Origin: Anoxynatronum buryatiense
GTDB lineage: Bacteria > Bacillota > Clostridia > Peptostreptococcales > Tindalliaceae
Assembly (NCBI RefSeq): GCF_900182905.1
Contig: NZ_FXUF01000014.1
Span: 1-64,000 of the forward strand
Length of the DNA: 64,000 nucleotides
Direction of reading: 5' to 3'
A program made the position numbers and the translations under genes. The notes under the pieces were generated by a model. The model searched no databases and was not told the DNA's origin. It saw only the letters and a list, made by a program, of their open reading frames with translations. Within the stretch, counting starts at the first letter, position 1. Each line of letters starts with the position of its first letter. Shown piece after piece: positions 1-64,000 of the stretch.

Positions 1-49
1 ATGGCCTCACTTCAACTGATATTGTTTTTCAATTCCGAAAACTTAATTT

Positions 50-92
50 TGTGTCCGTGGTCACAGCCAGATCTGTTTTGCTCCGGTATACT
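50..92 (+). promoter_or_regulatory. pflB promoter with Crp/Fnr-type operator
   Basis: A 16-bp site TGTGT-N6-TCACA (50-65) matches the Crp palindrome TGTGA-N6-TCACA at 9 of 10 positions. A -10 hexamer TATACT lies at 87-92 with no recognisable -35. If transcription starts near 99, the site is centred at about -41.5, the classic class II activator position where the activator replaces the -35 contact. The Crp/Fnr gene downstream of pflA is the obvious candidate activator; that link is inference. Confidence 0.7.
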
Positions 93-133
93 GATGTAGC
101 AAGCTCATAGAAATCAGCAAAGGAGTTGATCCC

Positions 134-2380
134 ATGAATCCCTGGCGCCAGTTTTCAGAAGGCCCCTGGCAAACGCAGGTGGATGTGCGGGACTTTATAC
201 AACGAAATTACCAGCCCTATGCAGGTGATGAATCTTTTTTGGCCTCTCTTTCCTCCAAAACACAACGGCTCTGGGAACAGGCCGATGCATTGATTCAACA
301 GGAGATTAAAGCCGGTGTGCTTGACGTTGACACCACCCGCTTCTCCGGCATTGATGCTTTTGGGCCCGGCTATCTCGACCGGGAAAACGAAGTAATCGTT
401 GGTTTTCAGACAGATGCGCCCCTGAAACGCATTGTGAATCCTTACGGCGGCTACCGAATGGTCCAGGATTCTCTGGATGCTTACGGGTATGCCATGAACC
501 CGGAGCTGTCAGCTGTTTTTCAGGAGATCCGCAAAACCCACAACCAGGGCGTTTTTGACGCATATACCGATGAAATGAAAGAAGCCCGTTCTGTGGGACT
601 TCTCACTGGTTTGCCCGATGCCTATGGCCGGGGACGGATTATTGGCGACTACCGGCGCATCCCTCTTTACGGCACCAATTTTCTGATTGAAGAAAAGCAA
701 GCCGATCGAAAACGGCTTCTGAGTGGCCCGGCAACAGAAAAGTTGATTCGCCTGCGGGAAGAGGTCAGTGAGCAGATCAGGGCGCTGAAAGCCATCAACA
801 GCATGGCGGCCCGCTATGGAGTGAATCTTTCTCACCCGGCAGCCAATGCCCGGGAAGCCGTTCAGTTCTTTTACTTTTCCTACCTGGCCGGCGTGAAAGA
901 AAACAACGGAGCTGCCATGTCTCTTGGACGAAACACCGCATTTTTGGATATTTACCTGGAACGGGACCTGCAGGAAGGTGCTTTAACTGAAGCCGAAGCC
1001 CAAGAACTGATTGATCAGCTGGTGATTAAGCTGCGGATGGTTCGCCACTTGCGCACACCTGATTACAACGCTCTTTTTGCCGGTGATCCCACCTGGATCA
1101 CCGAGGCCATTGGCGGCATGGGCCTGGATGGCAGAACCCATGTCACCCGCACCGCTTATCGGTTCCTCCACACTCTTACCAATCTGGATCCTGCCCCAGA
1201 GCCCAACATGACGGTGCTTTGGTCTGAAAAACTGCCCACTGCCTTCAAGCGATATTGCATGAAACAGTCTGAAACCACTGGTGCCATTCAATACGAGAAT
1301 GACGATCTGATGCGCCCTCTGTATGGCGACGATTACGGCATTGCCTGCTGTGTCTCTGCCATGGCCATCGGAAAACAAATGCAGTTCTTCGGCGCACGGG
1401 CCAATCTGGGCAAAGCCCTGCTCTACGCCATCAACGGCGGTATGGATGAGTTGAAATACCAGGCAGACGGCACTCCCCACCGCCTTATCGAAGGCATTGA
1501 ACCTCTCAAGGGGGATGTGCTGGACTATGATCAGGTGATGATTAATTACCGAAAGGTGCTCACTTACCTGGCTCAGCTTTATGCCGACACCATGAGCACT
1601 ATTCATTACATGCATGACAAATACGCTTACGAGGCCGGTCTCATGGCTCTTCACGACACTCACGTTCACCGGTTTATGGCTTTCGGCATCGCAGGGATTT
1701 CCATTGTGGCAGATTCTCTCAGCGCCATTAAATATGCCCGGGTGAAGCCCCTTCGAAACCGTTTTGGCATTGCCGAAGACTTTATTATCGAAGGCAGCTA
1801 TCCCGCCTATGGCAATGATGATGACCGGGTGGACCAGCTGGCTGTTGACATTGCCCAGTATTTCAGTGATGAACTGAAGTCCAACCCCATCTACCGGGAA
1901 GCGGAGCACACCCTCTCCATCCTCACCATCACTTCCAATGTGGTATACGGGAAGAAAACCGGCAGCACTCCTGATGGCCGCAAAAAAGGCGAACCCTTTG
2001 CCCCCGGTGCCAATCCCATGCACGGCCGGGATACCATGGGAGCCCTCGCTTCACTGAATACCGTGGCCAAACTGAAATATGAAAGCACCTGCCAGGACGG
2101 CATTTCCAACACTTTCTCCATCGTTCCGGAGGCTCTTGGCAAAGAACCGGAGACCCGCCACCGTAATCTGGCCGGTATTCTGGACGGCTACTTCTCTCAG
2201 GGGGCTTTCCACCTGAACATCAATGTCTTATCCCGTGAGCTGCTTATGGATGCCATGAAGCACCCTGACAAGTATCCCACCCTTACCATTCGGGTTTCCG
2301 GATACGCCGTTCATTTTAACCGCCTGACAGAAGAGCAGAAACAGGAAGTCATTCAACGCACTTTCCATCAGGCTGTCTAA
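134..2380 (+). CDS. pflB: Pyruvate formate-lyase (formate C-acetyltransferase)
   Basis: Glycyl-radical enzyme that cleaves pyruvate with CoA into acetyl-CoA and formate in anaerobic fermentation. The 748 residues are the full family length. The adjacent catalytic cysteines lie in GIACCVSA near residue 404, and the C-terminal radical glycine lies in RVSGYAVHF near residue 722. The ATG start has an AAGGAG site about 9 bases upstream. The activating enzyme follows directly, separated by a hairpin that probably gives more pflB than pflA transcript. An upstream Crp/Fnr-type box suggests activation under anaerobic conditions. No truncation or missing key residue was seen; the neighbouring activase rules against a diol dehydratase assignment. 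Confidence 0.97.
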
Positions 2381-2399
2381 CATCGCCTTCTCCTTCTTC

Positions 2400-2442
2400 G
2401 CCGGGCCGAAAGAGCAATGCCTTCGGCCTGGCATTTTTCCTT
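2400..2442 (+). terminator. Hairpin between pflB and pflA (partial terminator)
   Basis: An 11-bp stem, GCCGGGCCGAA against TTCGGCCTGGC with one G-T pair, is followed by ATTTTTCCTTTTT. It lies 20 bases after the pflB stop and before the pflA ribosome site, so it probably attenuates read-through into pflA and the regulator rather than ending the operon. Confidence 0.7.
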
Positions 2443-2474
2443 TTTAAGTCTGCATCTCCTAAAGGAGGATCACA

Positions 2475-3245
2475 ATGCTTCAGGGAAGAATTCACTCCAT
2501 CGAAACCATGGGCCTGGTTGACGGCCCCGGGGTTCGCACCGTTTTTTTTCTTCAGGGCTGCCCTTTACGCTGCAGCTATTGCCATAACCCGGATTCCCAA
2601 AAGACCTGTGGCGGCACTCCCATGACCCCTCAGGAAGTGGTGGCCCTTGCCCGTCGATACCGCCCCTATCACCAGAGCACTGGCGGCGGTGTTACTTTTT
2701 CCGGCGGCGAACCCCTCATGCAGGGGGAGTTTTTAGCACAGTGCCTGGCACTTCTAAAAGCGGAAGGTTTTCATACCGCCATTGACACCAGCGGTTTTGG
2801 TCCAGAAAAATGGATGGACAGCATTCTGTCCAACACCGACTGTGTTCTTATGGATCTAAAAGCCACTGATCCTGAAACTCACCTGCAGCTCACCGGCAAA
2901 CCCCTGACAGGCCGTCTTCCTTTTTGGCTACGTCTGCAGGCATTTCAGGGGATGGTTTGGATCAGACATGTGGTGGTTCCCGGATTTTCCGATACCCCCC
3001 AGGTGATGGAAGCCCTCTTTCACCAGGCCTGCCAGATAAAGATGGTTGAAAAAATCGAGCTTTTACCGTATCATAAGCATGGAAGCGCAAAATATGCCCT
3101 CCTGGGACTGGATGATCCACTGGCCGAAACCCCCGCCATGGATCAACAGCAAACCCGCCAATGGGAAAAACAGCTGATGGACCGCCTTACCGCCTTTAAA
3201 GCAAAGCAGCCCGCCATCACTCCCATGGTGCCAAAAGCCTCCTGA
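2475..3245 (+). CDS. pflA: Pyruvate formate-lyase activating enzyme (radical SAM)
   Basis: Iron-sulfur radical SAM enzyme that abstracts a hydrogen from the radical glycine of PflB. The 256 residues match single-cluster activases. The radical SAM motif CxxxCxxC is seen as CPLRCSYC at residues 29-36, followed by the GGVTFSGGEP segment that binds SAM. There is no inserted ferredoxin domain of the kind found in activases of other glycyl-radical enzymes, which supports the PflA assignment. The start is preceded by AAAGGAGG. The gene follows pflB on the same strand and is followed 26 bases later by a Crp/Fnr regulator, forming a pflBA-regulator unit. Confidence 0.95.
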   Translation: MLQGRIHSIETMGLVDGPGVRTVFFLQGCPLRCSYCHNPDSQKTCGGTPMTPQEVVALARRYRPYHQSTGGGVTFSGGEPLMQGEFLAQCLALLKAEGFHTAIDTSGFGPEKWMDSILSNTDCVLMDLKATDPETHLQLTGKPLTGRLPFWLRLQAFQGMVWIRHVVVPGFSDTPQVMEALFHQACQIKMVEKIELLPYHKHGSAKYALLGLDDPLAETPAMDQQQTRQWEKQLMDRLTAFKAKQPAITPMVPKAS

Positions 3246-3271
3246 TGAAGAACCTGACAGGGTGACGGCTT

Positions 3272-4051
3272 TTGAGAGTTTCATACCCGCCATCAGCCAT
3301 CTATGAAAAGGATGTTGCCATTGTGTCAAGATGCCCCCAGTGCCGCTGCGAGACCTGTCAGGGCCCTACCTGCCTCAATAAAACACCGCTGCTTTCCAAC
3401 CTGACCCGGGAAGAAGCGGATAAAATATCTACCGGTGTCTCTTCAAAAATCTTTCATAAAGGAGAGACGCTTTTTCATGCCGGCGATACCGCTGACAGGC
3501 TTTATATTGTCTGCAGCGGCAAAGTGAAACTGCTGAAGCACACCGCCGAAGGCAAAGAGCAGATCCTCTATATCCTGAAGGCTGGTGATTTTTTCGGTGC
3601 CTTTAACCTGCTAAAGGAAGACTTGTTCGACTGCACGGCTGAAGCCCTCACCGACAGCCTGGTGAGCATGCTGAAAAAATCCGAGTTTGACCGTATCATC
3701 CTCTCCAACCCGGAAATCACATTGAAGGTTTTCGAAAAAGCCTACGAGCGCATTATTAAACTGGAAACCCTCATCGAGCGCCTTTCCACTGCCAGCCTGG
3801 ATGCCCGGGTGGCCGGGTTGCTGCTGAACCTGATCCCTGACTTCGGCACACATACGCCCGAAGGCACCTTATTGCGATTATCCATCAGCCGGGAAGACAT
3901 GGGCAGCTACTCCGGTATTGCCAGGGAAACCATGAGCCGAAAGCTCCATCTTTTTGACGAACTGGGATATATACAGCTGAAAAGCACCCGCCAGATTCTC
4001 ATCAAAGACCTGGCAGGTCTCCAGTCACTCCTCCACGAATCACATGAGTAA
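3272..4051 (+). CDS. Crp/Fnr-family regulator with Cys-rich N-terminus
   Basis: Transcription regulator with a cyclic-nucleotide-type beta-barrel (about residues 45-160) and a C-terminal winged helix. The recognition helix reads RETMSR, which resembles the Crp helix RETVGR and fits the TGTG/CACA half-sites near pflB. The N-terminus carries five cysteines at residues 21, 24, 26, 29 and 34 (CPQCRC.TC....C), a possible iron-sulfur redox sensor analogous to Fnr but with different spacing. The start is uncertain. TTG at 3272 has a weak ribosome site, whereas GTG at 3323 has AAAAGGA about 10 bases upstream and would still keep all five cysteines. A strong terminator follows. Control of pflBA is inference from position and operator. 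Confidence 0.87.
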   Translation: MRVSYPPSAIYEKDVAIVSRCPQCRCETCQGPTCLNKTPLLSNLTREEADKISTGVSSKIFHKGETLFHAGDTADRLYIVCSGKVKLLKHTAEGKEQILYILKAGDFFGAFNLLKEDLFDCTAEALTDSLVSMLKKSEFDRIILSNPEITLKVFEKAYERIIKLETLIERLSTASLDARVAGLLLNLIPDFGTHTPEGTLLRLSISREDMGSYSGIARETMSRKLHLFDELGYIQLKSTRQILIKDLAGLQSLLHESHE

Positions 4052-4070
4052 TCACCGATAAGATATATGT

Positions 4071-4103
4071 AAACGTCCGGAGCACATTTCCGGACGTTTT
4101 TAT
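4071..4103 (+). terminator. Terminator of the pflBA-crp unit
   Basis: Perfect 10-bp stem AAACGTCCGG / CCGGACGTTT with a 9-base loop, followed by a T-rich tract, 20 bases after the regulator stop codon. Confidence 0.9.
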
Positions 4104-4113
4104 TGTTTTTTAT

Positions 4114-4148
4114 TTATAATGATTATCATTCCCATTTATGGATATAAT
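4114..4148 (+). promoter_or_regulatory. PerR/Fur-type operator and -10 of sod promoter
   Basis: TTATAATGATTATCA (4114-4128) matches the B. subtilis PerR box TTATAATnATTATAA at 13 of 14 fixed positions. The overlapping 19-mer 4115-4133 also matches the E. coli Fur box at 15 of 19. A -10 hexamer TATAAT lies at 4143-4148, so the operator covers the -35 region and would repress. PerR fits the peroxide or superoxide context better than Fur, but sequence alone does not separate them. Confidence 0.75.
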
Positions 4149-4217
4149 ACTAATGTGTGAGTAGACGGGATTCCCGTAGAATAAACCCATTAACCGAGAA
4201 TCAAAAGGAGGATACAC

Positions 4218-4829
4218 ATGACTTATCAACTACCTAAGTTACCTTACGATTACAATGCACTGGAACCACACATCGACGCATTAACCATGGAAACACACCA
4301 TTCCAAGCATCATCAAACCTATGTCACCAAACTGAATGAAGCGCTGGAAGGGCATGAAGACTGGCAACAACTGGAAATCAAGGAACTGGTTGCCCGATTA
4401 AGCGAACTCCCCGAATCCGTTCGCACTGCAGTGCGCAACAATGGCGGCGGTCATTATAACCACTCCCTGTTCTGGGAGCTCATGTCACCCACTCCCAAAA
4501 CCGAACCCACTGGAAAACTGGCGGCTAAGATCAATGAAGTCTTTGGCAGTCTGGAAAGCTTCAAAGAGAAGTTTAAACAGGCGGCACTGGGCCGGTTCGG
4601 CAGCGGCTGGGCGTGGCTGGTTCTTGACAACGGCCAGTTGGCAGTGGTTTCCACCGCCAATCAGGACAACCCGGTTACCGAAGGCAAAGAAGTGCTCATG
4701 GGCATTGACGTATGGGAACATGCTTATTATCTGAAGTATATGAACAAACGCCCTGACTATGTGGATGCCTGGTGGTCAGTGCTGGACTGGAAGAAAGTGG
4801 AAGAACGTTTTGAAACCCTGTCAAAATAG
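4218..4829 (+). CDS. sodA: Superoxide dismutase, Mn/Fe family
   Basis: Converts superoxide to hydrogen peroxide and oxygen in the cytoplasm. The 203 residues are standard length. The first metal ligand is His27 in the helix ETHHSKHH; a second histidine lies in the [13 protein letters not shown] segment, and the Asp/His pair is in DVWEHAYY (about 164 and 168). ANQDNP near residue 150 is typical. Whether manganese or iron is used cannot be decided by eye, so the symbol is provisional. A strong AAAAGGAGG site precedes the ATG. The gene is monocistronic, with an upstream PerR/Fur-type box and a downstream terminator. Confidence 0.95.
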
Positions 4830-4866
4830 CTGATATCACAAAAGAATCACTCTTGTTTAAATATCT

Positions 4867-4903
4867 AACCCCCGACGTTGCAACAACGTCAGGGGGTTTT
4901 TAT
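4867..4903 (+). terminator. Terminator of sod
   Basis: Stem AACCCCCGACGTTG / CAACGTCAGGGGGTT (one mismatch) with a short loop and a following T tract. Confidence 0.92.
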
Positions 4904-5037
4904 TTGAAGTCTTTTAACCAGTGATCGTCTCTTTTCATATGCCTGCTCATCTCCATTTGATATGCAAAGCAAGCCTTTTCATGCTGATATCTGACTGAAT
5001 GATTGCTTTAAGGAACCTATGAAGGATATTGAGAAAG

Positions 5038-5046
5038 TGGTATAAT
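5038..5046 (+). promoter_or_regulatory. Extended -10 promoter for the surface protein gene
   Basis: TG-G-TATAAT is a perfect extended -10 element 79 bases before the start codon. No good -35 is seen. The rest of the 4904-5124 gap holds nothing else recognisable. Confidence 0.55.
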
Positions 5047-5124
5047 AACCTTGTTATGTTTTGAATTATTTGCACTATTAACAAGTGGACGATTAACGCC
5101 AATAACTGACAGGACGGTGATTAA

Positions 5125-8100
5125 ATGTTTTCCAAGAAAATGATCTTTATGGTTTTTTTATTCTTCCTGCTCCTGAGTATTGCCTCCCCAGTATTTGCCG
5201 AAAGCCTTCAAGTGATTGATGCTGGTTCAGCCTGGCCGTCGAATGTGGTCGGTGTCTACACAGCAGATGGAAGCTTCAATGGAAAAACATGTTATCGGGG
5301 GCCAGATGGTTATTGGCTCTACCAAACAGAATGGAGCGGCTTAACCGGCTGGTTTATTGGTAAACCACTGGGAGAGAGCGAAATCAACAGCACTGAGGTG
5401 CGTTTCTATTCCTTCACAACAGCCGATACCCCACCTTTAAATGTAAACTTTACAGCTACCAATAATGCCCTCGGGTCTGTTCAGGTGACAACGGGCGGCG
5501 GCACACCGCCGTCTGTACCCAGTGGCATCTTCACCCATACGGCCACCACTTCTTCTTTTACAAGCAGCTGGTCAGATATACCTGACGCCACCGGATATAA
5601 ACTGGAAGTATCCACTGCTGACAATTTTTCTTCTTTTGTGACCAATTACGGGCCCTTTGTCATAACCATTCCAGAAGGAACTCCGTTTGCCAACCGTCCA
5701 AGGAACCATGTAGTGAGTGGCCTTGCTCCTGGAACCACCTATTATTTTCGCATGAAATCTTTCAATGGATTTGGTGACAGTTCACCTTCGGTGGTTTCAT
5801 CCATTACCACAGTTCCTGCAGCACCCGTTGTTCAGCCCGCCAGCGATATTTCTGATGTTTCGTTCCAGGCAAATTGGTCTTCCCAGTCTGGTGCCACCCA
5901 TTATCTTCTTTATGTGTCACTCAACAGCGACTTATCTTCACCCTTTGTTGATGGGCAGTTCGTCTCAACCAGCCATCACCCGGTCACTGGACTCAATGCC
6001 AACACAAGCTACTACTACCGCGTCAAAGCAGTCAATGCATCTGGACAAAGTGATCTCTCATCAATTCAGCAAGTGACTACAGGTCCTTCAAAACCCAGTG
6101 CTCTGGAAGCTTCCATGATTCAGACAAATGCCTTCACTGCCAATTGGACCGCAGTACCAGAAGCAACCGCCTACTATCTTGACGTGGCAACCGATGGTTC
6201 ATTTAATCACACGTTACCCGCATACACCGCTAAAAGTCTGGGGAATGTGACTTCACATGTTGTGGATCAAGCCCTTTTGCCGCATACTGCTTACCATTAC
6301 CGCATCCGTTCGGGCAATGCCCTTGGAACCAGTTCAAACTCAAACATTGTCAGTGTAACCACTGCCGCTGTTTTGCCGGAAGTTACAACTGATTCCGTCA
6401 CACTGACAGCTCCCGCTGCAGTCGAAATGGTGGGCACCATCATCACTGAAGGCCAGCCCGCATTGACACAGCACGGCTTTGTCTGGAATACGCTGCCAAA
6501 CCCAACAACTGCACACAGTAAAACTGAGATGGGCGCCTATTCCGGAACAACTCCCTTCACCAGCATCACCGATCTTTCTTATGAGACAACCTATTACATA
6601 CGTGCCTATGCGCAGAGTAATGCCGGAACTGTTTATGGTGCTCAACTTGAAGTCACAACAGAACCTGAAAAAGTGCCATTGACGATTAAAGTACAGGACG
6701 CTGATAAAATCTATGGAGCGGCAGATCCTTCCTTTTCCGTGAGTTATAATGGTTTTGTAGGGGATGACACCAGTGAAGACCTGACCGGAACACTCACTTT
6801 TTCACGGGAAGAAGGAGAAACTATCGGTCTTTATGTTGTGTCTTCTTCCGGTCTTTCTTCAGATAAATATGACATTATCTTTCAGCCTGGCAATTTAGCC
6901 ATTGTTCCAAGGCCACTGACGGTCATTGCAGATTCGGCAGAAAAGATCTATGGACAGGATGATCCACTTTTCTCTTACCAGCTCACCTCCGGCGAACTCG
7001 TTGGAAGCGATGCTTTCACCGGTTCTCTTTCAAGGGATACAGGTGAAGATACCGGCAGTTACCTCTTACACCAAGGGTCTCTTTCTGCAGGTGATAACTA
7101 CCTCATTCATTTCGTGGATGCGGCTCTGACCATTGCGCCAAAGCCACTGACGGTCACTGCCGATTCGGCAGAAAAAATCTATGGGCAGGATGATCCGCTT
7201 TTCTCTTACCAGCTCACCTCCGGCGAACTCGTTGGAAGCGATGCTTTCACCGGTTCTCTTTCAAGGGATGCCGGTGAAGATGCCGGCAGTTACCTCTTAC
7301 ACCAGGGGTCTCTTTCTGCAGGTGATAACTACCTCATTCATTTCGTGGATGCGGCTCTGACCATTGCCCCAAAGCCACTGACGGTCACTGCCGATTCGGC
7401 AGAAAAAATCTATGGGCAGGATGATCCGCTTTTCTCTTACCAGCTCACCTCCGGCGAACTCGTTGGAAGCGATGCTTTCACCGGTTCTCTTTCAAGGGAT
7501 GCCGGTGAAGATGCCGGCAGTTACTCCTTGCACCAGGGGTCTCTTTCTGCAGGTGATAACTACCTCATTCATTTCGTGGATGCGGCCCTGACCATTGCCC
7601 CAAAGCCACTGACTGTCACTGCCGATTCGGCAGACAAGATCTATGGACAGGATGATCCGCTTTTCTCTTACCAGCTCACCTCCGGCGAACTCGTTGGAAG
7701 CGATGCTTTCACCGGTTCTCTCTCAAGGGATGCAGGTGAAGATGCCGGCAGTTACTCCTTACACCAGGGGTCTCTTTCTGCAGGTGATAACTACCTCATT
7801 CATTTTGTGGATGCGGCCCTGACCATTGCGCCAAAGCCACTGACTGTCACTGCAGATTCGGCAGAAAAAATCTATGGACAGGATGATCCGCTTTTTACCG
7901 TTGCCTATACCGGTTTTGTTTTTGACGATACCCCCGCAGCACTTCATGGTGAACTCTTGTTTGTCAGGGAGCCTGGTAATGACATCGGCACTTATACCAT
8001 CACCCCTACGGGACTGACTTCCTTCAATTATGAGATCACTTTTATCCCTGGAATATTAACCATCTCACTTTATCATCCAAAACTGCAAGACCTGAAAATC

Positions 8101-9447
8101 AGTCAGGGTATCATGAACCCCACTTTCAATCCCAATGTAACAAACTATCAGGTTAGCGTCGCCCATCATATATCCAGCCTAACGCTCACACCATTCGCCA
8201 ATAATTTACTTGAAGTCATTCATATCAACGGCCAGCCAGCCGTTAGCGGCCAATTGTCCAGAAGCATTCCCTTAAGCCCGGGCCTGAATGCCATCACCAT
8301 ATCCATTGCAACCGCAGACGGTCTTCATCAAGAAACCTATCACCTTGCTGTCTCACGGGCATCAGCAGCAGCCAGCGACAGTGAATCAACCTCCAGTTCC
8401 CCGCCAACTTCTCAACCTCAGCCTCACAGTAAGCTATTCGTTAAATTAAACCAGGCTTTGTCTGGAGAAGGCACAGCACGATTCACTGCCACGATTAATG
8501 CACAAGAAGTATCCAATGTCATTCAAACACTTAAGGCCAACGGTCTGTCCAATCTGATGATTTTGACAGAAGCGGAATCAGGAGCAACTGCCTCAGTCAT
8601 TGATATTCACGTGCCAGAGCGTACTCTCGTTGAGTTATCTGAAAACAACATCTCTCTGGAAATTGCCACAGCCTTTGGTTCCCTTGAAATTCCAGTTGAA
8701 CTACTGACTTCACTGATTGATCAGGCAGCCTCATTAAGTATCACCATTGAAAAAATACCCCCTCACGAATCGGTTGTCGCGAGACAACTGGCTGCCGCCA
8801 CCGGAAATACCCCTCTGGGAGAAGATACGCAGATCCTCACCAACATCAGTGGTCGCACCCGTGTCACCCTTTCCCTGTCGGGAATTGACATGCCTGTAGA
8901 TTCTGATGAACGACATCACTTGCTTTCATCGCTTGCCGTCTTTGTTTACCACAGCGATGCTACCACCGAAGTGATTGAGGGAACCATTCAATATGATGAT
9001 GCGGGTAATCCTGTCAGCATTTCCATTTGGGTGAACCACTTTAGTACCTTTGTGATTGTCAAGTTGCCTGAAGACGGCATTCAGCTGTTCATCGATTCAA
9101 AAGTGGCGATCTTCAACGGTATCGAGTTCTCGTTGGATGCGGCTCCTTTGATTGATTCAAAGACCAACAGGACTTTAGTACCCGTGAGATTCACAAGCGA
9201 AATGTTAGGTGCTGATGTCCAGTGGTTTGCTGATTTGAAACAAGTCCACATCACTGACAACGATCGGCAAATCATTCTCACGATCGATTCCGACAGGGTA
9301 CTCCTTAACGGCACTGAACACCGGCTGGATTGTGCGGCAACTATTATTGACGGACGTATGTACGTACCTCTTCGATTTATCAGTGAGACCTTGGGTGCAT
9401 TGGTCGAATGGAATGGCGCAGCAAAAAGCATCATCATTAAAAAATGA
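5125..9447 (+). CDS. Secreted repeat protein: Fn3, MBG repeats, Cu-amine-oxidase-like C-terminus
   Basis: Large extracytoplasmic protein of 1440 residues. It has a signal peptide (residues 1-25, ending SPVFA) and about three or four fibronectin type III-like domains (roughly 130-515, with TYYYRVKA-type strands). A string of MBG-type bacterial Ig repeats opening PLTVTADSAEKIYG follows (about 516-970), including four near-identical 77-residue copies. Next come a cadherin-like beta-sandwich (about 985-1070), a Ser/Pro-rich linker and a region of unknown fold. The C-terminus holds a pair of copper-amine-oxidase N-terminal-like units with LVPVRF and YVPLRFISE motifs (1310-1440), a module common at the end of clostridial exoproteins. 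No SLH or LPXTG anchor was found. A role in adhesion or the cell envelope is inference. Confidence 0.85.
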   Translation: MFSKKMIFMVFLFFLLLSIASPVFAESLQVIDAGSAWPSNVVGVYTADGSFNGKTCYRGPDGYWLYQTEWSGLTGWFIGKPLGESEINSTEVRFYSFTTADTPPLNVNFTATNNALGSVQVTTGGGTPPSVPSGIFTHTATTSSFTSSWSDIPDATGYKLEVSTADNFSSFVTNYGPFVITIPEGTPFANRPRNHVVSGLAPGTTYYFRMKSFNGFGDSSPSVVSSITTVPAAPVVQPASDISDVSFQANWSSQSGATHYLLYVSLNSDLSSPFVDGQFVSTSHHPVTGLNANTSYYYRVKAVNASGQSDLSSIQQVTTGPSKPSALEASMIQTNAFTANWTAVPEATAYYLDVATDGSFNHTLPAYTAKSLGNVTSHVVDQALLPHTAYHYRIRSGNALGTSSNSNIVSVTTAAVLPEVTTDSVTLTAPAAVEMVGTIITEGQPALTQHGFVWNTLPNPTTAHSKTEMGAYSGTTPFTSITDLSYETTYYIRAYAQSNAGTVYGAQLEVTTEPEKVPLTIKVQDADKIYGAADPSFSVSYNGFVGDDTSEDLTGTLTFSREEGETIGLYVVSSSGLSSDKYDIIFQPGNLAIVPRPLTVIADSAEKIYGQDDPLFSYQLTSGELVGSDAFTGSLSRDTGEDTGSYLLHQGSLSAGDNYLIHFVDAALTIAPKPLTVTADSAEKIYGQDDPLFSYQLTSGELVGSDAFTGSLSRDAGEDAGSYLLHQGSLSAGDNYLIHFVDAALTIAPKPLTVTADSAEKIYGQDDPLFSYQLTSGELVGSDAFTGSLSRDAGEDAGSYSLHQGSLSAGDNYLIHFVDAALTIAPKPLTVTADSADKIYGQDDPLFSYQLTSGELVGSDAFTGSLSRDAGEDAGSYSLHQGSLSAGDNYLIHFVDAALTIAPKPLTVTADSAEKIYGQDDPLFTVAYTGFVFDDTPAALHGELLFVREPGNDIGTYTITPTGLTSFNYEITFIPGILTISLYHPKLQDLKISQGIMNPTFNPNVTNYQVSVAHHISSLTLTPFANNLLEVIHINGQPAVSGQLSRSIPLSPGLNAITISIATADGLHQETYHLAVSRASAAASDSESTSSSPPTSQPQPHSKLFVKLNQALSGEGTARFTATINAQEVSNVIQTLKANGLSNLMILTEAESGATASVIDIHVPERTLVELSENNISLEIATAFGSLEIPVELLTSLIDQAASLSITIEKIPPHESVVARQLAAATGNTPLGEDTQILTNISGRTRVTLSLSGIDMPVDSDERHHLLSSLAVFVYHSDATTEVIEGTIQYDDAGNPVSISIWVNHFSTFVIVKLPEDGIQLFIDSKVAIFNGIEFSLDAAPLIDSKTNRTLVPVRFTSEMLGADVQWFADLKQVHITDNDRQIILTIDSDRVLLNGTEHRLDCAATIIDGRMYVPLRFISETLGALVEWNGAAKSIIIKK
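6912..7835 (+). repeat. Four tandem 231-bp repeats (MBG domains)
   Basis: Units begin at 6912, 7143, 7374 and 7605, each exactly 231 bp (77 codons) and nearly identical in DNA. A fifth copy from 7836 shares only its first part, then diverges. The high nucleotide identity points to recent duplication or gene conversion, and the array could vary in copy number. Confidence 0.95.
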
Positions 9448-9571
9448 TATGCTCTATTCCTGCTGTCATTTGCTTGATTTCAGTGGATTCTTCAACTCTC
9501 TATTTGGTGCATGAAATGAGAGGCTCACTACACTAAAAAAACCTATACTACCTTTAAAGGAGTTTGATGGA

Positions 9572-10426
9572 ATGGATTGGATTGAACGGCTGAACGGTGC
9601 CATTAACCACATCGAAGCACATTTGACGGAGGAGATTGATTACGAGAAGCTGGGACAGATCGCCTGTTGTTCCTCTTTTCATTTTCAGCGGATGTTTGGT
9701 TACATGGCAGGCATGCCCCTTTCGGAATACATCCGGCGCCGAAAAATGAGCCGAGCCGCAGTGGAACTGCAGGGCGGCGATGTTAAAGTAATCGACGTCG
9801 CCCTAAGGTACGGGTATGAGTCTCCCACTGCTTTCACCCGTGCTTTTCAGAGCATTCACGGCTTTGCACCTTCTCTGGCCAAAACCGAAGGGGTCACACT
9901 GAAATCCTTTCCCCCCATCAGATTTCAAATTTCCATTAAAGGAGCGGGTCAAATGGATTACCGCATTGAAAAAAAGGAAGCCTTTCGTGTTGTTGGAGTT
10001 AGTATGCCCCTGGAAAAGGAAATCGAAAAGAATTTTGAGTCAGTTCCAGTCTTTTGGAACCAAGCGGCTTCTGAAGGCATCGTGGACGCCTTATGCACCC
10101 TCATGAACAGCGCTCCCCAGGGAGTTTTGGGGATTAGTGCTCCCAGCGAAACTTGTGACACCTGGCGGTACTTCATCGCCGTCGCCACCACCTTGCCTGC
10201 TGGGAAGTTTGAGGAATACACCGTTCCCGCGGCCACCTGGGCTGTTTTCCCAGGCGAAGGCCAATGCCGCTCCATTCAGGAGCTGGAAAAACGGATTGTC
10301 ACCGACTGGCTGCCCACCTCAGGGTATGAATATGACAACGCCCCGGACATCGAGGTTTATCTTGATCCAAATCCTGAGAACACAAAGTATGAGGTATGGA
10401 TCCCCATTCAGAAAAAAAATGACTAA
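9572..10426 (+). CDS. AraC-family regulator with GyrI-like effector-binding domain
   Basis: Transcription regulator of 284 residues. The AraC double helix-turn-helix occupies residues 1-110, with CCSSFHFQRMFGYMAG in the first helix pair and YGYESPTAFTRAFQ in the second. A GyrI-like small-molecule binding domain runs from about residue 128 (MDYRIEKKEAFRVVGVS) to the end (YEVWIPIQKK). This domain order is typical of regulators that sense hydrophobic or cationic compounds. AAAGGAG lies about 9 bases before the ATG. The gene stands alone and ends 10 bases from the converging cyclase gene. No target is evident in the window. Confidence 0.9.
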   Translation: MDWIERLNGAINHIEAHLTEEIDYEKLGQIACCSSFHFQRMFGYMAGMPLSEYIRRRKMSRAAVELQGGDVKVIDVALRYGYESPTAFTRAFQSIHGFAPSLAKTEGVTLKSFPPIRFQISIKGAGQMDYRIEKKEAFRVVGVSMPLEKEIEKNFESVPVFWNQAASEGIVDALCTLMNSAPQGVLGISAPSETCDTWRYFIAVATTLPAGKFEEYTVPAATWAVFPGEGQCRSIQELEKRIVTDWLPTSGYEYDNAPDIEVYLDPNPENTKYEVWIPIQKKND

Positions 10427-10436
10427 CCGGAACGTC

Positions 10437-11069
10437 TCAAGGCTCCAGTAACAAAGCTCTCACGGGAGATGCTTCAGCCCCTTTTATTTTTAAAGGCACC
10501 GCCACCAACAGATAGTCCCCTTGCGCCACATCAGCCAATCGAAGTCCTTCAAGAATCAGTATGCCGTTTCCCAGAAGTGTTTTGTGCGTCATTCGGTCCG
10601 GCTGATCACGCTCGATGCCCAGGGAGTCAATTCCCACACCGGTCACTCCCATGTCTTTAAGGTAGACAGCGCCTGATCTTTCCAGGTAGACAAAATCAAG
10701 ATCGAAGATTTCCTGAAAAGAGTTGCGTGTTTTTAGCAAAATGAACTTTCCAGGCTGAATGTCTTTTTTTTCAAGATCCTGCTGCGTGATTCCGCCGGCT
10801 GCTTCTGTCAGATCCACCACCTGACAAGGTGTGATCACTTGTTCCAAACGAAGGTCATCCAGTGTTTCTCCGTCTGGCAGCATATGCAGCGGCATATCCA
10901 GATGGGTGCCGGTATGCATTCCCAGGGTTACTGTTGTTTCATAGGCTTCGCCTGTTGTAAAGTCCCGGGTGACTTGAATCCGGGGCTTGTTTTCTTCCCG
11001 GTTTTTATAGACCATCATATTTTCTGAGATTTCCATACTGATATCGATGATGGTGCCTGGCCATTTCAT
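10437..11069 (-). CDS. Cyclase-family hydrolase (kynurenine formamidase-like fold)
   Basis: Metal-dependent hydrolase of the cyclase family, 210 residues. The metal-binding signature is seen as HTGTHLDMPLHM near residue 59. Family members hydrolyse N-formylkynurenine or other amide and lactone substrates; the substrate here is unknown. The start at 11069 has AAAAGGAGG and overlaps the zwf stop as ATGA, so the gene is translationally coupled. A longer reading from 11093 lacks a ribosome site. Being third in the gnd-zwf operon, it sits where many bacteria have 6-phosphogluconolactonase (pgl). A lactonase role is a speculative but testable inference. Confidence 0.83.
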   Translation of the reverse strand: MKWPGTIIDISMEISENMMVYKNREENKPRIQVTRDFTTGEAYETTVTLGMHTGTHLDMPLHMLPDGETLDDLRLEQVITPCQVVDLTEAAGGITQQDLEKKDIQPGKFILLKTRNSFQEIFDLDFVYLERSGAVYLKDMGVTGVGIDSLGIERDQPDRMTHKTLLGNGILILEGLRLADVAQGDYLLVAVPLKIKGAEASPVRALLLEP

Positions 11070-12535
11070 TGATTTTCCTCCTTTTCCTCCCATGCTGATG
11101 CATGTTTCAACCGCTCCTCATAGACTGGCCCTTGCGATCCTTTCGGGTAGGATTTCACCGCTTCGGGGTGTGCTGCTGCCCAGGACGTCAGATGGTCAAT
11201 CCATATCCAGGAGGCTTCCACTTCATCCCAATGGGTAAAGGAGCTTTGATCTCCCTTCATGGCGTCCAGCAACAATTTTTCATATGCCTCGGGCGTATTG
11301 GTGCCGGCCAGACAGTTCTGGCAGAAATCCATGTTGACGGTCATCAGCTGATCCATTGTTCCCGGTTCTTTCGAGTTAAAGGTCAGGACAACACCTTCCT
11401 GAGGCTGGATCTGTATGATGAGCCGATTCGGCGCAAGCTGCTGCTGGGTTTGCCTGAGACTCCATGATCCCATGGGCAGCTTGTACTGGATCATGATGCC
11501 AGCTGTTTTTTCTGCCAGCGCTTTCCCTGTGATCAGGAAAAAGGGCACGCCCTCCCAACGGGGATGATCCAGAAAAACTTTCAGGGCTGCGAATGTTTCA
11601 GTGGTGGATTCCGGTGCCACTTTCGGTTCGTTGTGATACCCCTCATACTGCCCCAGCACCAGCCTGTTTTCCATGGTTTCAGGTGCAAGGGGTATCAGAC
11701 TTCTAAGAATCCTCACTTTTTCAGCCCGAAGCTTTTCAGCAGTCAGGAAATTCGGCATTTCCATGGCCGTCAGTGCCAGCATCTGCAACATGTGGTTCTG
11801 CAGCATATCCCGCAGTGCTCCAGCCTGGTCATAGTAAGCGCCCCGGGTACCCACCCCTTCCATTTCTGCTGAAACAATCTGCACATGATCAATGTGGTCT
11901 TTATTCCAGGTTGGTTCAAAAATCTGGTTGGCCGCACGGATGGTCATCAGATTCTGAACCATTTCCTTGACCAGATAATGATCAATCCGGAAAAGCTCTT
12001 CTTCCTCAAAAACCTTCCTCAGTGTCTGGTTTAGTTCTCTGGCAGAGGCGGCATCACGGCCAAAGGGTTTTTCGATCATCATCCGCTGCCAGCCGTGTTT
12101 TCGATCAATAAGGCTTTGGTTTTCCAGATGCTGTACAATGGTTCCAAAATATTCAGGCGAGACCGCCATGTAGAAAAGTCGGTTTCCCTCGCTTTCCAGC
12201 TTTTTCTCAAGGGTATCCAGTTTCTTTTTCAGCGACCCATACTGATCTTCCTGATCAAACTCAAGGGGCTGGTAGTGGAATCTGTTTGCCAGCTTGCTCC
12301 AAATTGCATCTTCAAAAATCTCATGGGTGTGCTCTTCGGATTTCTGCCTGATATGCGTCAGATACTGGTCAGTGGAATACGCTTTTCTGGCAACCGCCAC
12401 CACTCCGAAAGCTTCAGGGAGCAGTTCTTTTACTTCCAGATGGTAAAGGGCTGGCACCAGTTTGCGACTGGTCAGGTCTCCCGTGGCACCAAAAATAACC
12501 ATCAGACAGTTCATCTCTCCCCCATCCCACGCCAT
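11066..12535 (-). CDS. zwf: Glucose-6-phosphate 1-dehydrogenase
   Basis: Oxidises glucose 6-phosphate to 6-phosphogluconolactone, the entry to the oxidative pentose phosphate pathway. The 489 residues are full length. The nucleotide-binding motif is VIFGATGDLTSRKL, and the catalytic segment RIDHYLVKEMVQN lies near residue 180. The start overlaps the gnd stop as TAATG and uses an AAAGGAGG site inside the end of gnd. An ATG seven codons in is possible but has poorer spacing. Being second of three coupled genes, it should be made together with Gnd and the cyclase-family protein. Confidence 0.96.
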   Translation of the reverse strand: MAWDGGEMNCLMVIFGATGDLTSRKLVPALYHLEVKELLPEAFGVVAVARKAYSTDQYLTHIRQKSEEHTHEIFEDAIWSKLANRFHYQPLEFDQEDQYGSLKKKLDTLEKKLESEGNRLFYMAVSPEYFGTIVQHLENQSLIDRKHGWQRMMIEKPFGRDAASARELNQTLRKVFEEEELFRIDHYLVKEMVQNLMTIRAANQIFEPTWNKDHIDHVQIVSAEMEGVGTRGAYYDQAGALRDMLQNHMLQMLALTAMEMPNFLTAEKLRAEKVRILRSLIPLAPETMENRLVLGQYEGYHNEPKVAPESTTETFAALKVFLDHPRWEGVPFFLITGKALAEKTAGIMIQYKLPMGSWSLRQTQQQLAPNRLIIQIQPQEGVVLTFNSKEPGTMDQLMTVNMDFCQNCLAGTNTPEAYEKLLLDAMKGDQSSFTHWDEVEASWIWIDHLTSWAAAHPEAVKSYPKGSQGPVYEERLKHASAWEEKEENQ

Positions 12536-13440
12536 TAGGCTTCCTCCTTTTTCACCGTTGCATGGCCGCCAAACTGGTTCCTCAGGCCGGCCACCACTTT
12601 TCCTGAAAAAGTATCTGCCTGTTGAGACCGATACCGTGTGAAAAGAGATGCGGCAATGACAGGCACCGGCACAGACAGGTCAAGGGCTTCCTGCACGCTC
12701 CAGAGGCCTTCACCGGATGCGTGAACAACCCCTTTGATTGAGGCCAGATCAGGGTCTTCCTGAAAGGCTTTTTGTGTCAGATCCATCAACCAGCCCCGAA
12801 TCACCGAACCGTGGCGCCACACCTCTGCCACCTGGGCATAATCCACCTCAAAAGGGCTTTCCTTTAAAATTTCAAAGCCTTCTCCGATGGCCTGCATCAT
12901 CCCATATTCAATCCCGTTGTGGATCATTTTTACATAATGTCCGGCACCTTCCGGCCCTACATGGGCCAACCCGCCAGGCACACAGAGATCTCTCAGCACC
13001 TCTTCCACCTGGCTGAAATCTTCATCGCTGCCCCCCACCATCATGCAGGCGCCATGCCGGGCACCTTCAATACCGCCGCTGGTGCCAATATCCATGAAAT
13101 GAATGCCTTTTTCCTTCAGCTCACCGGCACGCCGCAGGGTATCCCGGTAATGGGAGTTACCGCCATCAATCACCAGATCGCCTGCTGCCAGCAAGGGCGT
13201 CAGGTCTGTCAACACAGCATCCACCGGCGCTCCCGCTGACACCATGATCCAGATTCTCCGGGGTTGGTCCAGTTGCTTCACCAGATTCTCCAAAGAGTTG
13301 GTTCCTGCAATGCCTGCTGCCTGAAGGGCTTTCACTTTTTGAAGGCTCCGGTTATAGCCGATCACGCTCTGACCCCGCTCATGCATGTTCAGGGCCAGTT
13401 GGAACCCCATTTTACCCAGTCCGATTAATCCGATTTTCAT
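12535..13440 (-). CDS. gnd: 6-phosphogluconate dehydrogenase (short, GndA/YqeC type)
   Basis: Oxidatively decarboxylates 6-phosphogluconate to ribulose 5-phosphate. The N-terminal Rossmann motif GLIGLGKMGFQLA starts at residue 3, and the substrate segment DGGNSHYRDTLRR is near residue 97. The protein has 301 residues, the short family that lacks the C-terminal extension of the 470-residue enzymes and is often NAD-linked. ATG at 13440 has GAAGGAGG ahead of it; a start at 13479 lacks a site. First gene of the gnd-zwf-cyclase operon. A TGACAGT-rich region upstream may be an operator. Confidence 0.93.
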   Translation of the reverse strand: MKIGLIGLGKMGFQLALNMHERGQSVIGYNRSLQKVKALQAAGIAGTNSLENLVKQLDQPRRIWIMVSAGAPVDAVLTDLTPLLAAGDLVIDGGNSHYRDTLRRAGELKEKGIHFMDIGTSGGIEGARHGACMMVGGSDEDFSQVEEVLRDLCVPGGLAHVGPEGAGHYVKMIHNGIEYGMMQAIGEGFEILKESPFEVDYAQVAEVWRHGSVIRGWLMDLTQKAFQEDPDLASIKGVVHASGEGLWSVQEALDLSVPVPVIAASLFTRYRSQQADTFSGKVVAGLRNQFGGHATVKKEEA

Positions 13441-13490
13441 GTGAATTTCCTCCTTCTCCAATATCCAATAAAGCTTCATTCATTTTCAAC

Positions 13491-13519
13491 TGACAGTACG
13501 GTGACGACTGTTGACAGTC
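13491..13519 (-). promoter_or_regulatory. Repeated TGACAGT elements upstream of gnd
   Basis: TGACAGT occurs at 13491-13497 and 13512-13518, spaced 21 bp (two helical turns). The second copy is part of a small palindrome GACTG-TTGA-CAGTC (13506-13519). The position, about 50-80 bp before the gnd start, fits an operator for an unknown regulator. Confidence 0.4.
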
Positions 13520-13557
13520 AGTCGTATGACAAAAACAGTGATGCGGCGCAAACAGGC

Positions 13558-14982
13558 TTATGGTAAAAACAACCATTGAAACAGTTTCTTCTGCCAGGGC
13601 TTAAAGGAATCTTTTAACTGGGTCAGTGCCGCTCCTCCAAAGATTTCCGATTTGGTGGGGTAGGCATAAATGATGTTCATGAAATCCGACACCTTCAGCT
13701 TCTTCACAATGGCCAGGGAAGCCAGGGAAATCATTTCCCCTGCCTGTTCGCAGACCAAGGTGGCGCCGATGACCCTTTTTTTGCGGTCCAGCACCAGCTT
13801 CAAGAGCCCTTCCCGGTCGTTTTCGATGATGGCCCGGTCCACCTCCCGAAAAGGATGGGTGATGACAGACCCCAGCAACCCGGCTTCTTTGGCGGTTTTT
13901 TCCGCATAACCAGCATGAGCCACCTGGGGGCTGGTGTAGGTGGTCCAGACCACATGGCGGTAATCCACTTTTTTCTTCAGGGACAGAAACAGGTTTCGCA
14001 CCACAATCCCCGCCTGGTACCCGGCCATGTGGGTGAACTGATGGGGGCCTGCAATATCGCCGCAGGCGTAAATATGCGATTGACTGGTTTGCAGGGTTTC
14101 GTTCACCACCACAAATCCCCGCCGGTCAGTTTTCACACCGGCAACCTCCAGACCCATACCTGCCGAAGCCGGCCGGCGGCCCAGGGCGATGAGGAAGGCG
14201 TCTCCTTCAAGAACCGAGGATGTATCTTTTGGGGTTTCTTTCAGTGCAAGGCTGATCCGGCTCCCTTCCCGGGAAACACCGGTGATGTCGCAGCCATAGA
14301 GGAACCGGATGCCGTCGGCTTCCAGTTTCCGGGCCATGATTTCTCCCACCTCCGGTTCATCCTTCTTGAACAGCTCATGACCCCGAAGAATGACTGTGAC
14401 CCGGGAACCCAGCTGAACAAAGGCCTGGCCGATCTCCATGGCGATGGGGCCGGCTCCCCAGATCATCAGGTGCTCCGGCAGTTTTTCCAGGGAGAACAGT
14501 GTTTCATTGGTGAGATAGCCCACCTTATCCAGTCCTTCCAGTTTTGGAACCTGAGGACCGGAACCGGCTGTAATCACAATTCTTTTTCCTGTGAGAACCC
14601 GGTCCCCCGCCTGGACCGTATACGCATCCAGCAACCTACCATGAGACTGGATCACCTCCACTCCCATGGACTGGAAGCGTTCCACTGAATCGTGGGGGGC
14701 AATTTCTTCGATGACCCGATGGACCCGGTTCATAACTTTTTCAAGGTTCACAGGCGCCAGGGAACCGTCCAGTCCCATTTTTTCGGACTGCCTGATCCAG
14801 TTTGCCAGATGGGCACTGGCCAGCAGGGCTTTGCTGGGAACGCACCCAGTGTTGAGGCAGTCTCCCCCCATTTCATTCCCTTCAATCAGGGCCACCTTTG
14901 CACCCAGGGCAGCGGCCCCTCCCGCAGTCACCAGCCCGGCACTGCCGCCGCCAATGACGATGACATGGTATTGATCATCCAT
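13558..14982 (-). CDS. FAD-dependent pyridine nucleotide-disulfide oxidoreductase (MerA/Lpd-like)
   Basis: Flavoprotein of 474 residues related to mercuric reductase and dihydrolipoamide dehydrogenase. The FAD motif GGGSAGLVTAGGAA is at the N-terminus, the redox-active disulfide is in GGDCLNTGCVPSK (about residues 39-51), and the second FAD motif is in YACGDIAG. There is no N-terminal heavy-metal domain and no C-terminal Cys pair, so mercury reduction is unlikely. It lacks the His-Glu signature of true dihydrolipoamide dehydrogenases as far as seen. AAGGAG precedes the ATG. Last gene of the ydj/ynj-like operon, where it probably supplies or takes electrons for an unknown substrate. Confidence 0.85.
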   Translation of the reverse strand: MDDQYHVIVIGGGSAGLVTAGGAAALGAKVALIEGNEMGGDCLNTGCVPSKALLASAHLANWIRQSEKMGLDGSLAPVNLEKVMNRVHRVIEEIAPHDSVERFQSMGVEVIQSHGRLLDAYTVQAGDRVLTGKRIVITAGSGPQVPKLEGLDKVGYLTNETLFSLEKLPEHLMIWGAGPIAMEIGQAFVQLGSRVTVILRGHELFKKDEPEVGEIMARKLEADGIRFLYGCDITGVSREGSRISLALKETPKDTSSVLEGDAFLIALGRRPASAGMGLEVAGVKTDRRGFVVVNETLQTSQSHIYACGDIAGPHQFTHMAGYQAGIVVRNLFLSLKKKVDYRHVVWTTYTSPQVAHAGYAEKTAKEAGLLGSVITHPFREVDRAIIENDREGLLKLVLDRKKRVIGATLVCEQAGEMISLASLAIVKKLKVSDFMNIIYAYPTKSEIFGGAALTQLKDSFKPWQKKLFQWLFLP

Positions 14983-15026
14983 TCAGACATCTCCTTCCTG
15001 CCCCTTTTTTCCTGGCATTGATGCCG

Positions 15027-16031
15027 TCAGGAATACATCAGGTGAATCTGTTCCGGCAACCTTATTTCCACCGTCTGGCCGATACTCAGGTCACATTGGA
15101 AATCGCCTTCAATCCAGAGGGAGATGTCACCCACCAGCACCTTCACCCGTCGGCTTTTCCCCAGGTAGCGTATGTCTATGATTCTGGCATCTCCATCTCC
15201 TGATGTCACGCAGATCCCACGTTCCGGAATCAGGCCGGTGGCCGGTCCTTCAGGTATGCCTACTGATAAAAAGCACCCCAGTTCACAGTGAAACTCTCCC
15301 TTAACAACAGATCCTTCCACCAGGTTCCCGGCTTCCATAAAACGGGCAGTTGCCATCTTTTTCGGTCGTTCATAGAGCTCTTGGGGGGTGCCCGACTCCA
15401 GCACTTTTCCCTCTTTCAGCAACAGTATTTCATCGGATAGCTGCAGGGCTTCCGTCACATCATGGGTCACAAAAATAACCGTCAGATTCATCTGACGCTG
15501 CAACGTCTTCACCTGCTGACCCAATTCCCGTCGAAGGGAAGGGTCCAGACTGGAAAAGGGTTCATCCATCAACACCAGGGGATTTCCAGGTGCCAGGGCC
15601 CTGGCAATGGACACTCGCTGCTGCTGCCCCCCGGAAAGGGTTCCCGGGATCCGGAGCTCCAATTCGCTGATTTGAAGCACTGCCAATAATGCCTGCACTT
15701 GATTCCTGATTTTCCCCTTGTTCCACCCCGCTGTCTCCAGCCCAAAGGCGATGTTCTGGTATACCGTTAAATGGGGAAAAAGCAGGGGCTGCTGAAAAAT
15801 CATGGGGATTCTGCGCCCCTCTGCCGGAACTGCCGTCACATCCCGGCCCTCCAGAAGAATGTGGCCCTCCTCCGGCTTTTCCAGGCCGGCAATCAGTTTC
15901 AGCAGGGTGGTTTTACCCGTTCCGGAATCTCCCAGTATGGTATGGAAGCAGCCCTTCGGCGTCCGGAAGCTGACAGATTGGATGATAGACTGTCTGTCCA
16001 GCTTTTTTGACACATTCACCAGCTCAAGCAT
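15027..16031 (-). CDS. ABC transporter ATP-binding protein (YnjD-like, with TOBE domain)
   Basis: ATPase subunit of an importer, 334 residues. It has a Walker A motif GDSGTGKTT (about residue 34), signature LSGGQQQRVSIARA and Walker B LVLMDEPFSSLD. The C-terminal 110 residues form a TOBE-like regulatory domain, making it longer than E. coli YnjD (about 217 residues). AAAGGAG precedes the ATG. It follows the fused permease by 46 bases and completes the binding protein, permease and ATPase set. Closest named analogues are the spermidine/thiamine/iron-type importers; the cargo is not predictable. Confidence 0.9.
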   Translation of the reverse strand: MLELVNVSKKLDRQSIIQSVSFRTPKGCFHTILGDSGTGKTTLLKLIAGLEKPEEGHILLEGRDVTAVPAEGRRIPMIFQQPLLFPHLTVYQNIAFGLETAGWNKGKIRNQVQALLAVLQISELELRIPGTLSGGQQQRVSIARALAPGNPLVLMDEPFSSLDPSLRRELGQQVKTLQRQMNLTVIFVTHDVTEALQLSDEILLLKEGKVLESGTPQELYERPKKMATARFMEAGNLVEGSVVKGEFHCELGCFLSVGIPEGPATGLIPERGICVTSGDGDARIIDIRYLGKSRRVKVLVGDISLWIEGDFQCDLSIGQTVEIRLPEQIHLMYS

Positions 16032-16077
16032 GGGCAGTCTCCTTTACAACAATGGTCTCATGCATGACAGGATTGCA

Positions 16078-17775
16078 TTAGAACAGATAATCTGTTTGTG
16101 ACGAACTTCGGCGAACCCAGCCATCGGCCAGGTAAAACAGGCTCAGGTGAATGGCCAGGAACAGGGTGCCCATGACAGCACCGGTCCCCCACTGGCTGCT
16201 GGTCAGAGCTGGGTACATGATCATGGAAAAAGTGAGCACATTACCACCACCCAGCAGTAACACGGAAAAAAGCTCCGAAAAAGACAGTAAAAACCCGATA
16301 CAAAAGGAAAAAAAGAGGCCGGGCATCATCAGGGGCAGCAACACTTTCCGATGATACTGAATGGTGCTGCAACCCAGTGTTTTGGCAGTTTCTTCCAATT
16401 CGCTGCCAATTCCTTTGCAGTAGGCTGTCAGGATTGCCGTGGCATAAGGCAGGCTGATGATCACATGAACTGTCAGGACAGCGGCTCCGGTGTTGGCCAG
16501 GGAAAGCCGTAACATCACCAGGTGAAGGCTGAGCATCAGCACCACCGCCGGCACGTACAGGGGCAGGGAAATCAGCGCAAACCATGACAGGGAGGAGGAT
16601 GGCTCCATCCGGGACAGGCTTCGTGCCGTCACCATTCCCAGCAGTGTGGTGATGAGCCCGGTGAGGAAGGCCAGCCGGACACTGGTGTACAGCCCTGGCA
16701 GGAACAGGGCATTGCGCCCCAGGGTGTTTTCCCAAAATTGCAGAGAAAAACCTCTGGGAATCAGCTCCGGAAAGGGAATGGCTGCAACAAAAGAAAAGAG
16801 GATGACGTAGCCCATGGGCATAAGCCACAGGACCGAGATCAGTACCAGGCCCACGGAACCTGCACTGATGAACCCTGTCGGTGTGTCCTTTCCCTTGTCT
16901 GAAGCGGGAAACCACCGAAAATACGTGGTGCTTTTCAACAGCCGGTTGAGCAGGCTCAGGTACAAGGCAGCGGTGGCGGCACCAAGCACCAGCATCATCA
17001 TTCCCTGGGCCATGGCTTGGTAATAACTGGAAAGGCCGGGGCGCAGGTACAGGGTGTAGAGGCTGGCTGACAATGGACGGGGAGAAAAGGCACTCATCAG
17101 ATGGGGAACCTCAAAGGATCCCAGGGCGTAAGCAAAATGAACCAGACAACTCCACAGAATGACCCTGCGGCACAAGGGCAGGTAAATGGCAATCAGCTGC
17201 TGCAGCCGTCCGGCACCCAGGGTGCGGGCAACGCTCCGGTAATGGCCGTTGATGCGGGTCATCACTGTCAGGCTCATGAGGGCAACGAAGGGAATTCCTT
17301 TAAAGGCGTAGACCCAGATCATGCCCACCCCGGCAGTATCAAAGATCAGCGGGGGAAAGGACTCGGGACTGTCAATGGCCCCCAGGGCCAGGGCCAGTCT
17401 CGACAGCAAGCCGGCCTGACCCAGCAACAAAAACGCCAGAAAAACCACGTACAGGTAGGGAAGCACCAGACCTGCCTGCATCACCCGTTCCGACAGGCGG
17501 CGCAACACCGCTTTTTCACTGGTGGCAATGCCATAGGCTGTCAGGGTACCTACCACCGCAGCCAACAGGGAAGCGACAACCGCCAAATAGAGGCTGTAAA
17601 AGGCGTTCGTCCAAAACTCGGATTGATTCAGCAGGGTCCGGTAGTGGATTAGTGTCAGGGCAGCCCCTGAATCGCCGGGATCAGTGAGGCTCGTTATGAA
17701 CATGAGCACCAGTCCTCCTGCCACCATCAGGATCAGGGCCATGACAGGGAGCAGTCTTCGGATGTTTCGGTTCAT
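16078..17775 (-). CDS. ABC transporter permease, two fused domains (YnjC-like)
   Basis: Inner-membrane importer subunit of 565 residues with about twelve hydrophobic segments. It contains two binding-protein-dependent permease domains in one chain; EETAKTLGCSTIQYHRKVLLPLM near residue 465 is the EAA loop of the second. Fusion of both permease halves is the hallmark of YnjC (E. coli form about 511 residues). The start overlaps the stop of the binding-protein gene as TGATG, giving tight coupling. It acts with the lipoprotein upstream and the ATPase downstream. Confidence 0.9.
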   Translation of the reverse strand: MNRNIRRLLPVMALILMVAGGLVLMFITSLTDPGDSGAALTLIHYRTLLNQSEFWTNAFYSLYLAVVASLLAAVVGTLTAYGIATSEKAVLRRLSERVMQAGLVLPYLYVVFLAFLLLGQAGLLSRLALALGAIDSPESFPPLIFDTAGVGMIWVYAFKGIPFVALMSLTVMTRINGHYRSVARTLGAGRLQQLIAIYLPLCRRVILWSCLVHFAYALGSFEVPHLMSAFSPRPLSASLYTLYLRPGLSSYYQAMAQGMMMLVLGAATAALYLSLLNRLLKSTTYFRWFPASDKGKDTPTGFISAGSVGLVLISVLWLMPMGYVILFSFVAAIPFPELIPRGFSLQFWENTLGRNALFLPGLYTSVRLAFLTGLITTLLGMVTARSLSRMEPSSSLSWFALISLPLYVPAVVLMLSLHLVMLRLSLANTGAAVLTVHVIISLPYATAILTAYCKGIGSELEETAKTLGCSTIQYHRKVLLPLMMPGLFFSFCIGFLLSFSELFSVLLLGGGNVLTFSMIMYPALTSSQWGTGAVMGTLFLAIHLSLFYLADGWVRRSSSQTDYLF

Positions 17776-19040
17776 CAGCGTCCCCCCACTTCCTCCTGCC
17801 AGATTTCCTTGATCCAGTCAATGGTGTGGGCATGCATTTCAGGCACCCGGTAAGCCGCCAGCATTTCCAGGGAAGGCATCCCCGGCTGGGATTCAATGGC
17901 GGCCAGTTCCTGCTGCAGTTCAACTGTCAGACGGGAAGGATCAATGGCGGGCATATCCCCCCACACCTCCGGTTTGTACTTGTGCAGCTGGGCTTCAGGG
18001 CTTTGGAGAAAATCGATGACCAGCAGGGCGCCGGCCTTTTCAGGGGCATTGAAAGGCACCGCCAGGTAATGGGAGTTGCCAATGCTGCCACTGTCAAAAA
18101 TCAGGGTTTCCACGGTTTCCGGAAAGACCCCTTCCCGGATGAGGCCCAGCACCTTTCCCACTTCAAAGCCCATGGAAAAGGCGGTTTCCCCGTTGCGGAA
18201 AAAATCATCCAGCTGTGCCTGGGAGGCGGGGTAGGCTTTCCCTTGGTGCCATAGGTGGGGTTGCAGCTCCCGGAAATAGGCCATGACCGGCTGTGAAATC
18301 TCATGGATTTCTTCCCGGCTCATTTCCCGGGTGAGTTCCCCTTCTGTCAGGCTGGCGAGCTCATAATAGGCAGACCGGATAAAGGCAGCCCCGGCAAAAT
18401 CATCCACCGGGTTGGGGTAGGTAAACCTTCCCGGATTCTCCCGCGCCCAGGTCAGAAGCTCTCCATAACTCCGGGGCGGCTCCGGAATGCGGGCGGCGTC
18501 GTAGGCCATGATCAGTTGGGCACGGCCCCAGAGGGCTTCAAACCCATCAATGGGCACTCCGGTGTCAAAATGAAGGTCCGGGGATTCCGGGTTCATGTAG
18601 GCCTGCTGGTTAGGCAGCAGGTGGGTAAAAGGCCCCCAGAGGAGGTCGGCTTCCCGGGCAGTCCGAAAGTTTTCTCCGTTGATCCAGACCAGGTCTGCGG
18701 TTCCTCTGCTGAGACCGCTGCGTTTCTCGTTGATGAACTTTGCCATGAACTCCGGTGCGTTCATGGGCACCCGGCGGAGGGTGATTTGGTGTTGTTCCAG
18801 AAGCGCCGGTGCCACCCATTCGTCCATGTACCGGTTCACCTGGTCATTACCGCCCCACATGACCATGGTGACGGTGGTGCCTTCTCCGGATGCCGCCACT
18901 TCTTCCCAGGTGTCCGGCTGAAACATTTCCGGCGAAGCCTCCTGAGCCGGCGAAGCGCAGCCGGCCAGGAAAAGCACAAACAGGATCATCCATCCAACAG
19001 GACAGTTTCTTTTTCGATCATTTTGACGAGATCGTTTCAC
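17775..19040 (-). CDS. ABC transporter solute-binding lipoprotein (YnjB-like)
   Basis: Extracellular substrate-binding lipoprotein, 421 residues from the GTG at 19040. The signal segment GWMILFVLFLAGC carries a lipobox LAGC, so Cys at about residue 28 should be lipidated. The family-1-type binding fold is shown by VTMVMWGGNDQVNRYMDEWV near residue 58. The GTG start has GAAGGG about 10 bases upstream and lies 4 bases past the previous stop. An ATG at 19067 would overlap that gene and has no good site. It resembles YnjB of E. coli in size and context. The ligand is unknown. Confidence 0.85.
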   Translation of the reverse strand: MKRSRQNDRKRNCPVGWMILFVLFLAGCASPAQEASPEMFQPDTWEEVAASGEGTTVTMVMWGGNDQVNRYMDEWVAPALLEQHQITLRRVPMNAPEFMAKFINEKRSGLSRGTADLVWINGENFRTAREADLLWGPFTHLLPNQQAYMNPESPDLHFDTGVPIDGFEALWGRAQLIMAYDAARIPEPPRSYGELLTWARENPGRFTYPNPVDDFAGAAFIRSAYYELASLTEGELTREMSREEIHEISQPVMAYFRELQPHLWHQGKAYPASQAQLDDFFRNGETAFSMGFEVGKVLGLIREGVFPETVETLIFDSGSIGNSHYLAVPFNAPEKAGALLVIDFLQSPEAQLHKYKPEVWGDMPAIDPSRLTVELQQELAAIESQPGMPSLEMLAAYRVPEMHAHTIDWIKEIWQEEVGGR

Positions 19041-19044
19041 GAAA

Positions 19045-19665
19045 TCACTTCCCTTCAGTCTTTTCATCAGACTTCGATGAAATCTGCTCCTGTCGGATCA
19101 GGCGGTAAAACCGCAGGATGCCGGTGACAAACATCAGGGCGTTGAAAACCATTAAGAGGCCGAACTGGCCGGCGGGCCAAAGAATCATTCCGGTGAAAAG
19201 CAGGAAGGTCTCCGTTCGCTCCAGAATCCCGGGGTCATAATGCATGCTTTTGCCTCCCCTGTTGGGAAACAGAGCCCCCGCGGCCAGAAAGGTGGAAAAA
19301 TTAAAAATGACGCCCACAAAAAACAGCAGGTGGGCCAGGGCATGCTCCGGTGCAACGGCGTAAAAACCCAGGATCACCGCCGCTTCCACCATCCTGTCCA
19401 GAATCAGGTCCATGAGAGCCCCCGTAGCGGAAACCCTGCCGCTGAGACGTGCCACAGTGCCGTCCAGTACATCCATGATGCCGGAAAGCCACAATAGCAC
19501 CAATGCCATCATCATCCACTGCCGGCTGATGAAGAAGCCGGCAGCCAGGCCGGTGACGCATGCGGCCAAGGTGATCTGAACCGGGGTGAATCCTGCCCGG
19601 CAGAGGTTTTTTCCCGTTTGGTCGAACAGCGGTTGTACCCGGTGATGCAGTCTGGTATCAATCAT
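19045..19665 (-). CDS. CDP-alcohol phosphatidyltransferase (YnjF-like)
   Basis: Membrane enzyme that transfers a phosphatidyl or related group from a CDP-alcohol to an acceptor. The 206 residues equal the length of E. coli YnjF. The family signature D-G-x2-A-R-x8-G-x3-D-x3-D is complete (DGTVARLSG...GALMDLILD, about residues 63-86). Several hydrophobic helices follow. It overlaps the preceding membrane protein gene by 8 bases. Its place between a TVP38 protein and an ABC importer is the conserved ynj arrangement, but the acceptor alcohol is unknown; it need not make a housekeeping phospholipid. Confidence 0.88.
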   Translation of the reverse strand: MIDTRLHHRVQPLFDQTGKNLCRAGFTPVQITLAACVTGLAAGFFISRQWMMMALVLLWLSGIMDVLDGTVARLSGRVSATGALMDLILDRMVEAAVILGFYAVAPEHALAHLLFFVGVIFNFSTFLAAGALFPNRGGKSMHYDPGILERTETFLLFTGMILWPAGQFGLLMVFNALMFVTGILRFYRLIRQEQISSKSDEKTEGK

Positions 19666-20347
19666 CGGCGAGTCCTTTCTGTCTTTTACGAATCTGCCCT
19701 GGTATCAGTGACACGAAAACAAAGAACACCGCTCCAATCCCCAGGTATAACAGAACCCGGCGCGGATCCCCTTCTCCGGCCACCACAGACCCGGCCATGA
19801 AATTGTAGGCGGTAATGCCGGGAATCATGCACACCCAGGACACCAGTACATAAGTACCCAGGGAAATGCGGGTTAATCCGTAGGCGAAGTTCTGCAGGTT
19901 AAAGGGGAACAGCGGCACCATCCGTGTCACCATGAGCATCCGCCATCCCTGCTTTTCCACCCCCCTGTCAATCCGCCGGAAAGTTTCGTTTTCACCCAGC
20001 CAGTTTTCCACCATGTTCCGGGCGGCGTAGCGGGCGGTGAGAAAGGCAGCGGCGGCACCCAGGGTAGACCCGATGGAGGTGAAGACAGCCCCCCAGACAG
20101 GCCCGAAAGCGAGCGCTCCCATGAGGGTCACAGGAAAGCCCGGCAGCATCAGCAGGCAGGCGGCTATGTAAATCAGAATGTAGATCATCGGCCCGGCCGC
20201 ACCGAAACCAGACACCCAGTCTCGCAAAAGGGTGGCGTTTTCCAGCCGGATGAACCGGCTGATCCCCAGCAGGCGAACTGCCAGTATGAGCGTGATCAGA
20301 ATCCCGGCAATGGCCAGCAGCCTTCTTCGGTCCGGTTGTTTTTTCAT
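19658..20347 (-). CDS. TVP38/TMEM64-family membrane protein (YdjX/YdjZ-like)
   Basis: Integral membrane protein of 229 residues with about six hydrophobic stretches. The family core is seen in LMLPGFPVTLMGALAFGPVW (about 67-86) and the SNARE-associated motif GSTLGAAAAFLTARY after it, then RMVPLFPFNLQNFAYGL. Relatives belong to the DedA/VTT group, some of which move lipids between leaflets; the function here is not known. GGGAGG lies 8 bases before the ATG. It begins the structural part of the ydj/ynj-like operon, 59 bases after the TetR gene. Confidence 0.88.
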   Translation of the reverse strand: MKKQPDRRRLLAIAGILITLILAVRLLGISRFIRLENATLLRDWVSGFGAAGPMIYILIYIAACLLMLPGFPVTLMGALAFGPVWGAVFTSIGSTLGAAAAFLTARYAARNMVENWLGENETFRRIDRGVEKQGWRMLMVTRMVPLFPFNLQNFAYGLTRISLGTYVLVSWVCMIPGITAYNFMAGSVVAGEGDPRRVLLYLGIGAVFFVFVSLIPGQIRKRQKGLADD

Positions 20348-20406
20348 GGATGTTCCTCCCGTTCACGTGGTGCTGTCATGGCTGCTCCCAGCAGCTGCCA
20401 GTGCAC

Positions 20407-21009
20407 TTACTTTTTTGAAGCAGAATCCGGACAATCCAGCAAGTGTGTCATCATCTCAACAAACACATCCAGCGGGCGTCTGTTGCGGCTTGATTTCATC
20501 CGCACCATGGCTCCCTGAAAGCTGTTGACCAGGAACTCAGCCATTTGATGGCTGTGAGTGACCAACGTGGGTTCCTCTGACAGACACTGGGCGATCTCTT
20601 CGACGACGGCGCTCAGAATTTCATCCGCCGTTGCTGCAATGCGGTCGTTCAGATCTCCCATTTCCTCTGAAAAGTTACCCACCAGGCATCCCATTTGGTA
20701 GTGAAAACCTTCCATCTTTTGAATGTTGCCTATGAAAAAGGCTTTCACCCGCTCTTTGGGAGGCATGGATGTGTTCTTCAGTACCACCAGCAGGTGATCT
20801 TTCAGCTGTTGGTGGTAAAAACGCAGGGCCTGAATCGCGTATTCCTCTTTACTTTCAAAGTAGTTATAAAAGGAGCCCTTGGGAATCCCCGCCGCATCTG
20901 CCAGCTCTTGGATGCCGGTACCGTGATAGCCCTGCCGGTAGATCGTGTGGATGGTTTTTTCAATGATTTCGTTGCGTTTAAGCTGTTTTTTATCCATTTT
21001 GATGCACAT
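20407..21009 (-). CDS. TetR-family transcriptional regulator
   Basis: DNA-binding repressor of 200 residues. The N-terminal TetR helix-turn-helix reads GIQELADAAGIPKGSFYNYF (residues 35-54), and the C-terminal ligand domain is of the AcrR/YxaF-LmrA kind. The ATG has GGGAGG 9 bases upstream. It is the first gene of the ydj/ynj-like operon and is preceded by the PrdB-like selenoprotein gene on the same strand. The 15-bp inverted repeat at 22083-22122 contains ACTGGT/ACCAGT flanked by TAGA/TCTA, similar to YxaF/LmrA-type sites, so this regulator might act there. That link is inference. Confidence 0.88.
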   Translation of the reverse strand: MCIKMDKKQLKRNEIIEKTIHTIYRQGYHGTGIQELADAAGIPKGSFYNYFESKEEYAIQALRFYHQQLKDHLLVVLKNTSMPPKERVKAFFIGNIQKMEGFHYQMGCLVGNFSEEMGDLNDRIAATADEILSAVVEEIAQCLSEEPTLVTHSHQMAEFLVNSFQGAMVRMKSSRNRRPLDVFVEMMTHLLDCPDSASKK

Positions 21010-21152
21010 GAACTGCTGCCTCCCTGCGCTGTGTGCCAGTCATGCGGCGCCTTCCTCTCAACAATTTTCCGGTACATTAAAATAACCTGCTTCAGTTCAT
21101 CAATCGTGCAGTTGTTCTCAAGACAGGCAACATTATTTCACCCTTTTGTTTG

Positions 21153-21887
21153 TCAGATGATTGAGGATAACACCAGCAGACTCTCCGGCTCTCCGTCAAG
21201 CGCAACCTCGATGGCTCTTTTGAGAATCTTTGTCTGTGTTTCCCCATCACCGGCATGACCAAAAATCGTCCCCAGCGAATAATCCACCTGAATCATCCGG
21301 GGCGGCCGCACAATTTTTCCGATATTGGGCAGGTTCATAAGGGAAACGGTGCGGATTCCATTCTCTTCCATTTCCCGCTGGATCAGTCCCACGGACTGAT
21401 GGCAGGTGTATCAGCCAGGAGTCAGGACGACGATGTCCACCCCGTCCTCCAGCAGGATTCGGGCAGCTTCCGGAGCTGTTTCGTTCACCAGAGGCCCCAC
21501 ATCAGGGATATAACCCATGAAACTAATGTGACTGGATGCTGATGAAGCCACAAAACCCTCTTTCACCAGCTCTTCCAGCCGGTCCATGGGGAGAAGGCAG
21601 TTCACATCTGCCCGCACATCGGTTTCATCATAATGACCGTGAGTAACGGTGATTTCAGTTTGGGATGTGTTTCGGGGAATCAGCCGGAAGCTGTGGTCTC
21701 CATTCTTTGGTGTGAAGGGTGCCTGGTTTTTCAAATGAATCCCGCCGGTGGTGATCAGTGCCACCCGGCATTCTTCCCTTGGTTTGGTTACGGTAGCAAT
21801 GACCGGCTTTGTCATTGGCCTGCCAATCTGGATTTCAAACAACTTTGCGCGAATCCGTTCTTTGTAGGTAAGCCCGTCTCTTGGCAT
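21153..21887 (-). CDS. PrdB-like selenoprotein (Sec at TGA 21411-21413)
   Basis: Selenocysteine protein of the glycine/sarcosine/betaine reductase B and D-proline reductase PrdB family. Reading through the in-frame TGA (residue 159) gives 244 residues, about the size of PrdB. The segment around it reads VLTPG-U-YTCHQS, matching the PrdB active site with Sec and a Cys three residues on. Upstream blocks ALITTGGIHLK, THGHYDETD and HISFMGYIPDVG are also family-like. A hairpin with an 8-bp stem follows the TGA at SECIS distance. ATG at 21887 has AAGGGGGTGG upstream. No prdA, prdC or proline racemase gene is near, so a stand-alone reductase or redox role is more likely than proline reduction. Confidence 0.9.
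21382..21400 (-). promoter_or_regulatory. SECIS-like hairpin of the PrdB-like gene
   Basis: ATCAGTCC-GTG-GGACTGAT: a perfect 8-bp stem with a three-base loop starting 19 nt after the TGA. Spacing and the G-U in the loop match the bacterial SECIS and the two other Sec genes here. Confidence 0.8.
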
Positions 21888-22349
21888 TTCACCACCCCCT
21901 TCAATACTTCCACTGACTTCCCGAGCACTCTCTTGAAAGATTCCAACGCCATTTGATTGACTCAACCTTATCTGCCGCCAGTTATCGCCGCTGAATCTCA
22001 AATTTCATCGATCCATTTCCACTTAATCATCCCTGACACACTTTTTTTATTTGAATGAATCATCGCAAGATCATTTCTGGTCTCACATCAAATTAGACGA
22101 CTGGTCATCTAATTTGATGTGAAAAAAATAGGCATCATGCATTCATTTCATCTACATCATACCCCCCGTATATTGTCTTTAATCGCTGCAGCAAAGACTT
22201 TTCAGATGCTCAACAATTTATATTGTCATTGAAAAGTGGACTCATTGGATACCCTGATACCGTTCATGAAAGAATCTACAACTTAAGATGATACCAGGGC
22301 TCCGAAAGATCATCCGTCGCCCTGGCCACAGGTGAATCATCATCCCAAG
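21888..22349. other. Non-coding gap upstream of the PrdB-like gene
   Basis: 462 bp without a supported gene. It holds the long inverted repeat at 22083-22122 and a GC-rich hairpin CCAGGGC/GCCCTGG (22294-22325) just past the permease stop on the minus strand, which may act as a weak terminator although no T tract follows. No convincing promoter was recognised for the selenoprotein gene. Confidence 0.6.
22083..22122. repeat. Perfect 15-bp inverted repeat, 40 bp long
   Basis: TCACATCAAATTAGA / TCTAATTTGATGTGA around a 10-base centre CGACTGGTCA. No T tract follows on either strand, so it is not a normal terminator. The centre with flanking TAGA/TCTA resembles TetR-type operators. It lies about 195 bp before the PrdB-like start. 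Confidence 0.85.
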
Positions 22350-23273
22350 CTACATCAAACGGTAAAGGTAACCGGACACCACCGCACCCACCAGGCTGTA
22401 GGCCAGGTACAGGAAAAACACTTTGCGTTTCACAATGGAGTAAACGGCTGCCATGGCCGGTATGGAGGTGGCCGCACCGCCGATCATAAAGGCCAGGGCA
22501 GTTCCCTTGTCCATTCCCAAATCCATGAGCCCTCTGATTACCGGCATGGCTGAAATGCTGCTGGCATAGGCAGGAATCCCCACCAGTGCTGCCAATAGAG
22601 GACCGGCGTCGTTGCCACTGCCCAGTAACCCTGCCACCCACACCACTGGTACGTACTGCACTATCAGCGCTTCCAGTACGAAGGCCAGCAAAATGTATTT
22701 CCCAATGAAGATCCCCATGTCAAAGGTGTTGATTATAAAAGACTTCATCATTTTTCCGTCCCATCTTCTATCAGGCTCCGATTCCTGTTGACAGGATGAT
22801 GTGCCACAGCCTTGCGTTCCCATGGAGTACCGCAATACCTCCGGTTCAATTCTTCCTGTTTTCATCAAATACCAGGTACCGTAGCCGGCAACAAGCCCAA
22901 TACCCAAAGTGGCCGTCAATCGGGCCACGGCCATCCCACTGCCCAACAGGCTGTAGGTGAGCACAAAAGACTCAGGACTCATGAGCGGAGAAGTAATCCA
23001 GAAAGCCATGATAGGAGCCAGGGGAATTCCCGCCGCCAACATGGCCGCAATGGCTGGAATGACACCACAGGAACAAAGCGGACTGAAAGCACCGGTGCCT
23101 GCAGCCACAGGAATGGAAACCAGTTCCCTTCCCTTAAAGGCCTTTTTGAAAGATTGTTCAAGCTTCAGGGTTTTAATCAGTGATGCCACCGAGATGCTTA
23201 ATAAAAAGAATGGAAAAATACTTTTGACTGCATTGACAGTAAACATCAGCACAAATAAAATGGTTTCACTCAT
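22350..23273 (-). CDS. SaoE/ArsP-type efflux permease (DUF318 family)
   Basis: Membrane permease of 307 residues from ATG 23273 (AAAAGGAG 8 bases upstream; a GTG three codons earlier is possible). The family core FSPLCSCGVIPAI, with its conserved cysteines, lies near residue 63, and a second block PAYASSISAMPVI lies in the C-terminal half. A central cytoplasmic loop carries GCGTSSC, a further metal-type Cys pair. Relatives export trivalent organoarsenicals (ArsP) or are named SaoE or SO_0444 metal efflux proteins. It forms a unit with the Cys-rich MarR regulator upstream, and both have the same 13-bp palindrome in front. The substrate, probably a thiophilic metal or organometal, is inference. 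Confidence 0.85.
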   Translation of the reverse strand: MSETILFVLMFTVNAVKSIFPFFLLSISVASLIKTLKLEQSFKKAFKGRELVSIPVAAGTGAFSPLCSCGVIPAIAAMLAAGIPLAPIMAFWITSPLMSPESFVLTYSLLGSGMAVARLTATLGIGLVAGYGTWYLMKTGRIEPEVLRYSMGTQGCGTSSCQQESEPDRRWDGKMMKSFIINTFDMGIFIGKYILLAFVLEALIVQYVPVVWVAGLLGSGNDAGPLLAALVGIPAYASSISAMPVIRGLMDLGMDKGTALAFMIGGAATSIPAMAAVYSIVKRKVFFLYLAYSLVGAVVSGYLYRLM

Positions 23274-23431
23274 GGAAAACACTCCTTTTTAATGTTTTTC
23301 ATATTTAATGTTTTTTCATGGAATCACCAGAACATTCAACCTTCAGGTTAAGCCGATCTGTTGAAGGAATGATCACCTAAATGGTTGAATACATCTGATT
23401 CAGGTAACCGATATATTGCTTAATGCATTTA

Positions 23432-23444
23432 TTGTATTATGCAA
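23432..23444. promoter_or_regulatory. MarR operator copy 1 (upstream of permease)
   Basis: TTGTATTATGCAA, a near-perfect palindrome, lies in the gap between marR and the permease gene, about 160 bp from the permease start. It is identical to copy 2 except at the central base. Confidence 0.7.
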
Positions 23445-23483
23445 ATAAATAGCATGGCTATAGGTCTTTTTTGTTTTGATCGT

Positions 23484-23981
23484 TCAACAGCAGTTGGGAT
23501 TGGCTTCATCAAAAGCCTCCACCAATAGTGCCACTGCCTGTAACACCTCCCTCACCTGACCTTCCGGCAGATTGGCAACAATTTTACGATAGTAATCCTG
23601 AATCGACACCTCCACTGTTTCTGCTGCTTCCTGCCCTTTTTCTGTCAAACTTACCACCACCATACGCCGGTCCTTTTCTTCCCGCATTCGCTCAATGTAC
23701 CTGTCGCGCACCAGGTTATTCACAATACGTGTCATGGTACTGGTGCGGGCATTGAGTTTTTCGCTCAGCTCATTCATGGTCAGGCGGGGGGTGCGTTTCA
23801 GCTGCGTGAGCACATAGGCCTGCGAGGTGGTGAAACCATGGGGTTTAATCTGATCACGTTCGAAAAGCTGCATCACCCGTACCAAATGCTGTACCGTCTG
23901 GCCCACTTCTTCCACACAGCAGTCAGCTGAAGTTTCACAGGTGCATTGGGTAGGTACTCCTTGCCCGGCAACTGATTTCAT
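23484..23981 (-). CDS. MarR-family regulator with N-terminal Cys cluster and C-terminal Cys-Cys
   Basis: Winged-helix regulator of 165 residues. The MarR core spans about 35-140, with recognition region TMNELSEKLNARTSTMTRIV and wing EEKDRRMVVVSLT. Two unusual features stand out: an N-terminal cluster with five cysteines (QCTCETSADCC) and a protein end NPNCC, a free vicinal Cys pair at the carboxyl terminus. Both look like binding sites for a thiophilic metal or organometal. ATG at 23981 has AAAGGGGG upstream. It precedes the efflux permease on the same strand, and identical palindromes precede both genes, suggesting autoregulated, metal-released repression. Confidence 0.88.
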   Translation of the reverse strand: MKSVAGQGVPTQCTCETSADCCVEEVGQTVQHLVRVMQLFERDQIKPHGFTTSQAYVLTQLKRTPRLTMNELSEKLNARTSTMTRIVNNLVRDRYIERMREEKDRRMVVVSLTEKGQEAAETVEVSIQDYYRKIVANLPEGQVREVLQAVALLVEAFDEANPNCC

Positions 23982-24001
23982 GGTAAAACCCCCTTTATTT
24001 A

Positions 24002-24014
24002 TTTGTATCATGCA
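24002..24014. promoter_or_regulatory. MarR operator copy 2 (upstream of marR)
   Basis: TTGTATCATGCAA, 21 bp before the marR start codon, matching copy 1 at 12 of 13 positions. The position fits autorepression. Confidence 0.7.
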
Positions 24015-24133
24015 ACCATTTATGTGTCAATCATTTTTTCATCCGTCCAATCAACAACACCGTTCTTTGTTTAAACCAGGCAACACCATGGATGGATACC
24101 TGGATCTGGTGAAGCCGCTTTGGAAATCCTGCC

Positions 24134-24670
24134 TTAGTCCAGTTTAAGTCCCATCGACATCAGGTCATAATACTGCCCCTTTACCTTGAACTCCCGGGTA
24201 ATGATGCCTTCCACCTGAAATCCTGTCTGATGATAAAGTCGAATGGCCCCCACATTATCGGTGCGTACCCGAAGGTTGATTTTTCGGATGGTTCCCGTCC
24301 CTTTTGCCCAAACGATCAGCCTTTCCAATAAAGCACTGCCCAGCCCCTGTCCCCAAAATTCCCGCAGCACGCTCATGCCAAACTCGCCTGCATGGGCAGT
24401 TCTGGGACGGTTTCCTCCGGTGAAATGGAGATTGCCGATGATGCGGTTCTCAACTACTGCCACCAGAAACAGCGCGTTTGGCTGGCTGTTGACTGACCGG
24501 ATAAAATGAGCCTCTTCTTTTTTCGTTATGTTCAGTTCCCCCGGCCCAAAGGTCAGGTTATCGGATTCCCTGCTGATCTGATTCATGTAGGCGATCAGCG
24601 CTGCTGCATCCGCCTCCACAGCTTTCATGATATTCACCTTCTGACCGCTTTTCAGGATGGCAGTGACCAT
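24134..24670 (-). CDS. GNAT-family N-acetyltransferase
   Basis: Acetyl-CoA-dependent acyltransferase of 178 residues. The acetyl-CoA loop is GQGLGSALLERLI (about residues 105-117), preceded by the GEFGMSVLREFWGQ strand and followed by NVGAIRLYHQTGFQVEG, the usual C-terminal GNAT motif. ATG at 24670 has AAAGGAG; longer readings to 24814 lack a site. The architecture resembles ribosomal-protein or small-molecule acetylases of the RimI/YhhY kind. The acceptor is unknown. It lies alone between the MarR and ZIP genes. Confidence 0.88.
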   Translation of the reverse strand: MVTAILKSGQKVNIMKAVEADAAALIAYMNQISRESDNLTFGPGELNITKKEEAHFIRSVNSQPNALFLVAVVENRIIGNLHFTGGNRPRTAHAGEFGMSVLREFWGQGLGSALLERLIVWAKGTGTIRKINLRVRTDNVGAIRLYHQTGFQVEGIITREFKVKGQYYDLMSMGLKLD

Positions 24671-24794
24671 GGTATCGCTCCTTTGCCTTTGTCTCTTTAT
24701 CTGCACTTTCTTCTTTTGCCATCGACTGAGGCTGTCCCTGAACGGAGACAGCCTGATGTGATCATACAATCGATTGGTGGTGATTTTGATGCGT

Positions 24795-25541
24795 TTAAAG
24801 CAGGACGAAACCAATCAGCAATCCGGCAATAAGTCCGGCATTGGCCATATGGCTGTGCATGCTGTTGGACTGTGGAATCAGTTCGTCATTGACAATATAA
24901 ATCATGGCACCGGCGGCAAAAGCCAGGGATCCGGCAATAAAAGCTTCTGAGATCCCAAAAACCAGCAGCCCGATGGCTGTTCCGACGGGAGTCATCAGTC
25001 CTGCACCCAGGGTGAACAAAATCACCTTCACATTGGAGAGGCCGCCCGCTCTCAGAGGTCCGGCCACTGCCAATCCTTCAGGAATATTGTGAAGACCAAT
25101 GGCCAGTGCAATCACCATTCCCAATTCGGGACTGGCTTCCAGCCCGGCACCAATGGCCAGTCCTTCAGGCACATTATGTAACGCAATACCAAGGAAGATC
25201 AAATACCCCGTTCGTAATACCGTCTGGTTGTGTACTTGATCTTCATCCACGTTCTCCACTTCCAGATCATCACTTTTTGACATGTGGGCGTGGGGCATGA
25301 AGCTGTCCAGCAAGAACATCATACCGCACCCCAGCAGGAAGCCCACCAGTGTTACCAGCATGGAACCCATTTCCAGCGCTTCGGGCATTAGTTCAAAAAC
25401 TGAAACTGCCACCATGATTCCCCCTGCGAATCCCAGGAGAGCCGCCATGGTTTTTTTACCGGGAGTTCCGAAAAACATGAGAATGATGGCACCCAGCACC
25501 GTAGATGTACCGGCAAGAAAACTGTAAATCATACTTTCCAT
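24795..25541 (-). CDS. ZIP-family metal transporter (ZupT-like)
   Basis: Divalent metal uptake protein of 248 residues with about eight membrane segments. The ZIP metal-binding helices are clear: HNVPEG and HNIPEG in transmembrane segments 4 and 5. A short cytoplasmic loop (about 87-105) contains His and acidic residues (PHAHMSKSDDLEVE). AGGAGG precedes the ATG. Zinc, iron or manganese are family substrates; no Zur or MntR operator was recognised upstream. Confidence 0.92.
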   Translation of the reverse strand: MESMIYSFLAGTSTVLGAIILMFFGTPGKKTMAALLGFAGGIMVAVSVFELMPEALEMGSMLVTLVGFLLGCGMMFLLDSFMPHAHMSKSDDLEVENVDEDQVHNQTVLRTGYLIFLGIALHNVPEGLAIGAGLEASPELGMVIALAIGLHNIPEGLAVAGPLRAGGLSNVKVILFTLGAGLMTPVGTAIGLLVFGISEAFIAGSLAFAAGAMIYIVNDELIPQSNSMHSHMANAGLIAGLLIGFVLL

Positions 25542-25759
25542 CGTAGTTCACCTCCTGTTTGTCAGCACAAGGGCTGTCATTGATCGCAATGCCACAAAGA
25601 GACATCGGCATTCCTTCTCATTTATACCGTCGAAACCCATTTTTATTCAATGTAAGGGTGTTTTTTTCATATGCACAGAAAACAGGCACATCCTTTCGAA
25701 TATGCCTGTCGAAAATGCTTCATCTACCGGTTGATGAATATTTTGGTTGATGAATGATG

Positions 25760-27004
25760 TTAGAATTCTTCTGACAACAGCCGTTTTTCACCTGTAATGG
25801 CCTGAATCGGCTTGATATTCTGGGTCACTTCCAATGTTCCCAAGTATTCGCCGGCATCGTTTCTCACAGCAAAGTAACGAATATAGATGAAGGCATCTCC
25901 CATGGTAATCCAGAAGTCTTCATGATCCTTTCTTCCACTTTTAAAAGCATCCAGAATAGCTTCCACCACATGAACACTGGCCGGCGGATGGCAGTTCTGA
26001 ACTGTTCGGCCAATCACCGATTTCGTACGGGGGAAAATGCGTTCTGCCGACTGGGAAAAATACTTCACCACATCATCCTGATCAATAAACGTCATGTCAA
26101 AGGGGAGTGTATTCAGCATGCGGGTAAGTTCATCCACACTGAAGAATCCGGTTTCCAGTCGAATCATCCCATCATGAGCGGCTTCAGTCAGCGTTTCATT
26201 TCCTGTTTGACGGGCAGGCATCCACCGGTCTTCAGGGCTGACAATGCAGTACCCGATTTCTTCGCTGTCTTCAGCGATGGCCAGCCATTCATCTTCTGTG
26301 AGAACATCCAGCAGCATGGGCACCATGATGCTTTCTTCCTTAACAATCATGTCCAGTATTTTAGTGGTCATTTCTTCAGCGGCTTTCTTAAGGCTCTCCC
26401 CCGTGGTTTCATCAGACTGGAGCAGCACCTTGAACGCCTTGATCATGGCACGAATTTCATCATCAACGCCCCACATCACCTTGGGCGGTGCGGTGATTCC
26501 ATATTTTTCCATGTAGGGAAAGAAGATGTTTTCTTTGCGGCTGTAATGCTTATCCAGATCCATGAGTAAGTTGATGTGTTCCAGCAGGCCATAACGCTCT
26601 TTCACCGTGGGCTGTGTTCCCAGTTTGTGAATCATGGGAAGAATGCTCCCCTTAATGAGGTTCGTCACAGCGAAGTTTTCTTCTTTAAGCACCCTGACAG
26701 GGTGTCCCGGCCTTTCTTCTTCCCGGGAGGCTGTGTGTACTTCTTCCACAGAACCCTTAAAGATATCAGCATGAAGGTCACAGAGACGTTGTACTTCTTC
26801 AATGGGCATGCCGTCAGCGATGAGTCCTGCTTCCATTTCGGAAATTTCACTGGCAGCCACGCCATCGATGAGACTGGCAAACTGTTGTTGCACCTCTCCG
26901 GGATCTTTTCCGTCATGCAGCTGCAAAATGATTTCCTTCAGGATTTTCTGGCGCTCCTGTCGGTTGGATGCCTGTTTTCCCCGGTTGTCGATGTGTTCAC
27001 TCAT
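25760..27004 (-). CDS. DUF438 protein with hemerythrin-like and PAS domains
   Basis: Soluble protein of 414 residues. The N-terminal DUF438 segment (about 15-85) is followed by a hemerythrin HHE-type four-helix region (about 95-240; conserved His and Glu in LLMDLDKHYSRKENIFFP and IVKEESIMVPMLL) and a C-terminal PAS-like domain (about 285-405, DMTFIDQDDVVKYFSQSAERIFP). The family is linked with a DUF1858 partner and with di-iron, oxygen or nitric-oxide responses. The start overlaps the DUF1858 gene by 8 bases. A Crp/Fnr-type box precedes the pair. A role in nitrosative or oxygen stress is inference. Confidence 0.88.
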   Translation of the reverse strand: MSEHIDNRGKQASNRQERQKILKEIILQLHDGKDPGEVQQQFASLIDGVAASEISEMEAGLIADGMPIEEVQRLCDLHADIFKGSVEEVHTASREEERPGHPVRVLKEENFAVTNLIKGSILPMIHKLGTQPTVKERYGLLEHINLLMDLDKHYSRKENIFFPYMEKYGITAPPKVMWGVDDEIRAMIKAFKVLLQSDETTGESLKKAAEEMTTKILDMIVKEESIMVPMLLDVLTEDEWLAIAEDSEEIGYCIVSPEDRWMPARQTGNETLTEAAHDGMIRLETGFFSVDELTRMLNTLPFDMTFIDQDDVVKYFSQSAERIFPRTKSVIGRTVQNCHPPASVHVVEAILDAFKSGRKDHEDFWITMGDAFIYIRYFAVRNDAGEYLGTLEVTQNIKPIQAITGEKRLLSEEF

Positions 27005-27239
27005 TCATCATCGCCCCTTTCACCACTGTGTATCCACTGTCTTCCAGCACTTTTATCACCTGGTTCAACTCAATTCCTCTCATGGCAGCAGCCTTCGGAA
27101 TAGTCATGACGCGGGCAGCAGTGCGCATCATCACCGGATTGTCGATACTTTCAAACCCCAGTGACTTGAGCACATCCACCAGCTCCGGATGCTCACGGCA
27201 CAAATCGTATACGCTTTGATCCAATGATAGCATACCCAT
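26997..27239 (-). CDS. DUF1858 domain protein
   Basis: Small protein of 80 residues consisting of one DUF1858 domain (SVYDLCREHPELVDVLKSLG, then a central helix pair and the end IKVLEDSGYTVV). The same domain begins ScdA/RIC-type iron-sulfur repair proteins and hybrid-cluster-associated proteins. The cysteine in DLCREHP is the usual conserved one. ATG at 27239 has GAGGTGG upstream. Its translation is coupled to the DUF438 gene. Together the two resemble a split RIC-like protein: DUF1858 plus hemerythrin. Confidence 0.88.
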   Translation of the reverse strand: MGMLSLDQSVYDLCREHPELVDVLKSLGFESIDNPVMMRTAARVMTIPKAAAMRGIELNQVIKVLEDSGYTVVKGAMMNE

Positions 27240-27279
27240 TTTAATCCACCTCACGCCTTTTTTCTGTTGCTGGATCAAT

Positions 27280-27320
27280 CATATGCTTTCATGTCTTCCC
27301 ATGCTGTGATTAGAATCACG
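27280..27320 (-). promoter_or_regulatory. Crp/Fnr-type box and -10 before the DUF1858-DUF438 genes
   Basis: On the plus strand TGTGA-N6-TCACG (27305-27320) matches the Crp palindrome at 9 of 10 positions. A -10 hexamer TATGAT reads on the minus strand at 27285-27280. The box centre lies about 40 bp upstream of the predicted start, close to the class II position found at pflB but about 2 bp shorter. Confidence 0.6.
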
Positions 27321-27331
27321 CCAACACATTA

Positions 27332-27357
27332 AAAGCTGCCGGTATTCGCCGGCAGCC
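27332..27357 (-). terminator. Terminator of the SelW-like gene
   Basis: On the minus strand, GCTGCCGG and CCGGCAGC pair around a six-base loop and are followed by TTTT. It lies just past the SelW-like stop codon. Confidence 0.85.
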
Positions 27358-27372
27358 TTTGATATCAGGTGT

Positions 27373-27615
27373 TTATGTCAGTTCTTTTCGGATGGTGCTT
27401 TCCACTTCATCTTCCTCCGGGAATCGGCCCAGGGATTTTTTGGAAAACAGTAACCGGTCTTCCAGTTTAATTTCAAAAACTCCGCCACCGGAAGGAATCA
27501 GCACCAACTCCACAATCTGGTCTTTATGCTCGTTCAGAAGTCGTTCAGCCAGGCCCACGGCCTTTTCAAGATAACCTCAGGCGATGCAATACTCAATACT
27601 GATTTTTCGTGTCAT
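27373..27615 (-). CDS. SelW/Rdx-family selenoprotein (Sec at TGA 27577-27579)
   Basis: Small thioredoxin-fold redox protein of the SelT/SelW/SelH (Rdx) family, 80 residues when the in-frame TGA is read as selenocysteine at residue 13. The motif is then C-I-A-U, the family CxxU redox centre right after the first strand (KISIEYC). The C-terminal part has the family pattern VFEIKLEDRLLFSKKSLGRFP. ATG at 27615 has AAAGGAGG. A SECIS-like hairpin follows the TGA with the same geometry as in the two other Sec genes. The redox partner is unknown; the helicase gene just upstream on the same strand is probably unrelated. Confidence 0.9.
27551..27563 (-). promoter_or_regulatory. SECIS-like hairpin of the SelW-like gene
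   Basis: AGGCC-GTG-GGCCT: a 5-bp stem whose GTG loop begins 19 nt after the TGA, identical in loop and spacing to the PrdB-like gene. Confidence 0.75.
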
Positions 27616-27698
27616 CGAAAACCCTCCTTTTTCATTCAAAGCCTTCAGTGTCTATGGGTTTTTCATACCCTGCCAGCTGATCTTTAATCCCCGCAGCT

Positions 27699-29774
27699 TC
27701 ATGATGACACTTTTCCCACCAGTACTTTCTGAAGAAAATCGCGGGCTATTTGACGCACCCCGTCATGAAACCGGATTCCCACGCTGGTTTCTGAAACACT
27801 GGTCACTTCTCCCGGTCCGAAGGTCTGGTGAATGACTGCCTCCCCCTTGGTGAGAGATGGGAAGTGCCCTGCAAACATCTCCGGCAGTGCATGTCTGACT
27901 TCACTGACAAAAAGGCTTTCCTGCAGACTTTCGCGAAAGCAGGACTGGGGGCAGCACAGCCACAGTTCTTTTCTGGCACGGGTCATGGCGACGTACATGA
28001 GTCGCCGTTCTTCCTCCAGCTGGCTTTGATCGCCTTTTTCCAGAGCAGTTTTCACACTTCCCGGAGCCGGAAATGTGTGAGCTGCCACATCCAATACGGC
28101 CACACAATCATATTCCAGCCCTTTCGCCCCATGAACTGTACTCAGGGTGACTCTGGGAGTTGTCTGGTTATCCGATATCTGAACAGGATCATTGCCCCTT
28201 TTACCGGTATCCAGCAACTGTTGACGCAATTGCAAAGGCTGGTGGATTGACCGGCTGAGCCAGTGAATCATTTCAAGGAGCTGAAAAGCCGTTTCCCTTG
28301 AAATCTGTTTTTTTCGTTCCAGATACTGGCCATAGCCCAGTTGATCCACCAAAAAGGGAATGATGCCTTCACCGGTTTGCCGGGTGAGAGATTTCAGATT
28401 TCTGGCCAGCTCTTTCACCGACTTCTGCCGGTAGTGTTCCGACAGCAGCGGTGACTGGCACAGGTGATTGAGCAACGGCTTTTCCTTCTCTGCAGGATGT
28501 TGCTTCAGCCAGGCGATCATTTGCTTGGAGACGTAGCCGTTCAACTTGTAATATATTTTTTCAAACAGTTCCAGGTTGTGGGGTGCATGGGCAAAGTCAA
28601 TGATGTGCAGCAGATCCTGGGTCAGCCAGTGGGAGTAAAATGTCATTTTCAAATCCCTTGATCGAAAGGAAATCCCTGCTTCATGCAGGGCATCTGCCAA
28701 AACCACCGCCGATAGATTGTTGCGGTATAAAAGGCCCACGCTCGCTGTCTCCTGTTGCAGCCACTGTGTTACTTTGGTGATGATCCCTTCCAGCTGTTGC
28801 TTGCCATCGGCAAAGGAACGGATCTCCAACTGACCGCCACTCCCCGCCTGACTGATAGCTTCTTTGGCATACCGCTGCCGATTCAGCCGAATCACCCCAT
28901 TACTGGCCGTCACCAGCTCTTGGGGGCATCGGTAGTTCTGGTCCATCACATAAACAGCCGCTTCCGGGTAAAGGGTGGGGAAATCCAGCAGCAGCCGGGG
29001 CGAAGATCCCCTGAAACTGTAAATCATCTGATCATCATCCCCCACACAGAAAAGCTGATTTTCGGGTGCTGTCAATAATCGGATAATCTCCCACTGAATC
29101 GGTGAAGTATCTTGAAATTCATCCACCTGCCAATACAAGTAGCGGTTTTGATATTGTTTCAGAAGCGTGGGGTTCCGGGAGAAAACCTCCCATGTAACCA
29201 CCAGCAGATCGTCATAATCCAGCCAGTGATTGGCTTTTTTATAGCTTTCATACCGCAGATAAATATCCCGAAAACGCTTCACTGCACCGTTCAACGATTC
29301 CAGCTCATTCTCGGGAATCATTTTATTTTTCACCAGGCTGATCTGCTGTAACAGTTCTTCCATTTCATCTTCGCCAGGGAAAGTCTGGTTGATCTGCCGG
29401 TAAATGGCACGGAGAATCCGTGGTTTGTAGAGCTGCTGCCGCCGGTCTTCGATTAGATGAATGTGTCGGTTTTCAAGCCGATAGGCCCGGGACACCACCT
29501 GATAAGCCAGGGAATGGATGGTGGAAAACCGTACCTGATTGCTGCCGGAAAGGTGCCCAAAGAGCTGCTGAAACCTGGCAGCCATATCCCGTGCTGATGC
29601 CCTGGAGAAGGTAAGGTTACAAATGGCTGCCGGATTCACCTGGTGTGCCGTCATCAAGTGGGCAATACGACTGCACATCACGGTGGTTTTACCTGCTCCG
29701 GCCACGGCCAACACAATGGCAGGGCCATCATGGTGTCTGGCCGCCGCCTGCTGTTGTGGATTGAGTGGAATCAA
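27699..29774 (-). CDS. UvrD/Rep-family ATP-dependent DNA helicase
   Basis: Superfamily 1A 3'-5' helicase of 691 residues. Motifs in order: Q-motif LNPQQQAAA (about residue 4), Walker A AVAGAGKTT (about 25), GLLYRNN and related motif III segments, DEFQDTSPIQWE (Walker B region, about 218), GDDDQMIYSFRGS, and near the end TVHGAKGLEYDCV with VAMTRARKELW. Length is close to PcrA, but the C-terminus is short and ends in a PcrA-like GEVTSVSETSVGIRF domain. The start is TTG at 29774 with CAGGTGA upstream. It could be PcrA itself or a paralogue; the window does not decide. Confidence 0.9.
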   Translation of the reverse strand: MIPLNPQQQAAARHHDGPAIVLAVAGAGKTTVMCSRIAHLMTAHQVNPAAICNLTFSRASARDMAARFQQLFGHLSGSNQVRFSTIHSLAYQVVSRAYRLENRHIHLIEDRRQQLYKPRILRAIYRQINQTFPGEDEMEELLQQISLVKNKMIPENELESLNGAVKRFRDIYLRYESYKKANHWLDYDDLLVVTWEVFSRNPTLLKQYQNRYLYWQVDEFQDTSPIQWEIIRLLTAPENQLFCVGDDDQMIYSFRGSSPRLLLDFPTLYPEAAVYVMDQNYRCPQELVTASNGVIRLNRQRYAKEAISQAGSGGQLEIRSFADGKQQLEGIITKVTQWLQQETASVGLLYRNNLSAVVLADALHEAGISFRSRDLKMTFYSHWLTQDLLHIIDFAHAPHNLELFEKIYYKLNGYVSKQMIAWLKQHPAEKEKPLLNHLCQSPLLSEHYRQKSVKELARNLKSLTRQTGEGIIPFLVDQLGYGQYLERKKQISRETAFQLLEMIHWLSRSIHQPLQLRQQLLDTGKRGNDPVQISDNQTTPRVTLSTVHGAKGLEYDCVAVLDVAAHTFPAPGSVKTALEKGDQSQLEEERRLMYVAMTRARKELWLCCPQSCFRESLQESLFVSEVRHALPEMFAGHFPSLTKGEAVIHQTFGPGEVTSVSETSVGIRFHDGVRQIARDFLQKVLVGKVSS

Positions 29775-29896
29775 AAAATCACCTGCCTGTTCCTTTGCCT
29801 GAAAGCGGCTTGATATCGTCTGAAAAACACCTGAAAAAGCCCGAGCAGATTCCCCTCAGGCGAAAAACAGACGATCCATTGTTGTGGATATCATGC

Positions 29897-30586
29897 CTAC
29901 TGATTGATAAAGTTCACGAACAACCTGCGATTTTGCCTGAAGCGCTGTTCATCTTCCAGCTGGTCGATGAAGTGCGCCTCAAAATGCGGGTCTTTTGTTT
30001 TGAGGACATCAAAAATCTCCTGACTGGAGGCCAGGTCGTATTCCGGATGAAACTGCACGCCCCAAATGGGCTGTTCATCATACTGAAAAGCATGAACAGG
30101 GCATCTTTCCGATACTGCCAGCAACTGAAATTTTTCGGGCAATGCGAAGGCTTCATCGTAATGAGACAACACAAACACCGGATTTTCAAGCCCCTCAAAA
30201 AGTGGGTTGGCAGGCAGTTGAATGTTGGCCCATCCAAATTCCGGCTTTGGTGCCACTCTCAGGTATTCTTTTCCTGCCAATAGCCGCACCAGCAGCTGAT
30301 GACCGTAGCAAATCCCCAGCACAGGTTTTCGGTTTTCCTGGCAATGCGCCAGTACAGCGGCCATGGGGGTTTCCCACCCATAATCCTCCATGGGTGATGC
30401 TTCCGATCCCGAAAGGATCAGACGGCTGAAAGGCGAAAGGTCTTCCAACAGCTCCGTCACTTCCTTTTCGCCACGGACCCGAAGGAAATGGACCGGTTCA
30501 CCGGTTTCTTCCAGCTGATTGCAGATGACCCGATCAAAGGTTGCGGCAAAAACATCATCAAGAAAAAAGTTCAGCACCAGTACCAT
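29897..30586 (-). CDS. Class I glutamine amidotransferase-like protein
   Basis: Triad-type amidotransferase domain protein of 229 residues. The nucleophile is in GICYGHQLL (about residue 95), and the C-terminal His-Glu is in VQFHPEYD. No synthetase domain is attached, as in GuaA-like or gamma-glutamyl hydrolase-like stand-alone proteins. ATG at 30586 has GGAGG 8 bases upstream; the longer reading from 30619 has none. A TATACT -10 lies upstream (30650-30655). The substrate is unknown. Confidence 0.87.
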   Translation of the reverse strand: MVLVLNFFLDDVFAATFDRVICNQLEETGEPVHFLRVRGEKEVTELLEDLSPFSRLILSGSEASPMEDYGWETPMAAVLAHCQENRKPVLGICYGHQLLVRLLAGKEYLRVAPKPEFGWANIQLPANPLFEGLENPVFVLSHYDEAFALPEKFQLLAVSERCPVHAFQYDEQPIWGVQFHPEYDLASSQEIFDVLKTKDPHFEAHFIDQLEDEQRFRQNRRLFVNFINQ

Positions 30587-30649
30587 ATGCATTCCTCCAG
30601 TAATTGGGTTTTTCATCATCGACAGATTTTTTCATGCATTGTTTCATCA

Positions 30650-30655
30650 AGTATA
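30650..30655 (-). promoter_or_regulatory. -10 element for the amidotransferase gene
   Basis: TGC-TATACT on the minus strand, an extended -10, lies about 65 bp before the start codon; no clear -35. Confidence 0.45.
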
Positions 30656-30688
30656 GCATATTTTTCCCATGCCGGCAGCTGGTTTCTG

Positions 30689-30726
30689 GCACCCCCGTCC
30701 CCCGCTGTATCAGGGGTGCTGTTTTT
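30689..30726 (+). terminator. Orphan plus-strand terminator-like hairpin
   Basis: GCACCCC / GGGGTGC stem with a 17-base loop followed by TGTTTTT on the plus strand. No plus-strand gene lies upstream, so it might end a small RNA or simply be chance. Confidence 0.4.
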
Positions 30727-30777
30727 ATGCACCGATGACAGAACAGCCGCCACCCGTGAAGACATTTCAAATGATCA

Positions 30778-30826
30778 ACAAAAAACCTCCCTAAGGCCAG
30801 TTTATCGGCCTGTAAACAGGGAGGTT
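30778..30826 (-). terminator. Terminator of prxU
   Basis: On the minus strand AACCTCCCT pairs with AGGGAGGTT, with an inner AGGCC/GGCCT pairing, followed by TTTTTTG. It lies about 35 bases past the prxU stop. Confidence 0.88.
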
Positions 30827-30861
30827 GGTGTTTTTCGATTCGCCTCTAATCGTCTTTACTT

Positions 30862-31473
30862 CTATTCGTCGAAGGCTTCACTGACCTTCCATTCTTTCCA
30901 GACATTGCCCACCAAGCCAGGACCAGGTTTCAATGTCGCTTTGCCCGGTTTCCATCCTGAGGGAGTTGCCTCGGTGCCGTTGCTGGCTCTCACCAGTTGG
31001 TACGCCTGAACCTGACGAATGCTTTCGCTGACATTTCTTCCCACCGGCGGTGTCAATACTTCAAAGCCTTGTATCACACCATCCGGGTCAATGATGAAGC
31101 GGCCACGGGTTTCCACACCACCATCTTCATCGTAAATTCCATACATTTTTCCAATTCTGCCATCCTGATCTGAGCACATGGGGAAGGGAATATCCTTGCC
31201 GATCATTTTGGAGAGCTCAGTGTCATTCCACATTTTATGAACAAACACACTATCCACACTCATGGAGAGTACCTGAACATCCATCTCTTTCAAAACAGGG
31301 TTTTTTTCAGCAACTGCTGAAACTTCGGTGGCTCAGACGAAGGTAAAATCACCGGGATAAAAGCAGAGCAAGACCCACTTTCCCCTATATTCGGAAAGAT
31401 CCACATTTACAAATTTTCCTTCAAAAAAAGCAGGAGCAGAGAATTCCGGAGCTGGTTTTCCAACTTTAACCAT
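30862..31473 (-). CDS. prxU: Selenocysteine peroxiredoxin (Sec at TGA 31333-31335)
   Basis: Thiol/selenol peroxidase of the AhpC-Prx1 type that reduces hydroperoxides. Reading the TGA as Sec gives 203 residues with Sec47 in FTFV-U-ATE, exactly where typical peroxiredoxins have the peroxidatic Cys of FVCPTE. No C-terminal resolving Cys (VCP) is present; the end reads [12 protein letters not shown], as in PrxU-type proteins. ATG at 31473 has AAAAGGAGG upstream and gives a canonical N-terminus ([11 protein letters not shown]). The frame stays open back to a TTG at 31581 with its own AGGAGG, giving a possible 36-residue extension. A PerR/Fur-type box lies over the promoter, and a SECIS-like hairpin follows the TGA. 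Confidence 0.93.
31305..31322 (-). promoter_or_regulatory. SECIS-like hairpin of prxU
   Basis: TTTCAGC-AGTT-GCTGAAA: a 7-bp stem with its loop G at position 19 and U at 20 after the TGA, as in the two other Sec genes. Confidence 0.75.
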
Positions 31474-31648
31474 TGTTTGAACTTCCTCCTTTTCGGGTTG
31501 ATCTATCGCCGTTGTTTCTGGTGACACACTCTTTTTCGTGAGTTCCGGTCGCTTGCATCCTGGCTTGAATTCTTCGGGCAAATCGACACCTCCTCATATT
31601 GATGAACGTTGATTTGATTGCATTCATATTAAAAATGCAATCATTACA

Positions 31649-31691
31649 CTCATTGATTATCATTATACACCTATTGATGGATCAAATGCAA
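31649..31691 (-). promoter_or_regulatory. prxU promoter with PerR/Fur-type operator
   Basis: On the minus strand a promoter TTGCAT-N18-TATAAT (31691-31662) overlaps a 19-bp site TATAATGATAATCAATGAG (31667-31649). The site shares the core TATAATGATWATCA with the sod operator. Overlap with the -10 means a bound repressor would block transcription. Confidence 0.7.
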
Positions 31692-31752
31692 TCCTTTTTG
31701 GAGATATATTTATCTTGATATGAATAGGTACACCCTTTTGCTTGATGGCATT

Positions 31753-31790
31753 AAAAAACTCCGGGAAACAGTTATGTTCTGTTCCCGGAG
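31753..31790 (-). terminator. Terminator of the DUF5610-like gene
   Basis: On the minus strand CTCCGGGAACAG pairs with CTGTTTCCCGGAG (one bulge), followed by TTTTTT. It ends the long minus-strand aor transcription unit or its last gene. Confidence 0.88.
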
Positions 31791-31819
31791 CCGTATGCAC
31801 ACCGTGGTGTCCAATGATT

Positions 31820-32404
31820 TTAGTTTTCGCTGTTTACCCATGCATCAAATTTTTCCATTACCCGGTCATAGGTTTTTTGTGAGATTTCAGGTAAACCTCC
31901 CAGTGCTTTCTCAGCTTCCTTAAATCCCTGAATGATGGCGTCCCGAAGAAGTTCTGCCTTCTCTTTATCGCCACCGGAAAGAGCTATGGCAAAGTCAACG
32001 ATGCGATCACTGGTTTTTTCAACACCATATTCTCCGTCAGGACCCAGCATGGCTTCAAGTTCAGCCCTTGCTTCGTTATCAATATTAACTGGTTCTCCAT
32101 CCTGTTTCAGGCGATCTGCAGACATTCCCTGGCGTTCCAACATGCGGATGACCAGTTCACGCAGCTGTTGATGTGCCCGGTTGCTTTCGTCCATCAGCCG
32201 TTGAATCGACTGTTCATCACGAACAGGTGCCGGTTTTTCATAGGTTGCCTTGGTTTCCGGTTCGCCTTTGATCAGCTGGTCTTTGACAACGCCCGCTTCT
32301 TTTTCCTGTGCCTTTTCTGCCTTAGTTTCCCGACTCCCTTCGTGCTTCTTCTGATTTAAGGCCGCCGCTTCATAGGCCGCCTGGGACCGATCTGTCACTT
32401 TCAT
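31820..32404 (-). CDS. DUF5610-like hypothetical protein
   Basis: Soluble protein of 194 residues. The first half is charged and low complexity (Lys/Glu/Gln-rich, about 1-75); the second half is helical and ends with DRIVDFAIALSGGDKEKAEL and a GFKEAEKALGGLPEIS segment that I associate with the DUF5610 family, from memory. No enzyme motif is seen. ATG at 32404 has AAAGGAGG upstream; the reading from 32488 has none. It lies last in a run of minus-strand genes from aor, about 120 bases after its neighbour. Function unknown. Confidence 0.75.
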   Translation of the reverse strand: MKVTDRSQAAYEAAALNQKKHEGSRETKAEKAQEKEAGVVKDQLIKGEPETKATYEKPAPVRDEQSIQRLMDESNRAHQQLRELVIRMLERQGMSADRLKQDGEPVNIDNEARAELEAMLGPDGEYGVEKTSDRIVDFAIALSGGDKEKAELLRDAIIQGFKEAEKALGGLPEISQKTYDRVMEKFDAWVNSEN

Positions 32405-32525
32405 CAGAAAACGCCTCCTTTCATAAAGGTTATCGGCAATTCTCCCTGAATTTAAAGCTTTTTTTCTTAAACATCTCTTCGACATCATCCTGTTTCAATG
32501 GCGATTCTGCCTGTCAACTGAAATC

Positions 32526-33539
32526 CTATCTCGATGACTGAAGGTCTGTTTCCAATCGGTATAACCGCTCCCGTTCCTTACCGGTCAGCTTTTCCAGTAG
32601 TTCCTGGCGACGGTACTGGCCTTCTTCTTTTTTATTCCTTTTTTCAGACATACGATGCTTTTCTTTTTGGGTGTCAGTCCAGCCAACTTTTCTGTTTCGG
32701 TAATAAAGATCAAAATCTGCCAGACGCTTGCCCTCATCATCATATTCCAATCCCATGAGTATTTTTTTAATGGCCTCCGGCGGCAGGAAACTGAAAAGGC
32801 GCACCTGATAGGCCATCACCGCCAGCAGGGTAAGGGCGTGGTCCCGCGTCCAGCTTTCTCCCAGAATAAACCCCAGCTCCAGTGCAGCAATCACGTGAAT
32901 GAGCCGGTGGTAATGCAACTCATACTGTCCCCGGTTATCATAAAGATTGATGCGGTATTCATACCATGATCCATCTTTCAGCGTATGGGTGATATACAGC
33001 AGTGCTTCCCTGCGCAGCTGGGCATAGCAGTCATGGAGGGGTTGGTCGATGAGGAGCTGTCGGGGGTAAACGGCCTGTTCTCCCAGCGCCTGGTGCAGCC
33101 GGTGAGTGGTGAGTCCCAGCAGGGTTTGGTCTTTTTCTCCCAGCCGAACCCCTTCGTGCCAAGACACTGTCTGCGCCTGATAGTCTTTTGCCAGTGCGTC
33201 CAGCACGGCTTCTTCATGTTCCGGAACCCGCATGAGCAGAATGCGGGGGCCCATATCCACCCGTTCGATGATGCTGCTGAGCCCTTCATTGATGATTTGA
33301 CTGAGCACTGCCGTCCCGCTGCCCTGGGCCAGCAGGATTCCGTGAGCATCGTCAGGGTCTGTGATTTCAAGACCAGTGGGTGTCACAAAAATAAGGCAGG
33401 TGTTTTCATCCGACTCCCGCTGGCCTTCATCCAGAGATACCCGGCGCAGGTGCAGCTTCTGAGACAACTGGCGGCAGGTGTCTTCGGGAGATGCCGCACG
33501 CAAAAACAATAGCCTTGTTCCAATGCGCAAATAGACCAT
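32526..33539 (-). CDS. Hypothetical protein, not recognised
   Basis: Protein of 337 residues that I do not recognise. The N-terminal third resembles an alpha/beta domain (MVYLRIGTRLLFLRAA; IFVTPTGLEITD). The middle holds a helical segment with several histidines (YELHYHRLIHVIAALELGF, about 210-228). The C-terminus is highly charged and probably coiled coil (DTQKEKHRMSEKRNKKEE). No signal peptide or clear membrane helix. The start at 33539 gives AGGGAGG proper spacing; two codons further up is too close. It begins 22 bases after the phosphoesterase stop, so the two are probably co-transcribed and may work together. Confidence 0.72.
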   Translation of the reverse strand: MVYLRIGTRLLFLRAASPEDTCRQLSQKLHLRRVSLDEGQRESDENTCLIFVTPTGLEITDPDDAHGILLAQGSGTAVLSQIINEGLSSIIERVDMGPRILLMRVPEHEEAVLDALAKDYQAQTVSWHEGVRLGEKDQTLLGLTTHRLHQALGEQAVYPRQLLIDQPLHDCYAQLRREALLYITHTLKDGSWYEYRINLYDNRGQYELHYHRLIHVIAALELGFILGESWTRDHALTLLAVMAYQVRLFSFLPPEAIKKILMGLEYDDEGKRLADFDLYYRNRKVGWTDTQKEKHRMSEKRNKKEEGQYRRQELLEKLTGKERERLYRLETDLQSSR

Positions 33540-33560
33540 TTTCATGCCTCCCTGATCTGT

Positions 33561-34184
33561 TTATAGCCCCGTGGGATTCCGGTCCATTTTCCGGAATTTA
33601 TTCGTGCCTGGCGGGTATTCCAGATGGTAGACCTGCCAGGTTTCCACATCGATCACATGAATGTGCAACAAACCATTGAGAAGTATTCTGGTGTCTTCTT
33701 CCCTGCTGGCCGGCTGAAACTGATGGCCGAAACAATAATACCCCGGTTCTTCCCGCTGGTTTTCAAGGATATGCATCAAATGAAATCTTTTTCCATATAG
33801 CTGAATGGTGCGATCTTTCAGAGCTTCCCCGGGAAACAGTTTCATTAGCGTGGGAAGGTCGTCGTGGTTTCCCGGTGACACATGAAGTTGAGCGCCACTG
33901 ATTTTCACCAGTTGATTCAGAAATGGCACCACAGACTGCTGGTACTGACTCAGCTGGCTGTTCTGCTTTTCTATTTTATAGTTGTCTGCCACATCTCCTG
34001 TATGAAGGATATGCGCCGGCTTAATGAGGGTCACCAACTGATAGAGAAATGGATAGATTTCTGCCGGTGTGTCACTCATATGTAAGATCAGCGGTCCCCG
34101 GGTAGCAGCCAGTTCAGGGGGAATAAAGGCACGGTCAAACAGGCTGTACATGGCTGATTTAAATCGATTGGCGTAAATTCCCAT
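33561..34184 (-). CDS. Calcineurin-like metallophosphoesterase
   Basis: Metal-dependent phosphoesterase of 207 residues. The dimetal motifs are in order: HMSDT (first Asp, about residue 35), HTGDVADN (about 61), PGNHDD (about 103), and a late GHQF. The first motif reads S-D-T rather than D-x-H, so the usual first-site His is missing and the metal site is unusual. ATG at 34184 has AAAGGAA upstream; a longer reading from 34244 lacks a site. It sits between the MTHFR-like gene and the unrecognised gene. Nucleic acid, nucleotide and protein phosphates are all family substrates; none can be picked. Confidence 0.82.
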   Translation of the reverse strand: MGIYANRFKSAMYSLFDRAFIPPELAATRGPLILHMSDTPAEIYPFLYQLVTLIKPAHILHTGDVADNYKIEKQNSQLSQYQQSVVPFLNQLVKISGAQLHVSPGNHDDLPTLMKLFPGEALKDRTIQLYGKRFHLMHILENQREEPGYYCFGHQFQPASREEDTRILLNGLLHIHVIDVETWQVYHLEYPPGTNKFRKMDRNPTGL

Positions 34185-34276
34185 TCTCAGGTTCCTTTCA
34201 TCATCTGCCCACTTCCCGCGAGCCTGACGCGCTGAATACACCAATCCTTTTAACGATTCTCATATGATCAGCGCAT

Positions 34277-35200
34277 TCAACGATTCATGATCTGTTTGAT
34301 GTCCCTGGCCAGCTGAATGGAGGCTTCAATCTCCACCCGGTTCACCGAGACACTCTCCACATTGCATCCAATAGGGATTCCCTTTTCACGGCCAAACTCC
34401 TGGAGTTCAACAAAGGCCTGCCGGGACAGGTGAATGGAACGGTCCAGAATATCACTGCTATAACAAAGCTCATTTTCAAGCCAGCGGGGAATATTCACTC
34501 CCAGCCATTTCATAAAAGCAAGTGTTTTCAAGGATCCACAGGGTGTCAGGGTGAGCACCACCGGCATCAGGGGAAGGCTTTCACTGCGGCAGTGATAGTA
34601 GTAGTCCGACAAAAAATTCTTGGAGGCCTCCACGTTATACACCGCCTGGGTGACAAAGTAGCTGCAGCCTTTCTGCTGTTTGCTGACCACCCGCAGGTGT
34701 TCATCTGATTTAAGAAGATGGCGCTCCGGAATAGCCACGCCGCCCAGCAAAAAGGCATCATTTTTCGATACCAACTGATAGGCCTGGGCCAAAGACATGG
34801 ACACCGCCTGGCTGGAAGAAGCTGCCCCAACAAAAACCGAATAGCGGGTGGCCGTTCCCTTGCCTTCGATCCACTGTTTCAGGACTTCCGGCGGGTACTT
34901 CCCCACACACCGGTAGATGATATGGGGGATAGCAAGATCTGCCAGGTATGCCTGGCTGTATTCCTGAGGATCAAGGGTTTTCATGAAAGGAAAGGGTCTG
35001 GCTTCTGTTACCCGTTCTTTTTCGTCCTGAATGTCGTATAAAATGAGGGCGTCTATGTCAATCCCCTGAATCCGGTCCACCTGACGACGGGCAATTTCAC
35101 GGAGTTTCTCCTCCGGCTGTCCTGCTTTTGGGGGCGTGATGCCATAAGTGAGAATTCCCGGTTGCCGCTGGCGTATTTTATCTTTTAACTGATCTGTCAT
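34277..35200 (-). CDS. Divergent methylenetetrahydrofolate reductase-like protein
   Basis: TIM-barrel protein of 307 residues related to the MetF family (FVTQAVYNVEASKNFL about residue 195; the end NVESVSVNRVEIEAS). Two canonical features are absent: the FEFFPP motif with catalytic Glu reads TYGITPPK (about residues 18-25), and the LRGD flavin/folate motif is not seen. The reaction may therefore differ from reduction of methylene-THF. ATG at 35200 has AAGGGAG. The gene follows the MoaD-like gene by 87 bases in the aor locus, where such a protein is not a standard member. Confidence 0.75.
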   Translation of the reverse strand: MTDQLKDKIRQRQPGILTYGITPPKAGQPEEKLREIARRQVDRIQGIDIDALILYDIQDEKERVTEARPFPFMKTLDPQEYSQAYLADLAIPHIIYRCVGKYPPEVLKQWIEGKGTATRYSVFVGAASSSQAVSMSLAQAYQLVSKNDAFLLGGVAIPERHLLKSDEHLRVVSKQQKGCSYFVTQAVYNVEASKNFLSDYYYHCRSESLPLMPVVLTLTPCGSLKTLAFMKWLGVNIPRWLENELCYSSDILDRSIHLSRQAFVELQEFGREKGIPIGCNVESVSVNRVEIEASIQLARDIKQIMNR

Positions 35201-35287
35201 GTGCCTGCTCCCTTCCTTTCCAATGTTAAAAACCGGCAGCGTCACCCTTTGGATGCTCTGCCGGCGCTACTATTTTTCAAAATGGCT

Positions 35288-35512
35288 TCAGCCGCCTCCC
35301 ACAGGCGGAAAAATGGAAACAACATCCTCCGGTTCAAGGGGGTTGTCCAGGTGTCCATCCCGTCCGTTAACAAGCAAAATGGCCACTTCTTCTTCCGGGA
35401 TCGTCAGCTGGTCAATAATCTGGCGGCAAGTCATTCCTTCGGGCCCTTCCACCAACATTTCCTTATCCCGACCCTCTCGAAGGGTGGCAAACAAACGCAC
35501 TTTTATCTTCAT
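35288..35512 (-). CDS. MoaD/ThiS-family sulfur carrier
   Basis: Ubiquitin-like protein of 74 residues ending in FPPVGGG, whose terminal Gly would be activated and thiocarboxylated for sulfur transfer. The beta-grasp pattern starts with KIKVRLFATLREG. ATG at 35512 has GAGGTGA upstream. In aor clusters a dedicated MoaD-like protein supplies sulfur to the pterin cofactor that binds tungsten. The gene lies between the radical SAM maturase and the MTHFR-like gene. Confidence 0.87.
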   Translation of the reverse strand: MKIKVRLFATLREGRDKEMLVEGPEGMTCRQIIDQLTIPEEEVAILLVNGRDGHLDNPLEPEDVVSIFPPVGGG

Positions 35513-35658
35513 CTGCTTCACCTCGTCAGCGTGATATACATATCATTATACCCGTTTTTCCTCCATTGTCACGTCTAACTCTATTTCTGCCGAAATCCAC
35601 TATTGCCGCACCCTCGCCAGCATTCTCTTCAGGGTCAATATTGAGAAACAGCACCAGT

Positions 35659-36822
35659 TTATGGACACATGACGAAACGCCTGGCCCACAGGCAGTCAGC
35701 ACAGGTGGGTTGAACACCGTAACAGTCTTCCTTCGTTTCTGTGGCGTACTCACAGCCTTCCACCAGATCACAATCCATACAGGAGGGATAGAAGTTGCAG
35801 TGAATCTGGTACCTGAACCGTTGGTAATCAACACTGTTCCAGATTTCAAGCAACTTTTTTTCTTTCAGACTGCCGAAACTATGTTTGGTCACCTGTTTTT
35901 TGCGGCCAAACACGTATTCTTCATAGGGATGTGAGAAACGGTAACAGGGAACCACATCGCCCCCGGCTGTGATATACGTGGTCACATCTTCAATGAAAGC
36001 GCAGGCCCTTTCTGTTTTTAGCACCGCCTGGGGAAACTGGACGGTGACAGTTTTTCGATGGGAGTACATGCGGATCTTATGAAACAGCAACTGAGTTTCG
36101 TGGGATGTCAGACCGGCAAATCCGTACAAATACTGATGTTTGTTTTCTTCTGTTTGTGGAATCAGATGTGACAGGATGAGTTTGCCGCAACCCAGCTCAT
36201 GGGCCAGATCCAGTACTGCATAAATCTGATCAATGTTCTGGCGGGAAGCCACAAACTGAAGACTGATGCGGGGCCAGGCAGTATCCAGTTCACTCTTGCG
36301 TTGTTGCAGGCGCCGGATGCCTTCTGCCACCACATCCACACTGATCCCCCGTATGGCTTCAAAGGCTTTCCCCACCCCGTCGACAGAGATGGTGATTTCC
36401 TGCACACGGCCCACCAGAGCATCCACCATGGCCGCTGACATCATGGTACCGTTGGATGTAATATGCAGCGGATACTGGCTGAACCGTTCCAGTATTTCCA
36501 GTATTTGAGGGTGGTACAGGGGTTCTCCGATCCCCCCCAGCACCAGCTTTTTGATCCCCTTCACTTCTTTCAGACTCGCTTCCACCTTTTTTAGGACGTC
36601 TTCACTCATATCCAGATTGAACTGGTCTTCATCCCAACTCTTGCGGTAGCAAATGGCGCAATTCAAATTGCACCGGTCGGTCAACTCCAGATAGATTTTA
36701 TGAATTTCATCGCCGGGCAGCAAATGTGCCCGATATCCCAGTTCCAGCAGGTGGGTCCGGTCTTTCAGGTTGTCTTCATAAAGGTATTCATGAATAAGGG
36801 TTTCATGGGACTTGGTTTCCAT
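35659..36822 (-). CDS. Radical SAM protein, tungsten-oxidoreductase maturase type
   Basis: Radical SAM enzyme of 387 residues. The cluster motif CNLNCAICYRKSW starts near residue 51, followed by GGIGEPLYHP. The C-terminus is Cys-rich (FYPSCMDCDLVEGC and then TCADCLWARRF), like a SPASM-type auxiliary cluster domain. Proteins of this type (W_rSAM_matur family) are encoded beside aldehyde ferredoxin oxidoreductases and are thought to help their maturation. AAGGAG lies 8 bases before the ATG. A terminator-like hairpin precedes it, so it may be less expressed than aor. Confidence 0.88.
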   Translation of the reverse strand: METKSHETLIHEYLYEDNLKDRTHLLELGYRAHLLPGDEIHKIYLELTDRCNLNCAICYRKSWDEDQFNLDMSEDVLKKVEASLKEVKGIKKLVLGGIGEPLYHPQILEILERFSQYPLHITSNGTMMSAAMVDALVGRVQEITISVDGVGKAFEAIRGISVDVVAEGIRRLQQRKSELDTAWPRISLQFVASRQNIDQIYAVLDLAHELGCGKLILSHLIPQTEENKHQYLYGFAGLTSHETQLLFHKIRMYSHRKTVTVQFPQAVLKTERACAFIEDVTTYITAGGDVVPCYRFSHPYEEYVFGRKKQVTKHSFGSLKEKKLLEIWNSVDYQRFRYQIHCNFYPSCMDCDLVEGCEYATETKEDCYGVQPTCADCLWARRFVMCP

Positions 36823-36842
36823 GGGACAACTCCTTCGGTTGT

Positions 36843-36873
36843 GAAAAAGAGCTCCCAGGGGAAGCTCTTTTTC
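36843..36873 (-). terminator. Hairpin between aor and the maturase gene
   Basis: GAAAAAGAGCT / AGCTCTTTTTC, perfect 11-bp stem with a nine-base loop. The T-run in the second arm suggests partial termination after aor. Confidence 0.7.
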
Positions 36874-36938
36874 AAGATGCATTAAATCAGAAGTCGATGT
36901 TCATCAACAGCAGGGGAACAGGATTCTTTTCCTGGATG

Positions 36939-38732
36939 TTAAATCCCCAGTTCATCCAATTTTGCCTGAGTGGGCACGCCTTCAGCATCCCATCCACGCA
37001 CATCATAATACTTGGGCAACAGAACACCCAGCTGCGAAAGGCTTCCTTTTGACGGGCCTTCTGCAATGGGATCTTCCAAAAGGCGCTTCGGCAGCGTATC
37101 GTCCGCTTTGCCAAGACCACTGTTAATGTTAAAGAGTTTTTCCATGTTCCAGATTCTGTCGCCGGCGGCCAGAAGACTGGCGGCGTCAAAGTCGGTGCCG
37201 GTAACGGCATTCATCATATCAGCATAGTCATCTGCATTCATGGCAAAGGAGGTGAAGAGGCACATGCCTGAGGAATCAATGGCTGCTGTCAGATCCTGGA
37301 AGATTTTTACCCATTCCGGCTTGCCGGCCAGGTCAAAGCGATCCAGTTTTTCAGGAAGCGCCAAAATTTCCGGTGAGATCAAATATGCCCGCACGTGGCA
37401 GCCGCCCCGGTTTGAAGTGGCATAGGCCAAGCCTTGACCCTGGATGGCCCGGGGATCATAGGCCGGCAGCTCCTGCTTCTTAACACTCATGGAAAGCTCC
37501 GGTGCGCCGTACATCTCTCCCAAACGATAGGAGCCTTCGGCCATTTTATCCCCCAGGCCTTCCCGAACACCCATCCGCTTGGTCCATTCAATGACCGCTT
37601 CCGCATTCCCAAACTCAAGGGAAAGCCCATCAAGTTCATCGTCTTTAATAAGCCCTTTCTGGTAGAGCTCCATGGCTGCTGCGATGGTGGCAGAGGCAGA
37701 GATGGTATCCAGACCCACCTCATTACACCAGTAGTTGGCTTTAATGACTGACTTCAGGTCGGAAACGCCGCAGTCGGCCCCAAAGCCCCAAATGGTTTCG
37801 TATTCAGGCCCGCCGCCTTCGATGTCGTCCACTTTACAGTGACGCCCACAGGCGATGGGACATCCATAACATCCAACACGTTTCACCAGGTATTTTTCAG
37901 CCAGCGCTTCGCCACTGATCTCTTCTGCCAGAGCAAAGGTGGACTGCTGGAAATTATTGGCTGGAAATACGCCGTTTTCATTGATGATGTTAACCAATAC
38001 AGCGGTACCGTAGGTGGGAAGCCCCTGGCCGGTGACACCATTTTCGCGGATCTTTTCGTTAACCCGTTTCACCACTTCTTTCAGTTTGTCAGGATCTGCC
38101 ACTGCCGGTTTGCCGGAACCCTTCACCACAACTGCTTTCAGATTCTTGGAACCCATGACGGCACCCACACCGGAACGGCCGGCAGCACGGTCAATGTCGT
38201 TCATCACAGCAGCTATACGGGAGAGCTTTTCGCCGCCTGGGCCAATGTTCAGAACTTTCGCCTTTTCATTGTTTTCCTTCAGCAGCATTTCGGTGGTTTC
38301 ACTGGTCATTTTTCCCCACAGGTGAGAGGCATCTTTAAGGGTCACTTCATCATCTACTATATTGATGTAGACAGGCTTTTCAGATTTCCCCTCAACAATG
38401 ATCATGTCATAGCCGGCAAATTTCAACTCTGCCCCCCAGCGTCCGCCGGAGTTGGAAGAAGCAATGGTGCCGGTTAGGGGTGATTTGGTGATAACCATAT
38501 ACCGACCACCGGTGGGTACTGTCTGAACACCACTAAGGGGACCAGCGGCAATGATCAGTTTGTTTTGCGGATCAAAGGGCTCTATTTTGTTATCCACTTC
38601 ATCTGAGAAAATCTTCTCTGCCAAACCGCGGCCACCCACATATTTCTTGGCCAACTCCAGATCCAGCGCCTCTTTTTTAATATCGCCGGTGGTGAGATTA
38701 ATGCGTAAAATAGTTCCACAGTATCCGTACAT
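36939..38732 (-). CDS. aor: Tungsten-containing aldehyde ferredoxin oxidoreductase
   Basis: Oxidises aldehydes to acids (or the reverse) with ferredoxin, using a tungstopterin and one 4Fe-4S cluster. The 597 residues are full length. The start GYCGTILRINLTTGDIKKE is typical; the pterin-binding segments include GVGAVMGSKNLKAVVV (about 185-205), the cluster cysteines are in GCYGCPIACGRHC (about 285-297), and the fourth is likely the late SSGMCLF. GAAGGAGG precedes the ATG. A perfect sigma-54 promoter is upstream, and its activator gene is adjacent. The substrate could be acetaldehyde or amino-acid-derived aldehydes; that is inference. Confidence 0.95.
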   Translation of the reverse strand: MYGYCGTILRINLTTGDIKKEALDLELAKKYVGGRGLAEKIFSDEVDNKIEPFDPQNKLIIAAGPLSGVQTVPTGGRYMVITKSPLTGTIASSNSGGRWGAELKFAGYDMIIVEGKSEKPVYINIVDDEVTLKDASHLWGKMTSETTEMLLKENNEKAKVLNIGPGGEKLSRIAAVMNDIDRAAGRSGVGAVMGSKNLKAVVVKGSGKPAVADPDKLKEVVKRVNEKIRENGVTGQGLPTYGTAVLVNIINENGVFPANNFQQSTFALAEEISGEALAEKYLVKRVGCYGCPIACGRHCKVDDIEGGGPEYETIWGFGADCGVSDLKSVIKANYWCNEVGLDTISASATIAAAMELYQKGLIKDDELDGLSLEFGNAEAVIEWTKRMGVREGLGDKMAEGSYRLGEMYGAPELSMSVKKQELPAYDPRAIQGQGLAYATSNRGGCHVRAYLISPEILALPEKLDRFDLAGKPEWVKIFQDLTAAIDSSGMCLFTSFAMNADDYADMMNAVTGTDFDAASLLAAGDRIWNMEKLFNINSGLGKADDTLPKRLLEDPIAEGPSKGSLSQLGVLLPKYYDVRGWDAEGVPTQAKLDELGI

Positions 38733-38812
38733 ACATTTTCTCCTCCTTCACACGTTTCTTTGGGATTCTTCTTTCAGAGACAAACTAAGAGCACCTGCTC
38801 CACTAAATGATG

Positions 38813-38828
38813 TGCAAGTTACATGCCA
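38813..38828 (-). promoter_or_regulatory. Sigma-54 promoter of aor
   Basis: On the minus strand TGGCATG-TAAC-TTGCA matches the -24/-12 consensus TGGCAYR-N4-TTGCW at every fixed position, about 80 bp before the aor start. Confidence 0.88.
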
Positions 38829-38891
38829 ACCATCTGCTGTTTTCACTATATTTTTAATAGTTCTTCTTAGTCTCTCTTTTTCCCTGTTTTC

Positions 38892-38933
38892 CAACAAAGA
38901 AGGAGCCTGGACTTTCAGGCTCCTTCTTTGTTG
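38892..38933. terminator. Long hairpin between activator and aor
   Basis: CAACAAAGAAGGAGCCTG pairs perfectly with its complement 6 bases on (18-bp stem). The stem ends are T-rich in both directions, so it could terminate the activator gene on the minus strand. Confidence 0.7.
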
Positions 38934-39003
38934 CTGATTAAGCTAATATGGGTATGTTCTGTTTCGGATCAATATCCAGGCTTTGTAAGTGTTCCAAAGT
39001 TGA

Positions 39004-40944
39004 TCACTGTTTCGTTTTAGAACAGTCGATCTGGTACTTTTTCGCCTTGCGATAAAAGGTGTTTCGTCCAATCCCCAATGCCTCTGCTGCGAGAGATACA
39101 TTCCCGTTATAGCTTTGATACACTCGTTCGATGTGTCGTCTTTCCATTTCTTCCAAACATTCGATCTCATTTTCCTGTGGTGTTGTTTCCAGGTCTCCTG
39201 AAATTATCTGACAGTCCTGTTCCCATAATCTGCAGGTGTTCAGGTTAATGATTTGTTCCACAGCGTTTTCCAGTTCACGAATATTTCCCGGCCAGTGGTA
39301 GTCTGTCAGTCGGCGAATCTGGTCACGGCTGAGCATCACCGGGTTTTTCCCCAGTTTCATGGATTTGACAGTGATGAAATAATCCACCAGCAGGCTGATA
39401 TCATCTTTACGTTCGCGCAGGGGCATCAACTCCAGGGGCACCACATTCAACCGGTAGTACAGATCTCTTCGAAAGTTTCCCTTTTCAACCTCTGTTCGCA
39501 GGTCTTTGTTGGTGGCCGCGATAATGCGAACATCCACGTCAATTTCCTTGTTGCCGCCCACCCGGAACAGTTTGCCTGTTTCCAGCACCCGCAATAAATT
39601 TGTCTGCATGTCATAGGGCATTTCGCCAATCTCATCCAGAAAAAGAGTGCCTCCGTCTGCCCACTCAAATTTGCCCATCTGCCCGCCTCGCTTGGCTCCG
39701 GTAAAGGCTCCGTCTTCGTAACCAAAGAGTTCTGATTCAATGAGATTTCGTGGCAGCGCACCACAGTTGATGGCCACAAAAGCTTCATCCCGCCGATCGC
39801 TGGCATTATGAATGGCCTGGGCAAATACCTCTTTCCCCACACCGCTTTCACCCGTGATAAGAACCGTCGAAGGGCTGTCACTCACCCGATGGGCATAATC
39901 AATGAGTTTTAAAAACTGCTGGTTGCGGCCCACAATTTTATCGAAGGTGTAGACCGCCCGGCTTCCCGCCATTTTATGAGCTATTTTCCGCAGCCTGCGG
40001 GCTTCCTTGATGACACAGACTACGCCCTGATGCTCCCCATCTCGGTATTCCACCGGGTAAGTGCTGAAAGTACAGTGAATCCGTCCGTTTTTTCCATTGG
40101 CATCAATTTCTTCTTCCATATAATTGATGCCTTTTTCAAGATTTTGCTGGATATTCTCCCAGTTGTCCACCACACTGGCAATATGAAGCCCCCTGATTTC
40201 TTCCGGTTTGTAACCCAGCATTTCACTGGCAGTTTTGTTCATGGTTTTGATATAGCCCCGGGGCCCCACTGTAAATATACCGGAAGTAATGGCATCGATG
40301 ATGGTGCTGATGGAGTTCCGGGCCAACTCCAGTTTCTGATTGGCCTGCCGAATGGTCAGCATCTGTTCAATGGCGTTGACGGCGGCCACCACCATTCCCA
40401 GCGTGTGGGAATGCACCAGGTGACTGCGGCCGGTAAGATCCAGCGTGCCAATCATGCGTCCTTTGGGGTCATGAATGGGAGCGGCCGAACAAGTCCACCG
40501 GTGATATGCCGTGACATAGTGCTCATCGCCATCTACCTGTACCGGGATTTTTTCTGCCAGGGCAGTGCCCATGGCGTTGGTTCCAATATGACGTTCATGC
40601 ATGTAGGCTCCCGGATTCATTTCCAGTCTGGCCGCTTCCCGCAGCACTTCCTCATCTCCCTGAATGTCAAGAATGCAGCCTTCCCAGTCTGTCAGAATGG
40701 CAAAAAAACCAGAACCACGAACGAAATCGCACAGCTGCTGAAGAAAGGGCATGGCGGTTTCAATCAACTCCCGGTTCTCTTCCATTTTTTCCCGAAGCGC
40801 TTCTCCCCGAAGGATTTTTGAGCTGTAAATCCGCCCCAGCTCCACGCCATATTCCTGACTGCGAACGTGCGAACGGGTGATATAATCCTTGACCGCCTGT
40901 TCCTGTTTAAATTCACGCAGTTCCGACATAGCTGTCTGGCTCAT
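39004..40944 (-). CDS. Sigma-54-dependent activator, GAF-PAS-AAA-Fis (AcoR-like)
   Basis: Enhancer-binding protein of 646 residues. An AcoR-type GAF sensor domain (about 55-200; [25 protein letters not shown]) is followed by a PAS domain (about 215-310), the AAA+ ATPase (about 335-575: [12 protein letters not shown], the sigma-54 contact loop [15 protein letters not shown]) and a C-terminal Fis-type helix-turn-helix ([20 protein letters not shown]). AGGGGATG precedes the ATG. It lies just upstream of the aor operon and its sigma-54 promoter, so it most likely activates aor in response to an aldehyde or redox signal; the ligand is unknown. Confidence 0.94.
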
Positions 40945-41055
40945 TTTCTTTCATCCCCTTTTCATTCACCGCTTCCCTGTCTTCCCTTTTATGTGACCTT
41001 CGTGCGGACTACCACCATCACCAATACCCGCCGTTCCATCAATGAGATTGCAATA

Positions 41056-41562
41056 TCAACCTGTGATGGAGGCCAGCGCCCTGTCATAGTCTGGGTGGTT
41101 GGTCACTTCCGGCACAATTTCGGCATAACGCACCACTCCCGATTCATCAATCATCACCACACCGCGGGCCAGCAGGCGCAGTTCCTCGATCAGGTAGCCA
41201 AATTTCAAACCAAAGTCAGCATCTTTGTGGTCTGACAGCACCAACGAGTTCTCAATTCCCCTGTCGGCGCAATACCGGCTCAGGGCAAAGGGAAGATCCA
41301 TGCTGATACTAACCACCACGGCATTTTCCAGCTTCGCTGCCTCTTCGTTGAAACGTATGGTCTGCAGATCGCAAACCGATGTATCGATGGAAGGCGCCAC
41401 GCTGATCAATACTTTCTTTCCCTTTAACTCACTGAGTTGGAAAGGTTTCATATCCCGGGTCACGGCTGTAAAATCAGGTGCCGGGGCACCTTCCTTCACC
41501 GGACTACCCACCAGTGTCATGGGATTGCCCTTCATTGTGATGATACCTTTTCTTTTTTCCAT
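41056..41562 (-). CDS. tpx: Thiol peroxidase
   Basis: Atypical 2-Cys peroxiredoxin (Tpx) of 168 residues. The peroxidatic Cys is in PSIDTSVCDLQT (about residue 63) and the resolving Cys in SRYCADRGI (about 97), the normal Tpx pair. Unlike prxU it has cysteine, not Sec. AAGGAGG precedes the ATG; a second in-frame ATG 9 codons in is less well placed. It is divergent from the molybdopterin oxidoreductase gene. No PerR-type box was seen upstream. Confidence 0.93.
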   Translation of the reverse strand: MEKRKGIITMKGNPMTLVGSPVKEGAPAPDFTAVTRDMKPFQLSELKGKKVLISVAPSIDTSVCDLQTIRFNEEAAKLENAVVVSISMDLPFALSRYCADRGIENSLVLSDHKDADFGLKFGYLIEELRLLARGVVMIDESGVVRYAEIVPEVTNHPDYDRALASITG

Positions 41563-41797
41563 TGATAAACCTCCTTATTCGTAATCGCTCCCGACATCCT
41601 TCGTGAATGACTTGTTTAAACAAATTCGATGATCCTTCACCCACCGGTGAAACCGGTATCATCTTTGCTATTCATACCCAAAACTTAGCAGTTGCAACGG
41701 TCATTGAATCATTCGCCAGGCTTCATCTCATCACGGCAATCCGTTTACCCCTTACCCTCATCAGCATCCCGGCAGCTTCGTTGCCATTACCCTGCTA

Positions 41798-41825
41798 TTG
41801 CCTTTTGCTTCAACCCAGCTATAAT
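41798..41825 (+). promoter_or_regulatory. Promoter of the molybdopterin oxidoreductase gene
   Basis: TTGCCT-N16-TATAAT, with the start codon 37 bp downstream. The rest of the 41563-41861 gap shows nothing else; a short open frame there lacks a ribosome site. Confidence 0.6.
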
Positions 41826-41861
41826 AAAAGTAACCTCGCACTTGATGAAAGGATGATATGA

Positions 41862-43847
41862 ATGCCTATTTTTCAAAGCGCTTGTTCTTTAGATTGCTGG
41901 GATGTCTGCAGCATGAAGGTCACTGTGGAAAATAACCAGGTTCTTCAGGTAACTGGCGATCCCCGCGACCGCATCACCCAGGGATTTTTGTGCCAAAAAG
42001 GCGGGGCCATCGCTGAACGGTTTCAGCACCCTGACCGGCTAAAACATCCCATGAAGCGCCACGGAGAATCATGGGAAACAATTTCCTGGACACAGGCACT
42101 GGACGAAATTTCCCTGAAGCTGAAACAACTGCTGGCAGATCACGGCCCCACTGCCATGATTCATTACAGCGAGGGCGGCCATGGCGGCCTCTCCAAAAAT
42201 ATTGACACAGCCTTTTTCAACGCATTGGGAGGCGTCACCACCCCTGTGGGCAGCCTGTGCCTGGGGGCAGGCATGGCGGCCCAGAAACTGGATTTCGGAA
42301 ACAGCTACAGCCATCCTCCGGAAGATCTGACCAATTCCCACTGCCTGGTGCTCTGGGGGCGCAACCCCGCCGCTACGAATATTCATTTAGTCCCTTTTAT
42401 TAAAAAGCTGAGAGAACGGCAAGTGCCTGTCTTTCTCATTGATCCGGTGAAGAGCGCCAGCGCTTCCCTGGCTGATGAGCATTTGGCACTGCGCCCCGGC
42501 AGTGACGGTCATCTGGCCCTGGCCCTGGCCAAACTGCTGAAGGAAAAGCAATTGCTGGATATGAGTTATCTCCGCCGGCATTGCCAGGGAGCCGGTGCTT
42601 TCCTTGATCAACTGGAACAGTTTTCCATGGAAAGCCTGATCGTGGCCACCGGACTCAATATTGATCAGGTTCACCGTCTTGCCGACACCTACGGCCAGGC
42701 ACCATCTGCTGCCATTTACCTGGGTTATGGCGTTCAGCGAAATCGGTTTGGGGGCCGCAATGTGCGCCTCATCGATGCCCTGGGAGCCATCACCGGCAAT
42801 CTGGGAGTACCCGGCGGCGGCGTCAATTACGCTCACCGGCACACCAGCCAGTGGATTGACCATGACTATCTGGAAAACACTCCGGCAACAACTGGCCGCA
42901 CCTTTCCCCGAAGCCGGTTTGCTGCTTTTATCAACAGCCATCCTTCACCAGCGGTTCAGGGTATCCTGGTGACCAGGGGCAATCCCGTTGTTCAGCTGCC
43001 TGACACCAACGCCACCCTGGCGGCCTTTCGGCAGATTCCTTTCAAAGTGGTCATTGATCATTTTATGACCGATACCGCCCAGCAGGCTGATTACGTGTTG
43101 CCCGCCACCATGATTCTGGAAGAATCTGACGTGGTGTTCGGTTCCATGTGGCATAACCAGCTTACCTGGACTGAGCAGGCCGTTACGCCTCCAGCAGATG
43201 TGCGCCATGAGTTCACCATTTTTCACGAACTGGCTCGCCGGCTGGAACTGAAGGATTTTTTGGATCGATACCCAAATGTGGATACCTACCTTTCCACCGC
43301 CGTGGCTCCTTTGTGCCGCTACCTGAACATACCCCCGGATGATCTCAAAGGAAAACGCATCACCGTTCCCGGAAGAGAACTGCCCTGGGACAAAGGTGTT
43401 TTTGAAACACAATCGGGCCTGTTTGAGTTCCTGAAACCAGAAGATCCAGATGCATTCTTTCTGGCTTCCCCCCACCAGCCCGACTATCCCTACCATTTAC
43501 TGACAGTTCACGCTTCCAGTTCACTTCACACCCAGCACCTGCGCACGCAACCCGCTCACCAACTCCCTGAAGTGCGTATTCACCCCAACACCGCAGAAAC
43601 TAATGGCGTTATTGAGGGTGCCAACCTCTATCTGGAATCTGCCAACGGATCACTGGCGGTTCGTTTTCGACTGGATGACCGGGTACGTCATGACACCATG
43701 GTGATGAATCAGGGCAGCTGGTTACGCCAGGGAGCTGTGAACCATCTGACAGATGCAGGTTTGTCAGATCTTGGCATGCAGGCCATCTACTATGACTGCC
43801 GCTGCCGCATTGTCAAAACACCCGCTCCACAGCCTGTCTCTTTTTGA
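41862..43847 (+). CDS. Molybdopterin-dependent oxidoreductase (DMSO reductase family)
   Basis: Cytoplasmic molybdenum or tungsten enzyme of 661 residues with the bis-pterin fold. An N-terminal 4Fe-4S site is formed by CSLDCWDVC (residues 8-16) and FLCQKG (about 45). Later cofactor segments are LVLWGRNPAATN, YLGYGVQRNRFGG and the C-terminal dinucleotide-binding domain HASSSLHTQH. No twin-arginine signal and no Sec. AAAGGAT precedes the ATG. No electron-transfer subunit gene is adjacent. Many such single-gene members are loosely annotated as formate dehydrogenase-like; the substrate is not predictable. Confidence 0.88.
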   Translation: MPIFQSACSLDCWDVCSMKVTVENNQVLQVTGDPRDRITQGFLCQKGGAIAERFQHPDRLKHPMKRHGESWETISWTQALDEISLKLKQLLADHGPTAMIHYSEGGHGGLSKNIDTAFFNALGGVTTPVGSLCLGAGMAAQKLDFGNSYSHPPEDLTNSHCLVLWGRNPAATNIHLVPFIKKLRERQVPVFLIDPVKSASASLADEHLALRPGSDGHLALALAKLLKEKQLLDMSYLRRHCQGAGAFLDQLEQFSMESLIVATGLNIDQVHRLADTYGQAPSAAIYLGYGVQRNRFGGRNVRLIDALGAITGNLGVPGGGVNYAHRHTSQWIDHDYLENTPATTGRTFPRSRFAAFINSHPSPAVQGILVTRGNPVVQLPDTNATLAAFRQIPFKVVIDHFMTDTAQQADYVLPATMILEESDVVFGSMWHNQLTWTEQAVTPPADVRHEFTIFHELARRLELKDFLDRYPNVDTYLSTAVAPLCRYLNIPPDDLKGKRITVPGRELPWDKGVFETQSGLFEFLKPEDPDAFFLASPHQPDYPYHLLTVHASSSLHTQHLRTQPAHQLPEVRIHPNTAETNGVIEGANLYLESANGSLAVRFRLDDRVRHDTMVMNQGSWLRQGAVNHLTDAGLSDLGMQAIYYDCRCRIVKTPAPQPVSF

Positions 43848-43915
43848 TGAAGCGGACCGCCCCATCGATATAACAGCACCCAATGAGTCCTCTCATCAGT
43901 CGACCACCCGGATAG

Positions 43916-43938
43916 TGCCAGTCTGAACCAGACTGGCA
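43916..43938. repeat. Hairpin between converging genes
   Basis: TGCCAGTCTG-AAC-CAGACTGGCA, a perfect 10-bp stem between the stops of the molybdopterin enzyme gene and fabZ. It has no T tract, but may still block read-through in both directions. Confidence 0.6.
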
Positions 43939-43981
43939 ACCCATGCCTTCTCCATCAATATCAGGCAGCAGCAGCGGTTCC

Positions 43982-44407
43982 TCAAGAAATGGCAAAGAGG
44001 ATTTCCGCTTCTGCTGCCTTTTCGCCGTTCACCGTCGCCACACCTTTTCCGGCTCCAAAGGAACGACGCAGTTTGGTGATTTCAATTTCCAGACGCAGCA
44101 CATCACCCGGCACTACCTTGCGCCGGAACCGGGCTTGATCCACCCCGGCAAAATAGGCCGTTTTCCCTTTGTAATCCGGTTCGTTTAGCAACAGCACAGC
44201 ACCTACCTGCGCCAAGGCCTCCAGAATTAAAACGCCTGGCATCACAGGCTCCTGAGGGAAATGCCCCTGAAAAAAAGGTTCGTTGATGGTGACATTTTTA
44301 AAGCCCACTGCTCTTTTTCCCGCTTCTTCAATCTCCACACCGTCAATCAGTAAAAAGGGATATCGGTGGGGAATACAGGCCATAATTTCCATTACATTCA
44401 TTTTCAT
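43982..44407 (-). CDS. fabZ: 3-hydroxyacyl-ACP dehydratase
   Basis: Dehydrates 3-hydroxyacyl-ACP in fatty acid elongation. The 141 residues are standard length. The catalytic His is in [11 protein letters not shown] (about residue 49), and the Glu is in [19 protein letters not shown] precedes the ATG. It is on the opposite strand to the other fab genes and about 1.9 kb away, outside their operon, with its own promoter (TTGTCG-N18-TATACT). Confidence 0.95.
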
Positions 44408-44454
44408 GGTTTAGCACCTCACTTCACGATTTCGATGGAGTTTTCTTGAAAATC

Positions 44455-44484
44455 AGTATATCATATTCCTCCATTGTGCGACAA
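44455..44484 (-). promoter_or_regulatory. fabZ promoter
   Basis: On the minus strand TTGTCG-N18-TATACT, about 50 bp before the fabZ start. No FapR-like operator is visible here. Confidence 0.5.
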
Positions 44485-44688
44485 GGCAGGTGTGTCATTT
44501 TCGTACGATGCATCCTTTCAAAAGTGTTCTATTTTGTAACACTGTTCCGTTTAGTTGTTCTATTAAAGCACATTCCATTTTTCTTTTTTACCTTCCCTCT
44601 TTTTTTTCTGCTATTTTTTGTGGGGCCCTCAAAATATTTATTTTTTTTCTTTCACCTCCACCTCTTGCTATTGGCGGTTTATTTTGAA

Positions 44689-44742
44689 TTGTTACAATAT
44701 TAACTTTATTGTTCGTTTTTTCACATGATCAGTTGGTATAAC
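44689..44742 (+). promoter_or_regulatory. Rex-like box and extended -10 of the alcohol dehydrogenase gene
   Basis: TTGTTACAATATTAACTT (44689-44706) matches the clostridial Rex consensus TTGTTAA-N4-TTAACAA at 11 of 14 fixed positions. An extended -10, TG-G-TATAAC, is at 44734-44742 (hexamer 44737-44742). Rex represses alcohol dehydrogenases when NADH is low, which fits the gene. Confidence 0.55.
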
Positions 44743-44822
44743 CCTTGCATTTTATCGGTAGTACACACACCCGGTGCTTTTATGCACCAAAACACGCAGG
44801 GATAAAAAAGGAGGCAAATTGT

Positions 44823-45968
44823 ATGTCAAACTCGTATTTCATGCCGTCAGTCAACCACATGGGCCCCGGCGCCGCCAAACTGGTGGGCGAAGAGGCCAAG
44901 ATGAGAGGTTTGAAAAAAGCCCTCATTGTCACCGACAATTTCCTTGAAAAAGCAGTGGCCCCTGATGTTGCCAAGTATCTGAAGGATGCCAAAGTGGACG
45001 CTGTTATTTTTGGCGGCGCCCAGCCCAATCCCACCGACAAAAATGTGCATGATGGGGTGGATGTCTTCAAGGAAAACAAATGCGACTGCATTGTTTCCCT
45101 GGGAGGCGGTTCTTCTCATGATTGTGCCAAAGGGATCGCCTTTGTTGTTGGCGGCGGCGGCCATATCCGGGATTATGAAGGTGTCAACAAGAGCAAAAAA
45201 GCCGGACCGCCATTGTTGGCCATCAACACGACTGCCGGTACTGCCAGTGAAATGACCCGCTTTTGCATCATCACCAACACTGATACCAAAGTGAAAATGG
45301 CCATCGTTGACTGGCGCTGTACCCCAACGGTCTCCTTCAATGATTCCGAAATCATGAAAGGCATGCCGCCGTCTCTGACAGCTGCCACCGGTATGGACGC
45401 CCTTACCCACGCCGTCGAAGCGTATGTGTCCACCGTATCCACTCCTGTAACCGACTCTGCAGCACTGATGGCCATCCGTCTGATTTCGGAAAATCTGAGG
45501 GCAGCCGTTGCCAACGGCCAGGACATGCAAGCCCGCGATGCCATGATGTATGCCCAGTTCCTGGGTGGAATGGCTTTCAACAACGCAGTTCTTGGTTATG
45601 TCCATGCCATGGCTCACCAACTGGGCGGTTTTTATGACCTTCCCCACGGCGTCTGTAACGCAATTCTCCTGCCGGCTGTTTCCAAATTCAACCTCATCGC
45701 TAAAATGGACCGTTTTGCCGATATCGCAGAAGCAATGGGCGAAAACCTCGACGGATTATCCACTCGTGACGCAGCCGACAAAGCCATCGATGCCATTCGC
45801 AAGCTCTCTGCAGACATCGGTATTCCTGCCGGTCTGAAGGAAATTGGTGTCAAAGAGAAAGATCTTGAAGTCATGGCGAAAAATGCCATGAAAGACGCCT
45901 GCGGCGCCACCAACCCCCGATGCCCCGACTTGGAGCAGGTCATCGGAATTTTCAGGGATGCCATGTAA
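44823..45968 (+). CDS. Iron-containing alcohol dehydrogenase
   Basis: Group III NAD(P)-dependent alcohol dehydrogenase, 381 residues. The nucleotide motif is SLGGGSSHDCAKGIA (about residues 96-110), and the iron-site histidines are in GYVHAMAHQLGGFYDLPHG (about 260-278). It resembles 1,3-propanediol, methanol or ethanol dehydrogenases of this group (DhaT/Mdh-like). ATG at 44823 has AAAGGAGG upstream; the frame extends further back without a site. It is monocistronic, with a Rex-like operator and a strong terminator, consistent with NADH disposal in fermentation. Confidence 0.93.
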   Translation: MSNSYFMPSVNHMGPGAAKLVGEEAKMRGLKKALIVTDNFLEKAVAPDVAKYLKDAKVDAVIFGGAQPNPTDKNVHDGVDVFKENKCDCIVSLGGGSSHDCAKGIAFVVGGGGHIRDYEGVNKSKKAGPPLLAINTTAGTASEMTRFCIITNTDTKVKMAIVDWRCTPTVSFNDSEIMKGMPPSLTAATGMDALTHAVEAYVSTVSTPVTDSAALMAIRLISENLRAAVANGQDMQARDAMMYAQFLGGMAFNNAVLGYVHAMAHQLGGFYDLPHGVCNAILLPAVSKFNLIAKMDRFADIAEAMGENLDGLSTRDAADKAIDAIRKLSADIGIPAGLKEIGVKEKDLEVMAKNAMKDACGATNPRCPDLEQVIGIFRDAM

Positions 45969-46011
45969 CCCATCGCCATCACAGCCTCCCACAAAGCACC
46001 TTCAGAGCGCC

Positions 46012-46059
46012 ATACGCAAGGAAAGGCAGGCAGCTGAATCAGCTGCCTGTTTTTCCTTG
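46012..46059 (+). terminator. Terminator of the alcohol dehydrogenase gene
   Basis: CAGGCAGCT / AGCTGCCTG stem with a GAATC loop and following TTTTT, extended by flanking CAAGGAAA / TTTTCCTTG. Confidence 0.92.
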
Positions 46060-46153
46060 CGAAAAAACTCCCACTTTAATTCATCCTGCGTCTTACAAAC
46101 AGCCGCGCAACCCGGTATGACAATCGTGCCGCCACACATTTCCAGAAAAGGAC

Positions 46154-46203
46154 TTGCGCATCGACTTAAATTCTGTTATTATTTTTTTAGTATCTGGTCC
46201 TAA
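46154..46203 (+). promoter_or_regulatory. fab operon promoter with FapR-like operator
   Basis: TTAGTATCTGGTCCTAA (46187-46203) matches the FapR palindrome TTAGTA-N5-TACTAA at 11 of 12 fixed positions. A promoter TTGCGC-N17-TATTAT (46154-46182) places the start site inside the operator. No fapR gene is in the window. Confidence 0.7.
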
Positions 46204-46259
46204 TAGTTATCACTATATCCTGTTCGTATTTTTCCCTTCGGGTCTGAGGAGTGAATGCA

Positions 46260-47255
46260 TTGAGTCTACAACAAAAGGCAATTTTGAGCGGCATCGGCAG
46301 TCAGGTGCCTGAAACTGTCATTACCAATAAGGACCTCGAACGTCTGGTGGATACCAATGATGAATGGATTCGTACCCGCACCGGCATCCATGAACGCCGT
46401 CAGGCAGCTTCTGGTCAGGCAGCTTCTGACCTGGCAACCGAAGCCGCTGAAAAGGCACTTGCCACAGCAGGTATTGAAGCTTCTGATCTGGGTGCCATCA
46501 TTGTGGCCACCAGTACCCCCGACATGATTTTTCCTTCCACCGCCTGTGTCCTGCAAAAAAATCTGAAGGCCTTTAACGCTTTTGCCTATGACCTCAGCGC
46601 TGCCTGCGCCGGATTTTTGTTTGCGTTGTCCAATGGCGCCCAGTACGTCGAAAGTGGTGTTTGCCGCCATGTGCTGGTGGTGGGTGTTGACCTGATGACC
46701 CGCATCGTTGATTTTCAGGATCGTAACACCTGCGTTCTCTTTGGTGATGGTGCCGGTGCCGTTGTACTGAGCGGGTCAGAAGATTCTCAGGGATTGTTGG
46801 GAACTCAGTTGGGTTCCGACGGACGCTATGGCGACATTCTGCAGGTACCCGCCGGCGGCAGTCGCATCCCCCTGACAGCAGAAACCTTCCCCCTGCGACA
46901 ACACTATATTCAGATGAACGGCAGCGAAGTCTTTAAAATGGCTGTTCGCGCCATGGAACAGGCCGCCCTGAACCTGCTGGAAAACACCGACACACCCCTG
47001 AGTGCCATCGACTGGCTGGTGCCTCACCAGGCCAACCGGCGCATCATCGAAACCCTGGGCAAGCGCCTCCAGATCCCGTCGGAAAAAGTGTTCATGAACC
47101 TGCAGCATTACGGCAACATGTCGGCCGCCTCCATTCCAGTGGCACTGGATGAGGCCTGGCGCAAGGGACTGATAGAACCCGGACAACTGGTATTAATGCT
47201 GGCCTTTGGCGGCGGTCTCACCTGGGGAGCTTCTCTTCTCAGGTGGACATGCTGA
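46260..47255 (+). CDS. fabH: 3-oxoacyl-ACP synthase III
   Basis: Starts fatty acid chains by condensing acyl-CoA with malonyl-ACP. The Cys-His-Asn triad is seen as LSAACAGFLFAL (Cys near residue 110), LVPHQANRRI and a later Asn in HYGNMSAAS. The TTG at 46260 has GAGGAG with good spacing. A GTG three codons upstream would overlap the ribosome site and is less likely. The protein of 331 residues is normal length. First gene of the fab operon, under a FapR-like operator. plsX and fapR, often just upstream in Firmicutes, are absent here. Confidence 0.95.
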   Translation: MSLQQKAILSGIGSQVPETVITNKDLERLVDTNDEWIRTRTGIHERRQAASGQAASDLATEAAEKALATAGIEASDLGAIIVATSTPDMIFPSTACVLQKNLKAFNAFAYDLSAACAGFLFALSNGAQYVESGVCRHVLVVGVDLMTRIVDFQDRNTCVLFGDGAGAVVLSGSEDSQGLLGTQLGSDGRYGDILQVPAGGSRIPLTAETFPLRQHYIQMNGSEVFKMAVRAMEQAALNLLENTDTPLSAIDWLVPHQANRRIIETLGKRLQIPSEKVFMNLQHYGNMSAASIPVALDEAWRKGLIEPGQLVLMLAFGGGLTWGASLLRWTC

Positions 47256-47298
47256 TACTCACACGATGGTACACGAAAAGTAGCAAGGAGGAACTCCC

Positions 47299-48258
47299 AT
47301 GAACTTTCAGACCCCTTTATGTCAACAATTAAATATACGTGTTCCCATTCTCCAGGGCGGTATGGCCTGGGTGGCAACCGCATCGCTGGCCGCTGCGGTC
47401 TCCAATGCCGGCGGCCTTGGGATCGTCGCTGCCGGTAATGCGCCTGCACAGGTGGTTGAAGCAGAAATTATCCGCACCCGCTCTCTGACAGACAAACCTT
47501 TTGGGGTGAATGTCATGCTCCTTTCCCCATTTGTGAACGAAGTGGTGGAAGTTGTCTGTCGACAACAGGTGCCTGTGGTTACCACCGGTGCCGGGAACCC
47601 TGGAAAATTCATGGAACTATTCAAGTCCTATGGAGCCAAAGTCATTCCCGTCGTCCCTTCCGTTGCTCTGGCCAAGCGCATGGAAAAACAGGGGGCTGAT
47701 GCTGTCATTGTGGAAGGAACCGAAGCTGGCGGTCATGTTGGTGAACTCACCACCATGGCGCTGGTGCCCCAAGTGGTGAGAGCGGTGAAAATTCCCGTGA
47801 TTGCTGCCGGCGGCATTGCCGATGGCAACGGCCTATTGGCAGCACTGGCCTTGGGGGCACAGGCGGTTCAAATGGGCACCCGCTTTGTCTGCTCTGTGGA
47901 ATGCGAAGCCCACCACGCTTACAAAGAAATGCTGGTGAAAGCCGGCGACCGGGATGCCATCGTCACCGCCCGCAGTACCGGTCATCCGGTACGGGTACTG
48001 AAAAACAAATTCACCCGTGACCTGCTCCGCATGGAGAAGGAAGGCATTAGTCAGGAAGAACTTGAAAAAATGGGAACAGGCCGTCTGCGCATCGCAGTTC
48101 AGGATGGCGACATTGAAAATGGTTCCGTCATGGCCGGTCAAATCGCCGGTATGATGCAGGATATTCTGCCCTGTGCCGACATCATTCACCAGATCATGGA
48201 AGCTGCCGGCCGGCAGCTGGAAATGTTGAACCAATTGAAAGGAGTGACCGCCCCATGA
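47299..48258 (+). CDS. fabK: Enoyl-ACP reductase II (FMN-dependent)
   Basis: Reduces trans-2-enoyl-ACP with NAD(P)H in the last step of elongation. It is a TIM-barrel flavoprotein of the nitronate monooxygenase-like family, 319 residues. FMN-binding segments are PILQGGMAWV, VEGTEAGGHVG (about 140) and IPVIAAGGIADGNG (about 170), then GAQAVQMGTRFV. It sits between fabH and fabD, the standard place for FabK in organisms lacking FabI. AAGGAGG precedes the ATG; the stop overlaps the fabD start as ATGA. Confidence 0.95.
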   Translation: MNFQTPLCQQLNIRVPILQGGMAWVATASLAAAVSNAGGLGIVAAGNAPAQVVEAEIIRTRSLTDKPFGVNVMLLSPFVNEVVEVVCRQQVPVVTTGAGNPGKFMELFKSYGAKVIPVVPSVALAKRMEKQGADAVIVEGTEAGGHVGELTTMALVPQVVRAVKIPVIAAGGIADGNGLLAALALGAQAVQMGTRFVCSVECEAHHAYKEMLVKAGDRDAIVTARSTGHPVRVLKNKFTRDLLRMEKEGISQEELEKMGTGRLRIAVQDGDIENGSVMAGQIAGMMQDILPCADIIHQIMEAAGRQLEMLNQLKGVTAP

Positions 48259-49343
48259 CCCATCTGGCATTCATTTTCCCCGGTCAGGGCGCTCAGTATG
48301 TGGGAATGGGCAAAGACTTCTACCAGCAGCATCCCCTGGCCCGGGAAACCTTCCAGGAGGCAGAGGAAGCCCTGGGCATTCCCCTTGCACGACTGTGTCA
48401 CGAAGGCCCCGAATCGGAACTGACCCGCACCGAAATCACTCAACCGGCCATTCTGACCACCAGTGTGGCCATGCTTCGCACCCTCACCGCCCTGGGATTC
48501 CAGTCCACCATGACAGCCGGTCTCAGCCTGGGGGAATACACCGCCCTGGTACATGCCGGTTCCCTGGCCTTCGCCGACGCCGTGCGTCTGGTTAAATACC
48601 GGGGAAAGTACATGCAGGAGGCTGTTCCCGAAGATAAGGGCGGGATGGCCGCCATTCTGGGTCTTGACCCGGAAGCACTTGAAGACTGCCTTTCCGCAGG
48701 GCGCCGTGTCGGCTTCGTGGCCGTTGCCAATTTCAACTGCCCCGGACAGATTGTCCTTTCGGGCGAAACCGCTGCTGTGAAAAGAGCCATGGAAGCCTGC
48801 AAAGAAGCCGGCGCCAAAAAAGCGGTGATGCTCACCGTCAGTGCTCCCTTCCACACTCCCATGCTGGACTCTGCAGGCGAGCGGCTGAAGATCAACCTGG
48901 CCTCCATTACCCTGCAGGCACCCAATCAGCTGTTTTTCAGCAATGTCACCGGTGGCGACATGGCCGACACCACCGAAATTGCCGCTGCACTGGTGAAACA
49001 GGTAAGTCACCCCGTTCTCTGGGAAAAGAACCTGTTGAACATGATGCACACCGGATGCAATACCTTTGTGGAAATTGGTCCTTCCAACAGCCTGACTGGC
49101 TTTGTGAAGCGAACCGCCAAAACTCATGGGTTGAAAGCCTCCGGCATGCACATCGAAACTTATGATCAGTTAAATACCGTTGCAGAAACATTAACAAAGG
49201 AGGGTTATCATGGAATTGTCCAATCAAGTGGTGCTGATCACAGGAGCCTCCCGGGGCATCGGCCGGGCCATTGCCCTGAAGATGGCTCAATCTGGCGCAC
49301 GGATCGTGATCAATTATGCCCGGCAGGAGAGCTCGGCGCTTGA
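48255..49343 (+). CDS. fabD: Malonyl-CoA:ACP acyltransferase with unusual C-terminal extension
   Basis: Loads malonate onto ACP. The active-site Ser is in AGLSLGEYTALV (about residue 91), the His in VSAPFHTPML (about 200), and FIFPGQGAQYVGMG is at the N-terminus. Family members end near residue 310-318, here around YDQLNTVAETL. The frame continues 44 further residues, 134 bases into fabG, with no similarity to the family and a basic, shadow-like composition. Either the normal stop was lost or there is a small frameshift or sequence error near 49180-49210. AAAGGAG precedes the ATG, which overlaps the fabK stop. Confidence 0.9.
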   Translation: MTHLAFIFPGQGAQYVGMGKDFYQQHPLARETFQEAEEALGIPLARLCHEGPESELTRTEITQPAILTTSVAMLRTLTALGFQSTMTAGLSLGEYTALVHAGSLAFADAVRLVKYRGKYMQEAVPEDKGGMAAILGLDPEALEDCLSAGRRVGFVAVANFNCPGQIVLSGETAAVKRAMEACKEAGAKKAVMLTVSAPFHTPMLDSAGERLKINLASITLQAPNQLFFSNVTGGDMADTTEIAAALVKQVSHPVLWEKNLLNMMHTGCNTFVEIGPSNSLTGFVKRTAKTHGLKASGMHIETYDQLNTVAETLTKEGYHGIVQSSGADHRSLPGHRPGHCPEDGSIWRTDRDQLCPAGELGA

Positions 49344-49953
49344 AGTCAAACAAGCCGTCGAAGCCCTGGGTTCCGAAGCCATGATCGCACAGGCTGATGT
49401 TTCCGACGAAGAACAGGTCACCCGCATGATGGCATCCATCAAGGAAACATTTGGCCCTGTCACCATTCTGGTAAACAACGCCGGCATCACCCGGGACGGG
49501 CTTTTGGTACGCATGAAAACCAGTGACTGGCAGCAGGTGTTGGATACGAACCTGACCAGCGCCTTTCTCATGAGCCGGGCTGTTGCCAAAGATATGATGA
49601 AGGCCAAAGGTGGCCGCATCATCAACATCTCTTCTGTTGTGGGCGTTATGGGAAATGCCGGCCAGGCAAATTACAGCGCTTCAAAGGCAGGTCTCATCGG
49701 TCTGACCAAATCCCTGGCTCGGGAACTGGCCCCCAAGCACATCACCGTGAACACTGTGGCACCAGGATTCATTGAAACCGAAATGACCGACGCCCTTTCA
49801 ACCCAGGTAAAAGAACAGTTGCTGGCCCAGATCCCATTGAATCAATTGGGCAAAGCAGAAGATATTGCCGAAGCCGTTGCCTATCTGGCAGGAGCAGGCG
49901 GCCGGTACATCACCGGTCAGGTACTGCAGGTGAACGGCGGCATGGCCATGTAA
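49210..49953 (+). CDS. fabG: 3-oxoacyl-ACP reductase
   Basis: NADPH-dependent short-chain dehydrogenase of 247 residues. The cofactor motif is TGASRGIGRAIA (about 11-22), the NNAG motif is near residue 88, and the Ser-Tyr-Lys triad is in ISSVVG (about 140) and YSASKAG (about 153). AAAGGAGG precedes the ATG, which lies inside the extended reading of fabD. An imperfect hairpin (49961-49998) separates it from acpP. Confidence 0.96.
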   Translation: MELSNQVVLITGASRGIGRAIALKMAQSGARIVINYARQESSALEVKQAVEALGSEAMIAQADVSDEEQVTRMMASIKETFGPVTILVNNAGITRDGLLVRMKTSDWQQVLDTNLTSAFLMSRAVAKDMMKAKGGRIINISSVVGVMGNAGQANYSASKAGLIGLTKSLARELAPKHITVNTVAPGFIETEMTDALSTQVKEQLLAQIPLNQLGKAEDIAEAVAYLAGAGGRYITGQVLQVNGGMAM

Positions 49954-49960
49954 CATTAGA

Positions 49961-49998
49961 TGAACCCTCATTCAATGGATTATCATCGAATGAGTTCA
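49961..49998 (+). other. Stem-loop between fabG and acpP
   Basis: CTCATTC and GAATGAG pair within GAAC/GTTC flanks around a 14-base loop, with no T tract. It may protect or separate the acpP message, which is usually needed in excess. Confidence 0.5.
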
Positions 49999-50051
49999 TG
50001 CCATAAAATCAATCAACCAACCATGAAACCAACATTAGGAGGAAACCAACC

Positions 50052-50282
50052 ATGTTTGAAAAAATCGCTAAAATCATTGCCGAACAACTTGAAATTGATG
50101 ATCTGAGCAACATTAAGCCGGAAACATCCATCATGAACGACCTTGAAGCGGATTCACTGGACGCCGTGGAAATTGTCATGGCCATTGAAGATGAGTTCGG
50201 CATTGAAATCTCCGACGAAGATGCAGAACAGTTCAAAAACATCGGCGACATCGCCCGCTACGTTGAGTCACGTCAGGCGTAA
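50052..50282 (+). CDS. acpP: Acyl carrier protein
   Basis: Carrier of growing acyl chains, 76 residues, acidic. The phosphopantetheine attachment Ser is in EADSLDAVEIVM (about residue 37). A good AGGAGG site precedes the ATG. It lies between fabG and fabF as usual, with a stem-loop in front and a terminator-like hairpin behind it, both fitting higher expression than its neighbours. Confidence 0.97.
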   Translation: MFEKIAKIIAEQLEIDDLSNIKPETSIMNDLEADSLDAVEIVMAIEDEFGIEISDEDAEQFKNIGDIARYVESRQA

Positions 50283-50309
50283 GCCTATCAGTGTCTTGCA
50301 GCCATGATT

Positions 50310-50349
50310 GAACAGGACACTGCCGCTGACGGCGAAGTCCTGTTCTTTT
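50310..50349 (+). terminator. Partial terminator between acpP and fabF
   Basis: GAACAGGAC / GTCCTGTTC stem followed by TTTTAG, overlapping the spacer just ahead of the fabF ribosome site. Confidence 0.7.
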
Positions 50350-50364
50350 AGAAGGAGGGTTTTT

Positions 50365-51606
50365 ATGAACAATCAACGTGTGGTGATCACCGGCATGGGA
50401 TGTGTCACTCCCATCGGTACCGGTGTTGACAGTTTTTGGAAAGGGCTTGTGAGTGGTGCCGTGGGCGCTGGTCCCATTACCCATTTCGATGCTTCCGAAT
50501 TTCCCGTCCAGTTTGCCGCTGAGGTGAAAAATTTTGAACCAGATCAAGTGCTGGATAAACGAGAAGCCAAAAAAATGGATCGCTTTACACAGTTCGCAGC
50601 TGTGGCATCACTGGAAGCGCTGAAAAACGCCGGGCTGGATCAGGGCGGTATTGACCCTGACGAACTGGGTGTGATTCTGGGTTGTGGCATCGGCGGCCTG
50701 GCCACATTGGAAGAGCAACACCAAAATCTACTGAGCCGGGGCCCCCGCCGGGTCAGTCCTTTTACCATCCCCATGATGATCTCCAATCTGGCTGCCGGCC
50801 AGGTGGCCATCCTCACCCATGCCAAGGGGCCCAACATGACCATCGTCACCGCCTGTGCCTCTGCCACCAACGCCATCGGCGAAGCATTCAAAATGATTCA
50901 GCGGGGCGCGGCCAAGGCCATCATCACCGGAGGTACCGAAGCTTCCATTACCCCTATTTCCATTGCCGGCTTTTCTTCCATGAAAGCCCTCTCCACCCGA
51001 AATGACGACCCAGCCAAGGCCAGTCGCCCTTTCGATGCTGAGCGAGACGGCTTCGTGATGGGAGAAGGTGCCGGGATTATTGTTCTGGAATCACTGGAAC
51101 ACGCCCAAGCACGAGGCGCCACCATCTATGCCGAAATGGCAGGGTACGGCACCCACACAGATGCCCACCATATCACTGCTCCCGACCCGGAAGGCGCCGG
51201 GGCCGCCAGAGCCATGACAAAGGCACTGGCAGATGCCGGTTTAGCTCCGGAGGCCATTGATTACATCAATGCCCACGGCACCAGCACTGATTACAACGAC
51301 CGGCTGGAAACCCTTGCCATCAAAAAGGTCTTTGGCGATCACGCTGCCAGCCTGTTGGTCAGTTCCACCAAATCCATGACCGGCCATCTGCTGGGGGCTG
51401 CCGGCGGTGTGGAAGCCATTGCCTGCGTAATGGCTCTGCAGCACCAGCTGGTACCGCCCACTGTTAATTATGAAAATCCCGACGCCGCCTGCGACCTGAA
51501 CTACGTGCCCAACAAGGCAGTTTCGGCTTCAGTTAAGGCCACCCTTTCCAATTCACTGGGCTTTGGAGGACATAATGCCAGTATTCTTATCAAGGCTTTT
51601 GAATAA
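50365..51606 (+). CDS. fabF: 3-oxoacyl-ACP synthase II
   Basis: Elongation condensing enzyme, 413 residues. The catalytic Cys is in VTACASATNAIG (about residue 164), and the histidines are in INAHGTSTDYND (about 304) and KSMTGHLLGAAGG (about 341). ATG at 50365 has AGAAGGAGG; the frame extends upstream through the hairpin without a site. Last gene of the operon; fabZ and acc genes are not part of it. Confidence 0.97.
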   Translation: MNNQRVVITGMGCVTPIGTGVDSFWKGLVSGAVGAGPITHFDASEFPVQFAAEVKNFEPDQVLDKREAKKMDRFTQFAAVASLEALKNAGLDQGGIDPDELGVILGCGIGGLATLEEQHQNLLSRGPRRVSPFTIPMMISNLAAGQVAILTHAKGPNMTIVTACASATNAIGEAFKMIQRGAAKAIITGGTEASITPISIAGFSSMKALSTRNDDPAKASRPFDAERDGFVMGEGAGIIVLESLEHAQARGATIYAEMAGYGTHTDAHHITAPDPEGAGAARAMTKALADAGLAPEAIDYINAHGTSTDYNDRLETLAIKKVFGDHAASLLVSSTKSMTGHLLGAAGGVEAIACVMALQHQLVPPTVNYENPDAACDLNYVPNKAVSASVKATLSNSLGFGGHNASILIKAFE

Positions 51607-51712
51607 TTAATTCCGTCGAAAAACGAGTCACCATTAGTACTCCTCCAATAAAGATGCCTACGAAAATCATATTTGTTGATCTTACAACCACCCGATTACC
51701 GATGAATTGTAA

Positions 51713-51744
51713 AAGAACGCACAGGCTGATGCCTGTGCGTTCTT
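51713..51744. terminator. Bidirectional terminator after fabF
   Basis: AAGAACGCACAGGC-TGAT-GCCTGTGCGTTCTT, perfect 14-bp stem with A/T-rich ends, between converging fabF and the first SLH gene. The surrounding gap holds nothing else assigned. Confidence 0.92.
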
Positions 51745-51854
51745 CACTGTTACCATCTATTTCGTCTTTCTCACGCCATTTTCATCGACTTCATACCTGT
51801 CAATCGTAGTACAACACTATGTCTTGCTGATAAGCACTAGTTTTTCTTTATACC

Positions 51855-54800
51855 TCAATCAACGGTCAGTTTGATGTAGCGGTGAAGCATGGAAGAAACC
51901 TCTGCACGTGTTGCATTTGATTTTGGGTTGAACGTGTTGTTTGTTCCGCCCGTCATAATGCCTGCCTGCTGCATGGCTATGACCGCAGTCTTGTAGGTGC
52001 TGTTTATACTGGAATCGTCTGCATAGGTAGTTGCCTCACGGGTTACAGGCAGGTTGGCTTCGGTAGCCTTGGTGAATTTTGTCACAATGACGGCTATTTC
52101 CTCACGGGTGATTGCCCTTTCAGGAGCAAACTGATCATTGCCAATGCCCCGAATGATGCCTTTTTCATGCGCCCATTCAATATATGGCTGAAAAGCGCTT
52201 CCCACTTTCACATCAGTGAAACTGCTTGTGGTATAACTGCTTACATTCGCTTCTGCCAGTCTGCCCAGCGCTGCTACAAGCATTTCGCGCGTCATGGCGG
52301 TGTCAGGTGCAAAAGTCGTTTCTGTTATGCCTGGTAAAATTTCGTTGTCCACCAGATAGGCAATGTTTTCCTTTGCCCAATGGGTACTGATATCGGTAAG
52401 CTTTTCGCTTGGTGCGGTGTAGCCTACCCCATACATAGAGAAATGTGGTGTCGTCAATCGAACACTGCCACTGTCTACATGATAGGCTGAACCTTCCACA
52501 CGGGTTGCATGACCATTTTCATCCACATAAACGGCGTACAAGCCACTTATCACTTCACCATTTGCCGGTGTGTATGGGATGGCTATCGTCGCAAACCCTT
52601 CGCCAAAGCTGGAGACTGTGTCGTTATTTCCATCACCTACGGTGATGTTGTATACGGGTCTTGTGCCAATCATTTTCTTTGCTGCTTCAGTAAGGTTCGT
52701 TTTCGGAGCAATGGTAATGTTTATGGTGCCGCTTGTTTGTTTTTGGATTTCTCTCAGCGCTTTTTGGTCAAAGGTGACTCTCACAGGGGCACCGTTGATT
52801 TCAAGATGTGTGACGCCTGCACTCACAAGGCTGTTCAGGGCATTACGTGAGAAGGTTGCTGTGAGTGCGGTTGTGTCTTTTGGCATGGCAACAGTTAACG
52901 CAATCGCTATACCGTTTTCGGTTTTCTCCTGTTTGGTTGCCTCAGCCTGTGCTTTAGAGATGGCGTCAGTGACAGCTTTATCGGGAATGGCTGCGCTGGC
53001 GGTGCCGTTTGTTCCGGCTGTGGCCGTGACGGAAGCCACTGCTGTAATCGGCTGGTTTGGCTGATTTTCCGTTACAGTGATTGCATTTGTAGCACTGCTG
53101 CCACTTGAACTGTTGCCGCCGGAACTGCTGCCGGAGGATGAGCCGTCGCCGCTTGTATAGGTAGATACTGTCACGGTGCAATTTGCTGTGTAGCCGCCGT
53201 CGGTGGTTCTCACGGTAATGGTCGTGGTGCCGTTGCCAATGGCTCTTACTGTGCCGTTTGTATCTACGGTGGCAACGGATGTGTTGCTGCTCTGCCATGT
53301 TACGGATTGATCTGTGGCACTGGCAGGCGCGACGGCGGCTGTCATGACTGCCGTTTTGGGTGTGGTGTTGCTGTAAAGGGACAGGCTGTGTCTGTTCAAC
53401 GTCACTCCGGTGACCGGTGTGACGCCAGCGGGAATATTCTCATAGGTTGCGGTTATCTCCACATCGTTCGCTGGCATGGTAAAGGTGGTGCTTGATGCCT
53501 GTGGATTTACAAGGGTGATACCGCCGCTTTCAACCGTCCACTCTTTGAATTGTTTACCACTGGGTGCGGTATTTGCGGTTATTGAAACAGTTGTATTCTC
53601 CGCCGCTGTGGACGGACTTGCAGTACCGCTGTTGACGGTGACAGCATGCTCTGTTATGTCGCCGCCAACTGAAACGCTGAGATACGCTACACTACTCCCA
53701 GCAATGCTGTTCCCTTCACCATAAGCATTGCAATAAATCATTGCGCCGTTCATCTTCTCGGTGACATTGTTGATGGTCAGCGTCGATGTTGTTGCGCCAG
53801 AAACTTTATTAATGGTATCTTGGATCCTTCCGTTACTATCCCACGGGATGTCATTATCACTAGCAGTAGTGTACCACTGATAACTCGTCGCATTGTCCGC
53901 GGTTATGGTAAATGTGGCAGTGTCACCCTCCAGCACGGTAACATTCTGCGGGTGCTTGGTAATGACCGGAGCGGCGACGGGAAGATCCTCATAGGTCGCC
54001 GTTATCTCCACTGCACGTGCAGGCATGGTGAAGGTGGTGCTTGATGCCTGTGGATTTACAAGGGTGATACCGCCGCTTTCAACCGTCCACTCTTTGAATT
54101 GTTTACCACTGGGTGCGGTATTGGCGGTGATGGTAACCGTTGTATTCTCCCCCGCTGTAGACGGGCTTGCAATACCACTGTTGACGGTCACCGCGTAGGT
54201 TGTGAACGTCCCTGATTGTATAATATACCCACCGTCTCCCACCGTCACAAAGATACCGTTGGCGTAACTTACTGCATGGGGGTAGAAGTCATCAGTGAAG
54301 TTGAAAATTTGGGGGGTCCATGTCACTCCGTCCTGTGAGATCCAAATGATTCCATTATCTCCCACCGCCACAAAGGCGCCGTTGCCGTAGCTTACTCCGC
54401 TAAGGCTCCCGTAAATAGCGGAGCCAGAGGTTCGGGAGGTCCAGGTCACTCCGTCCCGTGAGGTCAGAACGGTTCCACTTGCTCCCACCGCCATAAAGGT
54501 GCTGTTGCCGTAAATTACTTCCATGAGATAATTAGCGTTGCCGGAGGTTTGGAAGGTCCAGGTCACTCCGTCCGGTGAGGTCCGAATGTCTCCAAACGCT
54601 CCCACCGCCACAAAGGTGCTGTTACCGTAACTTACTCCTCTGAGGGGCCTCATGGTATAGTCTTGGCGGGTCCAGGTCACTCCGTCCGGCGAGGTCAGAA
54701 TAATTCCAACATCTCCCACCACCGCAAAAATGCCGTTGCCGTAACTTACCCCAAAGAGTAAATTAGTTGTACCGGAGATTTGGGGGGTCCAGGCCTCTCC

Positions 54801-56519
54801 GTCCGGTGAGGTCAGAATGGTTCCACTCCTCCCCACCGCCACAAAAGTGCCGTTGCCGTAACTTACTCCATAGAGGTCTTTCGGGGTGCCGGAGGTTTGG
54901 GATATCCAGTTCATTCCCTCCAGTGAGGTCAGAATGGTTCCACCACTTCCCACCGCCACAAAGGTGCCGTTGCCGTAACTTACTCCATAGAGGTCATTCG
55001 TGGTGCCGTAGGTTTTGTTAGCCCAGGTCTCTCCGTTCGGTGAGGTCAGAACGGTTCTACTCCTTCCCACCGCCACAAAAGTGCCGTTGCCGTAACTTGC
55101 TCCCCAGAGTTCATTCGTGGTGCCGGAGGTTTGGGTGGTCCAGGTCTCTCCGTCCGGTGAGGTCAGAATGATTCCACCTGTTCCCACCGCCACAAAGGTA
55201 CTGTTGACGCAACTTACTCCTCTGAGGTGATTCGTGATGCCAGAGGTTCGGGGGGTCCAGGTTACTCCGTCCGCTGAGGTCTGAATGGTTCCACTACTTC
55301 CCACCGCCACAAAGGTGCTGTTGCCGTAACTTACTCCCCAGAGTTCATTCGTGGTGCCGGAGGTTCGGGGGGTCCAGGTCACTCCGTCCGCTGAGGTCAG
55401 AATGGTTCCACTACTTCCCACCACCACAAAGGTGCTGTTGCCGTAACTTACTCCTATGAGGTTATTCGTGGTGCCGGAGGTTCGGGGCGTCCAGGTCACG
55501 CCGTCTGGTGAGGTCAGAATCATTCCAACACCTCCCGCCACCCATCCCACTGCAACAAACATATTGTTGCCGTAACCTACTCCCTTGAGTAAATAAAAGC
55601 CGCCGGATTTTCGGGTGGTCCAGGTCACGCCGTCTGGTGAGGTCAGAATGGTTTCACTTTTTCCCACCGCCACAAAGGTGCCGTTGCCATAAGTTACTCC
55701 CCAGAGGTCATTCGTGGTGCCGGAGTTTCGGGTGGTCCGGGTCACGCCGTCTGGTGAGGTCAGAATGGTTCCATTATCTCCCACCGCCACAAAGGTGCCG
55801 TTGCCATAGCATGTACTTCGAAGCAAATCACCCTCTGCTAATGGACTCCGGACGCTCCACCAATTGAAAGTATAGGGTAATCGATTCACCGTCAAGGTAA
55901 AGTCCTGTGTGTAATCTGTACCGATTTCAATGCCATTTGCGATGGTCGCTGTTACCGTAACGGTACCATCAACTGGCGCAAATAGCGTGCCTTCGGTAAT
56001 GGAGGCGCCAGTGGTTCCCGCATCTTTAATGCTCCAGGAAATAGCCTGATTTGATGCGTTTGCAGGGGCAACCGTGCCGATTAGAGTAACGGAATTACCC
56101 ATTCCCAATGTGTCCTGCACCTGAGTAATGCCTGTAACAGGAACAAATTCTAACACCTTTACGGTTATCGTGGGTGGCGTTACACCGGGTGCCAGTGTCA
56201 CATCCGGCGATAAATCAAGGGTTGGTGTCAAGGTATAGGTACCTGCCGTATTGCTGTCATAAACAGGAGCATATACCCAGGTGGATACGGTTGCTGTGGA
56301 AGGTACACCGCTGGTTATGGTGACATTCAACGTGCCTGGAAGGGTTAATGCCTCCTCGGGTGTGCCGAATGCTACTTCCTGTAAAGCTACCTCCTCTGCC
56401 AAATCTGCAAAGGCAGTGATTTCGCTTGTGGAATCTGCAAAGGCTGCTATCGGCAGCATTGTAAAGATCAGGCACACCGCCATCAGCAGACTGCCGATTT
56501 GTTTTCTTGTTTGTTTCAT
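51855..56519 (-). CDS. SLH surface protein with 14 propeller-like repeats
   Basis: Secreted cell-surface protein of 1554 residues. Order: signal peptide (MLPIAAFA, about 1-29), an N-terminal Ig-like domain shared with its paralogue, about fourteen 39-residue repeats of the form LxGVSYGNGTFVAVGxxGTI (about 225-770) ending LTSPDGVTWT, an InlB-B-like domain, an Ig-like domain, a second near-identical B-like domain, a BIG2 domain, a Ser/Gly linker, a shared domain of unknown type and three SLH domains at the C-terminus that should bind pyruvylated wall polymer. Fourteen repeats could make two seven-bladed propellers. AAGGAGG lies ahead of ATG 56519. A role in attachment or polymer binding is inference. 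Confidence 0.9.
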   Translation of the reverse strand: MKQTRKQIGSLLMAVCLIFTMLPIAAFADSTSEITAFADLAEEVALQEVAFGTPEEALTLPGTLNVTITSGVPSTATVSTWVYAPVYDSNTAGTYTLTPTLDLSPDVTLAPGVTPPTITVKVLEFVPVTGITQVQDTLGMGNSVTLIGTVAPANASNQAISWSIKDAGTTGASITEGTLFAPVDGTVTVTATIANGIEIGTDYTQDFTLTVNRLPYTFNWWSVRSPLAEGDLLRSTCYGNGTFVAVGDNGTILTSPDGVTRTTRNSGTTNDLWGVTYGNGTFVAVGKSETILTSPDGVTWTTRKSGGFYLLKGVGYGNNMFVAVGWVAGGVGMILTSPDGVTWTPRTSGTTNNLIGVSYGNSTFVVVGSSGTILTSADGVTWTPRTSGTTNELWGVSYGNSTFVAVGSSGTIQTSADGVTWTPRTSGITNHLRGVSCVNSTFVAVGTGGIILTSPDGETWTTQTSGTTNELWGASYGNGTFVAVGRSRTVLTSPNGETWANKTYGTTNDLYGVSYGNGTFVAVGSGGTILTSLEGMNWISQTSGTPKDLYGVSYGNGTFVAVGRSGTILTSPDGEAWTPQISGTTNLLFGVSYGNGIFAVVGDVGIILTSPDGVTWTRQDYTMRPLRGVSYGNSTFVAVGAFGDIRTSPDGVTWTFQTSGNANYLMEVIYGNSTFMAVGASGTVLTSRDGVTWTSRTSGSAIYGSLSGVSYGNGAFVAVGDNGIIWISQDGVTWTPQIFNFTDDFYPHAVSYANGIFVTVGDGGYIIQSGTFTTYAVTVNSGIASPSTAGENTTVTITANTAPSGKQFKEWTVESGGITLVNPQASSTTFTMPARAVEITATYEDLPVAAPVITKHPQNVTVLEGDTATFTITADNATSYQWYTTASDNDIPWDSNGRIQDTINKVSGATTSTLTINNVTEKMNGAMIYCNAYGEGNSIAGSSVAYLSVSVGGDITEHAVTVNSGTASPSTAAENTTVSITANTAPSGKQFKEWTVESGGITLVNPQASSTTFTMPANDVEITATYENIPAGVTPVTGVTLNRHSLSLYSNTTPKTAVMTAAVAPASATDQSVTWQSSNTSVATVDTNGTVRAIGNGTTTITVRTTDGGYTANCTVTVSTYTSGDGSSSGSSSGGNSSSGSSATNAITVTENQPNQPITAVASVTATAGTNGTASAAIPDKAVTDAISKAQAEATKQEKTENGIAIALTVAMPKDTTALTATFSRNALNSLVSAGVTHLEINGAPVRVTFDQKALREIQKQTSGTINITIAPKTNLTEAAKKMIGTRPVYNITVGDGNNDTVSSFGEGFATIAIPYTPANGEVISGLYAVYVDENGHATRVEGSAYHVDSGSVRLTTPHFSMYGVGYTAPSEKLTDISTHWAKENIAYLVDNEILPGITETTFAPDTAMTREMLVAALGRLAEANVSSYTTSSFTDVKVGSAFQPYIEWAHEKGIIRGIGNDQFAPERAITREEIAVIVTKFTKATEANLPVTREATTYADDSSINSTYKTAVIAMQQAGIMTGGTNNTFNPKSNATRAEVSSMLHRYIKLTVD
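51870..53490 (-). repeat. Paralogous DNA block, copy A (BIG2 to SLH)
   Basis: Encodes the BIG2, linker, shared and SLH domains and is highly similar to 57065-58640 in the neighbouring gene (for example the long matching stretches near 53160-53420 and 58325-58600). Large direct repeats of this kind can recombine. Confidence 0.85.
53435..54200 (-). repeat. Two near-identical B-like domain repeats
   Basis: The stretches 53435-53650 and 53975-54200 are almost the same in DNA and encode two copies of the FKEWTVESGGITLVNPQASS domain within the SLH protein, separated by an Ig-like domain. Confidence 0.85.
54215..55850 (-). repeat. About fourteen 117-bp tandem repeats
   Basis: Recurring GTNELWGVSYGNGTFVAVG codons with a dominant period of 117 bp (39 residues). 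Most units are closely similar in DNA; the terminal ones diverge, and one carries a short insertion. Confidence 0.9.
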
Positions 56520-56617
56520 GTTTAATATGACCTCCTTCATTTCTGTTTTGGTGACATCAAAAGGGTACCGTAAAATGTTTTCTGTGTGTGAAAGGTCAAG
56601 AAATCTTATCTGTCTAA

Positions 56618-56655
56618 CAAAATGCTGGTTCCCTGTTACGGAGACCAGCATTTTG
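56618..56655 (-). terminator. Terminator between the two SLH genes
   Basis: CAAAATGCTGGT / ACCAGCATTTTG, 12-bp stem with a 14-base loop, followed on the minus strand by a short T run, just past the stop of the upstream SLH gene. Confidence 0.85.
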
Positions 56656-56665
56656 CCTGAAATCT

Positions 56666-59600
56666 TTACTTCGGTTTTCTCACACCGTTTTCATCGACTT
56701 CATACCCGTCGATCTGGGTGTTTTTGGCAAGTGAGCCATCGGTATTGAGGTAATACCATTTGCCGTCCATTTCCAGCCATTTGCCGGTGGTCATGATGCC
56801 TTCTTTGTTAAAGTGGTAGGTCTTGTTGTTGCCGTTGGCATCGATCTCTTGCCAGCCTGTCAGTGCTTTGTTGCCGGAGTAGTACCGCAGGTTGCCGTTG
56901 TCTTTGACCCATCCGGTTTTCAAAACGCCTGTTGTGTCAAAGAAATACGTTGTGCTGTTGATCGTCTGTGTACCGGTGAGGGTTTTGCTTTCCTGATAGT
57001 ACACCCACTGGCCGGCATCGTTCTGTGCCCAGCCCTGGGCTGTGTCTGGGTTGATGCTCAGTTTGATGTAGCGGTGTAGCATGGCGGAGACTTCTGCGCG
57101 GGTGGCTTTTGATTTTGGGTTGAATTTGTTGTTTGTTCCACCCATCATGATGCCGGCCTGCTGCATGGCTGTTATGGCTGTTTTGTATGTGGTGTCTATT
57201 TGGGAAGCGTCTGCATAGGTGATTGCTTCCCGGGTTACCGGCGGTGTATAGCCGGTGGTTTTGGCGAATTGTGCCATCACAGCTGCCAGTTCTTCCCGGG
57301 TTATTGCTTTGTCGGGTGCAAATTCATTGCTGCTGGTCGCTGGCATGATTCCTTTTTGATGCGCCCATTCGATGTATGGTCGGTAGGGGCTTGTTGCTTT
57401 CACATCGGTGAAGCTGTTTTTGGTGTATTGGCTTGTATCAACTTCTGCCAGTCTGCCCAGTGCTGTCACCAGTATGCTGCGTGTCATGGCTGCATTCGGT
57501 GTAAAGGTGGTTTCTGTTGTGCCGGTGAGCAGTTCTCTGCCTGCTATATAGTCGATGCTTTCTTTTGCCCAGTGGCTGCTTATGTCGGTAAGCTTTTCGC
57601 TTGGGGCGGTATAGCCGATGCCGTACATTGAAAAATGGGGTGTTGTTAAGAGGAGGCACCCGCTGTTTGCATCATAGGCTGAACCTTGCATACGGGTTGC
57701 ATTGCCTGTCTCGTCCACATATACGGCATACAAGCCGCCAATGGCTTCTCCGTTTGCTGGTGTGTAGGGGATGGCTACTGTCGCAGTACCGCTGCCGAAG
57801 CTGGCGACTGTGCCGTTGTTTCCATCACCTACGGTGATGTTGTATATGGGTCTTGTGCCAATCATTTGTTTTGCTGCTTCGGTAAGGTTTGTCTGGGGCG
57901 CAATGGTGATCTGTATGGTGCCGCTTGTTTGCTGTTGGATTTCTCTCAGCGCTTTTTGGTCAAAGGTGACTCTCACAGGGGCACCGTTGATTTCAAGGGT
58001 TGTGACGCCTGCACTCACAAGGCTGTTCAGGGCACTCTGTGTGAGGGTTGCTGTGAGTGCGGTTGTTTCCTCTGGCATGGTTACCTGCAGTGCGACTGCA
58101 ACGCCGTTTGTGGTTTTGCCCTGGGCTTTGGCGTCTGCCTGGGCTTTAGAAATGGCGTCGGTGATGGCTTTATCGGGGATGGCTGCGCTGGCGGTGCCGT
58201 TTGCTCCGGCTGTGGCCGTGACAAAAGCCGCTGCGGTTATCGGTTGGTTCGGTTGATTGCCTGTGACGGTGGTTGTTCTTGTGGCACTGCTGCCGCCGGA
58301 ACTTCCGCCAGAGGAGCCGCCGCCGCTTGTATAGGTAGTGACTGTCACGGTGCACCTTGCTGTGTAGCCGCCGTCGGTGGTTCTCACGGTAATGGTTGTG
58401 GTGCCGTTGCCAACAGCTCTTACTGTGCCGTTTGTGTCTACGGTGGCTACGGATGTGTTGCTGCTCTGCCATGTTACGGATTGATCTGTGGCATTGACAG
58501 GCGCGACGATGGCTGTCATGACTGCCGTTTTGGGTGTGGTGTTGCTGTACAGGGACAGGCTGTGTCTGTTCAACGTCACTCCGGTGACCGGTGTGACGCC
58601 AGCGGGAATATTCTCGTAGGTTGCCGTTATCTCCACTGCATTTGCTGGCATGGTGAAGGTGGTGCTTGCTGCCTTTGAATTTGCCAGGGTTATGCTGCCG
58701 CTTTGAATCGTCCACTCTTTGAATCGCTTACCACTGGGGGCGGTATTGGCGGTAATGGTCACAACTGCGCTTTGTGAATATTCGCCGCTTCCCGTTCCGT
58801 TAGTCACCGTTACAATGTTTTTGGGGGATTCCGTGCCGATATACACATATTTTGAAGCTGCCCACAGCGCCTCACACTCATCACGGGTCTTGGAAGAGAG
58901 CAGTGTGCCCTCGCCCGCAGGGGAAGGCTGGGTAGTATCCGTGTTGGTCCAGAATTTCAGCGCAGCGCCTGCAGTGTAATTCAAATCCGCCTCAAAAGCA
59001 ACGCCACACCAGCTGCCTATAGCCGTCAGGGAAATAGCGTTACTCTCAAGGTTAAGATTATCAGCACCTTCAAACAGAAGCCCGACTGAGCCGGATGTGT
59101 AAACCTTAGCACCCTGTTTTAATGTCAGGTTATCACTAATATAGATTCCGCCGTAATTCAGGCTATCGGCATCAGCTATAACTGTGGCGTTCTCAACAGT
59201 AAGGTTTCGTGCATAAATCGATGAAGTGTTGTCATCTGTATCGCTGCCCAGTCTTGCCACAAGGGTGCCGTTTTGTATGGTGATTTCGTTCCCTTGGAGT
59301 GCTTCATTGTAATTGCCGCCTGTCATCAGTGTCAGGGTGTGACCGCCAAGGTCAATGGTCAGATTGCCTGAGCTATAGAGACACGTCCGAGTTGATGCTG
59401 GCTCATCAATAGTCACGTCTCCCGACAACTCCAGTGTTGCCATTTCAGAATCGAAATCATAAAAATCTATACTGCCTGCCCCATAGTCAGAAGTCAGGGT
59501 CAGGGTCTTGGTGGTAGCGTTCCAGCTGTAGCCAGTGCCGCTGAAATCGGTAGCCACTTTGTGTACTGTTGGCCCAAAGCTAAGGCGTGGTGCTCTTTCG

Positions 59601-60586
59601 GTAACCGTTAAACTCACAGGCACTGAAGCCAACATCACTGAAGTCGCATAGTCACTGCCTTTTCTGACTTCCAGTGTGGCTGTATAGGTGCCTGGAGAAA
59701 GGTCGTGGTATGGTGTTAAAGTGAATTCAGCCGACGCCTTCGGGGCGAGAGAAGCAGGTATGTTACTAACATTGCCCCAGACTCCGCCATTGAAAGAACG
59801 GATTATAAACAGTTCATTAAGCTCTGTATCCCCTGTATTCGTCATAGTGAATGTTTTTGCTTCGGCTTTATCAAGGTAGGAATAATAGCCATAACCATAC
59901 CCTCTCTCCAGCGGGTCAAAGGTATAGGTTGATGGGTTCACCGTCAATACCGTTACACTGATGGTAAAGTCCTGTGTATAATCTGTACCGATTGCAATGC
60001 CATTTGTGATGGTGGCTGTTACCGTAACCGTACCTGCGGCTGTGGCAGATAGCGTGCTGTCGGTAATGGTGGCACCAGTGGTTCCCGCATCCTTAATGCT
60101 CCAGGAAATAGCCTGATTTGATGCGTTTGCAGGGGCAATCGTGCCGCTTAGATCAACGGAATCACCAATTCCCATTGTGTCCTGCACATGGGTAATGTCT
60201 GTAACCGGAACAAATTCTAACACCCTTACGGTTATCGTGGGTGGCGTTACACCATCTGCCAGTATCACATCTGCCGATAAATCAAGGGTTGGTGTCAAGG
60301 TATATTGACCTGCCGTGTTGCTGTCATAAACAGAATCATATACCCAGGTGGATACGGTTGCGGTAGAGGTTGAACTGCTGTTTACGGTGGCCGTTAAATC
60401 ACCTGGAAGGGTTAACGCCTCCACAGGTGTGCCGGATGCTACTTCCTGTAAAGCTACCTCCTCCGCCAAATCTTTGAAAGCAGTAATTTCGTTTGTGGCA
60501 TCTGCAAATGCTGCTATCGGCAGCATCGTAAACATCAGACACATCGCCATCAGCAAACTGCCCATACGTGTTCTTCTTTTACTCAT
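56666..60586 (-). CDS. SLH surface protein with cell-wall-binding repeats
   Basis: Secreted surface protein of 1306 residues, paralogue of its neighbour. Order: signal peptide (MLPIAAFA, about 1-27), the same N-terminal Ig-like domain, a middle section with no propeller repeats but a beta-solenoid-like stretch (about 370-560; LTIDLGGHTLTLMTGGNY and similar), a B-like domain, BIG2, linker, shared domain and three SLH domains. The C-terminus differs: it adds choline-binding-type wall repeats (GWAQNDAGQWVYYQ, GWVKDNGNLRYYSG, GKWLEMDGKWYYL). Having both SLH and such repeats is unusual and suggests two modes of wall attachment. AAGGAGG precedes the ATG. Confidence 0.9.
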   Translation of the reverse strand: MSKRRTRMGSLLMAMCLMFTMLPIAAFADATNEITAFKDLAEEVALQEVASGTPVEALTLPGDLTATVNSSSTSTATVSTWVYDSVYDSNTAGQYTLTPTLDLSADVILADGVTPPTITVRVLEFVPVTDITHVQDTMGIGDSVDLSGTIAPANASNQAISWSIKDAGTTGATITDSTLSATAAGTVTVTATITNGIAIGTDYTQDFTISVTVLTVNPSTYTFDPLERGYGYGYYSYLDKAEAKTFTMTNTGDTELNELFIIRSFNGGVWGNVSNIPASLAPKASAEFTLTPYHDLSPGTYTATLEVRKGSDYATSVMLASVPVSLTVTERAPRLSFGPTVHKVATDFSGTGYSWNATTKTLTLTSDYGAGSIDFYDFDSEMATLELSGDVTIDEPASTRTCLYSSGNLTIDLGGHTLTLMTGGNYNEALQGNEITIQNGTLVARLGSDTDDNTSSIYARNLTVENATVIADADSLNYGGIYISDNLTLKQGAKVYTSGSVGLLFEGADNLNLESNAISLTAIGSWCGVAFEADLNYTAGAALKFWTNTDTTQPSPAGEGTLLSSKTRDECEALWAASKYVYIGTESPKNIVTVTNGTGSGEYSQSAVVTITANTAPSGKRFKEWTIQSGSITLANSKAASTTFTMPANAVEITATYENIPAGVTPVTGVTLNRHSLSLYSNTTPKTAVMTAIVAPVNATDQSVTWQSSNTSVATVDTNGTVRAVGNGTTTITVRTTDGGYTARCTVTVTTYTSGGGSSGGSSGGSSATRTTTVTGNQPNQPITAAAFVTATAGANGTASAAIPDKAITDAISKAQADAKAQGKTTNGVAVALQVTMPEETTALTATLTQSALNSLVSAGVTTLEINGAPVRVTFDQKALREIQQQTSGTIQITIAPQTNLTEAAKQMIGTRPIYNITVGDGNNGTVASFGSGTATVAIPYTPANGEAIGGLYAVYVDETGNATRMQGSAYDANSGCLLLTTPHFSMYGIGYTAPSEKLTDISSHWAKESIDYIAGRELLTGTTETTFTPNAAMTRSILVTALGRLAEVDTSQYTKNSFTDVKATSPYRPYIEWAHQKGIMPATSSNEFAPDKAITREELAAVMAQFAKTTGYTPPVTREAITYADASQIDTTYKTAITAMQQAGIMMGGTNNKFNPKSKATRAEVSAMLHRYIKLSINPDTAQGWAQNDAGQWVYYQESKTLTGTQTINSTTYFFDTTGVLKTGWVKDNGNLRYYSGNKALTGWQEIDANGNNKTYHFNKEGIMTTGKWLEMDGKWYYLNTDGSLAKNTQIDGYEVDENGVRKPK
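57065..58640 (-). repeat. Paralogous DNA block, copy B (BIG2 to SLH)
   Basis: Counterpart of 51870-53490. The order of domains is the same; the Ser/Gly linker differs in length by about 25 bases. Confidence 0.85.
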
Positions 60587-60696
60587 ATCTCGTATTACCT
60601 CCTTTTTTCTTTTGCACTCATGTTTACTTTATTCATTATGGTAATCTTGATTTAGGTGTTTATGTCATCCATTCGTATCATGGTTTGATTGTCTCT

Positions 60697-60960
60697 CTAC
60701 TGGGTGCGATCAACGGCCAGCAGATCCATAAAGGTAGCGGCTGAAATCTCCAACACTTCATTGCCATCCCGGTAAAAAATCAGGCGGTATCCATCTGTTG
60801 CCACACTTCGGAAAACATCCTGATGACGCAGTAATCGAAATCGCACCGATTGCATGCGCCGGTGCATCATCAGACGAACCGTGCAGCCTGATTCCATTTC
60901 CACTTGGAGGCAGGCGTCTTCCATGGGTGTTACTGCACGAAAGATTCTGCTGTTTTGCAT
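60697..60960 (-). CDS. Small DUF2442-like protein
   Basis: Protein of 87 residues from ATG 60960, which has AAAGGAGG upstream. The pattern (RAVTPMEDACLQVEMESGCTV, then a basic strand and LEISAATFMDLL) recalls the DUF2442 fold, but similarity is weak and the name is tentative. No catalytic motif. It lies between the LuxR-type regulator and the SLH genes on the same strand, with a good promoter of its own. Confidence 0.65.
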   Translation of the reverse strand: MQNSRIFRAVTPMEDACLQVEMESGCTVRLMMHRRMQSVRFRLLRHQDVFRSVATDGYRLIFYRDGNEVLEISAATFMDLLAVDRTQ

Positions 60961-61032
60961 AATAAGCCTCCTTTCCAACTTTTTAGCGTGGCAGACTACC
61001 AGGCTTTCAGCATACTCCGTCTTTTGGGCGTT

Positions 61033-61089
61033 GGTATATCCCCCATCGGGTATTTATTTCAACATTAGCTTAAAAAATTAGCTTAAAAG
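61033..61089 (-). promoter_or_regulatory. Promoter of the small gene with tandem 13-bp repeat
   Basis: On the minus strand TTGAAA-N18-TATACC (61062-61033). Immediately upstream of the -35, ATTAGCTTAAAA occurs twice in tandem (61064-61088, period 13), a possible activator site or UP element. Confidence 0.6.
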
Positions 61090-61095
61090 GAAACA

Positions 61096-61126
61096 TAAAA
61101 ACGCCGTACAATTCGTGTACGACGTC
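61096..61126 (-). terminator. Terminator of the LuxR-type gene
   Basis: On the minus strand ACGTCGTACA pairs with TGTACGGCGT (one mismatch), followed by TTTT, 38 bases past the stop codon. Confidence 0.85.
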
Positions 61127-61164
61127 TCTTCAAGGTAACTATGTTCCCCATTGGGTCTTTATTT

Positions 61165-63645
61165 TTAGATTTTTCCTGAATTCTTTAATTCTTGAAGCTG
61201 AACGCGGGAACGCATGCCCAGTTTATGAAAAATGCTTTTCATCGTTGACTTGACCGTTTCCTGTGAAATAAGCAATCGAGAAGCAATGTCCCTATTGGTT
61301 AACTCTCCGGCGGCCAGGTGTGCAACCTCCCGTTCCCTTGGCGTAAGCTGACCGTACAGGGTGGCTTTTCGGATTTTATCCACGCCCAACCTGTGGCGTG
61401 TGCATAAAGCTGTTAGTTTAGGTATGTGGGATTTCTTCTCTTGTAACTTTAGTAAGGGAGCCAGCATCTCGTCATATTCGGCAAAAGGAAGATAAATGTC
61501 GTCTGGCAGCGCAAGGGAAAGGGCACATTCCAATGCCGCTTCCGCTTCTTTCGGTTGCTCCAATCGGTGGTACGCAATGGCCATAAACAAATGAAAATAG
61601 ACCTGAGGCAGGATAAAATGATGCTGTTCTACCGCAGGAAGCGCGCCTTGGGCAATCCCCAACAGCTTTGCATTGTGCCCTTGGTACAGCAGCCATCGCA
61701 GATATGTCAGCACGCCAAAAGGAATGGCTACATCGTATAAAATACGTGTGATTTTATTTAAATCCGTGAGCCATTCAGGTATGGCAGTCTCTCCAGCCAG
61801 AACGGAGACGAAGGACAGCGCCAAATCTGCCATTTTTTTTACAGCAGGCTCTGTACCATTTTTTCTTCTTTTCAGAATACTATTCTTAATGTTCTCAAAG
61901 CCCTCCGCATCTCCACGAAGCAACGCAATACGCAAGAGCGTCATTTCAGCGGCAATACATATGCTGTCTTGCTTTTGATTATCGGCAACGTAAATGGCCT
62001 TGTGGCACAGAACCTCGGCGACAGTGTCATCTCCCCGCATTAAAAGAGTTTCTGCCCGCATGGCACAATCTGCGCCGCTTCCGTGTCCCTCTGTTAAACG
62101 AACATAGTAGGGAAGGCATTCATCCATGCAGTCAAGTTCTTTATCAAGTGCTCCGCTGGCACTCCAAAATAAATACAGCACAGAGGGCTGGCCAAAGGAC
62201 CAAGAGTCATTCCAGTCTTCACGATTGGAGTAAGGACCGCCCAATACTTCCCAGGCTTTTCGATGAAGCGCGCTCATTTTTTCAATGTCGTTAAAGGCGG
62301 TGAAAGATTCTAAAAAGGCAAGCTGTCCAATGAGTACCCGAGTATCCTCATCATTAAGCGCGTTTTTTTCAGGATTAGAAATGAGTTCATTAATCAGCAA
62401 ACAGCCTTTTTCAAACGACGCATAGTTGCCCAAACGAAACAGCTCAAAGATAATCATGCACAACGTTTGAGGATAGCGAAGAAGAATGCTACTGTCACAT
62501 TCTATAAATACCCTCTCCAGCACCGCTGCACTGCCAGCCTCCAGATACAAAGAAAAATCTTCGGCTTTAAGAGGGAGAGAAAGCAATGCTTCCAACTCAC
62601 CGACCTCCAAATAACCGCATAGGGCGTAATAACGTTCACCTGCCACCGCGTAAGCATCAGCGGCCAGCTTTTGCATGTTGCGTATGACATTAGATGGCAA
62701 CCCTTTAAGTTCCTGCTTCAGAAAGCTTTGCAATAAACTGTGCAGCGTATAGGAACCATTTTCGCGTTCGTAGTGGAGAAAAGAACCACTGCCAAGCAGC
62801 CGAAGAATACCTGCTGGAAGCGTCTTCTTTTCCAAAAAGACATGCGCCTGCTTCACAGTAAACCGTTGCAGCAAAGATACCGCCATAAGAAATTGTTGAT
62901 CATCTGCCTCCAGGCGATTCCAGATGACAGCACGAATCAACGCGTCCATGCTGTCGCTTACTTCAAAATCTCCCTCCCGCAAGTAACGGATTAACTGGAG
63001 ATTCAGCGCAGCAGCCCACCCCTCGGATAGCATCTGGAGCTTATCCAGTTCATCCTTAGACAGGGCAATCTCATTCGCACGAAAATAGGCGTCGGTATCC
63101 TCTTTTTGAAAAAAGAAGGTTTCATTCTGAACGAGCATCACCTGTTCTGCGGGTATTCCAACCATATCTATTGAATCAACGGTTTGGGTAATCACGACAA
63201 TATGCAGGCCTGAACAACCGTGGCATGAAAGTGCGTGCAACATACGTTCGGGCAATTCACCTTGTATGTATTGAAAGTTGTCAAGTATGAGCCATGTATC
63301 TCCGTTGACTTCACACCCTCTCATTATATCCACAATATCCACAAGGTTTTCTTGTGTTGGATATTCCAAAGTCTCCAATTGCTTTGCCGCATGTTGGTCA
63401 ATCTGGGAGAATGTTTTGCAGATACCCTTCCATGCTTTACGCAGCGGCTCTCCCATACAGGTGTACCAGCAAACCTGATGAGCGTAAGACTGGTGGAGGT
63501 ATTCACTGATGACTGTGGTTTTTCCAAAACCGGAGGCCGCTTGCAGAACTATAAGTGGATAGTTCTTTATGCTTTTAAGGCGTTTTTGCAATGCGACCGG
63601 GATATAGATCGTCGGTTTGAGGCCTTGGATTTTATTCAGTGGCAT
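61165..63645 (-). CDS. MalT-type LuxR-family transcriptional regulator
   Basis: Large ATP-dependent regulator of 826 residues. A STAND-type NTPase is at the N-terminus (Walker A QAASGFGKTT near residue 40; Walker B WLILDNFQYI near 119). A long helical repeat region of TPR character follows (about 340-740), and the C-terminal LuxR helix-turn-helix reads LTPREREVAHLAAGELTNRD, then ETVKSTMKSIFHKLG. AAGGGAGG precedes the ATG. Such proteins need ATP and a small inducer. Its nearest targets could be the small gene and the SLH genes downstream on the same strand; that is inference from position. Confidence 0.92.
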   Translation of the reverse strand: MPLNKIQGLKPTIYIPVALQKRLKSIKNYPLIVLQAASGFGKTTVISEYLHQSYAHQVCWYTCMGEPLRKAWKGICKTFSQIDQHAAKQLETLEYPTQENLVDIVDIMRGCEVNGDTWLILDNFQYIQGELPERMLHALSCHGCSGLHIVVITQTVDSIDMVGIPAEQVMLVQNETFFFQKEDTDAYFRANEIALSKDELDKLQMLSEGWAAALNLQLIRYLREGDFEVSDSMDALIRAVIWNRLEADDQQFLMAVSLLQRFTVKQAHVFLEKKTLPAGILRLLGSGSFLHYERENGSYTLHSLLQSFLKQELKGLPSNVIRNMQKLAADAYAVAGERYYALCGYLEVGELEALLSLPLKAEDFSLYLEAGSAAVLERVFIECDSSILLRYPQTLCMIIFELFRLGNYASFEKGCLLINELISNPEKNALNDEDTRVLIGQLAFLESFTAFNDIEKMSALHRKAWEVLGGPYSNREDWNDSWSFGQPSVLYLFWSASGALDKELDCMDECLPYYVRLTEGHGSGADCAMRAETLLMRGDDTVAEVLCHKAIYVADNQKQDSICIAAEMTLLRIALLRGDAEGFENIKNSILKRRKNGTEPAVKKMADLALSFVSVLAGETAIPEWLTDLNKITRILYDVAIPFGVLTYLRWLLYQGHNAKLLGIAQGALPAVEQHHFILPQVYFHLFMAIAYHRLEQPKEAEAALECALSLALPDDIYLPFAEYDEMLAPLLKLQEKKSHIPKLTALCTRHRLGVDKIRKATLYGQLTPREREVAHLAAGELTNRDIASRLLISQETVKSTMKSIFHKLGMRSRVQLQELKNSGKI

Positions 63646-63740
63646 AAATTTCCTCCCTTTGTCTGTGTTCAGATTAAATTTCCGCCCTCTCTGTAGTATA
63701 CACCCTGCCTTATTGTTAAGCGCTAATTTTTAATTATACC

Positions 63741-63915
63741 TTAATCAGTAGAAGGTTGTGCCAAATTCCACTTCCTGTCAATCAACCTCTTCTGCCAAAT
63801 CTTCAAAGGCAGTGATTTCGTTTGTAAAATCTGCAAATGCTGCTATAGGCAGCATCGCTAAGATCAGACATGTAGAAAACAGCAGGCTTCCGATTTGTTT
63901 TCTTGCTTGTTCCAT
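63741..63915 (-). pseudogene. Remnant of a third SLH-type surface protein gene
   Basis: On the minus strand a reading from ATG 63915 gives MEQARKQIGSLLFS..., then MLPIAAFADFTNEITAFEDL: the same signal peptide and N-terminus as the two SLH genes. After about 45 codons an in-frame TGA stands where the paralogue has a Leu codon (AEEVALQEV). Homology then stops soon after GGC-ACA and jumps to a sequence resembling the gene end and 3' flank of the 51855 gene (ACTGATTAAGGTATAA against GTTGATTGAGGTATAA). This looks like a large internal deletion. It could also be the 5' end of a longer family beyond the window, but the matching 3' flank argues against that. Confidence 0.8.
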
Positions 63916-64000
63916 GTTCGTTTCATTTTCAACATGGCCTCCTTCATTTCTGGATGGGTTACATCGACAGCCATTGCAGTATTTCTCCCAGCGCGATTCG

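Follow-up and report, generated by a model that had tools for sequence, protein, structure and literature searches.

A ydj/ynj-like operon beside a PrdB-like gene in Anoxynatronum buryatiense: a candidate import-and-lipidate module

Results

Gene content of the locus

We analysed a 64,000-nucleotide stretch of the Anoxynatronum buryatiense genome (contig NZ_FXUF01000014.1, positions 1 to 64,000), referred to here as the window. Seven operon genes occupy positions 13558-21009, all on the minus strand and in the set and order originally predicted; they are given below from the upstream end, preceded by three features further upstream.

22083-22122, no strand: 40-bp near-perfect palindrome, candidate TetR operator, core TTAGAtGACcaGTCgTCTAA, upstream of the PrdB-like gene
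21153-21887, minus: PrdB-like gene, putative selenoprotein (start 21887, Sec TGA 21411-21413, stop TGA 21153-21155)
21374-21413, minus: TGA and candidate bacterial SECIS hairpin (8-bp stem, GUG loop)
20407-21009, minus: TetR regulator (PF00440, PF21993; AcuR/LmrA-YxaF-like C-terminal domain)
19658-20347, minus: TVP38/VTT (DedA superfamily) membrane protein (PF09335, 5.8e-26; 35.1% to YdjX)
19045-19665, minus: CDP-alcohol phosphatidyltransferase, YnjF-like (PF01066)
17775-19067, minus: YnjB-type substrate-binding lipoprotein (SBP; NF008633, 423.9 bits, cut-off 203)
16078-17775, minus: fused YnjC-type permease (PF00528, two BPD_transp_1 stretches)
15027-16031, minus: YnjD-type ABC ATPase with a C-terminal extension (PF00005 at residues 18-159 of 334)
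13558-14982, minus: MerA/Lpd-like class I flavoprotein (PF07992 and PF02852)

The tight overlaps that had been predicted are also present, amounting to 8 nt between the TVP38 and transferase genes, 23 nt between the transferase and SBP genes and 1 nt between the SBP and permease genes. Promoter and terminator scans gave counts no higher than expected from shuffled sequence and within the shuffle spread, and an Rfam scan of positions 10000-25000 returned no useful match, including none for the SECIS-like hairpin.

The original prediction placed the TetR gene at the head of the operon. This appears to be wrong: the PrdB-like gene lies 143 nt upstream of the TetR gene with the operator-like palindrome further upstream again, so TetR is probably not the leader and the operon probably starts at the PrdB-like gene. 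The palindrome is self-complementary at 36 of 40 positions. Allowing up to 2 mismatches, its 20-mer core matches nowhere else in the genome; the pattern reversed as a control was found 3 times on each strand, and by itself the core is therefore not rarer than chance. We infer that the TetR protein, which scores 123.9 bits against the AcuR model (cut-off 247), may bind this predicted operator.

Comparison with the E. coli ydj/ynj genes

BLAST searches against E. coli K-12 linked five window genes to the uncharacterised ydjXYZ-ynjABCD/ynjE/ynjF neighbourhood. The lipoprotein matched YnjB (33.6%, 5e-58), the transferase YnjF (35.9%, 8.5e-22), the TVP38 protein YdjX (35.1%, 8e-43) and YdjZ (27.6%), the ATPase YnjD (35.5%) and the permease YnjC (28.7% over 108 aa). 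E. coli YnjB itself scores 559.9 bits with NF008633, and the window combines a YnjB protein over the cut-off with adjacent YnjC/YnjD, YnjF and TVP38 homologues, as expected of a module of the E. coli ynj type. The correspondence is nevertheless partial. None of the seven window proteins matched ydjY, ynjA or ynjE; conversely, the PrdB-like gene, the TetR regulator and the MerA-like flavoprotein are additional to the E. coli neighbourhood, so that the regulator is indeed an added one, as proposed, if probably not the first gene. The ynjF homologue is co-directional within the operon in the window, whereas E. coli ynjF lies on the strand opposite ynjABCD; among the 67 transferase genes lying near YnjB more widely, 12 run on the opposite strand. 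In the accessible parts of the open-licence literature, the E. coli genes and close homologues appear only in tables of expression, binding, prediction and pangenome data, with no function or substrate assigned.

A PrdB-like gene with an in-frame TGA

The PrdB-like open reading frame, read through with TGA as selenocysteine, scores 199.9 bits against TIGR04483 (PrdB; cut-off 300). TGA occupies the same residue in the homologues at loci L027, L057, L058 and L085. It is followed by a candidate SECIS hairpin (MFE -17.9 kcal/mol, z -3.22), and an identical 8-bp stem occurs in the folds of all five homologues, with z ranging from -3.22 to -0.89. An in-frame TGA at a conserved site and a downstream hairpin, in a genome in which SelD was found, together mark the codon as putative Sec of the bacterial kind, and the gene adjoining the operon thus seems, from its sequence, to encode a newly noticed selenoprotein. 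PrdB of D-proline reductase is the closest model and likewise has an in-frame TGA. D-proline reductase PrdAB itself was rejected: the window protein is below the PrdB cut-off and is an orphan, the best PrdA match in the genome reaching 51.5 of the required 700 bits. The gene is an accessory, present at five loci (the window and the four above). It was also rejected as a core part, since only the window's genome among 299 has a PrdB-like match beside YnjB; these positions were compared by eye, and fragmented assemblies could hide a neighbour on another contig. A literature search for PrdB-like proteins found none under the phrases used.

Linkage of the operon genes across genomes

Neighbourhoods were surveyed in two samples. 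The first, drawn evenly across the phylum, had 299 genomes, 26 of them with YnjB (NF008633) over the cut-off, and 24 of the 25 other than the window's own were used, G123 (over the cut-off, truncated contig) being omitted. The named set comprised the best 80 of at least 572 loci by similarity to the query and is not a random draw. Three genomes are shared, L139, L143 and L144 duplicating L064, L048 and L055; these duplicates were removed from the counts over 118 loci and 80 full-flank loci and kept in those over 24 and over 82 loci. Neither the counts nor the SBP tree include a second G007 locus (L039, 208 bits, barely over the cut-off); the tree also excludes L026, L029, L040 and SBP fragments shorter than 330 aa.

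Within the even draw, a transferase gene lies near YnjB at 16 of 24 loci, TVP38 at 17, a redox flavoprotein at 16 and all three at 11, as counted with profiles built from these very loci. Since the window's genome (4.16 Mb) has 3 VTT and 3 CDP-alcohol transferase genes, a random 17-kb stretch would hold either with a chance of about 1% each, an estimate from this one genome. Transferase and TVP38 are both present at 56 of 118 loci, in up to 35 gene orders. The combination of transporter, transferase and TVP38 recurs in Bacillota, Fusobacteriota and Pseudomonadota and at single Spirochaete, Chloroflexi and Rubrobacter loci, bearing out the predicted conservation beyond a phylum boundary. Fusions occur too: TVP38 is joined to the flavoprotein in L045 (and, by annotation, in L169) and to rhodanese in L043. 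In Metabacillus dongyingensis pBY2G20 (L046), genes for TVP38, an FAD oxidoreductase, YnjB, permeases, an ATPase and a CDP-alcohol transferase form a single run as in the window, but the permeases are split, the gene order is other, and TetR and carboxymuconolactone-decarboxylase (AhpD-type) genes lie further upstream. At the other extreme, alphaproteobacterial minimal operons (L168, L171) consist of transferase, SBP, permease and ATPase only. An IncC-plasmid copy is found near DUF692/DoxX genes.

The transferase alternates with another gene set. At none of 118 loci does it occur together with the APH kinase/nucleoside hydrolase set; among 80 full-flank loci, 49 have the transferase only, 20 a kinase or nucleoside hydrolase only, 11 neither and none both (Fisher, 2.4e-11). 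About 10 switches between the two types were counted on the SBP tree. TVP38 is near in 8 of the 20 loci of kinase/hydrolase type, and redox genes in the 49 transferase-type loci were labelled FLA in 29 and FADCDR in 17. This alternation suggests that both sets act on the same imported compound.

Residues and structures

The motif D-x2-DG-x2-AR-x(7-9)-G-x3-D-x3-D of CDP-alcohol phosphatidyltransferases is intact in all 75 operon transferases, the window's included; these 75 and the 93 TVP proteins below include plasmid loci and duplicates, with a few duplicate genomes. The nearest solved relative of the family profile is the phosphatidylinositol-phosphate synthase PIPS (6h53, 7.7e-19; see also 6wm5), which shares the family, the catalytic motif and residues matching R94, R152 and R195, the arginine matching MtPIPS R195 being kept in 74 of 75. 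PIPS R155 is described as binding the phosphate of inositol phosphate (PMC4634129 and PMC6506517). The operon enzymes differ here, with G (52), T (19) or A (4) and arginine in none of 75, and have other conserved residues, K139 and Y143; inositol-phosphate synthase was rejected on this column.

The window SBP has a lipobox-like LAGC and an AlphaFold2 model with a pLDDT of 91.5. At positions E132, D168, E177 and D223, 90% or more of the 52 aligned rows have an acidic residue, and only three columns are basic at that level. It has relatives that bind polyamines, sugars and glycerophosphocholine. The 50 matches listed in one fold search, which include binders of sugars, glycerophosphodiesters and dinucleotides, all fall at Z 26-28, and Foldseek ranked AfuA and polyamine or iron binders; no ligand class stood out in these searches. 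The basic-looking acceptor pocket of the transferase and the conserved acids of the SBP would weakly favour a zwitterionic substrate.

Todor et al. propose that COG0398 (TVP38-type) proteins are phospholipid scramblases, and undecaprenyl-phosphate flippases (COG0586 DedA) are marked by acidic residues conserved in their first re-entrant helix and by a pair of conserved arginines in their second (PMC10127716). An alignment confined to 93 TVP proteins has acidic columns of at most 61%, and R142 and R106 are basic in 96% and 89%; this points tentatively away from a flippase of that kind.

The flavoprotein scores 461 bits with NF004991, below the cut-off. Its closest solved sequence is MerA (5x1y, 5e-84), with which it shares CxxxxC. 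Mercuric reductase proper was rejected by score (TIGR02053, 367.3 bits, cut-off 454). The Pfam hits of the window protein include no heavy-metal domain, and its sequence lacks the C-terminal Cys pair, which is required in MerA. In Lpd/glutathione-type disulfide reductases the His of an H-P-T motif near the C terminus has a catalytic role; in the alignment with MerA and Lpd (6uzi), the HAHPT of Lpd lines up with YAYPT, placing Tyr at this position, as in MerA. The protein also falls short of the Lpd and glutathione-reductase cut-offs, and this assignment was likewise set aside. CxxxxC is present in 38 of 47 FLA-labelled proteins, gapped there in 3, and 6 look like other flavoproteins; the FLA counts therefore include a few of these.

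Discussion

The original prediction tied import, a lipid-like transfer and a redox step together in a single pathway. The parts are not independent, and a joint pathway is the best inference from their linkage; neither are they obligatory, 11 of 80 full-flank loci having no transferase or alternative set. A flavoprotein is frequent near YnjB, but other redox genes can stand in its place and the E. coli locus has none of its type; with the kind of redox gene differing from lineage to lineage, a common chemistry is not proven.

Our leading interpretation, which we regard as about evenly balanced between right and wrong, is an import-and-lipidate module that makes a non-standard phospholipid. Outside the cell, YnjB would bind a small polar alcohol, a zwitterion if we are to guess, and YnjC/YnjD would import it. 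The YnjF-type enzyme would then transfer the phosphatidyl group of CDP-diacylglycerol to the alcohol or its phosphate, and TVP38, if the COG0398 proposal extends to the window protein, would equilibrate the new lipid between the two sides of the membrane. A thiol redox branch may reduce or trim the substrate before use, with the MerA-like flavoprotein here, an FeS flavoprotein and rhodanese elsewhere and the PrdB-like selenoprotein added in the window variant; the TetR protein would sense substrate or product. Elsewhere a kinase and/or nucleoside hydrolase, often accompanied by a nucleotidyltransferase-like protein and a glycosyltransferase, would replace the transferase and open a different route from the same compound. 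Gene content, linkage, mutual exclusion, the catalytic motif and the Sec signature are observations; the direction and order of the steps, the lipid product, scrambling by TVP38 and the regulation belong to the model. A bolder version, which we consider unlikely, is that the operon makes an unrecognised phospholipid class, whose headgroup is an imported zwitterionic alcohol and, in this lineage, undergoes Sec-dependent reductive cleavage by the orphan PrdB-like selenoenzyme with the MerA-like flavoprotein feeding it, and with E. coli ydjXYZ-ynjABCDEF as the selenium-free form; if true, this would be a selenium-dependent lipid pathway. The module, whose E. coli relatives occur even in strain K-12, would point to an imported lipid headgroup, give TVP38-type proteins a pathway for testing and provide the orphan selenoenzyme with genetic context. 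Minimal versions with transferase and transporter make the system tractable.

A different account, possible but doubtful, is salvage of thiol or sulfane sulfur (or selenium): an organic S/Se compound would be imported and its S/Se extracted or reduced by the flavoprotein, rhodanese, a YedE/TsuA-type transporter and the selenoprotein, leaving the transferase merely to dispose of the carbon skeleton or maintain the membrane. Rhodanese lies near YnjB at 14 of 24 even-draw loci and a YedE-type pair at 7; Ilyobacter has a rhodanese-VTT fusion, the sulfurtransferase gene ynjE adjoins the E. coli set, and the five TGA-containing PrdB-like genes fit as well. However, in the named set (best 80 of at least 572) the frequencies drop to 9 and 2 of 80, and the minimal operons of Qingshengfaniella and Aliiroseovarius have the transferase, while nothing within 7 kb is annotated as a sulfur gene. 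Envelope or redox stress, in which TVP38, the transferase and the flavoprotein would restructure the membrane and shield it, with a protectant brought in by the importer and an electrophile sensed by TetR, strikes us as improbable. BaeR overexpression weakly raises ynjA and ynjB in E. coli (PMC2731931) and FNR activates ydjXYZ-ynjABCD (PMC3688515), yet the latter is anaerobic activation rather than oxidative stress. The MsrAB and AhpD-like (CMD) neighbours and the setting of the IncC-plasmid copy could be read the same way, but Msr is found at only 5 and CMD at 1 of 82 full-flank loci.

Chance or hitch-hiking of unlinked neighbours is very improbable given recurrence across phyla, shuffled orders, overlaps, fusions and the roughly 1% expectation, even with the 11 of 80 full-flank loci that have the transporter only or other neighbours. 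Hardly credible at all is arsenosugar or arsenosugar-phospholipid metabolism, suggested by neighbours that match TIGR04282 (over the cut-off in L032) and TIGR04283 (over it in L024), models named 'arsenosugar biosynthesis glycosyltransferase', with a nucleoside hydrolase and kinase nearby. TIGR04283 is over the cut-off in 4 of 26 YnjB genomes, beside YnjB in three, against 17 of 299 overall. ArsS (TIGR04167) is present in 6 genomes of the 299, yet not one of the 26 YnjB genomes, the window's among them, has it, which rules this out as a general account; and since the 17 TIGR04283 genomes take in four of the six with ArsS, the copies linked to ArsS and those linked to YnjB form separate sets.

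In keeping with the lipid side of the module that we favour, two further lipid-related neighbours were observed. A Deinococcus locus has the transporter but no annotated transferase or TVP38, and the gene immediately upstream of its SBP gene encodes a lysophospholipid acyltransferase. One protein cluster is represented nearby at L048, L057 and L085, and its L085 member, the only one scanned, matches LPG_synthase_TM.

The gene block and its E. coli counterpart

The seven-gene block at 13558-21009 is real and general. As originally predicted, the window's gene calls place seven genes head to tail on the - strand, and the tight overlaps expected of them are borne out (coding overlaps of 8, 23 and 1 nt). 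Pfam and NCBIfam assign TetR, VTT (TVP38), CDP-OH_P_transf, SBP_bac_8, ABC_tran and Pyr_redox_2 plus Pyr_redox_dim domains, and the permease is one protein with two BPD_transp_1 stretches (Pfam). The SBP_bac_8 protein belongs to the PRK11622 (YnjB) subfamily, scoring 423.9 bits where the cut-off is 203 (NCBIfam). Genes for an NAD-type 6-phosphogluconate dehydrogenase (gnd) and zwf lie 78 nt past the flavoprotein gene (window 11066-13479, - strand); neither had a match among 25 YnjB loci compared.

The proposed likeness to the E. coli ydjXYZ-ynjABCDEF region holds in part. K-12 has counterparts of the block in ydjX/ydjZ, ynjF, ynjB, ynjC and ynjD, but the MerA-like gene is absent from the K-12 stretch, and the window proteins tested gave no match to ydjY, ynjA or ynjE. 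The K-12 ynjF gene lies on the opposite strand, whereas the window's transferase gene is co-directional with the rest of the block. According to extracts of published work, FNR activates ydjXYZ-ynjABCD and, separately, ynjE (PMC3688515), ynjA and ynjB are weakly raised under BaeR overexpression (PMC2731931), ydjX carries a peak in a PdhR screen (PMC7660256), YnjBCD is enriched in one Marinobacter clade in a pangenome study (PMC9207381), and COG4134 is among the predictions of a Tat study (PMC3305326). Within these extracts and a search confined to open-licence papers, we recognised no paper that assigns a function or substrate to the ydj/ynj genes.

Linkage to YnjB across genomes

The gene-neighbourhood survey proposed with the original prediction was run on three sets, and the linkage recurs. 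Among relatives, 17 of 41 genomes, including the window's own, passed the YnjB cut-off; the 16 other genomes hold 18 loci, of which 17 were counted, the exception being a second locus that barely passed in one relative (G007). The named survey took the best 80 of 572 confirmed relatives. The third set was an even draw of 299 genomes from the phylum, of which 26 passed the cut-off (42 had any match). Apart from the window's genome, 25 passed, and the loci of 24 of these were fetched. Because some loci are on short contigs, the following counts are lower bounds. A CDP transferase lies within 8 kb of YnjB in 7/17 relatives, 47/80 named (best 80 of 572) and 16/24 even-draw loci, and TVP38 in 9/17, 47/80 and 17/24; transferase, TVP38 and a redox flavoprotein are all near YnjB in 4/17, 35/80 and 11/24. 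The window's genome encodes only three VTT and three CDP transferase genes, so from this one genome we estimate chance linkage at about 1% for each.

Gene order is highly variable: the 56 loci holding both transferase and TVP38 show up to 35 different orders (incidental ATPases counted). Minimal operons of transferase, SBP, permease and ATPase only occur in Qingshengfaniella and Aliiroseovarius. TVP38 is fused to the flavoprotein in locus L045 and, by annotation, in L169, and to a rhodanese in L043; fusions of COG0398 proteins to such flavoproteins have already been published (PMC10127716). Besides the fusion and YnjB, L045, on a Salmonella IncC plasmid (NZ_MH760469.1), has another FAD protein and a short ORF resembling a permease; the group adjoins IS26 and lies near integron resistance genes and DUF692/DoxX genes.

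Two alternative downstream gene sets

YnjB loci without the transferase often carry an APH-type kinase, a nucleoside hydrolase, TIGR04282 (CofC-like) and TIGR04283 (GT2), variously combined. In 118 pooled loci (3 duplicates removed; the named part being the best 80 of 572), the transferase was present in 67 (55 on the YnjB strand), a kinase or hydrolase in 26, and both in none. The 80 loci flanked by over 6 kb on each side give a table of 0/49/20/11 (Fisher 2.4e-11), a test inflated by relatedness; we therefore built an SBP tree (126 rows), on which the type label needs 10 changes. Adding TIGR04283 and TIGR04282 to the second set gave 3 overlaps in 82, all via TIGR04283 (duplicates kept).

TVP38 is common to both sets (42/49 transferase-type and 8/20 kinase/hydrolase-type loci, flanks over 6 kb on each side), as are an FeS flavoprotein (17/49 and 8/20) and a rhodanese (15/49 and 7/20). 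YedE-type transporters favour the kinase/hydrolase type (7/20 versus 3/49) and the MerA-like gene the transferase type (29/49 versus 1/20). We interpret the two sets as alternative routes that start from the same imported compound. In five loci (L031, L042, L109, L113 and L145), the main recognisable neighbour of a YnjBCD-type importer is a nucleoside hydrolase, hinting that the substrate of this branch is a ribosyl compound.

Transferase, binding protein and flavoprotein

The catalytic motif is kept in 75/75 operon transferases examined, and the nearest solved relatives of the family profile are phosphatidylinositol-phosphate synthases (6h53, 7.7e-19). Residues were mapped by a printed alignment to MtPIPS and the residues named in extracts of PMC6506517 and PMC4634129. 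MtPIPS D93, R94, R152 and R195 correspond to D90, R91 (Arg in 68/75), R150 (68/75) and R185 (74/75). R155, in contrast, corresponds to T153, a position that is G, T or A in 75/75. Since R155A is reported to severely impair MtPIPS, inositol phosphate seems an unlikely acceptor; the acceptor is likely to be polar and possibly anionic. K139 (69/75) and Y143 (68/75) are also conserved. R91 is replaced by F in 7/75 and R150 by G in 7/75, both changes being present in the four proteobacterial transferases aligned.

The predicted SBP model (pLDDT 91.5) resembles sugar, glycerophosphodiester and polyamine binders with no clear winner: Foldseek relatives are of AfuA/PotD types, and the best VIA-align match (Z 28.3, rmsd 3.0 over 337 residues) has many ties. 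Its conserved charges are mostly acidic (E114, D125, E132, D168, E177, D223, E294 and E410 versus K115, R231 and K363) which, with the seemingly basic acceptor pocket of the transferase, tentatively suggests a zwitterion. The flavoprotein keeps CxxxxC and, unlike Lpd but like MerA in the same alignment set, has Tyr at the His position of H-P-T; it fell under the curated cut-off of all 25 models among the matches listed (25 of 56).

In the best account, a polar alcohol would be imported and then attached to phospholipid. Thiol redox enzymes would be interchangeable between loci, with an orphan selenoprotein added in the window's lineage.

A putative PrdB-like selenoprotein gene and a probable operon start

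The operon probably starts upstream of TetR, with a PrdB-like selenoprotein gene:

21156-21887, - strand: PrdB-like ORF, 244 residues with TGA read as U, between the ArsP-like permease gene (22350-23282) and TetR
22083-22122, no strand given: 40-bp palindrome upstream of the PrdB-like gene, 36/40 positions self-complementary

In the stretch separating the PrdB-like gene from TetR, a scan for terminator-like sites listed none on the minus strand; the scan's overall count was at shuffle level. The TetR protein may bind the palindrome as a candidate operator. The palindrome's core had no second genomic site at up to 2 mismatches; the reversed control pattern gave 3 matches per strand, so the core itself is not unusual, and the unusual feature is the palindrome's length. 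Just upstream of the operon lie genes for the ArsP_1-family permease (- strand; weakly SaoE- / SO_0444-efflux-like, under cut-off) and a MarR regulator (window 23484-24011, - strand).

Ordinary gene calling cuts the PrdB-like ORF at its internal TGA (context LTPG-U-YTCHQSVGLIQR, TGA=U translation). The protein scores 199.9 bits against the PrdB model (cut-off 300). Proline reductase identity was rejected, as no PrdA passed the cut-off in the window's genome (best 51.5 of 700 bits), leaving the protein an orphan. That genome encodes SelD, itself with an internal TGA, and two further TGA-containing relatives, which we take as GrdB-type.

Four further YnjB loci have homologues: L027, L057 (Bacillus sp. 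MM2020_1), L058 (Ammoniphilus resinae) and L085 (Bacillus sp. B15-48). All five genes have TGA at the same residue and, by folding, a hairpin (8-bp stem, 3-nt loop) starting 13 nt past the TGA's first base. Stem changes are paired (CAGTCC/GGACTG versus CAATCC/GGATTG), although those bases are also under coding constraint. Against shuffles, the hairpins have z-scores of -3.22 for the window and -2.08, -0.89, -1.53 and -1.31 for the homologues; the Rfam scan covering the hairpin gave no match. The in-frame TGA and hairpin in the Bacillus-group genes (L057, L058 and L085) would mean selenocysteine use in Bacilli. On Cetobacterium somerae plasmid p2 (L170), the module follows genes for a methyltransferase and a C-GCAxxG-C-C family (seleno)protein, the latter hinting at another selenium link.
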